DNA of 64,000 bases from Thalassotalea marina (GTDB taxonomy: Bacteria; Pseudomonadota; Gammaproteobacteria; Enterobacterales; Alteromonadaceae): NCBI RefSeq assembly GCF_014656435.1, contig NZ_BNCK01000001.1:62001-126000 (forward strand), given 5' to 3'. Positions 1-64,000 of this stretch are shown piece after piece. The translations under genes were made by a program, and so were the position numbers. A model generated the notes under the pieces. It did no database searches, was not told the DNA's origin, and saw nothing but the letters and a program-made list of their open reading frames with translations. Numbering within the stretch: the stretch's first letter is position 1; every line of letters begins with the position of its first letter.

Positions 1-392
1 AAAATATGGTCGTGCTTGGCCGTGGTTTAGGTTATGCAATCACTAAAGAAATGGCGCTAAAACTAAAAGAAGTTAGCTCAATTCATGCGGAAGCTTTCAG
101 TTCTGCTGAATTTTTACATGGCCCAGTTACTCTTGTTGAACAAGGTTTAGCAATTCTTAACGCTGCAGTAAATGATGAAAGCGCTAACTCTCACGAAGAG
201 CAAATTACTGAAGTGACGCAACGTGGCGCCGACTTGGTGCATATTCGTCAAATTGATAACAGTGTTCATCCTCGTATCGCACCATTGGTTGTCCTTCAGC
301 GTTTCTACTTAGATGTAGCCGAAGTTGCGGTATCTCGCGGTTTTAACCCTGATGAGCCAAAAGGCCTTAAAAAAGTCACTAGGACCCTGTAA
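1..392 (+). CDS. SIS-domain glucosamine-6-phosphate deaminase (NagB-II type), 3' part
   Basis: C-terminal 130 or so residues of a sugar isomerase (SIS) family protein; the 5' part lies outside the window and the frame is open to base 1. The segment VVLGRGLGYAITKEMALKLK followed by EVSSIHAEAFSSAEFLHGP is typical of the second SIS domain of the GlmS-like/NagB-II deaminases that convert glucosamine-6-phosphate to fructose-6-phosphate and ammonia in the cytoplasm. The stop codon overlaps the nagA start by one base (TAATG), so the two are translationally coupled. Context with nagA and nagP supports GlcNAc catabolism. An AgaS-type role is the alternative. Confidence 0.85.
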   Translation, partial: NMVVLGRGLGYAITKEMALKLKEVSSIHAEAFSSAEFLHGPVTLVEQGLAILNAAVNDESANSHEEQITEVTQRGADLVHIRQIDNSVHPRIAPLVVLQRFYLDVAEVAVSRGFNPDEPKGLKKVTRTL

Positions 393-1525
393 TGACTTCC
401 ACACGTATTCACATAGAACAGTTATTTGATGGCGAGCAGTTACTTGATCATCAAGTAATATCTGTGGAAAACGGGAAAATTGTTGCTATTGATGGTGATA
501 TCAAAACAGCTGTTCAAAAAATAGCTGGGCTTGTTGTGCCCGGCTTTATTGATTTGCAGGTTAATGGTGGCGGAGGCGTGTTGTTTAATGACGCCCCGTC
601 ATTAGAAAATCTAAAAACCATGATTGCAGCACATGCCATGTTTGGTACTACTGGCATGTTACCCACTCTTATCACTGATAAAGTCGAGGTAATGGCACAA
701 GCTGCAGATGCAATGGCGCAAGCTATTGCAGAAAACGTTCCTGGAATTTTAGGCATTCACTTTGAAGGCCCACATCTTTCTACAGCGAAGAAAGGTACAC
801 ATGTCGAAGAGTACATTAGACCTATTTCTGAAGCGGAGTGGCAAATTTTAGAACGTAAAGATTTAGGGCAAATTTTAGTCACACTTGCACCTGAAACTGT
901 CAGCGAAGCAGATATTGAACGCATGGTCTCACTGGGCATTAAAGTGTGTTTAGGCCATACCAATGCTAGTTATGAAGTTGCTCAAAGAGCGATAGATGCC
1001 GGAGCTGATGGCTTTACCCATTTGTATAATGCGATGTCGCCCCTTCAAGGTAGAGAGCCAGGCGTAACAGGCTGTGCATTACTTAATGACAGTGCTAGCT
1101 GCGGGATCATCATTGACGGTCATCATGTATCGTATGCCAGTGCTAATTTAGCCCTTAAAACTAAGCCTACTGGCAAGGTATTTCTTGTTACTGATGCGAT
1201 GTCTACTATTGGCACAGATCAAACAGAATTCTCCTTTTTTGACCGCACTGTGTATTTAAAAGATGGGCGATTAAATTCAACAACTGGAGAATTGGCCGGC
1301 GCCGCTTTAGATATGGTAACTGCTGTAAATAATGCCGCAGACTTTTTAAATATTAGTTATCATGAAGCTGTTCGCATGGCGAGTAGTTACCCAGCCACTT
1401 ACATAAATCAGCAAGGTGTTCGTGGTGAACTGAAAGTAGGACAAGCGGCAGATTTTGTCGTGCTCAATGCAGATCGCAGTGTACAAAGTACTTGGATTGC
1501 AGGGCAAACAATATATACAAATTAA
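392..1525 (+). CDS. nagA: N-acetylglucosamine-6-phosphate deacetylase
   Basis: Cytoplasmic amidohydrolase that removes the acetyl group of GlcNAc-6-phosphate, giving glucosamine-6-phosphate for the deaminase encoded just upstream. 377 aa, the normal length. Visible family residues are Glu125 in GIHFEGPHLS, His189 in LGHTNAS, His210 in FTHLYNAM and the catalytic Asp268 in VTDAM. The start overlaps the previous stop (TAATG). The transporter nagP follows 48 bases downstream, so the three genes look like one GlcNAc utilisation operon whose other members would lie to the left of the window. Confidence 0.96.
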   Translation: MTSTRIHIEQLFDGEQLLDHQVISVENGKIVAIDGDIKTAVQKIAGLVVPGFIDLQVNGGGGVLFNDAPSLENLKTMIAAHAMFGTTGMLPTLITDKVEVMAQAADAMAQAIAENVPGILGIHFEGPHLSTAKKGTHVEEYIRPISEAEWQILERKDLGQILVTLAPETVSEADIERMVSLGIKVCLGHTNASYEVAQRAIDAGADGFTHLYNAMSPLQGREPGVTGCALLNDSASCGIIIDGHHVSYASANLALKTKPTGKVFLVTDAMSTIGTDQTEFSFFDRTVYLKDGRLNSTTGELAGAALDMVTAVNNAADFLNISYHEAVRMASSYPATYINQQGVRGELKVGQAADFVVLNADRSVQSTWIAGQTIYTN

Positions 1526-1573
1526 CGATTACAATTAAACAATAATAACAACACGCAAGTATTTGAGGAAACT

Positions 1574-2869
1574 ATGGAAATGACAATGTCGAAAGAGAAA
1601 AAGCAGAGCAGTGTGGTCCCAATGGCCATTGTTGCCACGCTCTTTTTTATCCTGGGATTTGCTACTTGGTTAAACGGCTCATTAATGCCTTATCTCAAGC
1701 AAATTTTAAACTTAACACCGATTGAAGCGTCTTTGATTCTTTTTTCTTTCTACATTGCCGTGACTTTTACTGCAATTCCATCTGCTGCGGTGATCCGTCG
1801 AGTTGGTTATAAAAATGGTATGGCGCTTGGTATGGCAACGATGATGGTTGCGGGTTTACTTTTCATACCTGCGGCTAAAACGCAATTTTTTGCCTTATTC
1901 TTATTTGCTCAACTGGTCATGGGAACAGGACAAACGTTATTGCAAACAGCGGTTAACCCTTATGTTGTTCGTTTAGGCCCTGAGGAATCTGCTGCAGCAC
2001 GTATCAGTGTTATGGGTATTCTAAACAAGAGTGCTGGCGTTATCGCTCCTATGGTGTTTACTGCCTTGATCTTAAGTAACTTTACTGGCTCTGTAGGCAA
2101 AGAACTTAGCGCAGAAGAAGTGGATCAAATGGCGAATGGCTTGGTTTTACCTTACCTTGGCATGGCATTGTTTATTGGTTTATTGGCGTTGGCCGTTAAA
2201 AAATCTCCTTTGCCTGAACTTGAAAACGAAGATGAGCAAGGTGATAAAGGACAAGTTAAAGAAGCTTGGTCACATCCAAACTTGAGATATGGTGTTATCG
2301 CACTGTTTGTATACGTGGCTGTTGAGGTAATTGCCGGTGATACTATCGGAACTTACGCCTTGTCTCTTGGCATTGAAAATTACGCCGTGATGACGTCATA
2401 CACTATGGTATGTATGGTTATCGGTTACGTATTAGGTATCATCTTTATTCCTCGTTTTATTTCTGGTGCAAAGGCACTTGCAGCGTCAGCTATTTTAGGT
2501 GTCGTGTTATCTGTAGGTGTATTAATTGCTGACGCACAATCTTTTGTAATTGCCAGTGCAATTTTAGTACCTTTTGGTGGTGCAAATTTACCAGATCCGT
2601 TAGTACTGATTGCATTGTTAGGTTTGGCTAATGCGATTTGTTGGCCTGCAATTTTCCCTCTAGCGCTTTCTGGCTTAGGTAAACTAACTAGCACGGGTTC
2701 TGCATTGTTAGTTATGGGTATTGCTGGTGGCGCATTTGGTCCACTATTTTGGGGTATGTCTACTGGGACGTCGTTTGGACAACAAGGCGCTTACGCAGTC
2801 ATGCTTCCATGTTATTTGTTTATCCTATTCTATGCGCTGAAAGGCCATAAAATGAGAAAGAAAGCTTAA
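1574..2869 (+). CDS. nagP: Sugar MFS transporter, GlcNAc permease NagP type
   Basis: 431-aa inner-membrane protein of the major facilitator superfamily with about 12 hydrophobic segments. It resembles the FucP/NagP group, which brings in sugars with protons or sodium; position after nagA points to N-acetylglucosamine. A GAGGAAA ribosome site lies just before the ATG at 1574; a second in-frame ATG at 1586 is possible, but the first has the better spacing. The central cytoplasmic loop (around residues 215-235) is rich in Glu, Asp and Lys, as usual between the two six-helix halves. Substrate is inferred from context. Confidence 0.88.
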   Translation: MEMTMSKEKKQSSVVPMAIVATLFFILGFATWLNGSLMPYLKQILNLTPIEASLILFSFYIAVTFTAIPSAAVIRRVGYKNGMALGMATMMVAGLLFIPAAKTQFFALFLFAQLVMGTGQTLLQTAVNPYVVRLGPEESAAARISVMGILNKSAGVIAPMVFTALILSNFTGSVGKELSAEEVDQMANGLVLPYLGMALFIGLLALAVKKSPLPELENEDEQGDKGQVKEAWSHPNLRYGVIALFVYVAVEVIAGDTIGTYALSLGIENYAVMTSYTMVCMVIGYVLGIIFIPRFISGAKALAASAILGVVLSVGVLIADAQSFVIASAILVPFGGANLPDPLVLIALLGLANAICWPAIFPLALSGLGKLTSTGSALLVMGIAGGAFGPLFWGMSTGTSFGQQGAYAVMLPCYLFILFYALKGHKMRKKA

Positions 2870-2893
2870 AGTTATATATCTCTGGAAAGTATT

Positions 2894-2982
2894 TGCCCGA
2901 AAGGGCATACCATCTCACTAGTTGAGGGTGCGTTAAAAAGATCTTATTTGATCGCCCTGGGTTTAGGCTCAGGGTTTTTTTT
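2894..2982 (+). terminator. nagP 3' region: hairpins ending in a rho-independent terminator
   Basis: Three short hairpins follow nagP: TGCCC-GAAA-GGGCA (2894-2907), CTCA-ctagt-TGAG shortly after, and CCCTGGGT-ttag-GCTCAGGG (2955-2974), which is followed by eight T. The last is a clear terminator. The upstream hairpins, one with a GNRA loop, may be only 3' UTR structure or part of a small processed RNA. In the remaining gap up to base 3140 nothing else is convincing. Confidence 0.75.
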
Positions 2983-3133
2983 ATCTTTAAAAAACCTACA
3001 CTTGTATACTTACACTTTAATTGTTATTAGATTGTTAACAGAAAAATAAGTTACTGGCTTATCAAATTTCTCTTTAGTAAGATGTTGTCACATTTTGTAC
3101 AATCGGTACTGTGCAGCAGCACTACTGTAGTAT

Positions 3134-3156
3134 GCCTCATATAGGCGGGATCGCCT
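3134..3156 (+). promoter_or_regulatory. Competing hairpins in the leader of the TIGR02922-like gene
   Basis: The element AGGC at 3143-3146 can pair either with GCCT upstream (3134-3137) or, as AGGCG, with CGCCT downstream (3152-3156). The region lies 25-50 bases upstream of the start codon. The mutually exclusive pairing is visible, but function is unknown. Confidence 0.3.
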
Positions 3157-3181
3157 GTTGTAAAAATAATAAAGGTTGGTG

Positions 3182-3403
3182 ATGAGTAGTAGTAGTTCTG
3201 AGTTGGTCACGGTAATCTATTATTGTGATAACTCTATTGAGTTGATGTTTCATGTTGGTCATTTTGATAAAACGGCATCTGGTAGAGTGATCTTGCCCGA
3301 TGGTTTTAAAAAGAATAAATCAATTGTAGCGGTATGTAGAGGCGAAGTTGATATTTTAAATAAAATAGGCGACCGCATTTTACCAAATGAAAATATTGCA
3401 TAA
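3182..3403 (+). CDS. Small TIGR02922-family-like protein
   Basis: 73-aa soluble protein with no signal peptide or TM segment. The core CRGEVDILNKIGDRI resembles TIGR02922, a family of small proteins restricted mainly to Colwellia, Pseudoalteromonas and relatives and without known function. The frame is open through TTG (3176) and GTG (3179), but ATG at 3182 is chosen because AAAGG at 3171-3175 gives six-base spacing. It is a stand-alone gene between strong terminators. Family assignment is from memory of the motif; biochemical role unknown. Confidence 0.75.
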   Translation: MSSSSSELVTVIYYCDNSIELMFHVGHFDKTASGRVILPDGFKKNKSIVAVCRGEVDILNKIGDRILPNENIA

Positions 3404-3428
3404 AAAAAGCGCCTTAGGCGCTTTTTTT
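3403..3428. terminator. Bidirectional rho-independent terminator
   Basis: AAAAAGCGCC-tta-GGCGCTTTTT flanked by A and T runs, so it works on both strands. It ends the TIGR02922-like gene on the plus strand and the ccmABCDE operon on the minus strand. Confidence 0.92.
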
Positions 3429-3447
3429 AACATCGAATTTAAATCGT

Positions 3448-3930
3448 TTAATAACTCTTCTTTTGCTCTTTTGAGTATTCTGGTGCTGTATGGCCTTCAC
3501 CTAAAGCATCGGCAACTTCTTTAGGCATATAGTTTTCATCATGCTTAGCTAGTACTTCTGAGGCTTCTAAAATTCGGTCAGCCACTAGAGTACCATTGGC
3601 GATAATGCCTTGGCCTTCTCGGAATAAGTCAGGCAAAATACCATCATATTTTACCGTGATTTGTTCACCTTTATTGGTCAAATCAAACTTTACTTTTAAG
3701 CTGTCTTTATCACGATTAACACTGCCTACAACAACTAAGCCACCAACCCGCAGTCGTTGACCAATGACAGGTTTGATGCCGGTATCTTCCTTACCATGAA
3801 CAATTTCATGTGGAGTATAAAAAAGATCTATGTTTTGGCTTAGTGCATATAAAACTAAGCTAGTTATTACTCCAACACCTGCCAATACTGAAGCAACTAT
3901 GGTTAAACGCTTTTTACGACGTGGATTCAT
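3448..3930 (-). CDS. ccmE: Cytochrome c maturation haem chaperone CcmE
   Basis: Periplasmic haem chaperone anchored by one N-terminal TM helix (residues about 9-30). It binds haem covalently and hands it to CcmF for attachment to apocytochrome c. His130 in KHDENY is the haem-attachment residue and Tyr134 the conserved partner; both have the numbering of the E. coli protein. 160 aa, normal length. Last gene of the leftward ccmABCDE operon, starting ten bases after ccmD. Confidence 0.97.
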
Positions 3931-3940
3931 GATTCACCCT

Positions 3941-4147
3941 TTACTCTTGCTCGTTACGTTGAGCAGCTTGCTTTAACTTTAATTCTCTTTGTTGTCGTTT
4001 GTGAATTTGTTTGATGGTTGATTTGTGATTCACTAATGAATAAATGGTGATTAACACAAACAACAAGATAGTAATGCCGTACGACAACCAAACAAAAAAA
4101 CCGTGGCCATCCATTGCGATAAATTCAGCGAAATTATTAAACTGCAC
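3941..4147 (-). CDS. ccmD: Cytochrome c maturation small membrane protein CcmD
   Basis: 68-aa protein with a single TM helix (about residues 17-40) and a charged cytoplasmic tail rich in Lys, Arg and Gln. CcmD helps release haem-loaded CcmE from the CcmABC complex. N-terminal part FAEFIAMDGHGFFVWLSYG is the recognisable family stretch. The start overlaps the ccmC stop by one base. Identification rests on this stretch plus its place between ccmC and ccmE. Confidence 0.93.
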   Translation of the reverse strand: MQFNNFAEFIAMDGHGFFVWLSYGITILLFVLITIYSLVNHKSTIKQIHKRQQRELKLKQAAQRNEQE

Positions 4148-4893
4148 TATTTTGCTCCCACCGTTTTAACCAGTTCTCTAACCCAAGGACGTGTTACATT
4201 TCGCGATAAAATTTCAGTGCGAAAACGAATGCAAATTAACCAACCGATCAAACAGACCATACCAAAAAAGCACACAACAAACGGTACATACATATCCATG
4301 GTCATGGCGGGTTTACCCATTTGCGTTACGGTTTGACCTTGATGGAGCGTGTTCCACCATTCTACGGAATATTTAATAATCGGTACGTTAACAACGCCGA
4401 CAATAGCTAATATACCAGCCGCTTTTCCGCCTTGAGATTTATCTTCAAACGCATTGTTTAGTGCGATAACCCCTAAATATAAAAATAACTGGATAAGTTG
4501 AGAGGTTAAACGAGCATCCCAAACCCACCAGGTACCCCAAGTTGGTTTCCCCCAAGCTGCGCCAGTGATTAATGCAACTGCAGTTAAAACAGCACCCACA
4601 GGGGCAATGGCAGCGACAGAAGCTTCAGCAAGTCTTAACTGCCATACTAAGCCACAAAAAGCGATGGTTGCCATAGTGACATAAACGCTCAGAGATAAAA
4701 TCGCTGACGGAACATGGATATAAAAAATTCGAAAGCTGTTTCCTTGCTGGTAGTCGGGTGGAACAAAAAGTAACGCCCAGGTCATTCCGATAGACAACAA
4801 AATTAACGCAATATAGCCAAACCATGGGATTAACTTACTGGTTAGTTGGTAAGTTTTCTCAGGATTTGCGTAAGGATGTAACCACTTCCACAT
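4147..4893 (-). CDS. ccmC: Haem-handling membrane protein CcmC
   Basis: Six-TM inner-membrane protein that presents haem to CcmE. The tryptophan-rich signature WGTWWVWDARLTS lies at residues 119-131, flanked by the haem-ligand histidines His60 and His184. 248 aa, normal length. Start is one base after the end of ccmB, in a tightly packed operon. Confidence 0.97.
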   Translation of the reverse strand: MWKWLHPYANPEKTYQLTSKLIPWFGYIALILLSIGMTWALLFVPPDYQQGNSFRIFYIHVPSAILSLSVYVTMATIAFCGLVWQLRLAEASVAAIAPVGAVLTAVALITGAAWGKPTWGTWWVWDARLTSQLIQLFLYLGVIALNNAFEDKSQGGKAAGILAIVGVVNVPIIKYSVEWWNTLHQGQTVTQMGKPAMTMDMYVPFVVCFFGMVCLIGWLICIRFRTEILSRNVTRPWVRELVKTVGAK

Positions 4894-4894
4894 G

Positions 4895-5602
4895 TTAATT
4901 AGTACTCACTTTTAAAGCTGCACTCACCGCAATAGGGGCAAGTGTGATTGAGCCAACAAATAGCGCGGCGATTATAGCAATTTGTCCGCTGTAGGGTAAG
5001 TTCATTGCAGCAGTATCTATCGCACTCGTGGCAAAAATTAGTACAGGAATATAAAGAGGTAGTACTAATAAGCTAAGTAATACGCCTCCTTTTTTTATAC
5101 CAACGGTTAGCGCTACACCTATAGCACCAATAAAACTTAGAACCGGAGTTCCTAACAATAGGGTTAATAACAAGGCGCCGTAACTGTTGTCAGGCAAAAA
5201 TAACAATAAAGCTAGCAGTGGCGAAACCAATATTAAAGGTAACCCTGTTATCACCCAATGCGCGGTTATTTTAGCAAAAACAATAATAAATGTAGGGCAA
5301 GGGCTCAGCAGTAGTTGCTCTAATGAGCCATCGGCATAGTCGTTTTTAAACAATCTATCGAGTGATAATAATGTTGCCAGCAATGCGGCAACCCATATGA
5401 TGCCTGGACCAATACGGGCGAGCATGTTGGATTCTGGCCCTATACCTAAAGGGAACAAAGTGACCACAATGATGAAAAATAATAACGGATTGAATATATC
5501 GTCTTTATGTCGAAGTGCAATGGTCAAATCACGTCGAAAAACCAAAGCAAAAGCACGGCGATAGGATAATGTTGTTGGTGTAAATGAAGATGAATTAGTC
5601 AA
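4895..5602 (-). CDS. ccmB: Haem exporter ABC permease CcmB
   Basis: 235-aa six-TM permease that, with CcmA and CcmC, forms the ABC complex releasing holo-CcmE. Typical features are the N-terminal cytoplasmic FRRDLTIALRHKDDIFNP and NDYADGSLEQLLLSP in the first loop. Slightly longer than the E. coli protein at the N-terminus. Nine bases separate it from ccmA. Confidence 0.96.
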   Translation of the reverse strand: MTNSSSFTPTTLSYRRAFALVFRRDLTIALRHKDDIFNPLLFFIIVVTLFPLGIGPESNMLARIGPGIIWVAALLATLLSLDRLFKNDYADGSLEQLLLSPCPTFIIVFAKITAHWVITGLPLILVSPLLALLLFLPDNSYGALLLTLLLGTPVLSFIGAIGVALTVGIKKGGVLLSLLVLPLYIPVLIFATSAIDTAAMNLPYSGQIAIIAALFVGSITLAPIAVSAALKVSTN

Positions 5603-5611
5603 AAGAATTCC

Positions 5612-6253
5612 TCAGAAAAAACGATATTCAAGCGTTAGCTTCTGGTAGCGTTCTGTGGGCATTTGTAAATCTTGGTGAGTCGTTAAAATAACCGCACCAC
5701 CATTATCAGCATGAGATTGCATCAGCTGTTCAAGTTTTAATACACCCTTTTTATCAATTGCGGTAAAAGGTTCGTCGAGTATCCATAGCTTTGCTTGACT
5801 CTGCCATAATTTAGCTAAAGCGATTCTTCTGTGTTGGCCTGCACTTAAATGTGAGGCTAAAGCGTCCTCAAACCCCAATAAATCGACCTGTTCCAGCGTG
5901 TCTTCTGCTGTTTGATCATCTAATCCACTGATGGCTAAATTAAACATCAGGTTTTCTTGTGCAGTAAGCTCACCTTTGATGCCAACAAGGTGTCCAAGGT
6001 ATAACAAATGCTGTCGATAGAGTTCAGACTCTTGATAGATTGATTGACCTTGGAAGCTAACCTCACCTTCATATGGCGCTGACAATCCAGCCAGAATTCT
6101 TAACAAACTGGTTTTTCCCGCGCCATTAGGTCCTTCAACTTGCACAATATCACCAGCATTAATACTGTAATTTAATTGTTCAAACAGAATTCTGTCTTCG
6201 CGAATACAGGTTAAATCTTTGAGTTGAAGCAGAGGTGAAACACGATCAGACAT
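5612..6253 (-). CDS. ccmA: Cytochrome c maturation ABC ATPase CcmA
   Basis: 213-aa ATPase of the CcmABC complex. Walker [10 protein letters not shown] at residues 41-49, signature LSAGQ at 136-140, Walker B LWILDEP at 156-162. ATP hydrolysis drives release of haem-CcmE. First gene of the leftward operon, divergent from ccmF across a 283-base gap that must hold both promoters; no convincing -35/-10 pair was identified there. Confidence 0.96.
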
Positions 6254-6536
6254 GTGAGTTGAAAAGGGCCTTACTGGTTGATTAAATGTTGTGAGTAGCT
6301 TACATCATTTAAACAAAGATGCTTTGATCTAGATCCTACACTAAGTCGTAGAATTATCATACCATTCGTTTAATTGGTAACATAAACAAAATTTATATCT
6401 ATTACCTCAAGTTTGCTGCTATTTGACGAAAAACAATGATAGAATTGCAGCGTTTTTATGCTTGGTGCTAGAAGCGTTCAAGGTAGAGCAAGCTAGATCG
6501 CCATTCATTTTGCTGATTAACGTCGGAGAAGTATTT

Positions 6537-8516
6537 ATGATCCCTGAGTTGGGGCACTTTGCCTTGATTATAGGTCTGGCCTTTGCCATCTGTTTAAGCG
6601 TTGTACCACTTGTTGGTATTTTTACCCGTCAACCTATCCTGATCAGTTATGCAAAACCACTTACGTTTGGCATGTTTGCATTTACTGGTATTAGTCTTGT
6701 CATTTTAGCCTACAGCTTTGTTGTCGATGACTTTTCTGTCAAATATATTGCCGGTCATTCCAATTCTTTATTACCTTATTATTTTAAAATAAGTGCAGTT
6801 TGGGGCGGCCATGAAGGTTCATTATTATTGTGGGTGTTTTCACTAACCGCTTGGACTATGGCTGTTGCCAAATACAGTAAAGGTATCGATGAGGCGTTTA
6901 TTGCTCGCGTATTGTCTGTATTAGGTATGGTGGCCGTAGGCTTTATGTTGTTTACCTTACTGACTTCTAACCCATTTGACCGTTTGTGGCCGATAGTGCC
7001 GACTGAAGGTCGAGACTTAAATCCGCTATTGCAAGATGTTGGCTTAATCATTCACCCCCCGATGCTTTATTTGGGATATGTTGGTTTTGCTGTAGCGTTT
7101 GCTTTTGCTGTTGCCGCTCTTATGGTAGGTAAGTTAGATGCTGCTTGGGCACGTTGGGCTCGTCCTTGGGTTGTTGCCGCTTGGATTTGTTTAACTATTG
7201 GCATCGCATTAGGTAGTTGGTGGGCATATTATGAGCTTGGCTGGGGCGGATGGTGGTTCTGGGATCCAGTTGAAAATGCGTCGTTTATGCCTTGGTTAGT
7301 TGGCACTGCACTATTGCACTCTCTGGCAGTTACCGAAAAGCGCGGCACGTTCAGAAACTGGACTGTGTTATTAGCTATCATGGCGTTTAGCTTAAGTTTG
7401 TTAGGTACTTTTATTGTGCGCTCTGGTGTTATTACCTCAGTTCACTCATTTGCCGCAGATCCAACTCGTGGTGCATTTATCTTATTGTTACTCGCTATCG
7501 CGGTAGGTGGTTCACTGACACTGTTTGCATTTAGAGCATCAAATGTTGCCAGCTTCAGCCGATTTTCTTTCTACTCAAGAGAAACTGCGTTATTGCTTTG
7601 TAACATTATTTTAGTGGTTGCTACCGTCACAGTACTTCTTGGAACGCTATATCCGTTGCTTATCGATGCCGCAGGTTTAGGTAAGTTATCAGTGGGGCCT
7701 CCATATTTTAATGCGGTATTTATTCCCATCATGAGCGTTTTGTTTATTGTCATGGGAATAGGGCCTTTAATTCGCTGGAAAAAAGCAAAACAAGGTGAGT
7801 TACGCAAACAAATTACCAAACCATCAATAGCCGCTATCAGTTTAGGTTTGTTGTTCCCATTCGTTTATGCGGGTGAATTTAACTTGCTGGTTAGCTTTGG
7901 CATGATGTTAGCGCTGTGGGTATCGTTAGTGGTGATTAAAGATCTACGTAACCAAGCACAGGGTAAAGATGGTTATCAGTTTTCTCGAGTTACCTTGAGC
8001 CAATGGGGCATGACTGTTGCTCACATGGGCATTGCGGTAACTATCGTTGGTGTCACTTTAGTCTCAGTTTATGAACAAGAAGTCAGTGTTAAGCTTCATG
8101 CAGGTGAATCATACACAGTTGAAGGCTACAAAGTGACCTTTAATGGTATTAAGCCAGTACAAGGGCCTAATTACAGTGCTGAACAAGGTCAATTGCAGGT
8201 TGAAAAAGACGGTGAATTTGTGGCCTTGTTAAAACCAGAGCGTCGTACTTATTTAGTGCAAACTATGGGGATGACTGAAGCTGGCATAGACCCTGGTTTG
8301 TTCCGTGATGTTTATGTGGCATTGGGTGACCCGTTGCCGGAAGGCGCTTGGGCGATTCGAATTCACTATAAGCCGTTTGTTCGTTGGATTTGGCTAGGCG
8401 CTATTTTCATGAGTTTTGGTGGGCTATTGGCGATGTTAGACAAACGCTATCGTCGTAAAAAGGCCAAACAAACCGAGCAACTAAAAGCCAATAATGCTAG
8501 TGCAGTTACAGGGTAA
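6537..8516 (+). CDS. ccmF: Cytochrome c haem lyase subunit CcmF
   Basis: Large polytopic inner-membrane protein (659 aa) that, with CcmH, attaches haem from CcmE to apocytochrome c. The signature WGGWWFWDPVENASF lies at residues 236-250, with His173 and His261 as likely haem ligands. The open frame extends upstream to a TTG at 6423, but ATG at 6537 is chosen: GGAG at 6525-6528 is well spaced and the protein then begins MIPELGHFAL, as usual in the family. First gene of the rightward operon. Confidence 0.97.
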   Translation: MIPELGHFALIIGLAFAICLSVVPLVGIFTRQPILISYAKPLTFGMFAFTGISLVILAYSFVVDDFSVKYIAGHSNSLLPYYFKISAVWGGHEGSLLLWVFSLTAWTMAVAKYSKGIDEAFIARVLSVLGMVAVGFMLFTLLTSNPFDRLWPIVPTEGRDLNPLLQDVGLIIHPPMLYLGYVGFAVAFAFAVAALMVGKLDAAWARWARPWVVAAWICLTIGIALGSWWAYYELGWGGWWFWDPVENASFMPWLVGTALLHSLAVTEKRGTFRNWTVLLAIMAFSLSLLGTFIVRSGVITSVHSFAADPTRGAFILLLLAIAVGGSLTLFAFRASNVASFSRFSFYSRETALLLCNIILVVATVTVLLGTLYPLLIDAAGLGKLSVGPPYFNAVFIPIMSVLFIVMGIGPLIRWKKAKQGELRKQITKPSIAAISLGLLFPFVYAGEFNLLVSFGMMLALWVSLVVIKDLRNQAQGKDGYQFSRVTLSQWGMTVAHMGIAVTIVGVTLVSVYEQEVSVKLHAGESYTVEGYKVTFNGIKPVQGPNYSAEQGQLQVEKDGEFVALLKPERRTYLVQTMGMTEAGIDPGLFRDVYVALGDPLPEGAWAIRIHYKPFVRWIWLGAIFMSFGGLLAMLDKRYRRKKAKQTEQLKANNASAVTG

Positions 8517-8521
8517 TTAAT

Positions 8522-9067
8522 ATGAATAAAATGATTCGCTTTATCCCACTTGTGTTGGTGGTAGCCCTGGGAATTGTGCTTTACCGTGGTTTATCTCTCA
8601 ATCCACAAGAGTTGCCTTCTGCACTTGTTGGGCAAAAAATGCCAGCATTTTCATTGTCGCAACTTCAAAAACCAGAAGTGACATTAACTGAGCAAGACCT
8701 TAAAGGAAAAATTGTGTTGCTTAACGTATGGGGTACTTGGTGTGTTTATTGTAAATATGAGCACCCTTATTTAGTTGATATTGCAAAAAGCAATCGCGTT
8801 GCCTTGTATGGTTTGAACTATAAAGACATTCGTGAAGACGCCAAACAATGGCTTATCGATTATGAAAACCCTTACGTTTTTTCAATTTTTGATCCTACCG
8901 GAAAATTAGGTCTTGATTTAGGTGTAACTGCGGCTCCAGAAACTTTTGTATTAGATCAAACCGGCACGATACGGATGAAACACGTTGGCCCTATCGATAC
9001 TAAAGTGTGGACTGAAAAATTCTTGCCAATCATTGAAACCCTTGAAGCTGAGCAAGGAGCGAATTAA
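8522..9067 (+). CDS. ccmG: Thiol:disulfide interchange protein CcmG/DsbE
   Basis: 181-aa periplasmic thioredoxin-fold protein tethered by an N-terminal TM helix. It keeps the apocytochrome CXXCH cysteines or CcmH reduced. Active site WCVYC (Cys74, Cys77) and the cis-proline region TAAPETFVLD are visible. The dipeptide between the cysteines is Val-Tyr rather than the common Pro-Thr or Pro-Ser. Starts 5 bases after ccmF and overlaps ccmH by one base. Confidence 0.95.
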   Translation: MNKMIRFIPLVLVVALGIVLYRGLSLNPQELPSALVGQKMPAFSLSQLQKPEVTLTEQDLKGKIVLLNVWGTWCVYCKYEHPYLVDIAKSNRVALYGLNYKDIREDAKQWLIDYENPYVFSIFDPTGKLGLDLGVTAAPETFVLDQTGTIRMKHVGPIDTKVWTEKFLPIIETLEAEQGAN

Positions 9068-9531
9068 TGCTACGTCTACTATTTGTTTTATCAATCGCTT
9101 GTGGCTCATGGTTATTCAGTGGTGATGCAATTGCCACTGATACTTATCAGTTTGACGATGAGGTTACTCAAAAGCGCTACCAATCGCTGATTAAAGAATT
9201 GCGCTGTCCAAAGTGTCAAAATCAAAACTTGGCCGATTCGAATGCGCCAATAGCACAAGATCTGCGAAGAGAAACTTACGAGTTATTGCAGATGGGCAAA
9301 ACTGATATAGAAATCGTGGATTTTATGGTCAAACGTTATGGTGACTTCGTCTTGTATCGTCCGAAGGTTTCGAGCTTGACCTACGTTTTATGGTTTGGGC
9401 CTGGCGTACTATTGGTTATTGGAATCACTATAGTTGTTGTGCTTAGCCGTCGCCGTTCTAAAAACAAGAAAAACATTGCGTTGACAGCAGAACAACAAGC
9501 GAAATTAAACGAATTACTAAAAGATAAATAA
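9067..9531 (+). CDS. ccmH: Cytochrome c maturation protein CcmH
   Basis: 154-aa periplasmic protein with a signal peptide, the redox motif LRCPKCQNQ (Cys47, Cys50) and a C-terminal TM helix around residues 100-125. It reduces or holds the apocytochrome haem-binding cysteines for CcmF. Length matches the short CcmH form, with CcmI encoded separately next to it. The start codon overlaps the ccmG stop. Confidence 0.95.
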   Translation: MLRLLFVLSIACGSWLFSGDAIATDTYQFDDEVTQKRYQSLIKELRCPKCQNQNLADSNAPIAQDLRRETYELLQMGKTDIEIVDFMVKRYGDFVLYRPKVSSLTYVLWFGPGVLLVIGITIVVVLSRRRSKNKKNIALTAEQQAKLNELLKDK

Positions 9532-9535
9532 CTTC

Positions 9536-10783
9536 ATGATAGAGCTAATTTTTATTGTTATTGCCTTCATTCTATTGTTGTTAATTGTAGTCTGGGCACA
9601 TTTTATTAATCAAAATAAATACCGAAACAATGTCGATAATACCTTTAGAGACGCGACTAATGTTCGGTTATATAAAGAACATAAACAAGAAATCGAAACC
9701 GATTTTCAACAGGGTCGTTTAGATCAGGAAAGTTACGACTATTTATTAAGTGAACTTGATCAAAGTTTATTGCAAGATATCGAAGAAAACAGCCGAGAAA
9801 AAGAGCAGGTAGTTAAGCACAAGCCGTTGCCAATCATTTGGCCGGTGATGATGTCTGTATTTTTGATTGGCTTTAGTGCCTACATGTACGTGGACAATGG
9901 CGCTTATTCACGTATTGCCAATACACCTCAGCAACAGCCAAATAATCAAAGCCAAAACCCTGAAGATCAACTCAAAGCGCAAATAGCCATGTTAAAACAG
10001 CAAGTTGAGCAAAAGCCAGACGATAGTGATGCCTGGTACGCTCTTGGACAAGCGTCTGTTGGTATTGGTAACTTTGACGCTGCATTGTTAGCATTTGATA
10101 AAGTTATTGAGATTGATGGTGAGATGGCAGACTTGTTTGGTGCAAAAGCGCAAGCAAGTTTTTATAAAAATAATCAAAAAATTACACCTGAAGTACAAGC
10201 TCTGATTGATAAAGCGCTTTCAATTGATGTTAGAGACCCTTCAACCAATATTTTGTTGGGGATGAATGCGTTTTTAAATAATGAGTACCAGCAGGCAATT
10301 AACTACTGGCAACAAGTGATTACAGATAATAGACCATCTGTTAATGTTGAAGCGCTTAAAGGGGCGTTGGCGGAGGCCAAAAATCGTTTGGCTTTAACCG
10401 GTAAAGAGACAGAACAAGAGTTTTTATCAGGTCCTCAAATAACCCTTGATGTTAGTTTAAGTGATGAAATCATCGAGAAGTTAGCACAAGGTGACGACAA
10501 AGTTGTTTTCGTTTATGCGATAGAATCAGAAACATCGCGTATGCCATTAGCGGCGGTCAAACTAAAAGCAAGTGATTTGCCCACACGCATCGTGTTAAAC
10601 GATAGTCGCGCAATGACACCGCAGGCGAAACTAAGTGACGTAAAACAAGTTAACGTGTTTGCTATTGTGTCTGACACAGGTAGTGCTGGTATCAAACCTG
10701 GAGATTTCAAAGGAGAACTTGCACAGGTCAGTGTTGACGAAAAAAATCCGATCCAACTTGTGATTAATAGCGTAGTTAACTGA
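9536..10783 (+). CDS. ccmI: Cytochrome c maturation TPR protein CcmI
   Basis: 415 aa with an N-terminal TM helix (residues 1-20), a cytoplasmic loop with coiled-coil character, a second TM helix near 98-115, then a periplasmic part with TPR repeats (for example DAWYALGQASVGIGNFDAAL) and a C-terminal domain. CcmI captures the C-terminus of apocytochrome c and passes it to CcmFH. Last ccm gene of the rightward operon; hemH follows after 24 bases. Confidence 0.92.
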   Translation: MIELIFIVIAFILLLLIVVWAHFINQNKYRNNVDNTFRDATNVRLYKEHKQEIETDFQQGRLDQESYDYLLSELDQSLLQDIEENSREKEQVVKHKPLPIIWPVMMSVFLIGFSAYMYVDNGAYSRIANTPQQQPNNQSQNPEDQLKAQIAMLKQQVEQKPDDSDAWYALGQASVGIGNFDAALLAFDKVIEIDGEMADLFGAKAQASFYKNNQKITPEVQALIDKALSIDVRDPSTNILLGMNAFLNNEYQQAINYWQQVITDNRPSVNVEALKGALAEAKNRLALTGKETEQEFLSGPQITLDVSLSDEIIEKLAQGDDKVVFVYAIESETSRMPLAAVKLKASDLPTRIVLNDSRAMTPQAKLSDVKQVNVFAIVSDTGSAGIKPGDFKGELAQVSVDEKNPIQLVINSVVN

Positions 10784-10807
10784 TCAAAACAATTTAAGGA
10801 ATAAACG

Positions 10808-11842
10808 TTGAAGTCTCGTTATTTAGGCCGTGATAAAGCTATTCATCAGCAAAAACGTAAAATAGGCGTTTTGTTAACTAATTTAGGCACACCTGATGAA
10901 CCAACATCAGGTGCATTACGCAAATATTTACGCCAGTTTTTATCTGACCCTCGTGTAGTTGAAATTCCAAGGTTTATTTGGATGATCATTCTACATGGTA
11001 TTATTTTGCGTGTTAGGCCCCAAAAGTCTGCCAAATTGTATGAAAGTATATGGACTGACAAAGGTTCGCCACTGATGGTTATTTCGCAAGATATGCGCGA
11101 CAAAATAGCCCAACAGCTTAATGCATCAGAGCAGGATGAATTGGTTATTGATATCGCCATGCGCTACGGTGAACCGGCCATTCCTAAAGCACTAAACCGT
11201 ATGCAGGAGCAAGGGGTAGATAAACTTATTGTGCTGCCTTTGTATCCACAATACGCAGGCCCTACAACGGCCTCAGCTTTTGATGAAGTGACCAATGAAC
11301 TTGCCAAATGGCGTTGGATCCCTTCTCTTCATTTTATCAACGGTTACCATGATCATCCGCTTTATATCCAAGCATTAGCAAACAGCATCAAAGAACATTT
11401 TGAGGCTCACGGTGAACCTGACAAATTAATCTTGTCATACCATGGTATGCCTAAACATTTTTTAGATAGTGGTGACCCGTACTTTTGTTTTTGTCATAAA
11501 ACCACGCGGTTAGTGACTGAGAAACTAGGTTTAGCTGAAGATAAGTTTATGACAACGTTCCAGTCACGTTTTGGTAAAGCCGAATGGCTTAAGCCTTACA
11601 CGGATGAAACATTGGAAGGTTTGCCTGCACAAGGTGTTAAAAACGTGGCTATTATCAGCCCAGCATTTAGTGCAGATTGTTTGGAAACATTAGAAGAACT
11701 GGTGCACGAAAATAAGGATATCTTTATTGAAGCGGGTGGTGAGGCATACAGCTATATACCTGCGCTCAATGATAGGGATGATCACTGCAATGCTTTGGCC
11801 GCTATTATTGCTGCGCAAATTGAAGCGTGTAAACAGCAATAA
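10808..11842 (+). CDS. hemH: Ferrochelatase
   Basis: 344-aa enzyme inserting Fe2+ into protoporphyrin IX, the last step of protohaem synthesis. Catalytic His212 sits in LILSYHGMPKHF; SADCLETLEEL near the C-terminus carries the conserved Glu. The start is TTG at 10808 with AAGGA seven bases upstream; no in-frame ATG is better placed. The first 15 residues are a basic extension before VLLTNLGTP. Placement after ccmI links haem synthesis to cytochrome c assembly. Confidence 0.96.
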   Translation: MKSRYLGRDKAIHQQKRKIGVLLTNLGTPDEPTSGALRKYLRQFLSDPRVVEIPRFIWMIILHGIILRVRPQKSAKLYESIWTDKGSPLMVISQDMRDKIAQQLNASEQDELVIDIAMRYGEPAIPKALNRMQEQGVDKLIVLPLYPQYAGPTTASAFDEVTNELAKWRWIPSLHFINGYHDHPLYIQALANSIKEHFEAHGEPDKLILSYHGMPKHFLDSGDPYFCFCHKTTRLVTEKLGLAEDKFMTTFQSRFGKAEWLKPYTDETLEGLPAQGVKNVAIISPAFSADCLETLEELVHENKDIFIEAGGEAYSYIPALNDRDDHCNALAAIIAAQIEACKQQ

Positions 11843-11877
11843 CGAATTGGTATTAGGCAATTCAAAATTTCAGACAA

Positions 11878-11908
11878 AAAAAACGGTGCTAATTAGCACC
11901 GTTTTTGT
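11878..11908. terminator. Bidirectional rho-independent terminator
   Basis: AACGGTGCTAATTAGCACCGTT is a perfect palindrome flanked by an A run on the left and a T run on the right. It ends hemH (plus) and the cold-shock gene (minus). Confidence 0.92.
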
Positions 11909-11924
11909 AAATTCTATTTTTTAA

Positions 11925-12134
11925 TTAAAGGGCAGTAACGTTTTTCGCTTCTGGACCTTTTTTACCTTGCTCAACAGTAAAAGATACTGATTGACCGTCA
12001 GTTAACGTACGGAAACCGTCGCCAGTGATTGAGCTGAAGTGTACAAACACGTCAGGACCGCTTTCTTGCTCGATGAAGCCGAAGCCTTTTGATTCATTAA
12101 AAAATTTAACTTTGCCAGTAACTGTATCAGACAT
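11925..12134 (-). CDS. Cold-shock protein, CspA family
   Basis: 69-aa single-stranded nucleic-acid binding protein with the five-stranded OB fold. RNP1 is KGFGFIEQ and RNP2 VFVHFSSI. Such proteins melt RNA structure during cold shock or normal growth. Monocistronic, with a long upstream region (about 240 bases before the valS terminator) that fits the long structured 5' leaders of cspA-type genes. Which paralogue (CspA, C, D or E) cannot be told from sequence alone. Confidence 0.95.
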
Positions 12135-12375
12135 ACCAACATTTCTCTCTATATAGGTTTAACAAAAAGTGGCTAATATAAGCATACATGCTGCTTTAGC
12201 CATGTACGGAGTAAATGCTCTCTACCCAAAAGTACAGACAGAGAAAGGTATCCATAACACAGGTGCGTTTAGGTTAAATAGTCAAATAACCTGATGAACA
12301 AAGACTATTTAGTCCCTCTCCTGAAACGCAAAAACTCAACGCACGCTCATAGTAACACACAAATTAACCAATAGC
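12135..12375 (-). promoter_or_regulatory. Probable long 5' leader of the cold-shock gene
   Basis: A 240-base non-coding stretch upstream of the cold-shock gene. CspA-family mRNAs are known to carry leaders of this size that act as RNA thermosensors. No unambiguous promoter or cold-box was identified, so this is an inference from length and position only. Confidence 0.35.
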
Positions 12376-12414
12376 TTGAAAATAAATGAACTTTCATGGA
12401 ACTTTTTATTACAT

Positions 12415-12440
12415 AAAAAAAGTCCTGCAAAAACAGGACC
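12415..12440 (-). terminator. Rho-independent terminator of the pepA-holC-valS operon
   Basis: Minus-strand stem GGTCCTG / CAGGACT with a short A/T-rich loop, followed by a run of T (A on the plus strand at 12415-12420). It lies about 50 bases after the valS stop. Confidence 0.88.
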
Positions 12441-12488
12441 TTTAAAAATTCAACAAATGTACAATTGTATGCAATTATTAGTTAAGAC

Positions 12489-15344
12489 CTATAACGCTTC
12501 TATTTGCGCTTTTTGTTGTTGTAATTTAGCAAGTTGCGAGTCAGCTTCAGCCAGTTTTGCTTGTTCTTTTTCAATTACAGCAGCCGGTGCTTTTGCAACA
12601 AAATTCTCATTGCTTAACTTACCACGAACTTTTTGTGTGTCTTTTTCTAATTTCTCAATAGCTTTAGATAAACGTGCAATTTCTGCATCTTTATCAATTA
12701 AGCCTGCCATTGGAATTAACACTGACATTTCACCAATAACAGCGGTAGCTGATGCTGGGCCTTCTTCACCTTGTGCCAATACGTCAATAGATTCTAGTTT
12801 TGCCAATGCGCTAACAAAGGTGCTGTTTTCATTGACTCGACGTTGATCAAGCTCAGTTGCATTTTTCAAAAACACAGGTAGTGGCTTGCTTGGTGCTATA
12901 TCCATTTCGCCACGGATGTTACGAATAGCAATGATAAATTGTTTTACCCATTCCAAATCATCTGCCGCTTGCTGGTCAACTAAAGCATCATCAACTTGCG
13001 GAAATTTCTGGATCATAATGCTATCACCAGACTTTTCAAATGACGTTAACGGTACAACACGTTGCCAGATGGTTTCAGTGATAAATGGCATAATAGGGTG
13101 CATTAAACGCAATAAGGTTTCTAGCGTTTCTACTAATGTTTTACGGGTGCCGCGCTGCTGCGCTTCGCTACCTTTAAATAACACCGGCTTAGTCAGCTCA
13201 AGGTACCAGTCACAGAATTGGTTCCATGTAAACTCATACAAGGCTTGTGAAGCGATATCAAAACGGAAAGTGTTAAATGCTTCATGCACTGCTTTCACTG
13301 TTTTTTGCAGCTCTGAGCGAATCCAGCGGTCAGCCAACGATAACTCTATAGCGCCACCATCTTTGCCACAGTCGTGTTCTTCAGTATTCATCAATACGTA
13401 ACGGCTTGCGTTCCACAACTTGTTGCAGAAGTTGCGATAACCATCTAAGCGCTTCATGTCCCAGTTAATGTCACGGCCAGTTGATGCCAGTGCTGATAGA
13501 GTAAAGCGAAGAGCATCTGTACCGTGAGCTTCAATACCGTCAGGGAAGTTTTTCTTGGTCGCTTTGCCAATTTTTTCTGCCAGTTGCGGCTGCATCATAT
13601 TGCCAGTACGTTTTTCTAGCAAGTCGTCTAATGAGATACCATCAATCATATCCAAAGGATCGATTACGTTACCTTTAGATTTTGACATTTTATCGCCGTT
13701 TTCGTCACGGATAAGGCCTGTAACGTAAACCTGCTTAAATGGTACTTGTGGTTTGCCATCTTCATCTTTAATAAAGTGCATAGTCATCATGATCATGCGA
13801 GCAACCCAGAAGAAAATGATATCAAAACCTGTGACCAATACGTCAGTCGAGTGGAATTGTTTCATTAATTCTTCTTCGTTTGGCCAACCTAAGGTTGAGA
13901 AAGTCCAAAGCGCAGATGAAAACCAAGTGTCTAGTACATCGTCATCTTGGCGTAACACGACATCGTCTGCCAATGCGTGTTTAGTACGAACTTCTTCTTC
14001 AGATCGACCAACATAAACTTTGCCTGACTCATCATACCAAGCAGGAATACGGTGACCCCACCAAAGCTGGCGAGAAATACACCAATCTTGAATATCACGC
14101 ATCCAAGCAAAGTACATATTTTCGTATTGTTTAGGTACAAATTGAATGTCGCCATTTTCTACTGCTTCAATCGCTGGTTTAGCTAGTGGCTCAGTTCGTA
14201 CATACCATTGGTCAGTTAATAATGGCTCAATAATGACACCCGAGCGATCGCCGTATGGCGCGACTAAGTCATGATCTTTAATGCCGTCTAATAAACCTAG
14301 TTGCTCAAACTGTTCAACAATTGCTTTACGAGCAACGAAGCGGTCTAAGCCTGCTAAATCGGCTGGTAACGCAGCGTCAAATTCGTCGCTTTCTTCACCT
14401 TTAGTGTTGTAGACTTCGGCGGTTTTAAGAATGGCAGCATCTTTATCGAAAATGTTGATCATGGCTAAACCACAACGCTTACCCACTTCATTATCGTTAA
14501 AGTCATGTGCAGGTGTGATTTTTACACAACCTGTACCTTTGTCCATATCGGCGTGTTCGTCACCAACGATTGGAATTAAACGATTCACTAAAGGTAATAA
14601 AATGTGCTGACCAATAAGATCTTTATAACGAGGGTCTTCAGGGTTTACTGCAACACCCGTGTCACCTAACATGGTTTCAGGACGCGTAGTGGCTACCACT
14701 AAGTATTCTTTGCCTTCTGCAGTTTTGGCGCCATTAGCTAGTGGATAACGTAAGTGCCACATGTGGCCTTTTTTATCTTTGTTTTCAACTTCAAGATCTG
14801 AAATTGCAGTGTGCAATTTTGGATCCCAGTTTACTAGGCGCTTACCACGGTAAATTAGGTCGTCTTCGTATAATCGAACAAATACTTCTTGTACGGCATC
14901 GCTTAAACCATCATCCATGGTAAAACGTTCGCGTGTCCAATCAATAGAGTTACCTAAACGCTTCATTTGTTTACCGATAGTGCCACCTGAATGTGCTTTC
15001 CACTCCCAGATTTTATCGATAAAAGCATCTCGACCATAATCATGGCGCGTTTTACCTTCTTCGGCAGCAATTTTACGCTCAACAACCATTTGCGTAGCAA
15101 TACCTGCATGGTCAGTACCTGATTGCCACAAGGTGTTTTTGCCTTGCATACGTTGATAGCGGATCAAGGTGTCCATGATAGTCTGCTGGAATGCATGACC
15201 CATGTGCAAACTACCTGTGACATTTGGTGGTGGAATGGCGATACAATAGCCGTCACCTTCGCCGGTAGGTGAAAAATAACCTTGCTCTTCCCATGATTGG
15301 TAGAGCGACTTCTCAATAGCAGTTGGGTTAAATGTTTTTTCCAT
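12489..15344 (-). CDS. valS: Valyl-tRNA synthetase
   Basis: 951-aa class I aminoacyl-tRNA synthetase charging tRNA-Val. The HIGH-type motif is HMGH at residues 47-50 in [19 protein letters not shown] lies at 552-556; the editing domain lies between. The C-terminal 60 residues form the usual coiled-coil arm. Starts 20 bases after holC, the common gammaproteobacterial order pepA-holC-valS. Confidence 0.98.
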
Positions 15345-15364
15345 CAGAATAATACTTTAATTGT

Positions 15365-15826
15365 TTAGTCAGTTTTTGTTGAAACGGAAGCCGCCGTTTG
15401 GTTTCCAATTTGAAAACCTAATTGCCGGTACGCTTTAAAGCGTTCGCGAGCCAGTTGTTTTAACTGTTCTTGATGCGGTACAAAATCAACAATGTTTGCA
15501 AAATGCTGAGCAAAGTCGGGAACTGTGCTCGTTAAATTAATTAACACGTTACGCCTGTTAGTTGGGGCTTGCCAACTTATTTCAACAGGCGAACCGTTAT
15601 TTGGGCCTTCGCCAATTAAGTTATGTGGTACAAAACTTTCTGGGTCAAAAGACCATAAAAGCTCATCAATTTGATGAGCTTGTTCTTGTGATTCTGCCAA
15701 TATAAATACTCGTTGTCTCTGTCGATAAAAGTATGCTGCTTGGAAACAAGCATGCAACTCATCAAGAGCAATACTATGACCAGCTTGATCTTCAAGCTGG
15801 TAAAACATCACTTGAGTATTAGCCAT
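15365..15826 (-). CDS. holC: DNA polymerase III chi subunit
   Basis: 153-aa chi subunit of the clamp-loader complex, which contacts psi and single-strand binding protein. It shows RQRVFILAESQEQAHQIDELLW and the later ISWQAPTNRRNVLINL stretch of the family. Position between pepA and valS is the conserved arrangement, with a five-base gap to pepA. Confidence 0.93.
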   Translation of the reverse strand: MANTQVMFYQLEDQAGHSIALDELHACFQAAYFYRQRQRVFILAESQEQAHQIDELLWSFDPESFVPHNLIGEGPNNGSPVEISWQAPTNRRNVLINLTSTVPDFAQHFANIVDFVPHQEQLKQLARERFKAYRQLGFQIGNQTAASVSTKTD

Positions 15827-15831
15827 TGAGC

Positions 15832-17340
15832 TTATTCACCTTGTTCTACACCAGCTTTATTCAATAAAAACTGGGTTAACATGCTGACTGGGCGTCCTGT
15901 AGAGCCTTTGTCTTTGCCGCCACTGCGCCATGCTGTGCCAGCAATATCTAAATGTGCCCAGTGGTACTTTTTCGTAAAGCGAGATAAGAAACATGCCGCG
16001 GTAATTGTACCGGCTGGACGACCACCTAAGTTAGTAAAGTCGGCAAACGGACTTTCTAACTGCTCTTGGTAATCATCCCACAAAGGCAAGCGCCATGCTC
16101 TGTCGCCACTTTGCTCAGAAGCGTTTAATAGCTCATGAGCAAGAGGGTTATGAGTACTCATTAAACCCGTTGCGTGTTTACCTAAAGCGATAACACAGGC
16201 ACCGGTTAAGGTTGCTACGTCAATAACACAATCAGGCTCAAAACGCTCAACGTAGGTTAGGGCATCACATAATACTAAGCGACCTTCAGCATCAGTATTT
16301 AAAACTTCTACTGTTTGACCTGACATCGTAGTTAGTACATCACCAGGACGGTAGGCATTACCACTTGGCATATTTTCACAACCGGCAAGTACACCAATAA
16401 CGTTAATAGGTAGATTCAACTCGGCTAATGAATGCATTGCCCCAAGTACACCCGCTGCACCACCCATGTCGTATTTCATTTCATCCATGCCTTCGCCTGG
16501 TTTTAATGAAATACCACCAGAATCAAAGGTTAAACCTTTACCAACAAAGACAACTGGCTTTGTTTCGTCACTAGCGCCCTGATATCGGATAATGCTCATT
16601 TTTGATTCGTTAACTGAGCCTCGACCAACCGCTAAATAAGAGGTCATACCGAGCGCTTCCATTTCTTTTTCACCAATGATTTCAGTTGTTACTTTTTCAT
16701 ATTCATTGGCTAAAATTTCAGCTTGTTCAGCAAGGTAAGCAGGGTTACAAATGTTTGGCGGCATGTTGGCCACGTTTTTACAAGTGTTGATACCTTCTGC
16801 TACTGCTAAACCATGAGCTACTGCTCGTTCACCCAGTGGTAATTCTTTTCTGGTTGGTACGTTAAATACAATTTTACGTAATGGGCGTCTTGGCTCTTCT
16901 TTTCGAGTTTTTAGGCTGTCAAAGCTGTATAAGCAATCTTGAGTTGCTTCGACTGCTTGTCTTACTTTCCAGTAATTGTCACGCCCTTTAACATGTAATT
17001 CAGTTAAGAAGCATACCGCTTCCATAGAACCTGTTTCATTTAAGGTATTTATCGTTTTACTGATAATTTGACGGTACTGACGTTCATCAAGTTCACGTTC
17101 CTTGCCGCAACCTACTAATAATACACGTTCACTTAGAATATTAGGTACATGATGCAACAAAAGCATTTGGCCTGATTTACCTTCCAAATCACCGCGACGT
17201 AATAAGTTGCTGATATAGCCACCACTTATTTCATCGAGTTGTTCGGCAACTGCCGATAAGCGACGTGGCTCAAATACACCAACAACGATACAAGCGCTTC
17301 GTTGTTTTTCTGGGCTGCCACTTTTTACGCTAAATTCCAT
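15832..17340 (-). CDS. pepA: Leucyl aminopeptidase A
   Basis: 502-aa M17 metallo-aminopeptidase with two metal ions. The family signature NTDAEGRL lies at residues 348-355; Lys268 and Asp273 in [11 protein letters not shown] are metal or catalytic residues. In enterobacteria PepA is also a DNA-binding architectural protein in Xer recombination and car regulation. A GGAGAG ribosome site precedes the ATG. First gene of pepA-holC-valS. Confidence 0.97.
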
Positions 17341-17452
17341 GGGCTCTCCTAGTTTTCAGGTAAATATGAACTTTTATGGTAAAAAAATTCAGTTTAACTT
17401 GCTTAAATCTACTATTAATAGATAAGCTTACTGTTATTTATGCTGCGCTAAA

Positions 17453-17468
17453 GGCTATAATTATAGCC
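17453..17468. promoter_or_regulatory. Perfect 16-bp palindrome containing TATAAT on both strands
   Basis: GGCTATAATTATAGCC lies between divergent pepA and lptF. Each strand reads TATAAT (17456-17461 plus, 17465-17460 minus), so it could be a shared -10 element or an operator. No good -35 hexamer at 17-base spacing was found on either side. Confidence 0.35.
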
Positions 17469-17582
17469 ATACACAGAAGCTTTACCTAAAGGCTTTTGCA
17501 TTATTTTAGTTATGAAAATGACAAGTTTACTTAAAAATTGTCTTAATGTCAGAAAAAAACTAAGTTTTTGTAGGATCTCTTT

Positions 17583-18710
17583 GTGATCGTTTTTCGATAT
17601 TTGTTAAAAGAAGTGGCTAAGACGCAGTTAGCCGTTTTTGTGGTCATGATGACCATTTTTATTAGTAATAAATTTGTTAAGGTTTTAGATGACGCTTCTG
17701 AAGGTGGTACACCTGGTGAAGTGATCATGGTTTACCTTGGCCTTTATATGCCAGAGCTGGCAGGCACGGTGTTGCCCTTAAGTTTTTTCCTCGGTATTTT
17801 ACTGGCTTACGGGCGAATCTATGCAGACAATGAAATGACCATTTTACATGCCACTGGCATGAGTGAATGGTACATTGTTCGTGTCACATTGATACTGGGC
17901 TTAATTACGGCAGTGCTAACTGGCGCGCTGACTTTGTATTTATCACCCATGGCTGCGGAGTATGAATACCAAGTTAAAGAAAAACTCGCTGCGGATTCCG
18001 GTTTAAGTGCTCTGGTTGCAGGGCGTTTTCAAACGACTGGAAATAAGAAAGCCGTTGTCTTTATCCATGATAAAGACAGATCCACTAATACCTTGGAGAA
18101 AGTCTTTGTCGCACAGCTTCCAAATAACGATGAATCTCAACGTAGTATCATCAATTCTAGTTTAGTGTATGCCGCCCAAGGTGAAGTTATTGAAGAGAGT
18201 GAAGGTTCACAGCGATTGATCTTAAAAGATGGTACTCGATATCAAAAAGATGAAACCAATAACGAGTTTAGGCAAGTTGCATTTAGCAAATATTATATTC
18301 AGATCCAAGATCAAAAAGTAGAGCATAAAAGGCGTAAGCTCAGTGCTATTCCTACGTCAACACTATTTGCTGAACCGATACAAGAATACAAAGCAGAAAT
18401 TCATTGGCGAATTGCATTTCCGTTGGCTTGTTTGATTTTAACTTTAGTTGCCGTACCGCTAAGCGTGGTTAACCCAAGGCAAGGAAAGTTTGCCAAAATG
18501 TTCCCGGCACTTTTACTGTTTTTAGGTTACTTGTTGTTGCTAACAGCAATGCGTAGCGGCTTAGAAAGTGGCAAAGTACCGGCGGTTGTTGGTTTATGGC
18601 CTGTTCACCTATCTGCCTTACTATTAGGTATTGCTTTATTGATGAAGAGTCGCAGCTCTGGCTTAAAGCTCAGATCAATTTTACCTAGTTTCTCGAAGTC
18701 AGGGGCTTAA
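17583..18710 (+). CDS. lptF: LPS export ABC permease LptF
   Basis: 375-aa inner-membrane permease of the LptB2FG complex that extracts LPS from the inner membrane. Six TM helices, three before and three after a periplasmic beta-jellyroll domain (residues about 130-265). The start is GTG at 17583, with AGGA at 17572-17575 giving seven-base spacing. lptG follows 5 bases later in the usual pair. Confidence 0.96.
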   Translation: MIVFRYLLKEVAKTQLAVFVVMMTIFISNKFVKVLDDASEGGTPGEVIMVYLGLYMPELAGTVLPLSFFLGILLAYGRIYADNEMTILHATGMSEWYIVRVTLILGLITAVLTGALTLYLSPMAAEYEYQVKEKLAADSGLSALVAGRFQTTGNKKAVVFIHDKDRSTNTLEKVFVAQLPNNDESQRSIINSSLVYAAQGEVIEESEGSQRLILKDGTRYQKDETNNEFRQVAFSKYYIQIQDQKVEHKRRKLSAIPTSTLFAEPIQEYKAEIHWRIAFPLACLILTLVAVPLSVVNPRQGKFAKMFPALLLFLGYLLLLTAMRSGLESGKVPAVVGLWPVHLSALLLGIALLMKSRSSGLKLRSILPSFSKSGA

Positions 18711-18715
18711 TTTAG

Positions 18716-19783
18716 ATGAAAATTTTAGACCTATACATAGCCCGTATCATTGCTTCAACAACGTTTTTAACACTAGCGGTATTTGTCAGCTTAAGTGGAA
18801 TTATTAAGTTTGTTGAACAAATGAAATCTGTTGGTAAAGGCAGCTACGATTTATCACATGCAGCACTATTTGTACTTTATGCAGTACCGCGTGACGTTGA
18901 GCTGTTTTTTCCTATGTCGGCGCTGATTGGCGGTTTGATTGGCATTGGTATGCTGGCTTCTAATTCTGAACTAGTCGTTATGCAAGCCTCGGGGTTATCC
19001 CGATTAGATATTATTAAATCTGTGATGAAATCTGCTGCCGTATTAATAATTTTGAGTATGGCAATTGGTGAGTGGCTTGCACCAGCGGGTGAAGCATCTG
19101 CTCGGCAAATCAAAGCGCAGGCAATATCTGATGGTAATTTAATTTCTTCTCGTGGTGGCACTTGGGCCAAAGATGGTGATTACTTTGTCCATATTGCAGA
19201 GGTACAGGACACTGGCTCACTTCTTGGCATTCAAATATACCGTTTTAATGAGAATTTGAAACTTGCCAGTTGGTTATCAGCTGAAAGTGCAACTTATGGT
19301 ATTGATGCGTGGCAATTATCTAATGTGGTTGATACTTATATTAATAATGATCAAATCGAAACAGTTACAGCAGATAATCAAGTTTGGGTATCAAGCTTAA
19401 CACCGGATAAACTAGGTGTTGTAACGGTTAAACCTGAATCTTTATCTGTTCGTGGATTGATTGAATATCTTGATTACTTAGAAAAAAACCAACAAGATCC
19501 TAGCCGCTATGAATTGGCCTTTTGGCGTAAACTCGCTCAGCCATTGACGGTGGCTGTAATGTTATTAGTTGCAATGTCGTTTATTTTTGGACCGCTGCGT
19601 TCGGTGTCTATGGGAGCGCGTATTGTCATGGGCATAGCAACAGGTATATTGTTTTTTATTACCAACGAAATTTTAGGCTCTGTGAGTTTGGTGTATCAAC
19701 TGCCAGCAGCATTTGGCGCTTTGATGCCAAGTGTTATTTTTACAAGCATTGCGATTTATTTAATGAAAAGAAAAGCCAGTTAA
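18716..19783 (+). CDS. lptG: LPS export ABC permease LptG
   Basis: 355-aa partner of LptF in the LPS-extracting ABC transporter. Six TM helices around a periplasmic domain; the opening MKILDLYIARIIASTTFL and the ELAFWRKLAQPLTVAVML stretch are typical. The stop codon lies within the stem of a rho-independent terminator, so the transcript ends immediately after the gene. Confidence 0.96.
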   Translation: MKILDLYIARIIASTTFLTLAVFVSLSGIIKFVEQMKSVGKGSYDLSHAALFVLYAVPRDVELFFPMSALIGGLIGIGMLASNSELVVMQASGLSRLDIIKSVMKSAAVLIILSMAIGEWLAPAGEASARQIKAQAISDGNLISSRGGTWAKDGDYFVHIAEVQDTGSLLGIQIYRFNENLKLASWLSAESATYGIDAWQLSNVVDTYINNDQIETVTADNQVWVSSLTPDKLGVVTVKPESLSVRGLIEYLDYLEKNQQDPSRYELAFWRKLAQPLTVAVMLLVAMSFIFGPLRSVSMGARIVMGIATGILFFITNEILGSVSLVYQLPAAFGALMPSVIFTSIAIYLMKRKAS

Positions 19784-19796
19784 AACTGGCTTTTTT
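19771..19796 (+). terminator. Rho-independent terminator of lptFG
   Basis: AAAAGCCAGT-taaa-ACTGGCTTTT followed by T residues. The left arm overlaps the last codons of lptG. Confidence 0.92.
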
Positions 19797-19807
19797 AATG
19801 CTCTCGT

Positions 19808-20305
19808 TTAGATTTTTGCTTTATTAGCTTCAAGTGACAGCACAACCACTTCCGTTTCGGTTAATTTATCTTGTATGCTAAGTTTGTGCTGCCAGTTTAA
19901 GAACAGCCAAAAATTTCCTAGGCCAAGTAGGCTAAACAGCATGCGTTTTAGTCCCATTTTTTTTGACATTAACTGCCCGTCTAAATGCTGAATGCGTAAT
20001 CGCCATGCTTTCATCCCTAGTGTTTGGCCACTTCTGGACCAAAAGAACACAAAGAAGTACACAATGGCAACAAAGCTCAAGCTGTTCATGATGATTTTGA
20101 AAACCATCGATTGCGCCAAGTAATCACTGGGTGCAATATCCAACCCACTACCAATTACCCCATTGGTGTATAAAGCAATAAAAAATGCTGAACACAATAG
20201 TGAAACAAACATGTAAATAGCGACCACTAACAGCGCGTCGTAAACCCATGCACCTAATCGTCTGAAGAACCCCGCGCGAGGAAAAAGGGTAAAGTCTGTT
20301 GCCAT
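19808..20305 (-). CDS. RDD-family membrane protein
   Basis: 165-aa inner-membrane protein with about three hydrophobic segments. It carries the family Arg/Asp pattern: RRLGAWVYDALLV near residue 15 and GQTLGMKAWRLRI near residue 110. RDD proteins are poorly characterised, some being linked to ion transport. Stand-alone gene convergent with lptG and divergent from the next gene. No specific role can be given. Confidence 0.85.
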   Translation of the reverse strand: MATDFTLFPRAGFFRRLGAWVYDALLVVAIYMFVSLLCSAFFIALYTNGVIGSGLDIAPSDYLAQSMVFKIIMNSLSFVAIVYFFVFFWSRSGQTLGMKAWRLRIQHLDGQLMSKKMGLKRMLFSLLGLGNFWLFLNWQHKLSIQDKLTETEVVVLSLEANKAKI

Positions 20306-20436
20306 AATGTTAACTACTCATTCGTTTTTAATCGGCGCTAGTGTAGCAAAGTCTAATAAAACTCAAAAACAGTTAATTTATTACTGTTAGAATTTAGTTA
20401 TAATAGGCCCTACCTGTTTATGTCGAAGTCAGTGCT

Positions 20437-20829
20437 TTGGAAATAATTAATGATCCCCATGGTCATTGTACTATGGAAATACAAGGAAATAAGGTTGTCG
20501 TAAACGCAACGGGTCCATGGAATATCGAATTTACTGATGTACTCCATCGGCTGCTAGCGGAAAACGTTGCCAAAGTTGCCCATGATAAGTATGGCATTTT
20601 TTTGTCAATTCATGGGGAAGCAGTTGCGGGTGAAGACGTCGTTCAAGCCCACCAAAACTTTGTTCAACACGGCAATGCGACTGCTGTAGCGGTGATTTTG
20701 GAACACTGTGAAACTACAGCGATATCGCGCATGTTATTTGGCCGTGTGTATAGCGCATGTAACATTAACCATGCCTTCTTTGATACTGAAAAAGAAGGCA
20801 TGAAATGGTTGGATGAGCAATTAGCTTGA
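20437..20829 (+). CDS. Small STAS/SpoIIAA-like hypothetical protein
   Basis: 130-aa soluble protein of alternating beta strands and helices: a short strand-rich start, GNKVVVNATGPWN, then KYGIFLSIHGEAVAGEDVVQ and FFDTEKEGMKWLDEQLA. The closing 'tekeAmkWL' pattern resembles SpoIIAA/STAS-like proteins, but I do not recognise a named family. The start is probably TTG at 20437; the first in-frame ATG (20473) would cut 12 residues. Its 3' end overlaps the convergent RND permease gene by nine bases. Function unknown. Confidence 0.7.
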   Translation: MEIINDPHGHCTMEIQGNKVVVNATGPWNIEFTDVLHRLLAENVAKVAHDKYGIFLSIHGEAVAGEDVVQAHQNFVQHGNATAVAVILEHCETTAISRMLFGRVYSACNINHAFFDTEKEGMKWLDEQLA

Positions 20830-23800
20830 CGGCTTAATTTTATAAAAGCCGGCGTATAACACCGGCACAACACCTAAAGTTAATACCGTACCTATACCTA
20901 AACCAAAGGCAATAACGTTTGCCATGCCATAGAAAAGAGCATCTTTGCTGATGATCAATGGCATTAACCCCATCATAGTGGTAATAGTTGTCATAGCTAT
21001 TGGTCTTAAGCGCATTAAACATGCGTCAATAATCGCCCGATAAGCATCTTTACCACTTGATTCTTCAATTTTAATTCGGTCAATTAACACGATTGCATTG
21101 TTGATGATAATGCCGGCCAAGCTATAAAGCCCAAGCGTTACCATAAAGCCAAACGGTGCTTGCATAAGATGTAAGCCAATAACTGCTCCAATAAAAGAAA
21201 GTGGAATGGTTAGACATATGATCAGTGGTTTTCTGAATGAATTAAACTGCGCTACCAATAGAATAATAATAAAGCCTAACACCACTGGCATATTAGCACT
21301 TAACGATTTCTGTGCAGCCGCTGAGTCTTCAATAACGCCATCATATTCAATGATATGGTTAACTGGTAAGTCAGCTTTTAGCGCTTCGAGTTTATCATCA
21401 ACTATTTTTTTCAGATCTTCTGCTGCCATTTGTGTATTGCGTGCTTCAATCGTGATAGTTCTGAACATATCTTCATGATGGATCATTGAAAATTGATTAA
21501 TTGGCTCAAAATCAGCGACCTGAAATAAAGGCACGGTTTTACCAGTTTTTCGAGAAAATACATTTAATGTGCGCAGTCTGTCGATATTGTTACGTTCATA
21601 TTCACCAGCACGAAATACGATAGGAATGATTTCGTCTTGATCGCGAAAGTTAGTGATATGTGCACCAGTAAAATAACTATCAAGTGCTTCGGCGATGTCA
21701 CTTGAGGTGAGGCCAGCACGTTTGGCTCGGTGTTGATCTATTTTCACCGCAATTTTTATGATTAAATTTTCCCAGTTGTTGCGCACATTAATGGTGTTTG
21801 GTGTTTCATTTAACAAAGCCATGATCTGCTGTGCTTTTTTGTAGATTACGTCTTTATCTGGCCCTTTTACTTGGATATTTAAGATTGAAGAGTCTGATGG
21901 GCCTAAAAACATTTTTTTAACGCGAGCTGAAACGTTAGGAAAACGCGATTCAATTTGAGGATCAAGCTTAAGTACTTTGGCACTGATATCGGTACCAGGT
22001 TTAACATTTAGTACAATAAAGCCTTTATTTTCAACAGGGTCTTCCGGATTCAGTGACAGTACAAAGCGAGGACCGCTAAAGCCTACGTAACCGGAGTAAC
22101 TCTCGATAAAATCAAACTGCTGCTTGTCTTGATTAAACCAAGCAAAAATTTCTTGCATTTGTCGGTTAGTTTCTCGAGAAGATGTACCGTTTGGTAAGTC
22201 AATATTGACTAAAATTTGTGTCCGATCTGAGTCTGGGAAAAACTGTTTAGCGACAAACTTCATTGAAACAACCGCTCCAATAAACATGACAAACATCAAG
22301 CCCATAAATAACGCTTTGTGTCGCATTACCCAATGTAGGAAAGATTCATAAGCTTGATAATATTTACCAATACCCGCAGCTTCTGCTTGTTCTTTTACAT
22401 CGTCTGTTGTGCTGGTTACCTTGATAAAGTAATAACTTAAAATGGGGGTAACGGCTAATGCCAATACCCAGCTTGTCATTAAGGTGATAAGAATCACTAA
22501 TGAAATAGAACGGGTATATTCACCTGCGACATGCTCTGCCAACATTAATGGTAGGAAAAATAATATTGTAGTGGCTGACGAGCTTAATAACGGCAAGGCG
22601 AGTTCTTGGCATCCTTGGATCATTGCGTCATATCGTTTTATGCCTTGCTCAAGTCGCCTTTTGAAATCTTCCGCGATAACAATGCCGTTATCAACCAATA
22701 AACCGAGTGAAATAATTAATGTCGCTAAGCTCATTCTCTCAAGCTTTATATCGGCAAATTGCATAATCGTGAGTGTTGCTAACATCACAAATGGCACAAT
22801 GGCTCCAACAATTAAACCAGTTCTAACGCCCAGAAATAAAACCACTACCACCAATACAATGGCTAAGGTTTGCAACACGTTAATTGATACACCATGCACA
22901 GTTTTTTCTACTTGTTCAGCTTGGTAAGTAGCAATGCTTAATTCATAGCCAATAGGCAAGGTTGAGGTAATATTCGCTATTTTGTCTTTAAATCTAGGGG
23001 CGTATTCTAAAATGTTGTAGCCAGGCAGCATTGCAGTTGCAAAAAATATCGCAGGTTTACCGTTAAAATAAGCTAATCGTTCGGGCGGATCGATGTAACC
23101 TTTTTTAATCGATACAATATCTTTTAACGCAATAAAATCTTGAGTGTTAGGAATCGTGATATAGGTATTGGCGATATCTTCTAAACTATTAAAATTACCG
23201 GTTGGTTCAATAATAAAGCTGCGAACTCCGGTATCTAGTTCACCACCTGATTGTACGATATTTTGATTTTGTAATTCTGCGATCAAGGCGCCAGGTGATA
23301 TACCGAGTTGAGATAATTTAGCATTTGATGCTTCTAAAAAAATGTGCTCTGTTTGTGCACCTAAGATATCAATTTTTTTGGTGCCTTCTACGCTGTATAA
23401 GGTATCGCGAATGTGTTGGGCTATGTCATACATTTGCTCCATGTCAAAACCATCGGCTGTTAAGGCCAGTGTGACTACCGATACATCGCCAAATTCATCG
23501 TTTACGTGCGAGGTTCTAGTGCCTTTAGGCAGTCTATGTTGGGTGGCATTTACTTTATTGCGTAAGTCTTGCCATATATCGTCCAAATTAAAGTAACGAT
23601 CATATATTTTGACGTGTATTGTCGACAGACCAGTTGATGACGATGACTTAATTTCTTTCACTTCAGGAATTTTTCGAATTTCTTCTTCTAATTTCTTAGT
23701 GATAAGTTGCTCAACTCTATCTGGCGCCATACCCGGAAACTGAGTAGTAACTATTGCTTCACGGATAGTAATTGAAGGGTCTTCTTGTGCCGGCAAAGTA

Positions 23801-23889
23801 AAGTAGGCAAACACACCATTAATCAGTAACAGTGCGACCACCAATAAAACGGTTTTTTTATGCGCAAAGGCAAGAGCAGTTATATTCAT
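20821..23889 (-). CDS. RND efflux transporter permease subunit
   Basis: 1022-aa inner-membrane proton-drug antiporter of the AcrB/MexB superfamily: 12 TM helices and two large periplasmic loops. The TM4 proton-relay stretch is GLLVDNGIVIAED, one Asp followed by Asn where AcrB has two Asp, as seen in several non-AcrB subfamilies. It would export small toxic molecules together with the adaptor encoded just upstream. No outer-membrane factor is nearby, so a TolC encoded elsewhere is probably used. Confidence 0.93.
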   Translation of the reverse strand: MNITALAFAHKKTVLLVVALLLINGVFAYFTLPAQEDPSITIREAIVTTQFPGMAPDRVEQLITKKLEEEIRKIPEVKEIKSSSSTGLSTIHVKIYDRYFNLDDIWQDLRNKVNATQHRLPKGTRTSHVNDEFGDVSVVTLALTADGFDMEQMYDIAQHIRDTLYSVEGTKKIDILGAQTEHIFLEASNAKLSQLGISPGALIAELQNQNIVQSGGELDTGVRSFIIEPTGNFNSLEDIANTYITIPNTQDFIALKDIVSIKKGYIDPPERLAYFNGKPAIFFATAMLPGYNILEYAPRFKDKIANITSTLPIGYELSIATYQAEQVEKTVHGVSINVLQTLAIVLVVVVLFLGVRTGLIVGAIVPFVMLATLTIMQFADIKLERMSLATLIISLGLLVDNGIVIAEDFKRRLEQGIKRYDAMIQGCQELALPLLSSSATTILFFLPLMLAEHVAGEYTRSISLVILITLMTSWVLALAVTPILSYYFIKVTSTTDDVKEQAEAAGIGKYYQAYESFLHWVMRHKALFMGLMFVMFIGAVVSMKFVAKQFFPDSDRTQILVNIDLPNGTSSRETNRQMQEIFAWFNQDKQQFDFIESYSGYVGFSGPRFVLSLNPEDPVENKGFIVLNVKPGTDISAKVLKLDPQIESRFPNVSARVKKMFLGPSDSSILNIQVKGPDKDVIYKKAQQIMALLNETPNTINVRNNWENLIIKIAVKIDQHRAKRAGLTSSDIAEALDSYFTGAHITNFRDQDEIIPIVFRAGEYERNNIDRLRTLNVFSRKTGKTVPLFQVADFEPINQFSMIHHEDMFRTITIEARNTQMAAEDLKKIVDDKLEALKADLPVNHIIEYDGVIEDSAAAQKSLSANMPVVLGFIIILLVAQFNSFRKPLIICLTIPLSFIGAVIGLHLMQAPFGFMVTLGLYSLAGIIINNAIVLIDRIKIEESSGKDAYRAIIDACLMRLRPIAMTTITTMMGLMPLIISKDALFYGMANVIAFGLGIGTVLTLGVVPVLYAGFYKIKPSS

Positions 23890-23900
23890 CGTTCTTACCC

Positions 23901-25001
23901 TTAATTAAAACGCTGTGTTTGCGGATCGAGTAAGGTTACCGTTTGGCCATCACTTAAAAAAGCGACACCCGCAGTTGCAATAATTTCACCTTCTGACAAA
24001 CCACTAGATAATAACACTTGGTTATTGATCACATTTTCAGTTTGTACGTAGCGCTTATTAACTTTGCTGCTCTGTTCATCAAAAACAAATACGTATGACT
24101 TTTGTTCTAGGTCGGCACCAATAGCTGATACTGGCACTTTAATCGACGGCCCTCTATAGCCAGTTCGCCCTGTACCTTCAAAGGTTACTTTGACTTCCGC
24201 CGTCATACCTGCACGTAAAGCGTCATGGTCGTCATCTAAAACGACGGTTAACGGAAATGCATTAGCCGATTCTGCACGGGTACCAATTTCAGTAATATGT
24301 CCTGTCATTGATAGTTGCGGCAGCACAGGGAAAGTTATCGACAAGTTAGTTTCTTTGCTTAAATCACGAATTAAGGTTTCTGGTACCATTACTTGTACTT
24401 CTAGACCATGTTTACCTTCAATTTCAAATACTGCTTGGCCAGCAGCTATCTGCTGAGAAGGCTCGATTAACCGCTTGGTGATAATGCCATCATATGGTGC
24501 TAATAAGGTACTGTCTTGCAGATTTTTTCGAGCGATATCAACTTGTGCTTGAGCAACATCAACAGCACTTTGAGAAGACTCATAAGCCGCTTTAGCGTTA
24601 TCAAAACCAGATTGTGATACTAGCTTTTGTTCAATTAATGTTTTGTATCTTTGGTATTCATTTTTAGCTTCAGCGTAACTTGCTTGGGTTTGCTTAAGTG
24701 TTGCTTGTGCAGACTGTAAACTTAACTTAAAGGTGCGCTGATTCAACTGAGCTAGCTGTTGTCCTTTTGTTACGCTATCACCGAGGTTTACCGAAACGTC
24801 CTGAGTTTTACCATTAACTTCGAAACTCAAGGTAGTAGCTTCTACAGGTGCAATAATGCCAGACAAGGTTCTAACTTGCTCTAACGAGGAGATGGAAACT
24901 TTGCTCCAGGCAATTGGTCGAACAATAGGCTCTGATTTTGGGGTTTCCTTGGAGCAGGCTGTTAGTATTATTGCAAGCAAGATACTGGTGAAAATACGCA
25001 T
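23901..25001 (-). CDS. RND efflux periplasmic adaptor (membrane fusion) lipoprotein
   Basis: 366-aa adaptor linking the RND pump to an outer-membrane channel. The signal peptide ends in lipobox LTAC with Cys16 as the lipidation site. Order: lipoyl half, alpha hairpin (QSAQATLKQTQASYAEAK), lipoyl half, beta-barrel and membrane-proximal domains. 11 bases separate it from the permease gene, forming a two-gene operon divergent from the TetR gene, whose operators lie just upstream. Confidence 0.92.
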   Translation of the reverse strand: MRIFTSILLAIILTACSKETPKSEPIVRPIAWSKVSISSLEQVRTLSGIIAPVEATTLSFEVNGKTQDVSVNLGDSVTKGQQLAQLNQRTFKLSLQSAQATLKQTQASYAEAKNEYQRYKTLIEQKLVSQSGFDNAKAAYESSQSAVDVAQAQVDIARKNLQDSTLLAPYDGIITKRLIEPSQQIAAGQAVFEIEGKHGLEVQVMVPETLIRDLSKETNLSITFPVLPQLSMTGHITEIGTRAESANAFPLTVVLDDDHDALRAGMTAEVKVTFEGTGRTGYRGPSIKVPVSAIGADLEQKSYVFVFDEQSSKVNKRYVQTENVINNQVLLSSGLSEGEIIATAGVAFLSDGQTVTLLDPQTQRFN

Positions 25002-25078
25002 GTAAAAATTCCGTCTATGTCAATCGAAGTCATGTTAAGCGTAGTGCATCTATGTCAAATATAACCTATTAGCTGACA

Positions 25079-25100
25079 TTTGGTACTACTCAGTACCAAA
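25079..25100. promoter_or_regulatory. TetR-type operator 1
   Basis: Perfect inverted repeat TTTGGTACT-actc-AGTACCAAA in the gap between the divergent adaptor and regulator genes. With operator 2 it forms a tandem pair with centres 25 bases apart. Confidence 0.75.
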
Positions 25101-25105
25101 TATTG

Positions 25106-25123
25106 TGGTACTATGCAGTACCA
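25106..25123. promoter_or_regulatory. TetR-type operator 2
   Basis: Inverted repeat TGGTACT-atgc-AGTACCA with the same GGTACT half-sites and the same four-base spacer as operator 1. It lies 40 bases upstream of the chosen regulator start. An outer TGACA (25074) and TGTCA (25125) frame the pair. Confidence 0.75.
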
Positions 25124-25163
25124 GTGTCAATGTTTTATTTTAATTGTGGTAAAAAATTTAGTC

Positions 25164-25784
25164 ATGAATCCTGAGCTACTTGTTGAACAAAAGCCTTTAT
25201 CAGAACGTGGGCAAAAAATACTCACAGCTGCACAAGCGCTGTTTCTAGAGCATGGTTATGACAACACTTCGCTGGATATGATCATTAGAGAGTCTGGTGG
25301 CTCTCGCCGCAATATTTATAGTGAATTTGGAAATAAAGAAGGGCTACTGTTGGCGGTTGTGCGCGAGCATGTGTCCACACAACTGAATACTCTGCTCGAC
25401 ATTGACTATCAATTGTCGCCACAAGAAGCATTATCGCAGGTAAGCTTTCGTTTTATGAAAGGCTTTTTATCTGAAACCTTAATTGGTTTATTTCGCTTAG
25501 TCACAAACATAGTGCCGAGTTTTCCCGAAGTAGGGCAGTTGATATTTCAAGCGGGTCCACTAACTGGTTGTAAACCCATCAGCAACTATCTTGAGTATTT
25601 GGCTGAGCAAGGTGTACTTGATATCGACGATGCACAATTTGCCGCTCACATGTTGATAGAAATGGTTAAATCAAGGTTACACCTTCAAGCGATTTTAGTG
25701 CCGAGTAATTCGCCGAGCGAAGCACAAATTAAACAGCATATAGAAAAAGCCGTTAAGGTGTTTCTTCGTGCCTATAAAGTGTAG
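25164..25784 (+). CDS. TetR/AcrR-family regulator of the RND pump
   Basis: 206-aa repressor. N-terminal helix-turn-helix: RGQKILTAAQALFLEHGYDN followed by the recognition region GGSRRNIYSEFGNKEGLL; the C-terminal ligand domain resembles the AefR-like group. The open frame reaches back to TTG 25080, but that would put the two operators inside the gene. ATG at 25164 gives a normal N-terminus, although its RBS is weak. Divergent from the pump operon, so probable autorepression and pump repression relieved by a ligand. Confidence 0.9.
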   Translation: MNPELLVEQKPLSERGQKILTAAQALFLEHGYDNTSLDMIIRESGGSRRNIYSEFGNKEGLLLAVVREHVSTQLNTLLDIDYQLSPQEALSQVSFRFMKGFLSETLIGLFRLVTNIVPSFPEVGQLIFQAGPLTGCKPISNYLEYLAEQGVLDIDDAQFAAHMLIEMVKSRLHLQAILVPSNSPSEAQIKQHIEKAVKVFLRAYKV

Positions 25785-25875
25785 TTATTACACTATTTGC
25801 TTCTTCTTATATTATGGAATCATTAGTGCTTTGGATAAATATCAGCCAATCAATCATTTGGGTATGAAAAAGCTA

Positions 25876-25903
25876 TTGCCAAACGATGCGTTTCTCGTAT
25901 AAT
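25876..25903 (+). promoter_or_regulatory. Sigma-70 promoter of the tRNA-Leu gene
   Basis: TTGCCA at 25876-25881 and a consensus TATAAT at 25898-25903 with a 16-base spacer, about 36 bases upstream of the mature tRNA. Confidence 0.75.
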
Positions 25904-25939
25904 GCCTTCCACTTCTTCAAGAAGTTATGACGCGTGTAT

Positions 25940-26026
25940 GCCGGAGTGGTGGAATTGGTAGACACGACGGATTCAAAATCCGTTGCCTTTGCGGGCGTGC
26001 CGGTTCAAGTCCGGCTTCCGGTACCA
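25940..26026 (+). tRNA. tRNA-Leu (anticodon CAA)
   Basis: 87-base class II tRNA with a long variable arm. The anticodon stem ACGGA/TCCGT encloses loop TTCAAAA with anticodon CAA, reading UUG. T arm GCCGG-TTCAAGT-CCGGC is intact, the acceptor stem has two G-T wobbles, and CCA is encoded. Followed by its own terminator. The rest of the 25785-26182 gap shows nothing further beyond promoter and terminator. Confidence 0.96.
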
Positions 26027-26045
26027 TATACAAGTGTCAAACATC

Positions 26046-26069
26046 AAACCAGCGTTAGCTGGTTTTTTT
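26046..26069 (+). terminator. Rho-independent terminator of tRNA-Leu
   Basis: AAACCAGC-gtta-GCTGGTTT followed by T residues, 20 bases after the tRNA. Confidence 0.92.
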
Positions 26070-26182
26070 GTGCCTGAAATTTGTTATGTGAAAGGCTTAG
26101 TTGCTAAATAACAAAATATTTTGCCTTTATTCCCGCCGATATGTTAAAAATTTTGATAATCCCCTTCAACTAATAGGTAGTT

Positions 26183-27097
26183 GTGCAAGAAATTTTAGAT
26201 GAAATTGCCCAAACCATGGCGGCAGAAATAGACCGAGGTAAAGTTGCGGATTATATACCCGAACTTTCTATCATCGATGCTAATCAATTTGCCATGTCGG
26301 TCGCTTTACCCGATGGGAGAGTTTATAGCGCAGGGTGCGCTGAACAGCTGTTTTCTATTCAGAGTATATCTAAAGTGTTCAGCTTAACATTAGCGCTTGG
26401 CAAACTGGGAGATGCTGTATGGGCAAATGTTGGTCGAGAGCCGTCAGGCGATCCGTTTAATTCCATTGTGCAACTTGAACATGAACAAGGAAAGCCGCGT
26501 AACCCTTTTATCAATGCAGGTGCTATAGCTGTGGTTGATGCCATCATGATGGGACATGAACCCAAAGAGTGCTTGGCGGAAATGTTGCAGTTTGTGCGCT
26601 ACATTGCTAATGATGAAAACATACATATTGATGATAAAGTTGCACTTTCTGAATTATCTTGTGGTCACCGCAATGCGTCATTGGCGCATTTTATGGCGTC
26701 GTTTGGTCGTTTACATCACCCAGTTGATAAAATCTTAGGCGTGTATTTTCATCAGTGCTCCATCGCGATGAATTGTCAGCAATTAGCCAAATCTGGCTTG
26801 TTTTTAGTGTCTGAGGGCGTTAATCAAAGTGCTGGATATAGAGTCGTTTCAGCGCAACGAGCGCGCAGAATTAATTCCTTGATGTTAATGTGTGGACATT
26901 ATGACGGCTCAGGTGAATTTGCATATCGAGTTGGGTTGCCAGGTAAAAGTGGTGTTGGCGGCGGGATTTTAGCGATAGCGCCAGGTAAAGCATCAATTGC
27001 TGTTTGGTCGCCAGGGTTAGATACCATAGGTAATAGTAAACTTGGCACTTTAGCCCTTGAAATGTTAGTGCAGCGCACGGGGTGGTCAATTTTTTAA
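26183..27097 (+). CDS. glsA: Glutaminase
   Basis: 304-aa cytoplasmic enzyme of the serine-dependent glutaminase family (beta-lactamase-like fold) that hydrolyses glutamine to glutamate and ammonia. Catalytic Ser61-x-x-Lys64 lies in [21 protein letters not shown] and the late GKSGVGGGI are family signatures. The start is GTG at 26183 with only a weak ribosome site. Length is the normal single-domain form. Monocistronic by appearance. Confidence 0.95.
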
Positions 27098-27211
27098 GCT
27101 GTGCCTTTTGTCGGCTTTTTGAACAGGTTTGTTGCGCCAGAACAATAAACCTGATGTGATAACGGTTTATATTGCTACTGACTTGAGTAACATGTCTAAT
27201 GAGAGGGAATT

Positions 27212-28615
27212 ATGGCGACTATTGCATTTCATGGTGCGGCACAGGAGGTAACGGGATCTTGCCATCTTTTATCTTCACCATCGTTAGGGCAAGTATTGCT
27301 TGATTGTGGTTTACATCAAGGCATGCGAGCTAAACACCAAACATCAAGAGAACAATTTGAATTTAACCCTCATGCTATCGACGCGGTTATTCTTTCACAT
27401 GCACATTTGGATCATTCAGGTCGTTTGCCTTCGCTGGTACATGACGGTTTTGAAGGGAAAATATATTGTACGCAGGCAACAGCACAATTATTGCCAGTTA
27501 TGTTATTTGATGCACTCAGTTTATATGAAAATGATCTCGAGCGAGATAACCGTAAACGCCGACGTAAAGGTAAACCCGAAATTCCAGCGCTGTACTCCAA
27601 GTCAGATGTATTAAAAGTATTATCCTTATTGGTGCCTGTTGCTTATAAGGAGCCAACGGCCATAGGACAAGAGGCTTCATTAATTTTTTTTGATGCGGGT
27701 CACATTTTGGGCTCAGCTATTGTTGAGATAAGCTTTAAAGAAAAGGGCCAACAAAAAACCTTAGTCTATTCCGGAGATTTAGGTAAAAAAGGCACGTTAT
27801 TGATGAATGATCCAACCGTTCGAAATTCTGCTGATATTGTGTTGATGGAAGGTACTTATGGTGATCGAGAACATCGAGATCTGGGTGACACCTTGGCACA
27901 ATTTAAAGAGATTTTAGCAACAGCGTTTCAACGAGGTGGCAATGTGATGATCCCTGCTTTTGCTGTCGGCCGAACACAAGAACTATTGCTCTATTTGGGG
28001 AAACTTCAACAAGCAGGTGAATTGGATAACTGGCAAATCTTTTTAGACAGCCCAATGGCGATTGAAATAACCAAAATTTATGATCAATGGTTACCCACAC
28101 TTGATTGTGAGGGCGTTAAATCTTTGTGCAGCGGAGAGTCAACGCTACTAAAAAACTTTCTTTCAACCTTGCATTTAACGGTGACACCGGAAGATTCTAT
28201 GGCGATTAATACCATTAAAAATGGCGCCATTATTATTGCAGGTAGTGGTATGTGCACTGGCGGGCGTATAACACACCATTTTAAACATCGTATATGGGAC
28301 AGCAAAAACACAGTGGTGTTTGTAGGTTATCAAGCAAATGGAACTTTAGGCAGGCTGTTGGTTGATGGTGCTAAGCAGGTAAAATTGTTTGGCGAAGATA
28401 CTGCAGTTAAGGCTAATGTTGAAACACTCGGTGGTTTTTCTGCTCACGCTGGTCAGAGAGAATTAATTGAGTGGGTATCAGCCTTTAACAATGAGCCTAA
28501 AGTGGTGCTTGTGCATGGTGAAGCTGGTGCTCTTGATGTGCTATCACACACTCTTTGGCAGGAAAAGGGCATTGTCAGTGAGATTCCGATGAAGGGGCAA
28601 TGTATTGCGTTTTAG
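27212..28615 (+). CDS. Metallo-beta-lactamase fold beta-CASP hydrolase, probable RNase
   Basis: 467-aa protein with the metal-binding motif SHAHLDHSG (His63, His65, Asp67, His68), a beta-CASP insert, and the C-terminal RNA-metabolising signature (SGMCTGGRITHH; ETLGGFSAHAGQ). Proteins of this arrangement are RNA exo- or endonucleases or related to CPSF-73. GAGGGAATT precedes the ATG well. Stand-alone gene; substrate unknown. Confidence 0.9.
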   Translation: MATIAFHGAAQEVTGSCHLLSSPSLGQVLLDCGLHQGMRAKHQTSREQFEFNPHAIDAVILSHAHLDHSGRLPSLVHDGFEGKIYCTQATAQLLPVMLFDALSLYENDLERDNRKRRRKGKPEIPALYSKSDVLKVLSLLVPVAYKEPTAIGQEASLIFFDAGHILGSAIVEISFKEKGQQKTLVYSGDLGKKGTLLMNDPTVRNSADIVLMEGTYGDREHRDLGDTLAQFKEILATAFQRGGNVMIPAFAVGRTQELLLYLGKLQQAGELDNWQIFLDSPMAIEITKIYDQWLPTLDCEGVKSLCSGESTLLKNFLSTLHLTVTPEDSMAINTIKNGAIIIAGSGMCTGGRITHHFKHRIWDSKNTVVFVGYQANGTLGRLLVDGAKQVKLFGEDTAVKANVETLGGFSAHAGQRELIEWVSAFNNEPKVVLVHGEAGALDVLSHTLWQEKGIVSEIPMKGQCIAF

Positions 28616-28855
28616 CCAAAACCGTAGCGCCGCTAGTAGGTAAATAGAGGCTATTGCACAGCAAATAAGCAAAGGACTTAAAAATTTGTTGTGCAAATCT
28701 AGCTGTCTTTAGTGGTAATTTTGTCCAGAGTTAACAACATTTAGTCGCGCTATTCCTTCCTGTTGTCGAATAATCTGACTCAATCGTAGATTTTAGTCCG
28801 CGTTTCGGTAAACTGTTTGCTCCATAATTCAACATAATAAAATGACCCAGTTTTT

Positions 28856-30664
28856 ATGCGCAAAACTACTCAAATTACTTCATGTTTAACCTTTGCATCT
28901 GCGGCTTTGTTTTCTTTAAATGCTTTTGCAGACGTTAAAGTCGATATCGATCTTAGTCAAGCTGAACATCATTATGCCAATGTCACTATGGCATTGCCTA
29001 AGTCAGCAAAAAAATCTATTGACCTTAAATTGCCAACTTGGCGTACAGGACGATATGAAATATTAAACCTTGCCAATGGCATACGTGAATTTTCTGTCGG
29101 TGATGACTCTGTAACATGGCAAAAAATTGATAAAGATACTTGGCGTTTAACTGGAAATTTCAAGAAAGGTGTTGAAGTAAGTTATCAAGTATATGCTAAC
29201 CAGTTGGGTTATCGTACACGTCATGTTGACGACAGCCATGCATTTTTGGATGCATCAGGTGTGGTTATGTACACCGAAGAAACACGTGATGATAAACATA
29301 TTATTCAATTAAATACCCCTAAAACATGGCGCAGCGTGTCAGGTTTAGATGCCGGTAAAAATGCACATCAATTTATTGCTGCAGATTACGACATTCTGAT
29401 CGACTCGCCGATTGAAACTGGGATCAACGAATTTCATGAATTTACAGTTGATGGCCGTGAATATGAATTAGTCATTTGGGGTAAAGGTAATTACGACAGT
29501 AAAAAAATGGTCGATGATCTTAAAGTGCTTGTTGCACAAGGCAACACCATTTGGTCAGACTACCCATTTGAACGCTACGTTTTTATGGTACACGCTACCA
29601 GCGGTGCAGGTGGAGCAACGGAACATTTAAACTCAACTATCATCCAACGCTCACGTTATAGTTTTGCTGAAAGAGATCATTATTTAGGCTTTTTAAGCAC
29701 TGCAGCACATGAATTTGTTCATACCTGGAACGTTAAACAGTATCGCCCTGAAGGTTTAGTTCCTTACGATTATCAAAATGAAAATTACTCTAACTTACTT
29801 TGGCTGTCAGAGGGTTCAACCAGTTACTTAGAAAATCAATTATTGATGCGTGGTAACTTAGTTACTGAAAAAGAACTGTTTAAGGATCTGTCTAAACGTA
29901 TTAATGGCTATTTGCGTAAACCTGGCCGTGATGCTCAGTCAGTTGCTGAAGCAAGTTTTGATAAGTGGATCAGTGAAGGTGGCGACTACTCGAGAAACCA
30001 CAGCGTAAACATTTATTCTGAAGGCTTTTTGGCCTCGTGGTTACTTGATTTTCACATTCTAGAAAATACCAACTTAAAGAAAAGCTATCGTGATGTACAC
30101 AATGTGCTTTATAACGAGTACCGTATTCCAAAAACTTTCAATGATAAAGACATGTTAGATGTTTTGAAGAAGGTCACTGGCGATGATTATCAAGCATGGT
30201 GGGCTAAAAATATCGACGGTCACGCAAAACCTGACTTTGATAAATTGCTTGCTAAAGCTGGCTTAGAAATTAGCTATGGCAAAAAAGACGAAAAGAAAAC
30301 TTGGACAGGTATCAGCGCTAGATCACATGATAACGGTTTAAAAATTAGTTCAGTTGAGAAAAACAGCCCTGCGTGGCAAGCCGGTTTTACTACTGACGAC
30401 ATAATCGTTGCGGTTGACGGTTTACGTATGGCTGACAAAAGTTTAGATACTCGCCTTAAAAACTTTAAACCAGAAGATAGCGTTGAATTTACCTTCTTCA
30501 GACGTGATCAGTTAATGACCAAGACGATAAAACTAGGTGCATTACCTAAAGGAAAACTAACAGTAAAAGCGATGAAAGAAGCAAGCGATGAGCAAAAAGC
30601 CTTCTTTAAAGCTTGGACGGGTTTAGATTTTCCAAGTAAAACCAAGGAAAAAGAAAAGTCGTAA
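28856..30664 (+). CDS. M61-family glycyl aminopeptidase-like protease with PDZ domain
   Basis: 602-aa secreted or periplasmic zinc peptidase. Signal peptide ends near NAFA (residue 25); an N-terminal beta domain follows; the zinc motif HEFVH is at 285-289 in AAHEFVHTWNVKQYRPEG; the downstream Glu in LWLSEGSTSYLE is the third ligand. A PDZ domain occupies about residues 465-560 (SPAWQAGFTTDDIIVAVDG). Stand-alone gene ended by a strong terminator. Family members release N-terminal Gly/Ala; the true substrate is unknown. Confidence 0.92.
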   Translation: MRKTTQITSCLTFASAALFSLNAFADVKVDIDLSQAEHHYANVTMALPKSAKKSIDLKLPTWRTGRYEILNLANGIREFSVGDDSVTWQKIDKDTWRLTGNFKKGVEVSYQVYANQLGYRTRHVDDSHAFLDASGVVMYTEETRDDKHIIQLNTPKTWRSVSGLDAGKNAHQFIAADYDILIDSPIETGINEFHEFTVDGREYELVIWGKGNYDSKKMVDDLKVLVAQGNTIWSDYPFERYVFMVHATSGAGGATEHLNSTIIQRSRYSFAERDHYLGFLSTAAHEFVHTWNVKQYRPEGLVPYDYQNENYSNLLWLSEGSTSYLENQLLMRGNLVTEKELFKDLSKRINGYLRKPGRDAQSVAEASFDKWISEGGDYSRNHSVNIYSEGFLASWLLDFHILENTNLKKSYRDVHNVLYNEYRIPKTFNDKDMLDVLKKVTGDDYQAWWAKNIDGHAKPDFDKLLAKAGLEISYGKKDEKKTWTGISARSHDNGLKISSVEKNSPAWQAGFTTDDIIVAVDGLRMADKSLDTRLKNFKPEDSVEFTFFRRDQLMTKTIKLGALPKGKLTVKAMKEASDEQKAFFKAWTGLDFPSKTKEKEKS

Positions 30665-30690
30665 TGCCTTTTTAATTCAGTTAAAAATCA

Positions 30691-30717
30691 AAGGCTTGCT
30701 TCGGCAAGCCTTTTTTC
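30691..30717. terminator. Rho-independent terminator after the M61 peptidase
   Basis: AAGGCTTGC-ttcg-GCAAGCCTT with a T run on the plus strand, a very stable UUCG loop. It lies between two convergent genes and may also act weakly on the leftward exporter operon. Confidence 0.92.
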
Positions 30718-30731
30718 TACTCAAAGTATTA

Positions 30732-31304
30732 CTAATTTTCACTTATTCTGCGGTATACCTGCCAATTTTTTCTTTCTAATACTTGATGAATGTGCTCAAC
30801 AAGTTGCGGTACCTTGATATAGGTCTTTTGTTTTTTACGAAGTTTTTTCAATAAAGTTTCGGTAATAACAGCCGCTTCGTGTGTCGGTAGTGACATGAAG
30901 ACAATGTATTCACTGTTTATGTTCGCATCTGGTAGGTACTGCTGTAACTCTTTAAACGGTAACGAATCAAAGTAATGATGATTTACAGGGTGATTTTTAA
31001 TAACTTTTGGTGGATCTGTGAGTTGTTTTTTATCAGCAGTTTTTAGCTCTAAAAGCTCAAATTTTTTAATGTCGCTGACAAATTTTTGTTCGGCGGTAGA
31101 ATAAATTAGTACATACGGATCCGGTGCGCCACCCATACCTGCAAACGGTGAATTGTTGGGCAATTTGTATGTATCAATCATCATGGTATTGTACATTTTT
31201 TTAAAAGTATCATCATCAAGCTCCTTAATAGTTGCACTGTTTGCTACCGATGAAAGCAAGCCAAAAATGATAAAAGATAAACAAATTCTAATTTTTGTAT
31301 TCAC
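30732..31304 (-). CDS. Secreted hypothetical protein at the end of the exporter operon
   Basis: 190-aa protein with a clear signal peptide (residues 1-23, cleavage after SVANSA) and no other TM segment, so periplasmic or secreted. The start is GTG at 31304, supported by AAGGAAGG upstream. The mature part is Lys-rich with few Cys and a GMGGAPDPYVLIYS stretch. I recognise no family. It starts 28 bases after the ABC permease stop, so it is probably co-transcribed with the exporter and may be an accessory or cargo. Confidence 0.75.
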   Translation of the reverse strand: MNTKIRICLSFIIFGLLSSVANSATIKELDDDTFKKMYNTMMIDTYKLPNNSPFAGMGGAPDPYVLIYSTAEQKFVSDIKKFELLELKTADKKQLTDPPKVIKNHPVNHHYFDSLPFKELQQYLPDANINSEYIVFMSLPTHEAAVITETLLKKLRKKQKTYIKVPQLVEHIHQVLERKNWQVYRRISEN

Positions 31305-31332
31305 GATTAAACCTTCCTTTGAATGTTCTCAC

Positions 31333-33663
31333 TTAAACTGCAGCCGTGAGTAGCTGTTGGATATTTTTTTTGGTACTAGTTTTCAGGGTTAGAGTTGAAG
31401 CAAAAACGACACTGAATAACACTAAAACTATACTGGTTAATATAGATGGAATCTGCCAAATATCTAAACCAATCAATTCTTTAAATGAAGAGGTGCACAG
31501 CCAAGATGCACTAATAAAAATGACAATACTTATTAAACAAAGTGACAACTTGTGCAAAAGTTTATGAATAATAAGTTGTGATTTGTGCTGCCCTAGAGCA
31601 AGTTGTAAACCTAAGGTCCGTTGTTCAGCCATTAACATCGCTTTTAATTGGTAAAGTACACCAATTGTTAACATGACAAAAATAAACAAGGCAATCTGTA
31701 AGGTAATTAGTAACAGCCCTCTGCGGCTTTTATTTAATTCGATAAGTTGTTGTTCAACATCACCTAATTGTTCTAATTTCCCCCATTCGTTTGTCAAATC
31801 GAGTTGCGCTAAAAGGTTGTTATCAGGCCAACTTGAAGCGGTGTAAATATAGATCTCAGCGTGTAATGCGCCCAACTGCTGCATTGAGGTATAAAGCATA
31901 GGTACTTCTGACAAGTTTACGCCAGCGTGTGGCAAGTTTTCCACAATGCCGGCAATTGTAAATATTTGTTCAGGATCGTTTTCTACAGTGAATTGTTTAT
32001 TGATAAGTTGGCTTAGGTCAGTATTACTTGTTAGATTTTTCGCTAACGCTTGATTAATAATCACTGATCCGGGTGAAAGCACACCTGAGTGTATAAATTT
32101 AGCATTTAGAAGCGAAAAAAAGTTATTAGCAACCGACATTTTGTCAGTAAAAATTGTGTCGCTTTCCGTGTCGCCTAGTAATTGTATTTTCAATTCTGGA
32201 AAGTGCTTCTTTATCAGTGGACTGTCACTAACAGTTAGCTGCTTGTTTTGTCCCAATAGCCAGGCTGAAGGTATTGAAAATGCTCTGTTGTCTGTACGTG
32301 TAATTTTATGGCCTTGCACTGTCATATCAACAGTGTCTGTTCTTTGGTTAAGCCATTCTTGATAGGCGCTCGCCAATGCAAAGTTGATGGCGAATAAAGT
32401 TAGAAGTATTTGAGTGCCAAATTGCAAATAATTAAGTTGTTGTTGCCTTTTACTTAACCCCGCTTTGGTGCGGCTGAAATGAGAGTTAACTAATAAGTTA
32501 AGCATTGGTAACAGACTTATAAAAGTAATGGCAAGTAAACAGGAAATCAGTACCGCCGCCCACAAGGACCAGGAAAAGGGGATGTTTTCACCAAAATATT
32601 TTTGATAAATGTCGCTATTAAGTAGAAAATTTTGTATTGAAAGGGCGCTTAAAAGGCCAACGATAAATACCAAACTTAGCATTGGAATATTCTCTCGAAA
32701 TAAATGCAACAACTGAACTTGGTTAGGAGCACCCAAAGCAAACTTTAATGATAATTCTTGTTTGCGTGTTAATGCCATTGCTGCCATCACGGAAAAGTAA
32801 TTACTGAAAAGGACAAAAGCAAAAGCAATTAAAATAATACTTAGAATGATAAGTTGTCTTGTTAATTCTTGACGCTGTTGAGGGAACAACTCAACACCGC
32901 CCACTAAACTAATATTGGTGTCCAAATTAAGGTTAACTTGGATATTACCTAGTTCATCAACCTGACTTTGCATGGTGGCTGTGGCTACATCGGGGTTAAA
33001 TTGCTCATCAACAGCGATTAAGCCAAAATAAAAGGGCAACGAGTTCAACATCACTTGAGTTTCAGTGGCATTCGCGCCAGTGAAAAAAGGGTTTAGTGTA
33101 CTGAAAAACTCTAAAGGTAAATAAAGGTCGATAAATTTATTAGACAAACTATCAAATTCTTTAGGAAACCAATGAGTGATTGGTGATTGTGATTTACCTA
33201 AAGTAATAGTTGTGTTGGCAGAAGTTAAATTTAATCTATCGCGCAAGTAGTTTGTGCCAAAAATACCACCTTGATCAACAAAGGCAAATTGCTCATCAAC
33301 ACCAAGTAAATCAAAAAAAGCACTGTCATAAAAAAGCACACTGACTTTGTGTTCACTACCGTTTATTTTAATCTGCTGTGACATCAAAGCGTATTTGCTA
33401 TAGCCAGTGACTCTAGGTGTTGACTGAGCAGTATCTAAATGAATACCTTTTGCCGTCATCAACTGTTGTTGCAGGCTATAGCCTACCGTATAGAGTGTTG
33501 AGGTATTGTTTGCCCACTTCGGCCTATCGTCACTTAAACTCCAAGCAAGTTGAACAACAATGACGGCTAAAGCGCTAAAAATGCCCCAAGCAATGACCAG
33601 AAATAGCCAACGAAGTCGCTGATGTTGCCAGCAGCGCCAGCCAAATTGAATATCTTGCCACAT
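31333..33663 (-). CDS. FtsX-type ABC exporter permease
   Basis: 776-aa permease with an N-terminal TM helix (residues 18-42), a large periplasmic domain, a central group of TM helices (about 270-440), a second periplasmic domain and C-terminal TM helices. This two-FtsX-domain plan is that of MacB-like/ADOP permeases, including those that export ribosomal peptides (DarB in darobactin clusters). It works with the ATPase and adaptor encoded just upstream, which start 2 bases away. Substrate unknown; the adjacent 38-aa ORF is a candidate. Confidence 0.85.
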   Translation of the reverse strand: MWQDIQFGWRCWQHQRLRWLFLVIAWGIFSALAVIVVQLAWSLSDDRPKWANNTSTLYTVGYSLQQQLMTAKGIHLDTAQSTPRVTGYSKYALMSQQIKINGSEHKVSVLFYDSAFFDLLGVDEQFAFVDQGGIFGTNYLRDRLNLTSANTTITLGKSQSPITHWFPKEFDSLSNKFIDLYLPLEFFSTLNPFFTGANATETQVMLNSLPFYFGLIAVDEQFNPDVATATMQSQVDELGNIQVNLNLDTNISLVGGVELFPQQRQELTRQLIILSIILIAFAFVLFSNYFSVMAAMALTRKQELSLKFALGAPNQVQLLHLFRENIPMLSLVFIVGLLSALSIQNFLLNSDIYQKYFGENIPFSWSLWAAVLISCLLAITFISLLPMLNLLVNSHFSRTKAGLSKRQQQLNYLQFGTQILLTLFAINFALASAYQEWLNQRTDTVDMTVQGHKITRTDNRAFSIPSAWLLGQNKQLTVSDSPLIKKHFPELKIQLLGDTESDTIFTDKMSVANNFFSLLNAKFIHSGVLSPGSVIINQALAKNLTSNTDLSQLINKQFTVENDPEQIFTIAGIVENLPHAGVNLSEVPMLYTSMQQLGALHAEIYIYTASSWPDNNLLAQLDLTNEWGKLEQLGDVEQQLIELNKSRRGLLLITLQIALFIFVMLTIGVLYQLKAMLMAEQRTLGLQLALGQHKSQLIIHKLLHKLSLCLISIVIFISASWLCTSSFKELIGLDIWQIPSILTSIVLVLFSVVFASTLTLKTSTKKNIQQLLTAAV

Positions 33664-33665
33664 TG

Positions 33666-34346
33666 TTAGATCACCGTGCCGTCTTTAATTTCTATTACTC
33701 GTCGACAACGCTGAGCTAGATTCATATCATGAGTGACCATGAGTAAGGTGGTGCCATTTTGGTTTAATTTTAATAATAAATTAATGATTTGATCGGAGTT
33801 TTCAGAGTCCAAATTACCCGTTGGTTCATCACATAGCAGAACATCTGGGTTGCTAATTAAGGCCCTTGCAATGGCAACTCGCTGTTGTTGACCTCCTGAT
33901 AATTGATCGGGATAACTCTGAGCCTTATCCTCTAACCCCACTAATTTGAGTTGTGTTAGAGCCATATTTTGATAGTCTGACTTACTAATGTTTTTATTGT
34001 AACGTAAAGGCATTTCTACATTTTTTTGTACTGTCAGTGATGAAACTAGATTAAAATTTTGAAAGACCCAACCTATGTTTTGGTTTCGTAATATGCTGGT
34101 TTGATAATGTGAAAGTGTCGTAACTTCTGTATCACATAAGTGATATGCGCCAGAGCTTGCATCATCTAACAAGCCAATAATAGAAAGTAACGTTGATTTA
34201 CCACTACCTGATTTACCAACAATGGCTACACTTTCACCACGGTTAACCGCTAAGTCTATATCCCTCAATACGGATAGCTGGCCTGCTTTGCTGTTGAACG
34301 TTTTAGATAACGAAGTTAGTTGAATTAACGGTATTGGCTCACTCAT
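33666..34346 (-). CDS. MacB/LolD-type ABC transporter ATPase
   Basis: 226-aa ATPase. Walker A is GKSGSGKST, the signature LSGGQQQ, and Walker B VLLCDEPTGNLDSE, the form found in the LolD/MacB exporter group. It overlaps the end of the adaptor gene by eight bases and is followed two bases later by the permease, so all three are made together. It powers the tripartite export complex. Confidence 0.93.
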   Translation of the reverse strand: MSEPIPLIQLTSLSKTFNSKAGQLSVLRDIDLAVNRGESVAIVGKSGSGKSTLLSIIGLLDDASSGAYHLCDTEVTTLSHYQTSILRNQNIGWVFQNFNLVSSLTVQKNVEMPLRYNKNISKSDYQNMALTQLKLVGLEDKAQSYPDQLSGGQQQRVAIARALISNPDVLLCDEPTGNLDSENSDQIINLLLKLNQNGTTLLMVTHDMNLAQRCRRVIEIKDGTVI

Positions 34347-35562
34347 TTCTGGATTCCTGCCATTTATCTGGGTCTATTAATAAAATTTGATCATTAACTG
34401 ATAGCCCTTGCAGTATTTCGATTTGGCTGTCACCTACCCAACCAACGTTGATCTGCTGCAGTACCGGTTGTTTGTTGCCTTGCTGTACAACTACGTTATG
34501 TGCCCCGGGGGAACTAATATGTTCAGGTCTATCTATTAACAAAGTCGGTTGCGCAGATGTTATGTGAATATTGGCAGTTACAGCCATATTAGACATGGCG
34601 CTACTTGGTAGTGTTTTATCAAAACTTACTGCTATTTCAATAGTAGCATTGTCTACATTGGGTGAAATTCTTGAAATTTTTCCTTCGATATTTTGACCTT
34701 TTAACGTGATATCCACTTTTTGTTGCAACGCGAGTAAAGAGGCTTGTGTTGCTTGTACACGCAATAACGCATATAAGCTTGAAGGTTCTGCAATTTGTCC
34801 CAGTACTTGACCTTCTGAAATGTGCATACCTTCTTCTAATTCAGCATCTAGTTTGACAATCACGCCATCTATTCCAGCACTGATATCAAGGTTTTCTAGA
34901 TCTTTTTTCAGCAGCTCCACCTGCTTTTCGGCACGTTGCAGCGATAATAACTGTGCCTTACGTTCTGTTTTTTGTGTGACCTCTAATGTAGCTAAAGCGG
35001 TTCGTTGTTGTTCAAGTATCAGTTTAGCTTTTTGATGAGCGAGATCAGCTTGTTGTAGATCCAACGCAGATACCACACTGAGCTCTTTTAACCTTTTTTG
35101 TGCATCGAGTTTACTTTTTGCAATAGTTAAATCGTATTGGGCTAGAGTGATTTGTGCTTGATGATTTTTAAACGCCTTTTGCTGAATAGCTGCTAGTTTT
35201 TCTAATTCTGCTTGTTCAGTTTGTAAATCAAGCAACACTTGGTCTGCTTCTCGTGAAAGTTTAGGGTTGGCTAGCGATAATATGGTTACGCCAGCTGTTA
35301 TTCTATCCCCTGGACGTTTGTTTATATGTTCAACAATTCCGCTCACCTGCGCCAAAATAGTGTGTCGAGTTTTTGGTTGTAAACTGCCAAATGCCGCGAC
35401 GGTTGTTACAATAGGCGCATGTATAGGTGATGTATAGGCGAAATTTGTACTGCCTTTAGCACTAGGCCAAAGTAGCGCAGCGACTAATAAACCAAGGCAA
35501 AATATACTAGGTATTATCAGCAGCTTTTTAGTTGAGGACGGTTTATCGTTTGGAATTTGCAT
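34339..35562 (-). CDS. HlyD/MacA-type periplasmic adaptor of the ABC exporter
   Basis: 407-aa membrane-fusion protein: an N-terminal TM helix (residues 14-32), lipoyl halves on both sides of a long alpha hairpin (about 115-220, rich in Gln, Lys, Leu and Glu, coiled coil), then beta-barrel domains. The start ATG shares its A with the TAA stop of the 38-aa ORF upstream, so its translation is coupled to that ORF. It connects the ABC permease to an outer-membrane channel not encoded nearby. Confidence 0.9.
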   Translation of the reverse strand: MQIPNDKPSSTKKLLIIPSIFCLGLLVAALLWPSAKGSTNFAYTSPIHAPIVTTVAAFGSLQPKTRHTILAQVSGIVEHINKRPGDRITAGVTILSLANPKLSREADQVLLDLQTEQAELEKLAAIQQKAFKNHQAQITLAQYDLTIAKSKLDAQKRLKELSVVSALDLQQADLAHQKAKLILEQQRTALATLEVTQKTERKAQLLSLQRAEKQVELLKKDLENLDISAGIDGVIVKLDAELEEGMHISEGQVLGQIAEPSSLYALLRVQATQASLLALQQKVDITLKGQNIEGKISRISPNVDNATIEIAVSFDKTLPSSAMSNMAVTANIHITSAQPTLLIDRPEHISSPGAHNVVVQQGNKQPVLQQINVGWVGDSQIEILQGLSVNDQILLIDPDKWQESRNE

Positions 35563-35678
35563 TATTTAACCCCAAACTGATTCATCTGAGTACTCAGTGT
35601 TTTGAATTTGGTGTTAATGTGTTTGCTAAACAGTAAATTATTTTTGACGTCAATGTCCGTGAGCGATGTAATTTCCAT
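35562..35678 (-). CDS. 38-aa ORF leading the exporter operon (candidate precursor or leader peptide)
   Basis: Short ORF not usually annotated. ATG at 35678 is preceded by AAGGATAG with good spacing, and TAA overlaps the adaptor ATG (TAATG). The peptide begins MEITSLTDIDVKNN and ends QMNQFGVK; it has no TM segment, no Cys and no double-Gly leader motif. It is hydrophilic with a mixed acidic/basic pattern. Position first in a DarBCD-like exporter operon suggests an exported ribosomal peptide. A translational-coupling leader is the alternative. No modifying enzyme is visible nearby. Confidence 0.6.
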   Translation of the reverse strand: MEITSLTDIDVKNNLLFSKHINTKFKTLSTQMNQFGVK

Positions 35679-35700
35679 TTACTATCCTTAAATGTTACTA

Positions 35701-35730
35701 AGTTATTTTTATTAAAAAATAAAAATAACT
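35701..35730. repeat. Perfect 11-bp inverted repeat in the exporter leader
   Basis: AGTTATTTTTA (35701-35711) and TAAAAATAACT (35720-35730) flank an eight-base A-rich loop, just upstream of the 38-aa ORF and downstream of the predicted promoter, so it would be in the 5' UTR. Possible mRNA structure or operator. Confidence 0.5.
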
Positions 35731-35744
35731 ACGAAGCATTTAAT

Positions 35745-35772
35745 AAATTACATTATTTACCGTTCATGTCAA
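35745..35772 (-). promoter_or_regulatory. Predicted sigma-70-like promoter of the exporter operon
   Basis: Minus-strand TTGACA at 35772-35767 and TAATTT at 35750-35745 with a 16-base spacer, about 67 bases upstream of the 38-aa ORF. The -35 hexamer is consensus; the -10 is weak. Confidence 0.45.
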
Positions 35773-35909
35773 ACACTGCACACTAAATCAACTTAGCCGA
35801 GTGCACTACAGCTAAAGCTTTGTCAGTTTACCTATTTAGGTGTATGAGCAAATGAGTTGCGAGAACATTGATTAAATTTCCCGCAACGTTAAAACGTTAA
35901 GATTAGTAA

Positions 35910-36278
35910 TTAAAGTTTTTCTTTACTGGTGCCACTAATATGTTGTTCCAGTAAGGCTAAACGTATTTGAATATCGTGTAAGGCATTACTGCGCTGGCGC
36001 ATCAATAACACAATACTGGTCAGGCAGGCGATGATAATGGAGATTGCCAGTACCACGACATAGATATTTTTTTTCGCATTGTAAATGTCGACCATTTGAA
36101 CTAAACCAACCTCATACCGTCGCGTAAGAATTTGAAGTTCAAGGTAAAACAAATAACCAATGTAAGCCAATGCGCCCAAGGCGATAAGCCACATGGTGAC
36201 ACCAACCAAGGTTAACCATTTATATTTTTTCTGATCTTGTTCTACCTTTTGCCACAAGTTTGGTGTGTTGTTGTCCAT
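35910..36278 (-). CDS. Two-TM protein paired with the ECF sigma factor (possible anti-sigma)
   Basis: 122-aa protein with a short N-terminal cytoplasmic part (about 18 residues), TM helices near residues 20-45 and 71-93, and a cytoplasmic C-terminal helix. It starts two bases after the sigma-factor stop, so the two are co-translated. Position suggests it is a membrane regulator, possibly an anti-sigma factor, but the cytoplasmic part is short and no zinc-binding or RskA motif is seen. Family not recognised. Confidence 0.65.
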   Translation of the reverse strand: MDNNTPNLWQKVEQDQKKYKWLTLVGVTMWLIALGALAYIGYLFYLELQILTRRYEVGLVQMVDIYNAKKNIYVVVLAISIIIACLTSIVLLMRQRSNALHDIQIRLALLEQHISGTSKEKL

Positions 36279-36280
36279 TG

Positions 36281-36850
36281 CTATTCTCCTTTAACCTTGT
36301 TGATCAGTTGCAGTTTTTGTCGGGCATTAAACAGCCGGGATTTCACTGTACCTTCAGAGCAACTTAAAATGTGTGCTATTTCGATACAGCTAAAGTCTTG
36401 CCAGTAGTGCAATAGCAATACTTCTTTTTGTGTAAAAGGCAGAGATTTTATCGCGGCGTGTAAATGCTGGTAATCGGTTGGCAGCTCAAACGTCGTCACT
36501 AATGTTGCTTGCTGCTCACTGTTTTGCTCGTCAACTTGTTCATCGACTTGTTCAAGCACTGAGTATTTACGTTCTCTTCTAAGTAAGTCGATAGCTTCAC
36601 GGTGAGCAATTTGCATGAGCCAACGTTTAAAACCAAACGGGCTCACTAATTTAGTCAGTTGTTGATAGACCTTAAGCCAAACCCGCTGATTAACATCTTG
36701 AGCATCTGCTTCATTGATTAATGACACTAGATATTTAAATGTTGCTTGATGAAAAAGTTCATATAGCTCTTTAAACGCTGATTTAGAGCCCGACTGGGCT
36801 CTCAAAACAATTAATTGAACTTTCAAATTATTAGCAGCGTAAATATCCAT
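36281..36850 (-). CDS. ECF-type RNA polymerase sigma factor
   Basis: 189-aa extracytoplasmic-function sigma factor. Region 2 includes INEADAQDVNQRVWLKVYQQ and FGFKRWLMQIAHREAIDLLR; region 4 is LPFTQKEVLLLHYWQDFSCI followed by SCSEGTVKSRLFNARQKL. The intervening linker contains a repeated acidic-Gln stretch (EQVDEQVDEQ). First gene of a small leftward operon with the two-TM protein, directly upstream of the ABC exporter, which may be its target, though the best promoter seen there is sigma-70-like. Confidence 0.93.
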   Translation of the reverse strand: MDIYAANNLKVQLIVLRAQSGSKSAFKELYELFHQATFKYLVSLINEADAQDVNQRVWLKVYQQLTKLVSPFGFKRWLMQIAHREAIDLLRRERKYSVLEQVDEQVDEQNSEQQATLVTTFELPTDYQHLHAAIKSLPFTQKEVLLLHYWQDFSCIEIAHILSCSEGTVKSRLFNARQKLQLINKVKGE

Positions 36851-36919
36851 TTATTGCCTAAATCAAACCTTTATGACTAAAGGACGAAGCGAGTCAAAAG
36901 TCGGTTCAAACTTTTTTAT

Positions 36920-37951
36920 TTATTTTTCTGTAACAGGAAAAACGCTAAGTGGTGCTTGTGTGTTAATGGTTAGTTGTACGGTTTGATTGGTATGCAACGT
37001 CACTTTATTGCTTTGTCTAACACGTATTTGTTCGCCATCGCTTAGCTCAACTAACACTAAACTGCTTTTGCCTTCAAATCGTGACCAAATAACTTTGCCG
37101 TTGCCTTGCTCGTTTGCTTGTAAATCAATATCTTCAGGGCGCAGCAGCACTTTTACTTGATTGGTGCTGTGTTGATTTGGATGAATAGCTGCGCTGCCAA
37201 GTACGGTGTTAACGCAGTTGTTGTTGTTGTTGTTGGAGTCGAGTTGGCCATCGAGAAAGTTGGCATCACCTAAAAAGCCTGCAACAAACTCATTAGCTGG
37301 CGTGTTATAGCAGGTTTGTGGGTCGGCTAACTGCTCTAAATTGCCTGCACGCAAAACACCTACTTGATCGCCAATTGATAACGCTTCTTCTTGATCATGT
37401 GTTACCCAAATCGCCGGCACACCAGCGGCTTTTAATGCGTCACGAATTTGCCAGCGAAGCTCATCTTTTAGTGCGGCGTCTAAGCTAGATAACGGCTCGT
37501 CTAGTAACACCAAGGCAGGTTCATGGGCTAAGGTTCTAGCCAATGCAACACGTTGCTTTTGTCCGCCCGATAACTGGCTTGGTTTTACCTGGCTAAACTC
37601 GCTTAACCCCAATACGGCTAACCAATGTTCAGCCTTTTTTGTTGTTTTTAAGCGAAAGCTAACGTTATCAAGCACGCTTAAATGAGGGAATAGCGCAAAA
37701 TCTTGAAATACCATGCCCAAATTACGCTTTTCAGGTGGTACCTGATGTTTGGCGTCAGCTACCCAGTGGCTATTGGTGATTTTTCCATCGGCGATAGGTA
37801 CTAGGCCAGCAATCGCTTTTAAAATGGTTGATTTACCGCAGCCAGTAGGGCCCACTAACATTAAGATTTCATCGTGCCCAAGAGAAAAGTTCAGATTTTT
37901 AACGACGGTGTTATCACCATAATTAATGGTTAAGTGTTCAAGGTTGATCAT
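36920..37951 (-). CDS. fbpC: Ferric iron ABC transporter ATPase FbpC
   Basis: 343-aa ATPase of the ferric-iron importer. Walker A GPTGCGKST at residues 34-42, signature LSGGQKQ, Walker B VLLDEPLSSLD, and a C-terminal regulatory TOBE-like domain. A run of six Asn (DSNNNNNNCV), encoded by a perfect trinucleotide repeat at 37217-37234, lies in the linker before the C-terminal domain. The start overlaps the fbpB stop by one base. Third gene of a Fur-controlled operon. Confidence 0.93.
   Translation of the reverse strand: MINLEHLTINYGDNTVVKNLNFSLGHDEILMLVGPTGCGKSTILKAIAGLVPIADGKITNSHWVADAKHQVPPEKRNLGMVFQDFALFPHLSVLDNVSFRLKTTKKAEHWLAVLGLSEFSQVKPSQLSGGQKQRVALARTLAHEPALVLLDEPLSSLDAALKDELRWQIRDALKAAGVPAIWVTHDQEEALSIGDQVGVLRAGNLEQLADPQTCYNTPANEFVAGFLGDANFLDGQLDSNNNNNNCVNTVLGSAAIHPNQHSTNQVKVLLRPEDIDLQANEQGNGKVIWSRFEGKSSLVLVELSDGEQIRVRQSNKVTLHTNQTVQLTINTQAPLSVFPVTEK
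37217..37234. repeat. Trinucleotide repeat (GTT)6 inside fbpC
   Basis: Six perfect GTT units on the plus strand, coding for six Asn in the FbpC linker. Length changes would alter the linker without shifting the frame. Confidence 0.9.
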
Positions 37952-39471
37952 TATTTTTCTGAACCTTTATTCAATTCGATATCATTAAAACGCTCGCCAG
38001 TTAACATCAGTAACAGCGCAAGGACGGAAATAAATATAAGCAGTAGCCCAGGAATTGCCGCTAAACCAAAGTAACCCGCTTCATATACTCGCCATAAATA
38101 AGTGGCTAAGGTTTCATAGCCAGTTGGCCCGAGTAATAAAGTTGCTGGTAATTCTCGCATCGCTTCCAAAAAAACTAAAGCACCACCGGCAACGACGCCG
38201 CGCATGATCAGAGGGAGAGTGATGCGGCGAAATGCTTCTTGTGGACTTGCTCCTAATAATCTGGCGGCATTAACCATAGTGCCATCTAAGTTTTCATGAG
38301 CGGTGCGGATACTGCCTACCGCCAGAGGAATAAAACGAAGTACATAGGCGGCGACTAACAAGGCTAAGGTTTGATATAAAAACGGCAATTGTAAACCAAG
38401 GTAAACTAATGCTGTACCCATGACAATGCCAGGAATACCAAAGCCAACAAAGACGATACGTTCCATCAACTTTCCTGCTTTGCCCTTAATGGAAGCATGT
38501 GCCAGAGGAAGGGCGACGATGACGGCAGCGATTGCAGCAAGTAGTGACGCTTGAGCGGAGTTCCATGCATAGTCTATTTCAAAATTGCCTGCGCCATCAC
38601 GCCATAGCCATAAACTAAATACCGCCAGTGGTAATACCATGGCAAACAACACCACAGGTAACATGGCTAATATCATTAACAGGCTTTGTTTCAGATTAGG
38701 CCAAAACATTAAGTGGCGACCAGGAGGCTCTTGACTCCCTTTGACTCGCGACTCTAAATACAACACTAAGGCCACAATGACCAATAACTGTAGCGATAAC
38801 ATGGCAGCCTGACTTAAACCAAAGGCGTTGTACTCAACATAAATCACTCGAGTAAAAGTATCTAAGCCCATAAAAGCGGGCGTGCCAAAATCAGACAGTG
38901 CATAGAGCGAGGCAAGTAAAGCACCTGCGGCGATTCCGTTGGCAATACGTGGTAGAGCAACTCGCCATAATGCTGGAAATAGTGACATACCCAAAGTTCT
39001 TGCGGCATAAACTTGGCTGGCATCTAAGCTACTCAGTGCTGCCCGAGTACTTAATAAAACAAATGGGTAGGTGTAAAGTGTCATGATCACACTGGCACCA
39101 AACAGGCCTTCAAACGGTGGTGTTTCTATACCCGTTAAGGTGTTTAGCTCACCGCTGTAACCAAACGCAGCGTAAAAGGTAAATGCACCTAAGTAACTAG
39201 GCATGGCGAGTGGCGCTGCCAATAGTACTAACCAGAACTTTTTCCAAGGCAGTTGCACGTAGGTTAACAAAATGGCCAATGGCACACCGAGTAAAATAGC
39301 GCCAAAAGCGGTAATGCCCATTAATAATAAGGTGTTGGTTAGCACTTCGAGATTATAAGCGTCGAATAACTCACTGCCATCAGCAGCAAGTGACACCAAA
39401 ACGGCAACAGGTAATAACGAAAAAATCGCCACGATAAGGGCGATTATATAAGAGGTTGGCCAAGGCTTCAT
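37951..39471 (-). CDS. fbpB: Ferric iron ABC transporter permease FbpB
   Basis: 506-aa permease with about 12 TM helices formed by two fused permease halves, each with an EAA-type loop (SSLDASQVYAARTLGMS and GTMVNAARLLGASPQEAF). It moves Fe3+ from periplasmic FbpA into the cytoplasm. The start overlaps the fbpA stop by four bases (ATGA). Confidence 0.93.
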   Translation of the reverse strand: MKPWPTSYIIALIVAIFSLLPVAVLVSLAADGSELFDAYNLEVLTNTLLLMGITAFGAILLGVPLAILLTYVQLPWKKFWLVLLAAPLAMPSYLGAFTFYAAFGYSGELNTLTGIETPPFEGLFGASVIMTLYTYPFVLLSTRAALSSLDASQVYAARTLGMSLFPALWRVALPRIANGIAAGALLASLYALSDFGTPAFMGLDTFTRVIYVEYNAFGLSQAAMLSLQLLVIVALVLYLESRVKGSQEPPGRHLMFWPNLKQSLLMILAMLPVVLFAMVLPLAVFSLWLWRDGAGNFEIDYAWNSAQASLLAAIAAVIVALPLAHASIKGKAGKLMERIVFVGFGIPGIVMGTALVYLGLQLPFLYQTLALLVAAYVLRFIPLAVGSIRTAHENLDGTMVNAARLLGASPQEAFRRITLPLIMRGVVAGGALVFLEAMRELPATLLLGPTGYETLATYLWRVYEAGYFGLAAIPGLLLIFISVLALLLMLTGERFNDIELNKGSEK

Positions 39472-40505
39472 AATACGCCAGCTTTTCTCATTAAATTAAG
39501 GGTTGGTCTTAAATCGGCTAATTGGGTTAAATCAATTTTTGGGGGCGAAATTTCATCTAAGCTTGGAATGCCTTTAGGCGGTGGATTTATACCCGCGAGC
39601 GGAATTTCATAGGCTTCGCTTGATAAATAACTTTGTACTTCACTACTCAGTAAATAACGGATAAAGTCGATAGCGGTTTTGCTTTCTTTTAAGGCAATAA
39701 CCCCTGAGGCATTCACTAAACAGCCAGCGTCATTGTTAGTAAAGGCAAGTTTTAAATTAGCATCTGGTTTGCCAGATTTTAACCTTAAGGTGTAATAATG
39801 GTTCGCTAAACCAATATCTGCTTCACCTCGTTCAACGGCCATCACAACACCTAATTCACCAGCATATTTTCTGGCTTTGCGTTTCATTGCTTTTAGCCAC
39901 TGGGTGGTGGCAGCATCACCTTCTGTAAGGCGCATGGCAGTAACAAAGGATTGAAAGGAAGCGTACGATGGCGCCCAAGCGATTCTAAAGTCGCTGTTTG
40001 GCAAATCCATAATGCTTGTCGGTAATGGCTTATTTCCTACTTTTTTGGGGTTATACGGCATGGTACGAATTCGGCCGCTTACCGGTGCCCAGTTGTTAAA
40101 TTGAAACTGTGGCTTAAACTGTTCTTTAATATCTTGTGGTAAAGCATTCGCTAAACCTGCATTAGCCACCTGCGCTATTGCGCCTGAATCAACCGCCCAA
40201 AATAAATCGGCACGTGTGATCCCTGCCTTTGCTTCAGCGAGGATAGTATTAGCAAGCGCCGCGGTAGGTCCACGGCGTATGTTTAGCTTAAAGTTAGGAT
40301 TTCGTTTTTTAATGGCATTAAGAACATCTTCATACAAACCACCTTCGCCACGCCCTAAATAGAGGGTTAACTCACCCTCTAGCTTAGGTAGATCGTTAAC
40401 CGATACGTTTTGACGCGCACTGGCAAAAGCACTAAGTGACATGCTGGGAAACGCTGCGGCTAATCCTGCCAGTGATAGGGCTTGTATAAAGGTTCTACGT
40501 TGCAT
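39468..40505 (-). CDS. fbpA: Ferric iron-binding periplasmic protein FbpA
   Basis: 345-aa substrate-binding protein. The N-terminus MQRRTFIQALSLAGLAAAF has a twin-arginine-like signal, so it may be exported folded by Tat, unlike most FbpA proteins. The mature part is the two-lobed fold, with YLGRGEGGLYEDVLNAI and the central AWAPSYASFQSFVTAM typical of iron-binding members. It hands Fe3+ to FbpBC encoded directly downstream. Two bases separate it from the upstream helical-protein gene. Confidence 0.9.
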   Translation of the reverse strand: MQRRTFIQALSLAGLAAAFPSMSLSAFASARQNVSVNDLPKLEGELTLYLGRGEGGLYEDVLNAIKKRNPNFKLNIRRGPTAALANTILAEAKAGITRADLFWAVDSGAIAQVANAGLANALPQDIKEQFKPQFQFNNWAPVSGRIRTMPYNPKKVGNKPLPTSIMDLPNSDFRIAWAPSYASFQSFVTAMRLTEGDAATTQWLKAMKRKARKYAGELGVVMAVERGEADIGLANHYYTLRLKSGKPDANLKLAFTNNDAGCLVNASGVIALKESKTAIDFIRYLLSSEVQSYLSSEAYEIPLAGINPPPKGIPSLDEISPPKIDLTQLADLRPTLNLMRKAGVL

Positions 40506-40507
40506 TA

Positions 40508-41320
40508 TTAAAATACATCCTTTTTATTGTTCGCTTTTTCTTTCAGTAGTGCACTCGCTTTGTTAATTTTGCTGGTCATCGCAGCAATAATTTCGCGCAC
40601 TTGGCCAACACTAGCGTTTGCTTTAATGGCTTTAGGTAAGGTGACGTTGAAGTCTTTTTCCAAATCTTCTACTAAATTTGCATCTAACGCAATAAGTTCG
40701 CCTTCAACACCTTCAAATAAATTTAAGTAGGTTTCAGCAACCATTTTTACTGAGGTATCGTTTAGTTTTTCTGCGTATTTTGCCACAACACGGTTAAGTT
40801 GAACGTTGATCTGATCTAAGGCTTCTAATGAATTGCTAGGTGCACCTTCGCGCGTTTGTACTTGCGCAAGCAGGCCTTTGTCTTGGAACGTTGCCGCCAT
40901 TTTTACAGCGCCTAGTGCTTGCCATAGTGATTGAGACAATTTTTCACGCTCATTTTTTACCGCGCTTGCCGGTAAACCGTTATCAATGGCTTCTTTTACG
41001 CCAAATAGACCTTGCCAAATTGAGGCATAAATTAACACATAATTTGATTCAATGGCAGAATGAAACTTTACGTCTTCCCAATGTTCTACAATCGCATCTG
41101 AATGAGCGGCTTTGGCACCTTTTTCTTCATAGCGAGCCACAATACCGTCCACTTTTTCTAATAACCAATGTACTTCTTTTTCATACGTTGGAAGATTATC
41201 TGTTAAGTGGTTAACGTGATCGCCAATTGGGCCATTAGCCTGTGCAGTTACAGAAAATAATGCCGTACAAACGATGGCAGATTGCAGCAACTTCATGCAT
41301 TTTTTGCTTACAGGGTTCAT
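40508..41320 (-). CDS. Unrecognised helical periplasmic protein, first gene of the fbp operon
   Basis: 270 aa with a signal peptide (cleavage likely after TAQA) and an all-helical mature part with no Cys. HWEDVKFHSAIE (around residue 105-117) has spaced His/Glu/Asp that could bind metal. I recognise no named family; the helical plan recalls periplasmic parts of FTR1/EfeO iron systems. AAGGA upstream supports ATG at 41320 (an in-frame ATG at 41296 is possible). A Fur box about 55 bases upstream and the fbpABC genes immediately downstream indicate a role in iron uptake. Confidence 0.75.
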   Translation of the reverse strand: MNPVSKKCMKLLQSAIVCTALFSVTAQANGPIGDHVNHLTDNLPTYEKEVHWLLEKVDGIVARYEEKGAKAAHSDAIVEHWEDVKFHSAIESNYVLIYASIWQGLFGVKEAIDNGLPASAVKNEREKLSQSLWQALGAVKMAATFQDKGLLAQVQTREGAPSNSLEALDQINVQLNRVVAKYAEKLNDTSVKMVAETYLNLFEGVEGELIALDANLVEDLEKDFNVTLPKAIKANASVGQVREIIAAMTSKINKASALLKEKANNKKDVF

Positions 41321-41374
41321 ATGTTAAGGATTCCTTTTATACAGAGAGCTAAGCTATATTTTTAAACTTGAAAA

Positions 41375-41389
41375 TGATACTTATTCTTA
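41375..41389. promoter_or_regulatory. Fur box upstream of the fbp operon
   Basis: TGATACTTATTCTTA matches the 7-1-7 Fur consensus TGATAATnATTATCA at 11 of 14 defined positions, preceded by GAAAA. It lies in the gap before the helical-protein gene. Confidence 0.6.
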
Positions 41390-41478
41390 ATTAGATAGTA
41401 AAGCGTTTACACAAGTGTTAACAATTAAAAAGAGAAGTTGATATTTTCAACGTGTACAGTTATCTCATGTTGTTATTT

Positions 41479-42756
41479 TTAATACAGGTCTCTATGGTAG
41501 CGACCTTGCTGTATTAGTGTATTTAGAGCCGTTGAGCCAAGAATTTGTTCTAAGGTGGTGTTTACCGCTTCTCCCATGCCCGATAGGCTACCGCAAACAT
41601 ATATATCCCCTTGCTCACCAATAAAAGATTTCACCATTGATGCGTTTGCTAATAGGACTTGTTGAACATACTTTGCCTGAGTTTCTTGGCGTGAAAATGC
41701 TTTATCAAAGTGCTGTATTACTTGGCTTTGAACCCATTTGTTGAGTTGGGTAGATAAGTGTTCATCATGCCCGGGTTCGCGCTCGCCATAAACCAGCCAA
41801 ATAGGGCCACAATTATTGAGTAATGCACGTTGTTCGATATGCCCTAGTAGACCTGCCAAGCCACTGCCTGCACCAATTAATAACAGCGGGTGCTTTTCTG
41901 TGGTGAGCTGACACGATGGGTTGGGGCGCACTTTGACTTTGATACTAGTGCCAACTTGGCATTGTTGGGTTAAAAAGCCAGAGCTTAAACCAAATTCTCC
42001 GTTGGCCGTTATGTGTAAGCGTACCAATAAAGTCACCAGTGACTCGTCTAGCAAATGACTAGAAGCGCTGGCGATGGAATAGGTACGGGCAATGCTATAA
42101 CCTTGACCCTCGGGCGGCAAAATATCAAGTAAATCGCCTGCTTGCCAAGTAAGCTGCTCGGCTTTTAATGTTAAGCGATACAATCCAGGACTTTGACTCT
42201 TTGGATTTAAATGAGTGATCTCTGTGATCACAACATCGGTAAATGTTGACGGGTCATTCTCGGTTGATTGTGCATTATTCGCGTCGACGAGGCGAATATC
42301 TGCAAGTGAAGTCGCTCCTTTTTTTAACAGTGATTGATGAACTTCTTTGCCAAAGGCACAAAATTTCGGATATCTGCTATCGCCATATGCGGTCACTGAA
42401 AACTGTATTTTTTCAATGATGTCTTGGCTGACCTGATTAAGTAACTTTAAAAAGCCTCTGCCGTTATCGGGTGCTTCACCATCGCCATATGTACTCAGAT
42501 GAAAGTGTATTTCATCTGCCAATGTCAAATGTTGTGTTTTGAGTTTGTTGAGTGGCAATACAATGGCGTTGGCTAACTTTGTTTGATGCAACGCTGCGTT
42601 TGTTTGCGCGTTACCTGTTTGACTGGCGTATACAACTATACGTTGACCACCATTAACGGCAATCAATGGGCGTTTTTTCCACCATAACCAAGCAACCCAT
42701 AGGCACCAAGATAAACCCAGTGCCAATGAGATGCTAATACGAAATGTATCACTCAT
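41479..42756 (-). CDS. Membrane-anchored flavodoxin/FNR reductase (CysJ-like)
   Basis: 425-aa protein: an N-terminal TM helix (residues 7-25), a flavodoxin domain binding FMN (YASQTGNAQ; STYGDGEAPDNG), an FAD domain (ARTYSIAS) and an NADPH domain (LIGAGSGLAG; YVCGSLSGMG; C-terminal RYHRDLY). The fusion is like the sulfite reductase flavoprotein and PepSY-linked reductases. In this operon it would draw electrons from NADPH and feed the PepSY membrane protein to reduce ferric iron across the inner membrane. The electron-transfer role is inferred. Confidence 0.85.
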   Translation of the reverse strand: MSDTFRISISLALGLSWCLWVAWLWWKKRPLIAVNGGQRIVVYASQTGNAQTNAALHQTKLANAIVLPLNKLKTQHLTLADEIHFHLSTYGDGEAPDNGRGFLKLLNQVSQDIIEKIQFSVTAYGDSRYPKFCAFGKEVHQSLLKKGATSLADIRLVDANNAQSTENDPSTFTDVVITEITHLNPKSQSPGLYRLTLKAEQLTWQAGDLLDILPPEGQGYSIARTYSIASASSHLLDESLVTLLVRLHITANGEFGLSSGFLTQQCQVGTSIKVKVRPNPSCQLTTEKHPLLLIGAGSGLAGLLGHIEQRALLNNCGPIWLVYGEREPGHDEHLSTQLNKWVQSQVIQHFDKAFSRQETQAKYVQQVLLANASMVKSFIGEQGDIYVCGSLSGMGEAVNTTLEQILGSTALNTLIQQGRYHRDLY

Positions 42757-42759
42757 AAA

Positions 42760-43593
42760 TTAAAGTGGTAGTACTTCAAAAACTGCGGCGTAGTTGCCGC
42801 TACGTTCAGTTGCAGGTGCTTTTGCTTTATCGTCTTTGTACGAAGCTTCAAGGAAATACATACCAGCTTGTGGCCAAGTCACTGAAAACTCGCCTTTTGC
42901 ATTGGTGGTTAATGTGATGGTTTCTGAAGAATTTCTATAGCGCATTGAACCTTTAACTACTTCAATTTCTACGCCTTTAGCAGGTTCACCATCGATGATA
43001 AATTTAAATGTTGCCGTTTCGGTAGCGAATAGGTCATTTGGATGAGTCACAGTAACTAACTCCAATCCTTTGTTTGTCGGCGCTAATGATTTATTACTTG
43101 GCGCGCCAAGCGTTACAAAGGTTTCAACACGACGTGAGCCATAAGTAACACGTAGCTCTTTTGCATTTTTAGGTACTGCATTTTCAAAGGTTTCACCTTC
43201 AGCTGCGCCGCTTCTAGGTGGCCACATTTGGCGCTTACCTTGTTCGTCACGCCAAAAAGCGCGAATGCCAGCAGAAGCCGCGCCAATGCGATACGTGCCG
43301 TCTTTAGTCAACTCTATATCGAAGGTTGAGCGGTATTTACCTGTCGAAACGTTTTGCAGGTCAATGGTGTTACCATCTGGGCCAGTGGCTACTAAGCCAT
43401 CAGTACGATAAGGGAAATGTTCAGGAACAAAAATAGTATTAGATACAGCAGCATCAAAAGTAACGTAATTGCTGTCACCAGATAATACTGTTTTACTTGG
43501 TTTTATCCATACACGATGTGCGTTAGCTGAAGTACTAATAGCTAGCGCTGTTGCCGCAACGATTGCAGCCTTTAAGATTTTGTTTGATAACAT
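42760..43593 (-). CDS. DUF4198 periplasmic protein
   Basis: 277-aa secreted beta-rich protein. Signal peptide ends at NANA/AHRVWIKP, the hallmark His-containing start of mature DUF4198 (NikM/CbiK-like) proteins. The C-terminal part is an Ig-like domain (KGEFSVTWPQAGMYFLEASY). ATG at 43593 is chosen over the upstream TTG (43608) because the TTG overlaps the GGAG ribosome site of the ATG. DUF4198 proteins are linked to metal uptake, and this one lies between DUF2271 and the reductase in an iron operon. Confidence 0.85.
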   Translation of the reverse strand: MLSNKILKAAIVAATALAISTSANAHRVWIKPSKTVLSGDSNYVTFDAAVSNTIFVPEHFPYRTDGLVATGPDGNTIDLQNVSTGKYRSTFDIELTKDGTYRIGAASAGIRAFWRDEQGKRQMWPPRSGAAEGETFENAVPKNAKELRVTYGSRRVETFVTLGAPSNKSLAPTNKGLELVTVTHPNDLFATETATFKFIIDGEPAKGVEIEVVKGSMRYRNSSETITLTTNAKGEFSVTWPQAGMYFLEASYKDDKAKAPATERSGNYAAVFEVLPL

Positions 43594-43616
43594 ATTTGTA
43601 TTCTCCAACTTTTAGT

Positions 43617-44135
43617 TTAATTTTTTGTTAGTTGAACTTTGCCAAGTTCACTTTTGCCTGATGCAGTTAACGGTAGGTTGCTAGGGTTTAGTGGTAACTC
43701 AACAGGTATTTCTATTAATTCTCTACCACCTACTTCTCTGGCAGCTTCCACTCTTAACTTGTATTGTCCCGGTGCTTGTTTTGTTAATAGTTTACTTAAA
43801 TCTAGGGTGACAACATGGCTGCCTGGGCCTTTAGTAGCACCAGTTACACCATCAACAGGTAGCGCTAGTTTTCTGCCACCTTTACGCCACCACTGACGTA
43901 AATCGGCTAGCCACTCTTCGCCTTTTTTATTTTCCATTTCAACGTCATACCAAACAGCAACTTGGGTAACTTTACGTTGTGAATCTTCCAACCAAATGGC
44001 GACATAAGGTTTGTGATATTCAGCAACTTGTAATCGAGGAATATTTACCTCCAGCTGAAGCTTATCTTGCGCCTTAGCAATAAACGCACAGGATAAAAAA
44101 GTCATGATTAATATTAGGTTAGAAAGCTTTAACAC
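43617..44135 (-). CDS. DUF2271 periplasmic protein
   Basis: 172-aa protein with a signal peptide (residues 1-22, ending AKAQ) and the DUF2271 stretch PYVAIWLEDSQRKVTQVAVW, then WWRKGGRKLALPVDGVTGATKGPG. The frame is open to 44195, but GTG at 44135 has an excellent AAGGAGA ribosome site and avoids overlap with the PepSY gene. DUF2271 proteins commonly accompany PepSY proteins and TonB receptors; the biochemical role is unknown, possibly binding flavin or iron on the periplasmic side. Confidence 0.85.
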   Translation of the reverse strand: MLKLSNLILIMTFLSCAFIAKAQDKLQLEVNIPRLQVAEYHKPYVAIWLEDSQRKVTQVAVWYDVEMENKKGEEWLADLRQWWRKGGRKLALPVDGVTGATKGPGSHVVTLDLSKLLTKQAPGQYKLRVEAAREVGGRELIEIPVELPLNPSNLPLTASGKSELGKVQLTKN

Positions 44136-44151
44136 TGAGTTCTCCTTGTTG

Positions 44152-44754
44152 TTAATGCACGAATAACAGCAACAGTATTGCTGGAATAATCGCACCCAAA
44201 ATAGTTACCGGCCATGTCATCCAACGATGATTGGTTTGGCGGTAAAGTAGTAATAATCCAGTAAGACAAAATACAACGCAGGCTAGGGCAAAAATATCGA
44301 GAAACCAGCCCCAAACAACGCCAGTATCTCTACCTTTGTGTAAGTCATTAAAATAGGCTATCCAACCTCTATCAGTGCTTTCGTAACTTAGCTCACCATT
44401 GAGAAAATCTACTGAAAGCCAGGTATCAACACCAGGGCCTGCATGCACAACATACAGCTCTTCTTCCGACCATTCAGCGACTGCATGCTGAGAAAGCCGT
44501 ATACTGTGCGTTTGTGCAAGCCAGAAAACCAGTGATTTGGGCAAGGTTTGATCTGCGGTCTGTGCAACGAGCGTTAAGTCTTCCAAAACGCTCTTGGGCA
44601 AGTTCGATTCCACTTGGATTACTGTTGGCGATACTTTAATTTCACTGGCGTGATTTAATGTGATCCCAGTAATGGCAAAAAGCAGCATGCCTATAAGACA
44701 TGCTGCCGAACTTATCCAATGCCATTGTCTGACTGACCCTAAAGTCAACTGCAT
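44152..44754 (-). CDS. PepSY-associated TM protein (FoxB/FpvG-like)
   Basis: 200-aa inner-membrane protein with TM helices near residues 14-34, 147-168 and 178-198 and a periplasmic PepSY-type domain between. Histidines at the helix ends (RQWHW, LNHA, DLHKG, TNHRW) are positioned as possible haem-b ligands, as in FoxB/FpvG, which reduce ferric siderophores in the periplasm. It follows the TonB receptor gene by 48 bases. The reductase role is inferred from family and neighbours. Confidence 0.8.
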   Translation of the reverse strand: MQLTLGSVRQWHWISSAACLIGMLLFAITGITLNHASEIKVSPTVIQVESNLPKSVLEDLTLVAQTADQTLPKSLVFWLAQTHSIRLSQHAVAEWSEEELYVVHAGPGVDTWLSVDFLNGELSYESTDRGWIAYFNDLHKGRDTGVVWGWFLDIFALACVVFCLTGLLLLYRQTNHRWMTWPVTILGAIIPAILLLLFVH

Positions 44755-44802
44755 TTAGACTCCAAAAATAAATTGACGACACTTTACGTGTCGTCATCAT
44801 GA

Positions 44803-47175
44803 TTAAAAACTAACTGAAACACTAGCCCAAAAGTTACGAGCTTTGTCTTTTACGTTGTAATCATCTTCAAAAACAACTTCACTGACAACACCACGGCCAG
44901 TCAAATACTCATACTCGCCATCGCCATTTAGGTCGTCATAGCTAGTTGAGTATGATGTAAAATCTCTATCTAGTAAGTTGTTTACACGCAAGTTAACCAT
45001 CACATTGTCACTTAAGGTCCAACGTGCACCTAAATTAAGTAACGAGTAATTTTTGAAGTACAATTCACGCTCGTGAACTGAATCGTAACCGCGATATCTG
45101 TCTGAACGCACTTCACTTTGTAAATACACATCGATATCTTGGTTGATAGACCAGCTCACATTGAGGTTAGCCATATGCTCTGCAGTATTGGTTAGCGGTT
45201 GTCCTTCATAAGGGCCACTTTTTTGTTCGCTGTCTGTCCAAGTGTAGTTAGCATAAACAGACCATTGTTCGTTAAATTGGTAACGGCCCGCCATTTCAAC
45301 ACCTTTCAGTGATACTTCGTCGATGTTAATTTTTTGGCTATAGCTGGTGTAACCCAGTTGGTCGTACTGACCTAAGTTGACACATGGACGCACGTTGCCT
45401 GTAACTTCACAGCTTTGAATTGTGTCGCCACGCGCGATTTTATCTTCAAAATCAGTTTCAAAGTAGGTGATGTTGAAGTTGTGGTCGCCACGGCTCCAGT
45501 AAAGTGCAATTTCGCTGTTAACACTGGTTTCTGGCTCAAGTTCAGGGTTACCGGCAAAAGGGCTAGTGCCTTGTCCACCAAATCCAGTAATACCGTCATA
45601 TAAGTCTGTGGTTTGTGGTGTTTTATAACCTGTACTTACACCACCTTTCACTGTCCATTCGTCATTGATGTTATATACGGCGTAAAGTCTAGGTGATGTT
45701 TGGCTACCAAATACGTCGTGATCATCAAAACGTACACCTGCCGTTAAGGTAAAGCTATCTGAAATCATCCAGTTGTCTTCGGCAAACAGTGAATACATTT
45801 TTTGTTCTTGAATCGCACCTGCTTGTCCAGATTCAAGGCCAAAAACGCCATCTTTTAGCTCGCCGTCAATTGCTTGTAAACCAAGCACAAAGTTGTGATC
45901 TCCTGCTGCGTTGTCAATAGGAATATCAAAGCGTAAATCAAAAGTATATTGGCTGCTGTCTAATGGGCGATCTGGGCGCGGTAAGAAAGTTGCTTCAGCT
46001 AGATCACGACGCTCATCTTCGCTCATATCTGCATATTCACCAGTACCGTCATACATTTTTTGTAAAAGCTGACGTTCTGCAACACTTAATGGCAAAGTAC
46101 GGCCGTTGTTTTGTGTATCGACGTAGGCCAAAGAGGCAGAAACTGCACCAAAGCTGAATTCACCATCATAGGCTAATGACCACCATTGACGATCAAACTC
46201 TTGCTCAGCAGCGTAACCTGCACGAGGGTTTACTTGACCACGACGATCTTGCCAAAGCGCTTCAATGCTGTCTTTAGTACCCAGTGGATAAACAATGCTT
46301 CCAGTTTCGAGATTGTATCTTGGCGTGTTGTCATATTCTTGGTGAGAGTTGTCATAATCAAAAGAAAGCTCATGACCTTCAACTGGTGTGTAGTTAAGTG
46401 TAAAACCGTAGTGTTGGCTTTGATTATCAACTGTTTGACCGCCACTGCCAAAGCCTAATGAACGAGTATGAATTTTACCGTTTGGATCAACCGCTGGAGA
46501 AAATTCTGGTGATGAGGCTTGCTGTTCATAAATACTGGCGCGTAAACCCAAACTTAAAACGTTTTCGATAATAGGGCCGGCAACTGCTACGTCGGTGGTG
46601 ATGTCGTCACCAAAGTCATCATTTGACTGTAAACTGCGACCAAATGTAATAGTACCAGCCCAGTCTTTAGCGTGTTTTTTAGTGATCACATTAATAACAC
46701 CACCTAGTGCATCTGCACCATAAAGTGTTGATGCTGGACCACGAATAACTTCTACACGTTCAATGGTTTCTAAAGGAGGTAAGTGGTTAAACGCGTTACC
46801 ACCAAAATTATTTGGGTAGATATCACCATGGTTATTTTGGCGCTTGCCGTTGATAAGTAGCAAAGTGTATTCACCAGTTAAGCCACGCATGCTAACGCTA
46901 CCTTGGCCTGTTTTATCACGGCTTGTACCAATATCAATACCTTCTTGATATTTCACTACATCTAATAATGAAGTAAATGCGCGAGACTTAATATCGTCAG
47001 AAGTGATAATTGAAATGCTAGCTGGTGCTTGCGTTAGTTTTTGTTCAAAACCTGTGGCTGTAACAACTATAGTTTCAATTGCTTCTGGCTCAGGTGATGT
47101 GTTGGCTTGAGCTACATTAATAAAGGCAGCTTGCATGGCTAGAGCCACAGAGGAAAGTTTTACTAAAGAGTTCAT
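44803..47175 (-). CDS. TonB-dependent ferric siderophore receptor, FepA/CirA-like
   Basis: 790-aa outer-membrane receptor. Signal peptide to residue 24; the TonB box-like ETIVVTATG around 33-41; the plug domain runs to about 155 (VEVIRGPASTLYGADALGG); the 22-strand barrel ends in the C-terminal Phe (ASVSVSF). It resembles catecholate-type receptors. First gene of the receptor-PepSY-DUF2271-DUF4198-reductase operon. A perfect Fur box lies about 140 bases upstream in the gap shared with a divergent receptor gene. Confidence 0.93.
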   Translation of the reverse strand: MNSLVKLSSVALAMQAAFINVAQANTSPEPEAIETIVVTATGFEQKLTQAPASISIITSDDIKSRAFTSLLDVVKYQEGIDIGTSRDKTGQGSVSMRGLTGEYTLLLINGKRQNNHGDIYPNNFGGNAFNHLPPLETIERVEVIRGPASTLYGADALGGVINVITKKHAKDWAGTITFGRSLQSNDDFGDDITTDVAVAGPIIENVLSLGLRASIYEQQASSPEFSPAVDPNGKIHTRSLGFGSGGQTVDNQSQHYGFTLNYTPVEGHELSFDYDNSHQEYDNTPRYNLETGSIVYPLGTKDSIEALWQDRRGQVNPRAGYAAEQEFDRQWWSLAYDGEFSFGAVSASLAYVDTQNNGRTLPLSVAERQLLQKMYDGTGEYADMSEDERRDLAEATFLPRPDRPLDSSQYTFDLRFDIPIDNAAGDHNFVLGLQAIDGELKDGVFGLESGQAGAIQEQKMYSLFAEDNWMISDSFTLTAGVRFDDHDVFGSQTSPRLYAVYNINDEWTVKGGVSTGYKTPQTTDLYDGITGFGGQGTSPFAGNPELEPETSVNSEIALYWSRGDHNFNITYFETDFEDKIARGDTIQSCEVTGNVRPCVNLGQYDQLGYTSYSQKINIDEVSLKGVEMAGRYQFNEQWSVYANYTWTDSEQKSGPYEGQPLTNTAEHMANLNVSWSINQDIDVYLQSEVRSDRYRGYDSVHERELYFKNYSLLNLGARWTLSDNVMVNLRVNNLLDRDFTSYSTSYDDLNGDGEYEYLTGRGVVSEVVFEDDYNVKDKARNFWASVSVSF

Positions 47176-47313
47176 ATTGTGTCTAACTTTTACAACTGGT
47201 TGATATATTTAAATTTGTTTTAAAGGGCGAGCATTAAAACGATTATTATTTGGCGGTACGCCTTGTTTTCTTGGGCGCGATTATAGCAATGATTATATTA
47301 AACGCAATGTAAA

Positions 47314-47328
47314 TGATAATAATTATCA
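47314..47328. promoter_or_regulatory. Perfect Fur box between divergent TonB receptors
   Basis: TGATAATAATTATCA matches the 7-1-7 Fur consensus at every defined position. It lies in the 47176-47467 gap and can control both receptors, repressing them when iron is plentiful. Confidence 0.88.
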
Positions 47329-47420
47329 ATATAAATACTTATTCGGTGTGCAATTAAAGGACTTTTAGTTTAATTTTTGTGTGATTAATACATTATCTAA
47401 ATTATTTATTGAACTATAAT

Positions 47421-47435
47421 TGAAAATCATTATCA
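47421..47435. promoter_or_regulatory. Second Fur box, proximal to the rightward receptor
   Basis: TGAAAATCATTATCA differs from the Fur consensus at one position. It lies 33 bases upstream of the chosen GTG start and overlaps the start of the longer open frame, which argues that the longer frame is not translated. Confidence 0.82.
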
Positions 47436-47467
47436 TTCGCGTCGATATTCAACATTGGAACGCATAC

Positions 47468-49621
47468 GTGATAAAACTAACCAAAACCGCAATAATGATT
47501 GCCGCGATATTAAGCACACCGACTTTTGCGCAAAACTCTTCAGAGTTAAGCGAAGATAAACAAGCACAACAAGACATTGAAGTTATTTCCGTTACCGGAA
47601 GAGCGGTAAACTTATATCGTAACGGTGATTCCGCTACAGGGAAGTTAATTACAGACCCGTTAAATTCCACCCAAATGATCAGCTCTATCAACGAAAGTTT
47701 AATTCGTGACCAAGGCGCACGTGACGCTAAAGACTTATACCGAAACATTGCGGGTGTTAGTCAGTTTAGCTATGCAGGCGTTACCGCACGCGGCTTTAGA
47801 CAGGAAGAAATTTACTTTGATGGACTACGTGGTGACCCTTACGTGGGTTTTAACGTACCACAACTGTTTAACGTTGAGCGTGTCGATTTCTTGAAGGGCC
47901 CGGCTGGCATGTTATATGGTCCAGGGGCTCCAGGTGGTTTATTTAACTACGTTACCAAAAAGCCAAGCAGTGAATTTAGGGCGCAGGGGCGTATTATTGC
48001 TGGTACAGATAGTCGCTTTGGTGGCTCTTTGGAGTTAAATGGTGAAATTGCCGATAAACAAAATGCACGCGTGGCGGTGTTTCACGAGCAGCAAGATACC
48101 CATAGAGTACACAGTGATAGTGAAGTAACAATTGTTGATACTGGATATTCGCTAGAGCTGCAAGATTCTCTGTTAACTTTACAATACACACATTATCAAC
48201 AAGACCTAGCGGCAAACCGGTTACGTGGTGTGCCAGTAGATGATAATGGCAACTTTTTAACCGGAACTGACTGGAATCATAACGAGCCAAGTGATTTCTT
48301 AAATATGCGCTCTGATGTGTTGCAGGCATCGTTAGTTGGCCATTTAACTGGGCAACTTTCTTATGATGCAGCCATTCGTTACATCGATAATGAACAGGAG
48401 CAAAATTATCACGAGCCTAGAGCCTTAATTGACAGCAATGGCGATGGTCAAATTGATTTGGTCGGGCGCGAATTTAGAGATCAGTTGCGTGAACAGCAGC
48501 AATTATCATTTGGTATCAATTTTGTTTATGAAAGCCAATTATTGGGAGCTGAACAACGCACTGCATTTGGTGGTGATTATTATCAAGGTGAAGAAGACGC
48601 TTTGTTAGGTGGCGCAAAATTTTCTAAAGATCATATCAAGCGTTATTTAAGCAATAGCTCACTTGATTCTGATATTTTACCGCTTAGCTTGTTCAAGCCT
48701 AACTATGGTAAAACACAATCGAACAAGTACGATGTAAAGTTTCGCCCAAAGCGTAACACAGAACAAGAGCGCACAGGGGCGTATGTGCTAAATGAACTTG
48801 CTTGGCAGCAGTTTACTTTGGTTACCGGTGTGCGTTTTGACCAATTTGACGATACCTCGGGCACAGTGTCATTTGACGATAATAATGTCAGTTATCGATT
48901 AGGTGGTATATTCAAAGCTACTGACAACATCTCTTTTTATGCACAATGGGCTGATTCTTATGAGCCTCAGGGGGTTGGCAGTCAGAACGAACTTGTCGGT
49001 GGGCCATTTGAGCCAACGACAGGTACCATTGTTGAAGCTGGTCTTAACGCTGAACTATTTGATGACACTATGTTATTGCGTGTATCCACCTATCAAATTA
49101 AACGTCAAAATTTGTTGCAAGCAACGGGTTTAGATCCTGAAGGTGATGGTGAAGATAACTTAGCTGCTGTTGGAGAGGTAACCAGTGATGGTGTCGAAGT
49201 TGAGGTCATTGCTGATATTACTCCAGACTGGGTAGTCAGTGCTGCCTATGCCTACAATGATGCACAAATTACTAAAGGCGCTGGCGGTAGTGGTATTCGC
49301 AACAACGTTGGTGATCGCTTTGCCAATGCACCAAAAAATCAATTGGGCTTTTGGACTCGTTATCAACTGCCTGAACAACATTTAGCGTTTGCATTAGGTG
49401 GCAATTATGTTGATGAACAGTTAAGCCTGTCTGGACAAAAAGTGAAATCTTACTTTGTTGCCGATGCTTCAATTATTTTTGAAGTGGATGACTACAAAGT
49501 AATGTTTAGAATCGATAACTTGTTTGACAAAGAATATGCTGAATCTGGTTTTATTGACAGAACTGGGCATTTTCCGGGCAAACCACGCAGTGCTTTTGTT
49601 GAGTTTACCTATAACTGGTAA
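47468..49621 (+). CDS. TonB-dependent siderophore receptor, FhuA/FoxA type
   Basis: 717-aa outer-membrane receptor of the TIGR01783-type group. Signal peptide is residues 1-22 (ending TFAQ), plug domain with VSVTGRAVN-like TonB box region and FLKGPAGMLYGPGAPGG, then barrel ending FVEFTYNW. The open frame extends to 47420, but that overlaps a Fur box; GTG at 47468 gives a proper signal peptide and has GGA eight bases upstream. Probably hydroxamate or related siderophore; the ligand cannot be read from sequence. Confidence 0.92.
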   Translation: MIKLTKTAIMIAAILSTPTFAQNSSELSEDKQAQQDIEVISVTGRAVNLYRNGDSATGKLITDPLNSTQMISSINESLIRDQGARDAKDLYRNIAGVSQFSYAGVTARGFRQEEIYFDGLRGDPYVGFNVPQLFNVERVDFLKGPAGMLYGPGAPGGLFNYVTKKPSSEFRAQGRIIAGTDSRFGGSLELNGEIADKQNARVAVFHEQQDTHRVHSDSEVTIVDTGYSLELQDSLLTLQYTHYQQDLAANRLRGVPVDDNGNFLTGTDWNHNEPSDFLNMRSDVLQASLVGHLTGQLSYDAAIRYIDNEQEQNYHEPRALIDSNGDGQIDLVGREFRDQLREQQQLSFGINFVYESQLLGAEQRTAFGGDYYQGEEDALLGGAKFSKDHIKRYLSNSSLDSDILPLSLFKPNYGKTQSNKYDVKFRPKRNTEQERTGAYVLNELAWQQFTLVTGVRFDQFDDTSGTVSFDDNNVSYRLGGIFKATDNISFYAQWADSYEPQGVGSQNELVGGPFEPTTGTIVEAGLNAELFDDTMLLRVSTYQIKRQNLLQATGLDPEGDGEDNLAAVGEVTSDGVEVEVIADITPDWVVSAAYAYNDAQITKGAGGSGIRNNVGDRFANAPKNQLGFWTRYQLPEQHLAFALGGNYVDEQLSLSGQKVKSYFVADASIIFEVDDYKVMFRIDNLFDKEYAESGFIDRTGHFPGKPRSAFVEFTYNW

Positions 49622-49631
49622 CTTCTTAATT

Positions 49632-49663
49632 AAGATAAAGGCGATAGTTATCGCCTTTATCTT
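49632..49663. terminator. Strong bidirectional terminator hairpin
   Basis: A perfect 14-bp stem AAGATAAAGGCGAT / ATCGCCTTTATCTT with loop AGTT separates the siderophore receptor from the convergent CobN-ExbB-DUF2149 operon. The T run is weak and partly inside the stem. Confidence 0.75.
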
Positions 49664-49692
49664 TCAACGCCAATTAATACACTAATTTAAGC

Positions 49693-50019
49693 TTAGTTCT
49701 CTTTACTAATTAATATCAGCTTACCCGTTTTAGGGTCTTTATACACTTGCCCCAGCGACTCCATTCCTTGAGTTTGTCCTTTTAATGCTTGGTCTAGCTG
49801 TGCTGGCAACTGGGTTAATTCCTTGCCAGCTTTTACCTCCAAAGTTTTATGTGCTGCGGTAATATTGAGTTTCTGCTGTAATTCTGGACTTTGGGCTACA
49901 AGGGCTAACATTAAGCCCAGTGAAAACACTAACATCACGTCCATAATATTGGCAAAACCTGCTAGCGGGTCACTTTCTTGCTCAGCAAAGGTAGAAGATT
50001 GCCACGATGGTTTAGTCAT
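49693..50019 (-). CDS. DUF2149 protein, ExbD-like partner of the CobN operon
   Basis: 108-aa membrane protein: a short cytoplasmic N-terminus, one TM helix (residues about 24-43, DPLAGFANIMDVMLVFSLGL) with Asp28 at the membrane edge like the proton-relaying Asp of ExbD/TolR, then a periplasmic part ending in VYKDPKTGKLILIS, the DUF2149 signature. Last gene of the operon, 13 bases after the ExbB-like gene. Probably forms the stator of a proton channel that powers the CobN-like protein. Role is inferred. Confidence 0.85.
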   Translation of the reverse strand: MTKPSWQSSTFAEQESDPLAGFANIMDVMLVFSLGLMLALVAQSPELQQKLNITAAHKTLEVKAGKELTQLPAQLDQALKGQTQGMESLGQVYKDPKTGKLILISKEN

Positions 50020-50032
50020 AATCTCGCTCCTA

Positions 50033-50545
50033 CTAATGACTGGCTACTTTACTTGGCTTTTGATGCTGTGTGATGTCAATCACTGCCGTTTCTTGTTGTT
50101 GAACAAGTTGCATATTTTGCCAAGTATTTTCATACCAACGTCTGCGCACTCGACCTATGATAAAAGCCACTAAACCGACTAGTAAGCCGATGACTGTGGT
50201 GTCAAAGGCGACCGTCAAGGCTGTCGCCAAGAGTTCAATATTGCCAGAGCCTAGTGCTGTTAGCCCTGGGCCTAATGGGATCAAGGTGCCCATTAAACCC
50301 AAAATAGGGCCAGAGCGTGCCAGCAAATCTACGCGCTCTAGTCGTTTAGTCGCGTAGTGTTTAAAGAGTTGTTCTGCTTGCAAACTCGCGATATTAAATT
50401 TAGTTAATGCAAAGGTAGGCTCCGCTATTGCTTTGCCCAGCTCCCATAAGGTGACAATAAGTGAAATGATCAAAGCAAATATTACTGGGTAAAGTAACAA
50501 GCCGACCAATAGGTGCAGTGCACCTTGTACTATGCCATATTCCAT
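50033..50545 (-). CDS. MotA/TolQ/ExbB-type proton channel protein
   Basis: 170-aa inner-membrane protein with three TM helices. The family core GPILGLMGTLIPLGPGLTAL (residues about 79-98) and the following TALTVAFDTTVIGLLVGLVA are the proton-channel helices. With DUF2149 it should form an ExbBD-like motor using the proton motive force. It begins 16 bases after the CobN-like gene, so it is dedicated to that protein rather than to general TonB function. Confidence 0.9.
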   Translation of the reverse strand: MEYGIVQGALHLLVGLLLYPVIFALIISLIVTLWELGKAIAEPTFALTKFNIASLQAEQLFKHYATKRLERVDLLARSGPILGLMGTLIPLGPGLTALGSGNIELLATALTVAFDTTVIGLLVGLVAFIIGRVRRRWYENTWQNMQLVQQQETAVIDITQHQKPSKVASH

Positions 50546-50561
50546 TGTTAAATCTCCTAGG

Positions 50562-53500
50562 CTAGTTGTTTGCGAGCTGCTTAGCTAATTGTTCTGATTG
50601 ACGTTTACTGCGATAAAAACCTGCAACAATCACCAATAAAACTCCAAGTGTAAGCCACCAAAGCCATTGACTAGTTTGCTCACCTCCCGCTTGTTGCTCT
50701 TGTGATTTTGGCGATTTTTGCTCACTAGCTGCATTTGGCTGAGAGGTGTCTGACTTTTTAGTTAGTGAATTGCTGTCTTGTTCAACCGTTAACTCGCTAA
50801 TGCGATGTACTTCAGTTTCGCTTTGCTCTATGTCACCTTTAGCCGACTTGATGGCTGAGGCTATCGCTTGAAACTCTTGTGCACTAAGATGTTGCTCTAG
50901 CCAAGGCAGCATCGGATTGTCAGGATCGGTGTGACCACTGCCTGGTAATCCATGTTGTGCCACTAAAGCCGAGAACTGTTGTGCCAAATCTTGGATAGTT
51001 TGCTCTGATGCTTGCCAAAATTCTTTTTGTATAGCGACTAACATTAAAGCCAACATATTGCTTTTAACATGAGCGTTATGGCCTTCGGCTAAAAAGCTAT
51101 CTAAATCGAGTTGATATCTATCATCAATGTAAATAGCTTTAACCTCTTCCCATGCCCAGTCGCCAACCAGTGTTGGGTTAGTGACTTGCCAGCCCCACAG
51201 GTATTCTAAAAACTCATTACCCATGGTACGGGCACCAGCATAACCATGTGCCATTTGACCTTTTAGCCATTCAGGGTTAAGAAAGCGTCCTCTTAATTCT
51301 TGTCTAAGTGCTAAGCCTAGAGGTCTAGTTTTCACTTGGTTAGGATCAGCATGGTCGATAACAAAGTTATTAGGTGCTTGGCCTGTAATGGATTCAATGG
51401 CTAAACTTAATCCGCCCAAATAATCAAAAGCATCGTTGTTATCAATTAAGCCATATAAATTACTTGAGCGGCCAAAATACGTATTTTCTACATTGGCCAG
51501 CGCTTGTTTAAAGGCCGTTTGAGCTGGCGCACCATAACCTGACAAACCGTAGCTGTGACCTAAACGTCGCATGTAGACCTTGGCAAGTTCTTCACGCTTT
51601 TCCCATGCGCCCGAACGCTCAACCAAACGGTTAATGCCCGCACCGTAACTGCCAGGTGCATCACCAAATACTCGATAAGCAGCGCTTGTGCCGGCGTCTT
51701 TAGCGCTTAAACCCGCCTGCATTGAAGCGCGCGTTTGTTTAACCCAATGAGCTGCCACTTGGTTTTGGCTAAGCGGTTCATTGCCACCTTTAGCATACTT
51801 GCCCAGTTGTGCTAAGGTTTCTGTTAATGCTAGGCTAAGAGCAGGGTGCTCTTTTTTAATAGTATCGGCACTGGCGTCTAGTGCCATCAACACGGCTTTA
51901 TCCACCAACACCATTTGTTGACTGTATAGATCTCTAAATAAACCCGACGTGGTAAACACCACATCACGACGGACACGATTATCCAGTGATTGATGCTTTA
52001 GACCTTTTACTAGCCCTCGGCTATTCCACACTGGCTCAAGACCTAACATGTCCAAACCAAAGGCGATCATCACCCCTTCATCACGCACTACATCAGAGGC
52101 CCATAAAATAACGGCTTCACGTTTATCCGCTGATTGCTGGTTATTTTTCCTAGCAGCCTGTGCCATTTCTTGACCGAGTTGCCAGGCTAAGCGGCTAGGG
52201 ATAAGTGAGCTATCTAGGGCATAAAAATTACGGCCTGTGGGTAAGCTGGCAGGGCTGCGAATAGGATCATTGCCTGGGCCTGGTGAAATGTAGCCGCCGC
52301 TTAATCCATTTAACAAACTTTGCATTTCGGATTGCGGCGAGGCGATCAGTCTCGCCTTTAATGATGCTTCACTTAAGGCATTGTCGCTGTTTAATGTCAG
52401 ATCCGCTGTTTGTGGATTTTTCGACATCATAGAGCTTAGCATCATCTCTATTGCGTTATCTTGCCAATCTTTGCCAAAAATATGCAAACCCAAAGGCATA
52501 AAACGCTCTTGTAAGTCCGTTAGGTAATGGCCAACTTCATGTACCAACATGTCATCGTCAACTTCTTCAAAACTGATGCCCATGATGGCAAGTTCAGCTG
52601 AAATGGCCTCGGCGATTTCATCTTTAAGCTCAAGCTGATCAACCTTGTCACGAATTTGTTTTACTAATCGTTGCTCAACCACTTCATTATCTGCGGCATG
52701 ACTGGCTTCAAAACTTTCAATAAGCTGGCGAAGTTGCAGTAATTGGTCATAAAGTGGTGTGCTGGAAAGTGGTGGTGTTAAATGATCTACCATCACCGCT
52801 AAACCACGGCGCTTAGCTTGAATACCTTCGCCGACACCATCAACAATGTAGGGATATACGCCGGGAATATCGCCACCAATAATGCGTGAATAATCATCTT
52901 GGGCTAGGCCAACAGAGCGTTTAGGTAAAAACTCATAGGTTGAGTGGCGGCCTAAATGTACTATGGCATCTGCTTTAAATTGGTTTTGTAAAAAGTGATA
53001 AAACGCCAAGTATTGATGTGGCGGTGGAAACGCTAAATTGGCATGTAGCAGTTCTTCATTTATTTCCCAGCCACGAGGTGGTTGAGGACCAATATAAATA
53101 TTGCCAAATTGAATGCCAGGGAATAACAACTTACCTTGATAGGTCATTACTTTGCCTGGTGCTTCGCCCCAGCCACCTAACCCTTCAATGCCAGTTTGTT
53201 GCAACGCAGTGATCACTTTAGGTGCTTCTGACATACAAGCGATTTGGTTAGATTTTTCAGAAATCGCTTGCTGATAACAATGTTCTAATTGTTCTAAAAG
53301 TGCGAGTGCACGAGCACGACCTTTGTGATCAACGCCTTCTAATAAATGATGCATTTCCTCGAGTGTATGATGCAGGGCGTCTTCTGCTAAATGTGGTTTA
53401 CCAGCTTGATTAGCTTGAATAATTTGTTGATGCAATAAGCCAAAAGGGCCATGTATCATTTCGTGTTTAATGGTTTCTGGCAGGGTGTTAAACCAAGTTT

Positions 53501-54977
53501 GGTATTCAGAGCCAGTCATGGTTTTAATATGTTGGCTCATGTTTGCGAGTGCTGCTGAGTCTCTGGGCAAATTAATGCCTTGCTGCTGCATTAAGTCCAA
53601 TAGTGCTTCTTGTGAGGCGGGTAATTGACCTGTGTGGTAGCCCGCTTTTTGTAGCTGATTGAGAATTTGCCAAAGTGATGCAGGAACGTCTAAATTATCG
53701 GCACCTATGTTATGTCGCCCCGGCGGATGATTGTAATAAATAATGGCGATTTTTTTATCTCGATTGGCCTTACGTTGTAAGTTGTGCCAGCGAGAAACTC
53801 GGGTTAACACGGAAGTAATGCCGCTCGGCTCTGCAACAACGCCTTGTACTTGTATACCGGTTAATGGATCTTGGTGAGAATCTCCTGCGGTGGCGATAAC
53901 TAAAGGCTGGCTGGCGCCTTGTAGTTCAGGCATGGCTACTTGGTAATAAACTTTATCGTGTGCTAATCCGTCAGACGATAATTGGCGTTCAATGGCTGAA
54001 CGGTCTCTTAATTTTATCGCTTTAATCACTGGGACATTGAGGGTGTCTAAGGCTTCGGTCACTTTTTCTCGACCCTCTCCACCTCCAATAACAAAGTCTT
54101 GCAACATGACAATTGCCGTTAACTGTTGCTTTATCTGTTTTAACTCTTGCGCTGCTAGAACACCAGCTTCTCCCCAAAATGCCAACGCTGAAATACATTG
54201 AATATCATGTGATGTTTGCACTTGCTGACACATGTCTCTGATAAGTTTTGCATCGGCAGGGCGATCGCCACCTGCATGATCAAGGATGGCGACAATCGGT
54301 TTGCTTTTATCCAAATCAGGTAGCTTAGATAAGCTAACTTGATGCTGACGTTGATCTGCTGTGTACCAGCGAAGCTGCGGTGTAGGTTGAGCTTTGTCGT
54401 AGCTGATGTTTTCATTCAGTTGGTGAAAAGACCAAGCAAAAAGTTGCGCGGTATTTTCAGCGCCTTTAGCCTGCCAATAAGATCTTGCTTCTAGCCATTT
54501 ACTTTGTTGCGGATGAATTTCTTGCAGACGGCTTAACGCTTGCAAAAAATTATCCCCTAGGCGATTAGCGGAGATATCACGAGCATGTTGTTGATCGCGA
54601 AAAACTTTAACGCCATTAATTTGGCTTAATGCAACCAGACGATGATCACTGTTTAAGATAATTTTATCTTGTTTACTTTGCTGAAATAGGGGCGTGAGGT
54701 GAGCAACTGTACCACCAAATAAGCCAATTCCAATAATGCCTTGGCTGTTATTAACCAATTGCGCTAACGCTTGATCAGACATGGCACTAATTTGGCTGTC
54801 TGTTCTTGCTTTAATAGTAAAATGTTGCTGGCTTGGGTGTGCTAATTGAAATAAACGCGCCGCCTCTGCAATAGTTTCTGCATTGCGCTGCGAGCTAAGC
54901 ACTAATAAGTAATTTTCGTTTACATTGGCCATAACATGTTGGCAAAACAACATGGCCAATAAAATCAAAATGCGCAT
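50562..54977 (-). CDS. Periplasmic, membrane-anchored CobN-like (de)chelatase
   Basis: 1471-aa protein of the CobN/magnesium-chelatase H-subunit family. Unlike cytoplasmic CobN (about 1275 aa), it has a signal peptide (residues 1-17, ending HVMA) and, after a Ser/Gln/Glu-rich linker, a C-terminal TM helix (about 1436-1453) with a basic tail, so the catalytic body should be periplasmic. Family stretches include PPGRHNIGADN, HLGRHSTYEFLPKRSVGL, and GDAPGSYGAGINRL. No CobS/CobT is present; instead ExbB-like and DUF2149 genes follow. This matches, to my knowledge, the HmuS-type proteins of Bacteroidetes haem loci. Haem iron release or a corrinoid reaction are both possible. Confidence 0.88.
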   Translation of the reverse strand: MRILILLAMLFCQHVMANVNENYLLVLSSQRNAETIAEAARLFQLAHPSQQHFTIKARTDSQISAMSDQALAQLVNNSQGIIGIGLFGGTVAHLTPLFQQSKQDKIILNSDHRLVALSQINGVKVFRDQQHARDISANRLGDNFLQALSRLQEIHPQQSKWLEARSYWQAKGAENTAQLFAWSFHQLNENISYDKAQPTPQLRWYTADQRQHQVSLSKLPDLDKSKPIVAILDHAGGDRPADAKLIRDMCQQVQTSHDIQCISALAFWGEAGVLAAQELKQIKQQLTAIVMLQDFVIGGGEGREKVTEALDTLNVPVIKAIKLRDRSAIERQLSSDGLAHDKVYYQVAMPELQGASQPLVIATAGDSHQDPLTGIQVQGVVAEPSGITSVLTRVSRWHNLQRKANRDKKIAIIYYNHPPGRHNIGADNLDVPASLWQILNQLQKAGYHTGQLPASQEALLDLMQQQGINLPRDSAALANMSQHIKTMTGSEYQTWFNTLPETIKHEMIHGPFGLLHQQIIQANQAGKPHLAEDALHHTLEEMHHLLEGVDHKGRARALALLEQLEHCYQQAISEKSNQIACMSEAPKVITALQQTGIEGLGGWGEAPGKVMTYQGKLLFPGIQFGNIYIGPQPPRGWEINEELLHANLAFPPPHQYLAFYHFLQNQFKADAIVHLGRHSTYEFLPKRSVGLAQDDYSRIIGGDIPGVYPYIVDGVGEGIQAKRRGLAVMVDHLTPPLSSTPLYDQLLQLRQLIESFEASHAADNEVVEQRLVKQIRDKVDQLELKDEIAEAISAELAIMGISFEEVDDDMLVHEVGHYLTDLQERFMPLGLHIFGKDWQDNAIEMMLSSMMSKNPQTADLTLNSDNALSEASLKARLIASPQSEMQSLLNGLSGGYISPGPGNDPIRSPASLPTGRNFYALDSSLIPSRLAWQLGQEMAQAARKNNQQSADKREAVILWASDVVRDEGVMIAFGLDMLGLEPVWNSRGLVKGLKHQSLDNRVRRDVVFTTSGLFRDLYSQQMVLVDKAVLMALDASADTIKKEHPALSLALTETLAQLGKYAKGGNEPLSQNQVAAHWVKQTRASMQAGLSAKDAGTSAAYRVFGDAPGSYGAGINRLVERSGAWEKREELAKVYMRRLGHSYGLSGYGAPAQTAFKQALANVENTYFGRSSNLYGLIDNNDAFDYLGGLSLAIESITGQAPNNFVIDHADPNQVKTRPLGLALRQELRGRFLNPEWLKGQMAHGYAGARTMGNEFLEYLWGWQVTNPTLVGDWAWEEVKAIYIDDRYQLDLDSFLAEGHNAHVKSNMLALMLVAIQKEFWQASEQTIQDLAQQFSALVAQHGLPGSGHTDPDNPMLPWLEQHLSAQEFQAIASAIKSAKGDIEQSETEVHRISELTVEQDSNSLTKKSDTSQPNAASEQKSPKSQEQQAGGEQTSQWLWWLTLGVLLVIVAGFYRSKRQSEQLAKQLANN

Positions 54978-54989
54978 AAAATCTCTTAT

Positions 54990-55002
54990 TCGGTATAACC
55001 GA
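54990..55002. promoter_or_regulatory. Short inverted repeat upstream of the CobN-like gene
   Basis: TCGGT-ata-ACCGA, 13 bases upstream of the CobN-like start codon. It could be an operator or a weak hairpin covering the ribosome site. No Fur box or minus-strand B12 box was found in 54978-55440. Confidence 0.25.
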
Positions 55003-55032
55003 TTTTATTATTAAAATGTGACGAGAATTTAT

Positions 55033-55278
55033 GACAAATAGGCGAAGCACACCCCCACAAGAGTGGTGGTGCTTATTTGACTTGTCGAGTATTCTCGCTC
55101 GATGAGTAATACCGACTCGACTAAATATTTGGTCAAATATTTAATTGAATTGGTATAAGACTTTGTGACATGTATCTGGCTTCTATTGTTTGCAATAAAA
55201 CAATAGCTACAGTTGCGAGTACAGCTCCGGATTAACGTTATACCAATTGAATTAAATATTTATTTCAATTGGTATTAT
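55033..55278. repeat. Composite palindromic repeat element (MITE/REP-like)
   Basis: A gene-free stretch built of nested inverted repeats. CAAATA...AAGCAC / GTGCTT...TATTTG at 55035-55079; GTCGAGT / ACTCGAC at 55084-55121; a 23-base arm at 55136-55158 that is the reverse complement (one mismatch) of 55238-55260; CTATTGTT / AACAATAG at 55183-55206; and TACCAATTGAA / TTCAATTGGTA at 55241-55274. TATACCAATT-type intergenic repeats are, to my recollection, common in Colwellia relatives. Confidence 0.6.
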
Positions 55279-55453
55279 TCAACGACGACCGGATTCCATG
55301 TGGTTATTTAAAACACACAAAATCGGCACGGATTTAATCGCTAAAACAGTTTCATGTCAAGAAAATCGCAGATTAAACTACCAAGCAAGCCGGTGGTAAG
55401 CCGTTGTCATATCTATTGAAAAATACTAAATACTCGGGTAAAGTGCCCAGCTA

Positions 55454-55629
55454 CATAGGTGCCTTAATTGACTTTAAAAAAAGAGCCAATGAGGTGAAAC
55501 GTGAAACAGGTGAAATACCTGTGCTGCCCCCGCAACGGTAACTGCGAGCATCAACAAATTAACCACTGTATGTTGTCATATGGGAAGGTGTTGTAATGCG
55601 ATGAACAGAAGCCCGGAGACCGGCCTATG
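55454..55629 (+). promoter_or_regulatory. Cobalamin riboswitch
   Basis: Carries the conserved core GAAACAGGTGAAATACCTGT, then GCTGCCCCCGCAACGGTAA, and the B12 box AGCCCGGAGACCGGCC at its 3' end. P1 is CATAGG (55454-55459) with CCTATG (55624-55629). It controls the downstream membrane protein and probably the corrinoid genes after it, shutting them off when adenosylcobalamin is plentiful. Confidence 0.93.
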
Positions 55630-55664
55630 AGAACTCTAAACTGCGGTGGGCGGCTTATTCAGAG

Positions 55665-55747
55665 TAAGGCAACAGATCACAATTGGGTAAACCCTCGCCT
55701 TAACTGTGTAGCTTGTTTACCGTTAATCTTGATTAGCGGAACAGTTA
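55665..55747 (+). promoter_or_regulatory. Possible translational expression platform of the riboswitch
   Basis: TAACTGT (55701-55707) can pair with ACAGTTA (55741-55747), closing a hairpin that encloses the ribosome site AGCGGA and the first base of the start codon. TAAGGC (55665-55670) can pair with GCCTTA (55697-55702), which competes for the same strand. No T-run terminator is present, so control of translation is likely. Confidence 0.45.
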
Positions 55748-56352
55748 TGACCAAACCTATTTTTTCTAATAATTCTAATAAAATAGCTATGTTAGCTATT
55801 GGTAGTTTGCTGCTGGTGTTGATGTTAATGACACGCGGCAATCACTTTATGTCGAGTGTCAATTTACCCAGTGCATCCATTGCGGTATTTTTCCTCGCTG
55901 GTCTTTATTTATCTAGGATCAGTGCTTTTTGGTTCTTTTATATCACCAGTATTGTTATTGATTTGTCAGTTAGTTACAGCAAAGGGGATTTTGGTAGCTG
56001 TATTACCAATACATACCCTTTATTAGCCTTTAGCTACGGCGCTGTGTTTTATGCGGGCCGATTATTAAGCGTTAGCGTTGCTACTGGGCTGAGCACAACA
56101 TTGGCGTTAAAAACCCTATTGGTTTTATTTATCGGTACTTCAGTGGCTTTTGTTATTTCAAACGGCAGTTATTACTGGTTCTCAGGTAATTATGTTGAGC
56201 CAAACTGGCAAGAATACACGGAACGTTTTGCCAAATATTATCCAAGCTATATCTTGCGTCCGTTGTATTACGTTGTACCTGCACTACTGATTCATTGGAC
56301 GTTTTCAACCATTCGCATTAAACAACAAATTGATGCAATAAAAATCAAATAA
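55747..56352 (+). CDS. Cobalamin-riboswitch-controlled membrane protein (BtuM-like candidate)
   Basis: 201-aa protein with about five or six TM helices. The frame is open back to an ATG at 55627, but that lies within riboswitch P1; ATG at 55747 with AGCGGA upstream is the likely start. Cys85 in GDFGSCITNTYP sits in a loop after TM3, comparable in position to the cobalt-liganding Cys of BtuM, a solitary S-component-like vitamin B12 transporter. Riboswitch control and the corrinoid genes downstream support cobalamin or cobinamide uptake. Assignment to BtuM is tentative. Confidence 0.65.
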   Translation: MTKPIFSNNSNKIAMLAIGSLLLVLMLMTRGNHFMSSVNLPSASIAVFFLAGLYLSRISAFWFFYITSIVIDLSVSYSKGDFGSCITNTYPLLAFSYGAVFYAGRLLSVSVATGLSTTLALKTLLVLFIGTSVAFVISNGSYYWFSGNYVEPNWQEYTERFAKYYPSYILRPLYYVVPALLIHWTFSTIRIKQQIDAIKIK

Positions 56353-56367
56353 TAATTACTGCAACCC

Positions 56368-56395
56368 AAGCGCTGGTTAAGTTAAACCAGCGCTT
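56368..56395. repeat. Intergenic hairpin between the transporter and cobC-like genes
   Basis: AAGCGCTGGTT / AACCAGCGCTT, an 11-bp perfect stem with loop aagtta, not followed by a T run. It could be an mRNA-stabilising or processing element within the corrinoid operon, or a weak attenuator. Confidence 0.55.
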
Positions 56396-56411
56396 AAATA
56401 ATGGCTCTATT

Positions 56412-57032
56412 TTGTCAGATTCTATTTCTATCCTGCTTGCCAGACATGGCGAAACCTATTGGAATACCACCCAACGTTTACAAGGACATCTTGATAGCCA
56501 GTTAACCGTCAAAGGTCAAAATCAAGCAAAAAAATTAGCGCAAACCTTTGCAAACTATGGTGTTAAAACCGTACTTAGTTCAACACTACCCCGAGCATTA
56601 AATACAGCCAAGGTCTATGCCAATAACCGTGTTATTCCCTTAATTACCGATCCTCGTTTGATGGAGCGTCATTTTGGCGTGTGGCAAGGGCAGACGATGG
56701 CGAGTTTAAAGCAGCAAAAAAGTTACCATGAAGTGTTTTATCAATTTAGCTCTACAGCCCCGCCAGAGGGAGAGAGTGCTCTGGTAGCAGCAAGGCGCTT
56801 TCGTCAAGCACTAGCGCAGCACATAATGTCTTTACGTAGCGATTTAAATATATCAAAAGCCGTGTTGCCACCTATAGGTGTGGTCAGTCACGGAGAAGTG
56901 TTACGCTGTTTTTTAGCCAGTATTGACAGCCGTTGGCAACAAGCAAATAAAAATGCCAGCGAGCTTTTTGTTAATGGCGGTGTTACTGCGCTTAACTTTA
57001 ATCGGCAAACACAGGAATTTTCCTTATGTTGA
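56412..57032 (+). CDS. cobC: Histidine phosphatase, probable alpha-ribazole phosphatase
   Basis: 206-aa member of the phosphoglycerate-mutase-like phosphatases. LLARHGET carries the catalytic Arg11-His12; the second His is in GVVSHGEVLRCF; RHFGVWQGQ has the conserved acid region. Next to CbiB and CobD it should remove phosphate from alpha-ribazole phosphate in nucleotide-loop assembly. The start is probably TTG at 56412; no in-frame ATG fits. It overlaps the next gene by seven bases. Confidence 0.85.
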   Translation: MSDSISILLARHGETYWNTTQRLQGHLDSQLTVKGQNQAKKLAQTFANYGVKTVLSSTLPRALNTAKVYANNRVIPLITDPRLMERHFGVWQGQTMASLKQQKSYHEVFYQFSSTAPPEGESALVAARRFRQALAQHIMSLRSDLNISKAVLPPIGVVSHGEVLRCFLASIDSRWQQANKNASELFVNGGVTALNFNRQTQEFSLC

Positions 57033-57976
57033 TGCCTATGTTGTTTGTTACGTTAACTTTGGCGGTGCTAATTGATGCGTGGTTAGGCGAAGTAAAGCGT
57101 TTTCACCCCTTGGAGGGATTTGGCCATATCGCCAATGCCTTTGAGCGAACGCTTAATTGTGGCGGTAACAAGCAGCAATTTATCTTCGGTAGCATCGCTT
57201 GGCTGGCAATAGTGTTGCCCGTGCCAATAGCGCTTTATGTTATGGGTCAGCTACTGGCAAATTATTCCATATGGCTAGTGCTAGCTCTAGATGTAGCTGT
57301 CATTTATTTTGCTATTGGTCTTAACAGTTTATCGCAACACGGTATGCAAATTTATCATGCACTTAAAGCAAATGATTTACCTTTAGCGAGGCAATATTGT
57401 GGTTATATTGTGAGTCGTGATACTTCTAGTTTATCAGAGCAAGATATCAGTCGAGCGACGGTAGAATCGATGTTAGAAAACAGCCATGATGCGGTGACCG
57501 CAACCTTAATATGTTATTTGATTGGTGGCGCACCATTAGTTGTATTGCATCGACTCGCTAATACACTGGATGCAATGTGGGGCTATAAAAATCAGCGTTT
57601 TTGCTATTTTGGTAAATTTGCCGCGCGTGCTGATGATGTATTGGGTTTTATCCCTGCAAAGCTGACCGCGGTCTTGTACGCATTAATGTCTGGCGGTCGG
57701 ATTAAAAACATACTGGTTAATGCCTACCAACAAGCAAAGCACTATAAAAGTCACAATGGTGGCTGGGTGATGTCTGCTGGGGCATCACTGATGAAGATAT
57801 CGCTCGGTGGTGGACAAGCGATGTATGGTAACAAAACCTACACATCACCAACCTTAGGAGATGGTCGGTTGGTCAATGCACAAGATATTGCCACTAGCCT
57901 GCGTAACGTTAATTATATGGTTTCCTTGCTACTGATCTTAGTGTTATTCGCTGAGGTGTTGATTCAAGTAAGTTAA
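57026..57976 (+). CDS. cbiB: Adenosylcobinamide-phosphate synthase CbiB
   Basis: 316-aa inner-membrane enzyme that attaches aminopropanol phosphate to adenosylcobyric acid. Family features: LIDAWLGEVKRFHPLEGFG at the N-terminus, VSRDTSSLSEQDISRATVES in the middle, and GGGQAMYGNKTYTSPTLGDG near the end. About four or five TM helices. Start ATG 57026, with a second ATG at 57032. Works with CobD encoded directly downstream, which supplies aminopropanol phosphate. Confidence 0.94.
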   Translation: MLMPMLFVTLTLAVLIDAWLGEVKRFHPLEGFGHIANAFERTLNCGGNKQQFIFGSIAWLAIVLPVPIALYVMGQLLANYSIWLVLALDVAVIYFAIGLNSLSQHGMQIYHALKANDLPLARQYCGYIVSRDTSSLSEQDISRATVESMLENSHDAVTATLICYLIGGAPLVVLHRLANTLDAMWGYKNQRFCYFGKFAARADDVLGFIPAKLTAVLYALMSGGRIKNILVNAYQQAKHYKSHNGGWVMSAGASLMKISLGGGQAMYGNKTYTSPTLGDGRLVNAQDIATSLRNVNYMVSLLLILVLFAEVLIQVS

Positions 57977-57992
57977 GACTATTGAGAATGTT

Positions 57993-59018
57993 ATGTTAAA
58001 AGCAAAAAACGCCCAACCTCTGGTTCACGGTGGTCAGCTAACTAAGGTGGCAAGTCAATATGACTTTCCTTTGAGTGAATGGCTTGATTTATCAACCGGC
58101 ATTGCGCCCTTTAGTTATCCTATTCCTGAGATCCCACTCTCTATTTGGCAAAATTTACCAAGCGATCAACAAGCGTTAATTAACGCGGCAAAACACTATT
58201 ATCAAAGCGATTATTGTTTAGTGTCTAATGGCAGCCAACCGGTGATTGAATTGTTACCTGCACTTTGGTTAGAAAAAAACACCTTACCCGCAAGTCAAAT
58301 AACCGTGTATTTACCGCAAGTGGGTTACAAAGAGCACCAAAAAGCGTGGCAACTAGCTGGCTTTGAGCTTAGTTTTTATCAAGATGCCTTACCGCAGCAC
58401 ATTAAGGCCAACTCAGTTGTTGTGGTGATTAATCCCAATAACCCGTCAGGCAAGCTATATGAGTTAAACGCTTTAATTGAACTACAACAGCGTTGTCAGT
58501 TACAAGGAGCCTTGTTGGTTGTTGATGAAGCTTTTATTGATGTTATTGCACCTAGCCAGTCTATCATTGCCAACCTAGCTGAGAACACGCTTGTATTACG
58601 GTCTTTTGGTAAGTTTTTTGGTTTAGCGGGTATTCGTATAGGTTTTGTTTGTTGTCAGCAAGCTTGGTATCAGCAAATTAAAGCCCAATGTGGCCCGTGG
58701 CAAGTGAATGGGCCGGCACTTTTTATCGCCGAAAAAGCATTATTAGATACTCAATGGCAACAACAGCAAAGAGCCAAACTTGTGCAACAGCAACAACAAT
58801 TAAGTGAGCTGTTATCCTCATGTGGTTTTGAGCAGCAGGTAGGCTGCAGTTTGTTTATTACCTGTTATTGCGACCATGCTGCAGAACGCTATCAAACGCT
58901 TTGTCAGCACGGTATCTATGTGCGCTTAACTGATGAGCAAGATGCCTTGCGATTTGGTATTCCAAACACTGAGCAAATTAAAATATTGAAAGAACGTTTA
59001 ACAAAGATATTCTCTTAA
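57993..59018 (+). CDS. cobD: L-threonine-O-3-phosphate decarboxylase CobD
   Basis: 341-aa PLP enzyme of the class I/II aminotransferase fold that makes (R)-1-amino-2-propanol phosphate for CbiB. The PLP lysine lies in LRSFGKFFGLAGIRIG; VVINPNNPSGKLY and the VDEAFID motif are visible; the N-terminus has HGGQLTKVASQ and LDLSTGIAPF, typical of CobD rather than HisC. Gap of 16 bases to cbiB. CobU, CobS and CobT homologues are not in the window. Confidence 0.92.
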   Translation: MLKAKNAQPLVHGGQLTKVASQYDFPLSEWLDLSTGIAPFSYPIPEIPLSIWQNLPSDQQALINAAKHYYQSDYCLVSNGSQPVIELLPALWLEKNTLPASQITVYLPQVGYKEHQKAWQLAGFELSFYQDALPQHIKANSVVVVINPNNPSGKLYELNALIELQQRCQLQGALLVVDEAFIDVIAPSQSIIANLAENTLVLRSFGKFFGLAGIRIGFVCCQQAWYQQIKAQCGPWQVNGPALFIAEKALLDTQWQQQQRAKLVQQQQQLSELLSSCGFEQQVGCSLFITCYCDHAAERYQTLCQHGIYVRLTDEQDALRFGIPNTEQIKILKERLTKIFS

Positions 59019-59048
59019 TTTAACTTCAGGTGATTTTAGTTCAATGAG

Positions 59049-60794
59049 CTAACTTGCCTGCTGATAAAACAACTGATGATAACTGCCTTGATTTTTTAAC
59101 AGTGTTTGATGATCACCTTGTTCAACAACTTGTCCTTGTTCCATCACTAAAATTTCATCTGCATCAACAATGGTGCTCAGTCGATGAGCGATAATGATCA
59201 CCGTTTTATCTTTGGCCAAACGTTTTATTGCCTGCTGAATTTGCGCTTCACTGTGATTGTCGAGCGCGGAGGTGGCTTCATCAAAAATAATGATGGGGGT
59301 ATTACGCAACATAGCACGTGCAATCGCAATGCGTTGGCGTTGCCCGCCCGAGAGCTGCTTACCATTTTCACCAATTTGGCTGTTTAAACCCTGTGGCAGT
59401 TGCGCTATCAGTGACGTTAAGTTAGCGTCATCAATCACTTGTTTTAACATTTGCTCACTGATGGGCTGATGACAACCAAAGGTGATGTTATTGGCGATGG
59501 TATCGTCTATTAAAACAATGTTTTGTGACACGTAGCTAAAGGCCTGTCGTAAACTATACAATTGATACTCAGCGATTGCCTGATTGTTGATATACATTTG
59601 CTGATCTGGTGCATCGTAAAGCCTTGTTAATAATTTCGCTAAGGTGGATTTTCCACTACCTGATGCACCAACCAAAGCGTAAGTTTTACCAGCTTCAAAG
59701 CGAACATTTAGCTGATGAAGTACAGTCGAGCTATTTATACCATAGCTAAAATTGAGATTTTGGATATTAAGACTTTCAAATTGCGCTGGAAATGGCAGTT
59801 TGCCGGTATTGGCTTGAATAGGGTGGTCAAGCAATTCAAAAATACTATTGGCCGCTACTAAACCGCGCTGAATTTTTGGGTTAATGGTGGTGAGTTTTTT
59901 TAATGGTTTTAGTAAAGAGCCAATAGCTATTAGCACTAAAGTAAATGTGCCGGTTGTTAACGTTGATAAAATAGAGTCAACACTGGCTAATAGCAACACA
60001 GCCGCAATAGCGAGTGATGCCAACCATTGCACAACAGGGTTACTTTGCGCTGAGGTTGCGGCTAGCTTCATCGCTTGGTGTCTGTTTTTGTTATTAGTGT
60101 GCGCAAATTGCTCAATTAATCGTTGTTCACTTTGATTAAGGACAATTTCTTGATGACCCGAAATAGCTTGTTCTGTTGCCTTGGTGATATCGCCCATCGC
60201 GTTTTGCAGGGCTTTACTTATCTTCCTAAATCGTTTGCTAACATATTTGATCAACATTGCGATAGCTGGGCCGATAATCAAAAAAATCAAGCTAAGTTGC
60301 CAACTGGCATAAAACATCATAGCAAGTAATACACAAACGATGACGGATTCTCTGATCAAAACAACAAACGCGTCGAGCAAGGCTTGGCTAACTTGCTCGG
60401 TATCATAAGTCACCTTGGCAATTAAATGCCCTGATTGTTGTTGGTCAAAAAAGTGTTGGGGTAAATATTGGTATTTAACAAATAGCTGTTGTCTCAACTC
60501 ATAAGTGATGCGTGTTCCTGCGTAAGCCATGCAATAACTGGCACAAAAGCTCGCAATCCCCCGAATTAAAAACACCAAAATAATAAACAGTGCTGCCCAG
60601 CGCAGCACATCACTGTTGGCTTGATTTAAACCGTCGTCGATAAGTGGCTTAATGAAATAAATCATACCAGCGTCAACCAAACTAAATATGCATAGGCTGA
60701 CAATACCCACGGCAATGAATAACTTTTGCGGTTTGAAATAAGGAAGTAGTCGCTTAACACCATCTAAGGTGGCTGTTTGATTTTCACTGCTCAT
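59049..60794 (-). CDS. MsbA-like lipid ABC exporter
   Basis: 581-aa half-transporter: six TM helices (to about residue 300) then an ATPase domain with Walker A GASGSGKST, signature LSGGQRQ and Walker B IIIFDEATSALD. The frame extends to 60860, but ATG at 60794 is chosen since it begins one base after the stop of the acyltransferase gene and gives the usual MsbA length. It probably flips an acylated lipid or lipid A-like substrate. Downstream of an acyltransferase and ACP, it may be a specialised paralogue rather than the essential msbA. Confidence 0.85.
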   Translation of the reverse strand: MSSENQTATLDGVKRLLPYFKPQKLFIAVGIVSLCIFSLVDAGMIYFIKPLIDDGLNQANSDVLRWAALFIILVFLIRGIASFCASYCMAYAGTRITYELRQQLFVKYQYLPQHFFDQQQSGHLIAKVTYDTEQVSQALLDAFVVLIRESVIVCVLLAMMFYASWQLSLIFLIIGPAIAMLIKYVSKRFRKISKALQNAMGDITKATEQAISGHQEIVLNQSEQRLIEQFAHTNNKNRHQAMKLAATSAQSNPVVQWLASLAIAAVLLLASVDSILSTLTTGTFTLVLIAIGSLLKPLKKLTTINPKIQRGLVAANSIFELLDHPIQANTGKLPFPAQFESLNIQNLNFSYGINSSTVLHQLNVRFEAGKTYALVGASGSGKSTLAKLLTRLYDAPDQQMYINNQAIAEYQLYSLRQAFSYVSQNIVLIDDTIANNITFGCHQPISEQMLKQVIDDANLTSLIAQLPQGLNSQIGENGKQLSGGQRQRIAIARAMLRNTPIIIFDEATSALDNHSEAQIQQAIKRLAKDKTVIIIAHRLSTIVDADEILVMEQGQVVEQGDHQTLLKNQGSYHQLFYQQAS

Positions 60795-60795
60795 G

Positions 60796-61635
60796 TTATT
60801 TTCGCCACCTGTTGTATGACCAATACCACTGTTCTGGGTGTTGACGAATGATTTGCTCAAAACGGCTGTACAAGGCTTGAGTTGCCTGTGCTATCGCTGC
60901 TTTATTGTAATCAACAGGTGTACTTCGAAGTGTTTCTATCACTACTTGGTAGTGACCGTTTTCCTTTAAAGTACAATAACAGATCAACAAAGGTGTTTTT
61001 GCGTAGGCAGAGAGCATAGCGGCACCAGAAGGCGCAGAAGTTTTTCTGGAGAAAAAGCTAATTGGCAGCTCATTAGCGTAATGGTCGGCATGTAAACAAA
61101 TAGCTTGTTTTTTTCGTGCCGCCGTCATTAAAGATAATAAGGCGTGAGGCTGATTTTTATCGATAACGGTAATATTAGCCTGTTGATAACAATGTTTAGC
61201 TGAACGCACAAAAGGTGGAATTTTAGATAAGGTGGTGACGGCACCCAGTAACTTTTGCACGGCAAAAGGAGCGAGTTCATAACAACTCATGTGCATGGTA
61301 GCAATGCTGACACCGTTGTTATGATGTAATAACTCAAGTGTTTGTTCATCACATACAATTTTTGTTTTTTTATCTAACTCGGGTAACCAGAAGCATTCAA
61401 ACAATCCAAAAACAATGTTTTTGTATGAAGTAAGTGCTAACTCTTTAATCTGTTCTTCATCCATCTCAGGTAACGCTTTAGCAATATTGTCGCAGGCGCG
61501 CAGCCGCGTTTTGTTAGAACGATTAAATATTTGTGTTGCTAGCCAATGGGCAAATGCTCTGCGTGTTTGGCGGGAAAAACGCAGCAAGCACCAAACAAAA
61601 AGACGGATGATTTTATCGAGTAGGTAGTTTTTCAT
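60796..61635 (-). CDS. LpxL/HtrB-like lipid acyltransferase
   Basis: 279-aa membrane-associated acyltransferase of the LpxL/LpxM (LPLAT) family. The His-containing active-site motif appears as TMHMSCYELAPFAV (around residue 115-127), with later HADHYANELPISFFSR. Slightly shorter than E. coli LpxL (306 aa). It lies three bases after the ACP gene, so the acyl donor may be this dedicated ACP. The acceptor lipid is unknown. Confidence 0.82.
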   Translation of the reverse strand: MKNYLLDKIIRLFVWCLLRFSRQTRRAFAHWLATQIFNRSNKTRLRACDNIAKALPEMDEEQIKELALTSYKNIVFGLFECFWLPELDKKTKIVCDEQTLELLHHNNGVSIATMHMSCYELAPFAVQKLLGAVTTLSKIPPFVRSAKHCYQQANITVIDKNQPHALLSLMTAARKKQAICLHADHYANELPISFFSRKTSAPSGAAMLSAYAKTPLLICYCTLKENGHYQVVIETLRSTPVDYNKAAIAQATQALYSRFEQIIRQHPEQWYWSYNRWRK

Positions 61636-61638
61636 TCA

Positions 61639-61899
61639 TTAGGCACTTTGTTTTACTGGGATACATACATCTTGTAGTGCCAATACCAAAGCCCCTAAAG
61701 TGGCAAAAGTCTCAGCAGATAATTCCAACAAGTTACTGTCGATGGCAAACGTTTGCTCAAACTCCATAAGCAACATCATAATGCCCATTGAATCAAATTC
61801 TGGGTAATTGCCAAGTAGTGGGCTCTCTAAGGTTAAGTGACTACTATCGATATTTAATGCGTTATGGATACAGGATTTAACTTGGGTCTCTAAATTCAT
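61639..61899 (-). CDS. Dedicated acyl carrier protein
   Basis: 86-aa acidic helical protein. The phosphopantetheine-attachment Ser is in PEFDSMGIMMLL. The frame is open to 61965, but ATG at 61899 gives a normal ACP N-terminus and a GGGAC site upstream. Different enough from housekeeping AcpP (for example MGIMMLLMEFEQTF instead of the usual LVMALEEEF) to be a specialised carrier for the adjacent LpxL-like enzyme and MsbA-like exporter. Confidence 0.85.
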   Translation of the reverse strand: MNLETQVKSCIHNALNIDSSHLTLESPLLGNYPEFDSMGIMMLLMEFEQTFAIDSNLLELSAETFATLGALVLALQDVCIPVKQSA

Positions 61900-62091
61900 T
61901 GCTATGTCCCACTGGTGGTTGATGTAGAGCAGTGTAAAGAGAGATTGAAAAGGATTCAGTGGCAAAAAAGTTAACGAGTGTAAGATAGTGATAGAAGCGT
62001 TTTACATTCCTTTACAAACAGAGAATTGAACGGGATATTCTCGGCTTTTAAAGCGCCAAATAAAGTAGTTTTACTTGGCGCTAGTACACAA

Positions 62092-64000
62092 TTAGAAGTG
62101 ATAGGTAATTGATGCACCTATAGTTTGTGGTTGTAATATGGTTGCATTTCTAATAACCGTTGGGTCTGTTCTATCCATAAATAAACGTGTGTATTCTTCG
62201 GTATCAAACAGGTTATTAACAAAGGCATTGATCTGCCAAGTATCGGCTTCATAACCAAACGCTAAGCGTGTTAATACATAGTCGCCTGATTTAGTCGTGT
62301 TTTTAACGTCAGTGAAATATTCACCAACATAAGATGCTGAAATGTTGACATAAGCTTGTTCAAGTAACCAGTATTTAGCACTGATACTTGATGTAACCGA
62401 TGGAGCATTTGATAATTCTTTGTCTAAGAATCCTGGGTTGAACTTGTCAGTGTCAGTAATTTCAGTTTTGAGTAAACCGAGACCCCAGTTAAGCTCAAAA
62501 TCTTCTGTTAACATGGTTGAAATAGACATTTCAGCACCGTAAGTTTGTGCTTGTTTTACGTTGATTATACGGTAGTCGTCTATTTTGCCTGAGTCACCAA
62601 AGCCACCATCTTGATAACCATCGTAATCATTAAAAAAGATGTTGGCACTAAATTGAGTGTCACCACCAAAAAACTCACTGCGGCTGCTTAGCTCATAGGT
62701 CGTTACTTTTTCCTGATCAAAATAGTAGTGTTCGCCTAAACCAAAATTAAATGAGCCACCACCAGCGTTATAACCCTTTCGAGCACTTAAACCTAAGGTT
62801 GTATGTTTAGTAATGTCGTAAGTTACTGCTATCTTTGGTAAAAATATATTTTTATCGGTATTTAATTCATACTCAATGTTGTAAGCTGGCATAGAAAATG
62901 GACGGTCTTGACGCTCGTTTTCATAACGACCGCCAACAACGATGTTCAGCTTGTCGTTAACATCAAAACTTGCTTCACCATAAATAGCTCTTGAGCTACT
63001 ATCTTCAGTACCTGAGTATATTGGTTTGTTAGAAAACTCTTGTTCACGTTCAAAGTAATATACACCAATAAAACCTGAGAAATTGCTGTCTTTTGGGGTA
63101 TAGTTCAGCTTAGTGTCGGTGGTCAGGCTATCTTCGTCCATCACGACATGCCAACTCATTGGATATTGAAGCATATTCCACGAAAAACTCATGTCAGCTA
63201 CCGTCGAGCTAAGTGATAAAGTGTCACTAATATCATAGTTCAATGTTAAGCTGAGCACGTCAGACTCGGTATCAACATGGCGAGTAAGTGAACGCTCTAG
63301 CTTGAATGGGTCTGGACCATCAAATGTGGCTCTACCATTGTTTCCTTGTTCCCTGTTGTGACTATAGCTAAGTAGTGCAGAAAAGCCGTCTAGGTTTTTA
63401 GGCTCCCAAAGCAACTTGGCGCGAATACGGCGAGATTCTAATTCATTAGGATCAAACGGATACTCTTTTTCTATATAGTCACCAAAAACATCACCTTTTA
63501 CCTGCTGTGCGGTTAATCGAAACGCCAATTCTTCCTCTACGATAGGGCCAGAAATAACCCCTGAAGTTTCAATTAAACTGTCTTGGTTTCTATAACCTAA
63601 ACGAGCTGCGCCTTCCCAGTCAAAGCTTGGATCTTTAGTTTTAACAAAGATCAGGCCGCCAATACTATTACGACCATTAGTTGTCGATTGTGGACCTCTA
63701 AATACTTCAATTTGTTCGATATCCCAAATAGCACTATCACCACTTAGCTCGGCAACAAAGGGTTCAACCACACCGTCAATAATTGTCGAAACACGTGGTT
63801 TAGCACCGCTACCAAACGTATCAAAGCCAGAGGCTGAACCGTTACCAACAACACCACGAATATTTGGTGCATCACCTTGCACAGAAACTAAATTAGGAAT
63901 GTCGGCAATTGCATCAGTAAAGGTTAAAAATTGTCCACCGTTAAGCTCTTCTTCTGTGATCACAGCAACAGAGGAAGTGGTGTCTTTTAACGAGCGATTG
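62092..64000 (-). CDS. TonB-dependent receptor, 5' end outside window
   Basis: C-terminal 635 or so residues; the frame remains open to base 64000, so the signal peptide and start are missing. Visible are the plug end (RSLKDTTSSVAVITEEEL; VEVFRGPQSTTNGRNSIGG) and a barrel ending in ASITYHF with terminal Phe. The plug resembles receptors of the large marine group often used for carbohydrate or siderophore uptake; the ligand cannot be inferred. A 192-base gap separates it from the ACP gene on the same strand. Confidence 0.92.
   Translation of the reverse strand, partial: NRSLKDTTSSVAVITEEELNGGQFLTFTDAIADIPNLVSVQGDAPNIRGVVGNGSASGFDTFGSGAKPRVSTIIDGVVEPFVAELSGDSAIWDIEQIEVFRGPQSTTNGRNSIGGLIFVKTKDPSFDWEGAARLGYRNQDSLIETSGVISGPIVEEELAFRLTAQQVKGDVFGDYIEKEYPFDPNELESRRIRAKLLWEPKNLDGFSALLSYSHNREQGNNGRATFDGPDPFKLERSLTRHVDTESDVLSLTLNYDISDTLSLSSTVADMSFSWNMLQYPMSWHVVMDEDSLTTDTKLNYTPKDSNFSGFIGVYYFEREQEFSNKPIYSGTEDSSSRAIYGEASFDVNDKLNIVVGGRYENERQDRPFSMPAYNIEYELNTDKNIFLPKIAVTYDITKHTTLGLSARKGYNAGGGSFNFGLGEHYYFDQEKVTTYELSSRSEFFGGDTQFSANIFFNDYDGYQDGGFGDSGKIDDYRIINVKQAQTYGAEMSISTMLTEDFELNWGLGLLKTEITDTDKFNPGFLDKELSNAPSVTSSISAKYWLLEQAYVNISASYVGEYFTDVKNTTKSGDYVLTRLAFGYEADTWQINAFVNNLFDTEEYTRLFMDRTDPTVIRNATILQPQTIGASITYHF

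What the first reader, a model, noticed from the sequence alone, without database searches (positions are those of the whole stretch)
49693..54977. Periplasmic CobN-like protein with its own ExbB/DUF2149 proton motor
The CobN-like protein has a signal peptide and C-terminal TM anchor, placing a chelatase-fold body in the periplasm, and is followed by an ExbB-like channel and a DUF2149 protein with an ExbD-like membrane Asp. No CobS/CobT AAA partners are present, so ATP is replaced, by inference, with proton motive force. The nearest described relatives are HmuS-type proteins at Bacteroidetes haem loci. Here the set sits between a siderophore receptor and a cobalamin salvage locus, so it could remove iron from haem or act on corrinoids.
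Basis: partly seen in the sequence, partly recalled or inferred. Interest (0 to 1): 0.8.

Follow-up and report, generated by a model that had tools for sequence, protein, structure and literature searches.

The report
B12-regulated exported cobalt chelatase with motor
A large chelatase-type protein exported to the outer side of the inner membrane comes with its own predicted proton-driven motor and belongs, by regulation and gene company, to vitamin B12 metabolism rather than haem iron uptake, so it may put cobalt into B12 precursors without the usual ATP-driven partners.

Summary
Observation confirmed. The operon 49,693-54,977 (minus strand) encodes a 1471-aa CobN-family protein with signal peptide and C-terminal TM tail, an ExbB-like channel and a DUF2149 protein with an invariant membrane Asp.

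The protein falls in its own clade (26 rows, SH-aLRT 100), apart from HmuS-type and cytosolic CobN. The same genome has a separate HmuR-HmuY-HmuS-like locus. B12-riboswitch boxes lie upstream in 63 of 76 relatives' loci (HmuS-type loci: 3 of 21 anywhere); cobalamin genes within 9 kb in 35 of 80 (HmuS-type: 0 of 21). In the window this operon carries a sub-threshold riboswitch-like element, and the divergent BtuM-like/CobC/CbiB/CobD operon a clear one.

Most carrier genomes lack corrin-ring synthesis (15 of 18; 45 of 49). Four genomes with aerobic (late-cobalt) synthesis have the exported protein as only CobN and no recognisable ChlI/ChlD. I favour a pmf-driven periplasmic corrinoid-metallating enzyme; cobalt insertion is inferred. 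Related clusters are in print (BtuS; Geobacter lovleyi; Bacteroides) without a settled role.

The parts
50562..54977 (-). CobN-family chelatase large subunit, exported; HLGRHSTYEFLP motif (residues 674-685); Asp1182 at the place of HmuS His1209
   Evidence: PF02514 853.4 bits; clade P; site table
50616..50666 (-). C-terminal transmembrane tail (about residues 1438-1454), positive charges after it
   Evidence: hydropathy; C-terminal TM stretch in 78 of 78 full-length relatives; Gly1453 invariant in 17 rows
50033..50545 (-). ExbB/TolQ-like channel subunit, three long helices; T87 and T117 invariant in 51 rows
   Evidence: PF01618 over cut-off; A5; AF2 mean pLDDT 93.4; Foldseek TolQ/ExbB, probability 1.00 but E 0.015
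49693..50019 (-). DUF2149: one TM helix with Asp27 (NIMDVMLVF) invariant in 52 rows, then a short conserved hairpin
   Evidence: PF09919 over cut-off; A4; AF2 mean pLDDT 71.1, pTM 0.30
55150..55334 (-). variant B12-riboswitch-like element in front of the CobN-like operon
   Evidence: RF00174 25.1 bits, below gathering 31.5, E 2.8e-4 in an 801-base search; conserved in the window and 5 relatives; over gathering in L072 (37.5) and L073 (37.0); exact B12 box at 55208-55225 (converted from L090)
55441..55642 (+). canonical cobalamin riboswitch of the divergent salvage operon
   Evidence: RF00174 104.4 bits
55627..56352 (+). BtuM-like inner-membrane cobalamin transporter; the first ATG lies inside the riboswitch, so the ATG at 55747 is the more likely start
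   Evidence: PDB 8c7p 'Cobalamin ABC transporter' E 2.4e-17; the name BtuM is my own label, from recall
56412..57032 (+). CobC-like histidine phosphatase
   Evidence: PF00300; TIGR03162 98 bits, below its cut-off 162.9
57026..57976 (+). CbiB adenosylcobinamide-phosphate synthase
   Evidence: TIGR00380 182.9 bits, cut-off 165.9
57993..59018 (+). CobD-like threonine-phosphate decarboxylase
   Evidence: similar to the annotated CobD of L191

Best explanation
The operon encodes a B12-regulated, exported class I chelatase (BtuS-type) that handles corrinoids in the periplasm. Shown by sequence: the gene set, the export signals, the separate clade, B12 boxes, cobalamin gene company, and the usual absence of recognisable ATPase partners. 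Inferred: when B12 is short, corrinoids that crossed the outer membrane are bound by the CobN-like body; the ExbB-like/DUF2149 pair lets protons through and moves the body by way of its TM tail, doing what the CobST or ChlID ATPases do for cytosolic CobN; cobalt is inserted into rings that lack it; the finished corrinoid is taken in by a BtuM-like or BtuF-type importer and completed by CobB, CobQ, CbiB, CobD and CobC. In a few lineages the same enzyme would serve as the late cobaltochelatase of aerobic de novo synthesis.
For: Own clade. B12 box (up to 2 mismatches) within 900 nt upstream in 48 of 76 usable loci and farther upstream on the same strand in 15 more; shuffles 0 of 1520; HmuS-type loci 3 of 21. 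Cobalamin genes within 9 kb in 35 of 80; HmuS-type 0 of 21. Operons with CobB, BtuR, CbiB, CobD, CobQ, BluB, CbiZ, BtuM-like. PF02570 absent in 15 of 18 and 45 of 49 carrier genomes, yet CobB found in 35 of 50 of the 60 that lack it, the own genome included, behind its own riboswitch. In G089, G236 and G121 the set lies in one cluster with CobA, CobG, CobH, CobI, CobJ and CobL and is the only PF02514 protein; likewise the only one in G417, which has a CobG-like gene elsewhere. TIGR02442 reaches at most 50.8 bits in these four against 337.7 in the positive control G406. DUF2149 genes, found without regard to CobN, lie within 4 kb of a CobN-family gene in 18 of 19 cases.
Against: No activity, metal, substrate or complex was tested. 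Uptake of metal-free corrinoids as a nutrient was not seen in the one listing I searched for it. Substrate made in the cytosol would have to be exported in the de novo genomes; the ABC-2 pair in three of them is only a candidate. 45 of 80 loci (some of them short) show no cobalamin gene within 9 kb and 13 of 76 no B12 box upstream. G143 holds a CobT with CobT_C domain (190.6 bits) beside an AAA_5 gene, away from its exported CobN, so a CobST-like pair co-occurs in 1 of 18. CobT was not searched in G417, CobS alone in none. A Marinobacter plasmid relative lacks TM tail and motor genes in its 22 kb stretch. G423 and G433 have CbiD and CbiG, the anaerobic route, where late insertion is not needed. 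The window's own riboswitch-like element is below Rfam's gathering score.
Confidence: 0.5

Rival explanations
1. Corrinoid uptake device rather than a metal enzyme: the CobN-like body binds corrinoids in the periplasm and the ExbB/DUF2149 motor drives their release or hand-over, or energises a TonB for the B12 receptor.
For: A TBDR lies in 36 of 80 named loci and a TonB-C protein in L036, L042 and L154; a Geobacter lovleyi cobN-exbB-exbD-tonB cluster was read as transport (PMC3403914, passages); most carriers lack ring synthesis.
Against: The cavity His (HmuS His538) is kept in 26 of 26; DUF2149 lies by a CobN-family gene in 18 of 19 cases, receptors less regularly; the exported protein is the only CobN in four aerobic genomes; Methanosarcina acetivorans, an archaeon without outer membrane (recalled), rings for all three families (control lines; gene order not seen).
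Confidence: 0.27
2. Haem de-chelatase of the HmuS kind that frees iron from haem.
For: Best PDB hit is HmuS 9d26; same three-part set as hmuS with ExbB-like and DUF2149 genes in Bacteroides and Prevotella; a siderophore-type receptor lies next door. The lack of HmuS haem ligands M79/H254 is weak evidence, because HmuY-linked proteobacterial HmuS-type proteins mostly lack them too.
Against: Separate clade; no long insertion between domains; B12 boxes and gene company; the genome has its own HmuRYS-like locus.
Confidence: 0.07
3. Cobalt is removed from corrinoids (de-chelation) to supply cobalt or discard unusable corrinoids.
For: The exported relative with published enzymology, HmuS, works in the removing direction (PMC12583661: abstract, passages, sections 5, 12, 14, 23).
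Against: Genes behind B12 riboswitches are expected to be highest when B12 is short, when destroying corrinoids makes little sense; being the only CobN in four aerobic genomes calls for insertion.
Confidence: 0.08
4. Zinc or cobalt acquisition, as discussed for the Zur-controlled P. aeruginosa PA1922-PA1925 operon.
For: PA1922-1925 holds a TBDR, a cobN-like and an ExbD-like gene and is strongly raised on zinc depletion (PMC4542158, PMC8531726, PMC13083405, passages).
Against: Pseudomonas and Azotobacter-type members of the present clade (L111, L114, L117-L122) carry B12 boxes upstream. I did not obtain the PA1923 sequence and do not know its clade.
Confidence: 0.04

Closest known systems
HmuS with HmuU/HmuV (Bacteroides, Porphyromonas hmu operon)
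   Same: Exported, membrane-anchored class I chelatase fold with ExbB-like and DUF2149 genes
   Different: Different clade; no HmuY, B12 instead of haem context; lacks M79/H254, His1209 and the long insertion, though proteobacterial HmuS-type rows also lack the first two in 15 of 15 and 14 of 15
CobN of CobNST or CobN-ChlID (aerobic B12 synthesis)
   Same: Class I chelatase family; His538 position kept; Asp at the His1209 position in 5 of 5 cytosolic rows; cobalamin operons; only CobN in four aerobic genomes
   Different: Exported with TM tail; ExbB/DUF2149 instead of AAA+ partners; HxGxHS instead of HxGxHG (25 of 26 rows by pattern); separate clade
BtuS, a third CobN-related type (Rodionov 2003, as cited in PMC6460266)
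   Same: Predicted exported CobN-like proteins; may be the same or a sister group
   Different: B. fragilis BtuS1/2 were linked to haem-iron use (PMC6460266, passages); the 2003 paper itself was not read
B12-riboswitch Hmu-like operons of Bacteroidetes (PMC10100974)
   Same: A cobalamin riboswitch in front of an Hmu-like set, read there as perhaps cobalamin metabolism (passages)
   Different: Not compared by sequence here
Geobacter lovleyi pSZ77 cobN-exbB-exbD-tonB cluster (PMC3403914)
   Same: CobN-like gene with ExbB/ExbD-like genes by cobalamin genes, no CobS/CobT; biochemical role left open (passages)
   Different: Read there as transport; not compared by sequence here
TolQ/ExbB and ExbD/TolR motors
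   Same: ExbB-like fold; TM helix with invariant Asp
   Different: DUF2149 shows no ExbD-type periplasmic domain in a low-confidence model and no PDB match

Membership tests
HmuS haem de-chelatase | haem ligands Met79 and His254 | tested here: not met
   0 of 26 rows of the window's clade have either; 2 of 2 Bacteroidota rows have both; but of 15 proteobacterial HmuS-type rows 0 have Met79 and 1 has His254, so the test separates poorly
HmuS haem de-chelatase | LSLDHxxEFMGG with His1209 and Glu1212 | tested here: not met
   Asp in 26 of 26 at both places; 12 of 15 proteobacterial HmuS-type rows also have Asp at 1209
HmuS haem de-chelatase | Met-rich insertion in domain IV | tested here: not met
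   106 residues in the window protein against 296 in 9d26 between the same flanking matches
HmuS haem de-chelatase | hmu operon with HmuY and receptor | tested here: not met
   no HmuY label in the 80 named loci, against 10 of 21 HmuS-type loci
HmuS haem de-chelatase | hydrophobic stretches at both ends and cavity His538 | tested here: met
   the N-terminus looks like a cleaved signal peptide rather than an anchor (by eye)
CobN cobaltochelatase (CobNST or CobN-ChlID) | AAA+ partners CobS/CobT or ChlI/ChlD that go with the gene | tested here: not met
   TIGR02442 at most 57.3 bits in 18 genomes against 337.7 in the control G406, which itself stays under the family cut-off; PF06213 over cut-off in 3 of 18: G000 and G089 in DUF3150 blocks, G143 as a CobST-like pair away from its exported CobN. 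CobS alone not searched
CobN cobaltochelatase (CobNST or CobN-ChlID) | cytosolic protein | tested here: not met
   hydrophobic N-terminus and TM tail
CobN cobaltochelatase (CobNST or CobN-ChlID) | NCBIfam equivalog cut-off | tested here: not met
   best 637.4 bits against cut-off 1619; TIGR02257 527.9 against 822.05
[quoted passage not shown]
   needs the purified complex
ExbB/TolQ/MotA | PF01618 and three-helix fold | tested here: met
   36.4 bits over 22.9; Foldseek probability 1.00 to TolQ/ExbB, E 0.015, none at E 0.001 or better
ExbD/TolR | membrane Asp | tested here: met
   Asp27 invariant in 52 of 52; equivalence to the Asp of ExbD is recalled
ExbD/TolR | family profile and periplasmic domain | tested here: not met
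   only DUF2149 scores in Pfam at E 0.001; no PDB match by profile or fold (low-confidence model)
Cobalamin riboswitch RF00174, in front of this operon | gathering score 31.5 | tested here: inconclusive
   25.1 bits in the window; 37.5 and 37.0 in relatives L072 and L073

The most novel reading that the evidence does not exclude
A proton-motive-force-driven cobaltochelatase working in the periplasm: the ExbB/DUF2149 motor stands in for the CobST/ChlID ATPases, metallating scavenged metal-free corrinoids in most carriers and, in a few lineages (G089, G236, G121, probably G417), acting as the only late cobaltochelatase of aerobic B12 synthesis, in three of them possibly with an ABC exporter that first carries the cobalt-free corrin across the inner membrane.
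Probability: 0.35. Interest if true: 0.88.

Novelty: new variant of a known kind. Interest (0 to 1): 0.62.

Why it matters
Class I chelatases are textbook ATP machines (a large subunit plus AAA+ motor). If the exported CobN clade metallates corrinoids with an ExbB-type motor, the same chemistry is run by the proton gradient on the other side of the membrane, and metal-free corrinoids become a shared resource between bacteria. It would also explain how at least three genomes with a CobG-type aerobic pathway manage without CobST or ChlID, give DUF2149 (uncharacterised in Pfam) a role as chelatase motor subunit, and separate a B12 branch from the haem (HmuS) branch where databases call both 'cobaltochelatase subunit CobN'. 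All of this can be tested in culturable marine and soil bacteria with plain deletions.

Tried and rejected
Haem role: considered first because HmuS is the best structural hit; set aside on clade, regulation and gene company. The haem-ligand test was less telling than hoped, since proteobacterial HmuS-type proteins mostly lack the ligands too.

CobS/CobT elsewhere in the genome: the PF06213 hit in G000 lies in a DUF3150/AAA/VWA block that looks mobile. G143 has a more CobST-like pair; it was not followed further.

TIGR02442 cut-off: not usable as such, because the positive control G406 with separate ChlI and ChlD genes also stays below it; bit scores were compared instead.

Structure of DUF2149: low confidence, fold search without meaning. 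The DUF2149 search of plasmids found nothing although annotated DUF2149 genes exist on plasmids in that collection, so it was too insensitive to count. No complex could be predicted, as the tool folds single chains.

Promoter and terminator scans were no better than shuffles for promoters (7 found, mean 12.4) and little above for terminators (9 found, mean 6.0, sd 2.6); not used. A covariance model of the variant riboswitch was considered and not built; an 18-base box was counted instead.

Siderophore receptor 47420-49621: not a conserved neighbour. PA1923 of P. aeruginosa could not be placed.

Full report
What is there. The three genes lie on the minus strand with gaps of 16 and 13 nt: a 1471-aa PF02514 protein (853.4 bits), a 170-aa PF01618 protein (36.4 bits, cut-off 22.9) and a 108-aa PF09919 protein (51.9 bits, cut-off 27.1). 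The first has a signal-peptide-like start (by eye) and a C-terminal TM stretch followed by positive charges. Its cavity motif is HLGRHSTYEFLP. The ExbB-like protein models well as three long helices (mean pLDDT 93.4) and matches TolQ/ExbB structures (Foldseek probability 1.00, best E 0.015, none at 0.001 or better). DUF2149 has one TM helix with Asp27 invariant in 52 of 52 relatives; its model is poor (pLDDT 71.1, pTM 0.30) and matches nothing in the PDB.

Surroundings. Divergently, a cobalamin riboswitch (55441-55642, 104.4 bits) precedes a transporter similar to PDB 8c7p 'Cobalamin ABC transporter' (E 2.4e-17; BtuM-like is my label), a CobC-like phosphatase, CbiB and a CobD-like gene. In front of the CobN-like gene lies a second, variant riboswitch-like element, 55150-55334 on the minus strand: 25.1 bits, below the gathering score of 31.5, E 2.8e-4 in a search of 801 bases. 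Its core is conserved in the window and five relatives, and in L072 and L073 it passes gathering with 37.5 and 37.0 bits. The siderophore-type receptor downstream (47420-49621, convergent) is not a conserved neighbour.

A second, different copy. The same genome holds another PF02514 protein (1385 aa, L005) directly behind a TonB receptor and a PF14064 HmuY protein, that is an Hmu-like locus; no riboswitch was found there. So the two branches exist side by side in one cell.

Distribution and clade. In the window's family, 36 of 118 genomes have some match and 9 of 118 (own included) a full-length orthologue at 50% identity or more. In the class, DUF2149 occurs in 18 of 274 genomes, 19 genes; 18 of the 19 lie within 4 kb of a CobN-family gene, the exception being a lone ExbB/DUF2149 pair in the own genome. 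A scan of species genomes confirmed 280 relatives of the window protein, of which the best 80 were kept. In a quick maximum-likelihood tree of 50 rows the window's group (26 rows) is one side of a branch with SH-aLRT 100; HmuS-type rows (17) are one side of a branch with 93, below the program's star of 95; cytosolic CobN and BchH rows fall outside both. The tree is unrooted, so which branch is closer to which is open.

Regulation and company. Taking the B12 box (18 bases, up to 2 mismatches), 48 of 76 loci with enough upstream sequence have it within 900 nt upstream of the CobN-like gene and 15 more have it farther upstream on the same strand; 13 have none. Shuffled upstream stretches gave 0 of 1520, and HmuS-type loci 3 of 21, either strand and anywhere. 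The box was derived from riboswitches of this clade, and loci are related, so these are not independent counts. Rfam itself found riboswitches over gathering in 13 of the 17 relatives' loci searched (L036-L042, L072, L073, L076-L078 and two per locus in some; none in L034, L035, L071, L074 or L075, where L035 has a TPP match) and in none of the HmuS-type loci L005, L082, L083, L087; counting loci one by one this is 12 of 17, and I use 12. Cobalamin genes lie within 9 kb in 35 of 80 named loci (two or more in 28) and in 0 of 21 HmuS-type loci, which instead have a receptor in 21 of 21 and HmuY in 10 of 21. Partners seen include CobB, BtuR, CobQ, CbiB, CobD, BluB, BtuF, BtuM-like and CbiZ.

Salvage and de novo. 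PF02570 (CobH/CbiC) is absent in 15 of 18 and 45 of 49 carrier genomes. At least three genomes are in both sets (G390/G307, G436/G310, G419/G202, by equal contig length), so about 64 distinct genomes, 57 without. Of the 60 entries without PF02570, 50 were searched for CobB and 35 have it (two pairs counted twice, so 34 of 48 distinct). The own genome has CobB and a BtuF-like gene behind a further riboswitch. Keeping CobB without ring synthesis suggests intake of early, incompletely amidated corrinoids.

Genomes that do make the ring. Seven of these carriers have PF02570. G089, G236 and G121 have the set in one cluster with CobA, CobB, an ABC-2 transporter pair, CobG, CobH, CobI, CobJ and CobL (named by NCBIfam for G236, by similarity for the others). 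Each has a single PF02514 protein, the exported one. G417 (locus L140, Zhongshania marina) also has only the exported one and a CobG-like gene by similarity and NIR_SIR domains. G406 (L120, Azotobacter chroococcum) has in addition a cytosolic CobN of 1248 aa with a ChlI-like gene. G423 and G433 have CbiD and CbiG, hence the anaerobic route. TIGR02442 gives 337.7 bits in G406 but at most 50.8, 37.8, 31.4 and 26.7 in G417, G121, G236 and G089. PF06213 (CobT) is absent in G236 and G121, present in G089 only as a DUF3150-type block, and was not searched in G417. CobS alone was not searched. So in at least G236 and G121 the aerobic pathway has no candidate cobaltochelatase other than the exported one. 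This is the strongest sign of cobalt insertion, and it is a missing-gene argument.

Active site. The His of HmuS position 538 is kept in all 50 rows. At position 1209 the window's clade has Asp in 26 of 26, as do cytosolic CobN rows (5 of 5) but also 12 of 15 proteobacterial HmuS-type rows. HmuS haem ligands M79 and H254 are missing in 26 of 26, but also in 15 of 15 and 14 of 15 proteobacterial HmuS-type rows. The residues therefore do not by themselves tell haem from corrin.

How it most likely works. Exported body and TM tail (shown by sequence), ExbB-like channel and DUF2149 with a membrane Asp (shown by sequence), dedicated to CobN-family proteins (18 of 19), without ATPase partners in most genomes. 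Inferred: proton flow through the pair moves the TM tail and opens or closes the cavity. A Marinobacter plasmid copy that has lost the TM tail also lacks the two motor genes in its 22 kb stretch, which fits coupling between tail and motor but also shows a relative without them. Because the genes are B12-regulated, insertion or capture fits better than removal of cobalt.

What is known. HmuS is an established haem de-chelatase (PMC12583661: abstract, passages, sections 5, 12, 14, 23), whose authors say most members of the superfamily cannot be reliably annotated. BtuS was proposed as a third CobN type in 2003, seen only as cited in PMC6460266 (passages). B12-riboswitch Hmu-like operons were noted in Bacteroidetes (PMC10100974, passages). 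A cobN-exbB-exbD-tonB cluster without CobST was described in Geobacter lovleyi in 2012 with its role open (PMC3403914, passages). PA1922-PA1925 is a Zur-controlled set (PMC4542158, PMC8531726, PMC13083405, passages). I saw no paper that assigns a pmf-driven corrinoid chelatase; the searches were made, in open-licence PMC papers only. Other passages seen: PMC6072759, PMC7689651, PMC10846266, PMC7857532 and PMC13227078 (also its section 21).

Verdict. Real, not ordinary, and more specific than first thought: a B12 branch of exported, motor-linked CobN proteins. Export, clade and B12 link I hold at about 0.9; a corrinoid-metallating enzyme driven by pmf at 0.5.

Noticed in passing
L005:5105-12417 (own genome, contig C5): TonB receptor, HmuY lipoprotein and HmuS-like protein in a row: a second, haem-type CobN-family locus in the same genome.
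   Followed up: partly
L030:9352-10253 (own genome, contig C7): Lone ExbB-like plus DUF2149 pair with no CobN-family gene in the 19 kb held; perhaps the motor of the HmuS-like protein elsewhere.
   Followed up: partly
L182:4938-12146 (own genome, contig C2): CobT-like VWA, AAA_5/CbbQ_C, DUF3150 and RadC-like genes together, resembling a mobile-element block.
   Followed up: partly
L184:7276-10045 (genome G143): AAA_5 gene and a CobT with CobT_C domain side by side, away from the exported CobN of that genome.
   Followed up: no
L191:8920-13122 (Marinobacter sp. M3C plasmid): Relative of the window CobN with signal-peptide-like start but no C-terminal TM and no ExbB-like or DUF2149 match in 22 kb.
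   Followed up: partly
L174-L176 (genomes G089, G236, G121): ABC-2 type ATPase and permease pair between CobA and CobG inside the cobalamin cluster; candidate exporter of a corrin intermediate.
   Followed up: no
L073:7927-12381 (genome G321): CobN-like reading frame interrupted by a TGA; decay or sequencing error.
   Followed up: no
window 41479-47175 (-): Receptor 44803-47175 with PepSY_TM-like, DUF2271, DUF4198 and a flavodoxin/reductase gene: a separate locus, probably for iron.
   Followed up: no
window 55042-55120 (-): Conserved GCGAGAATACTC stretch between the variant riboswitch-like element and the CobN start in the relatives aligned; possible expression platform.
   Followed up: no
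L035:9847-9977: TPP riboswitch directly after the CobN-ExbB-DUF2149 set, in front of a TonB receptor.
   Followed up: no
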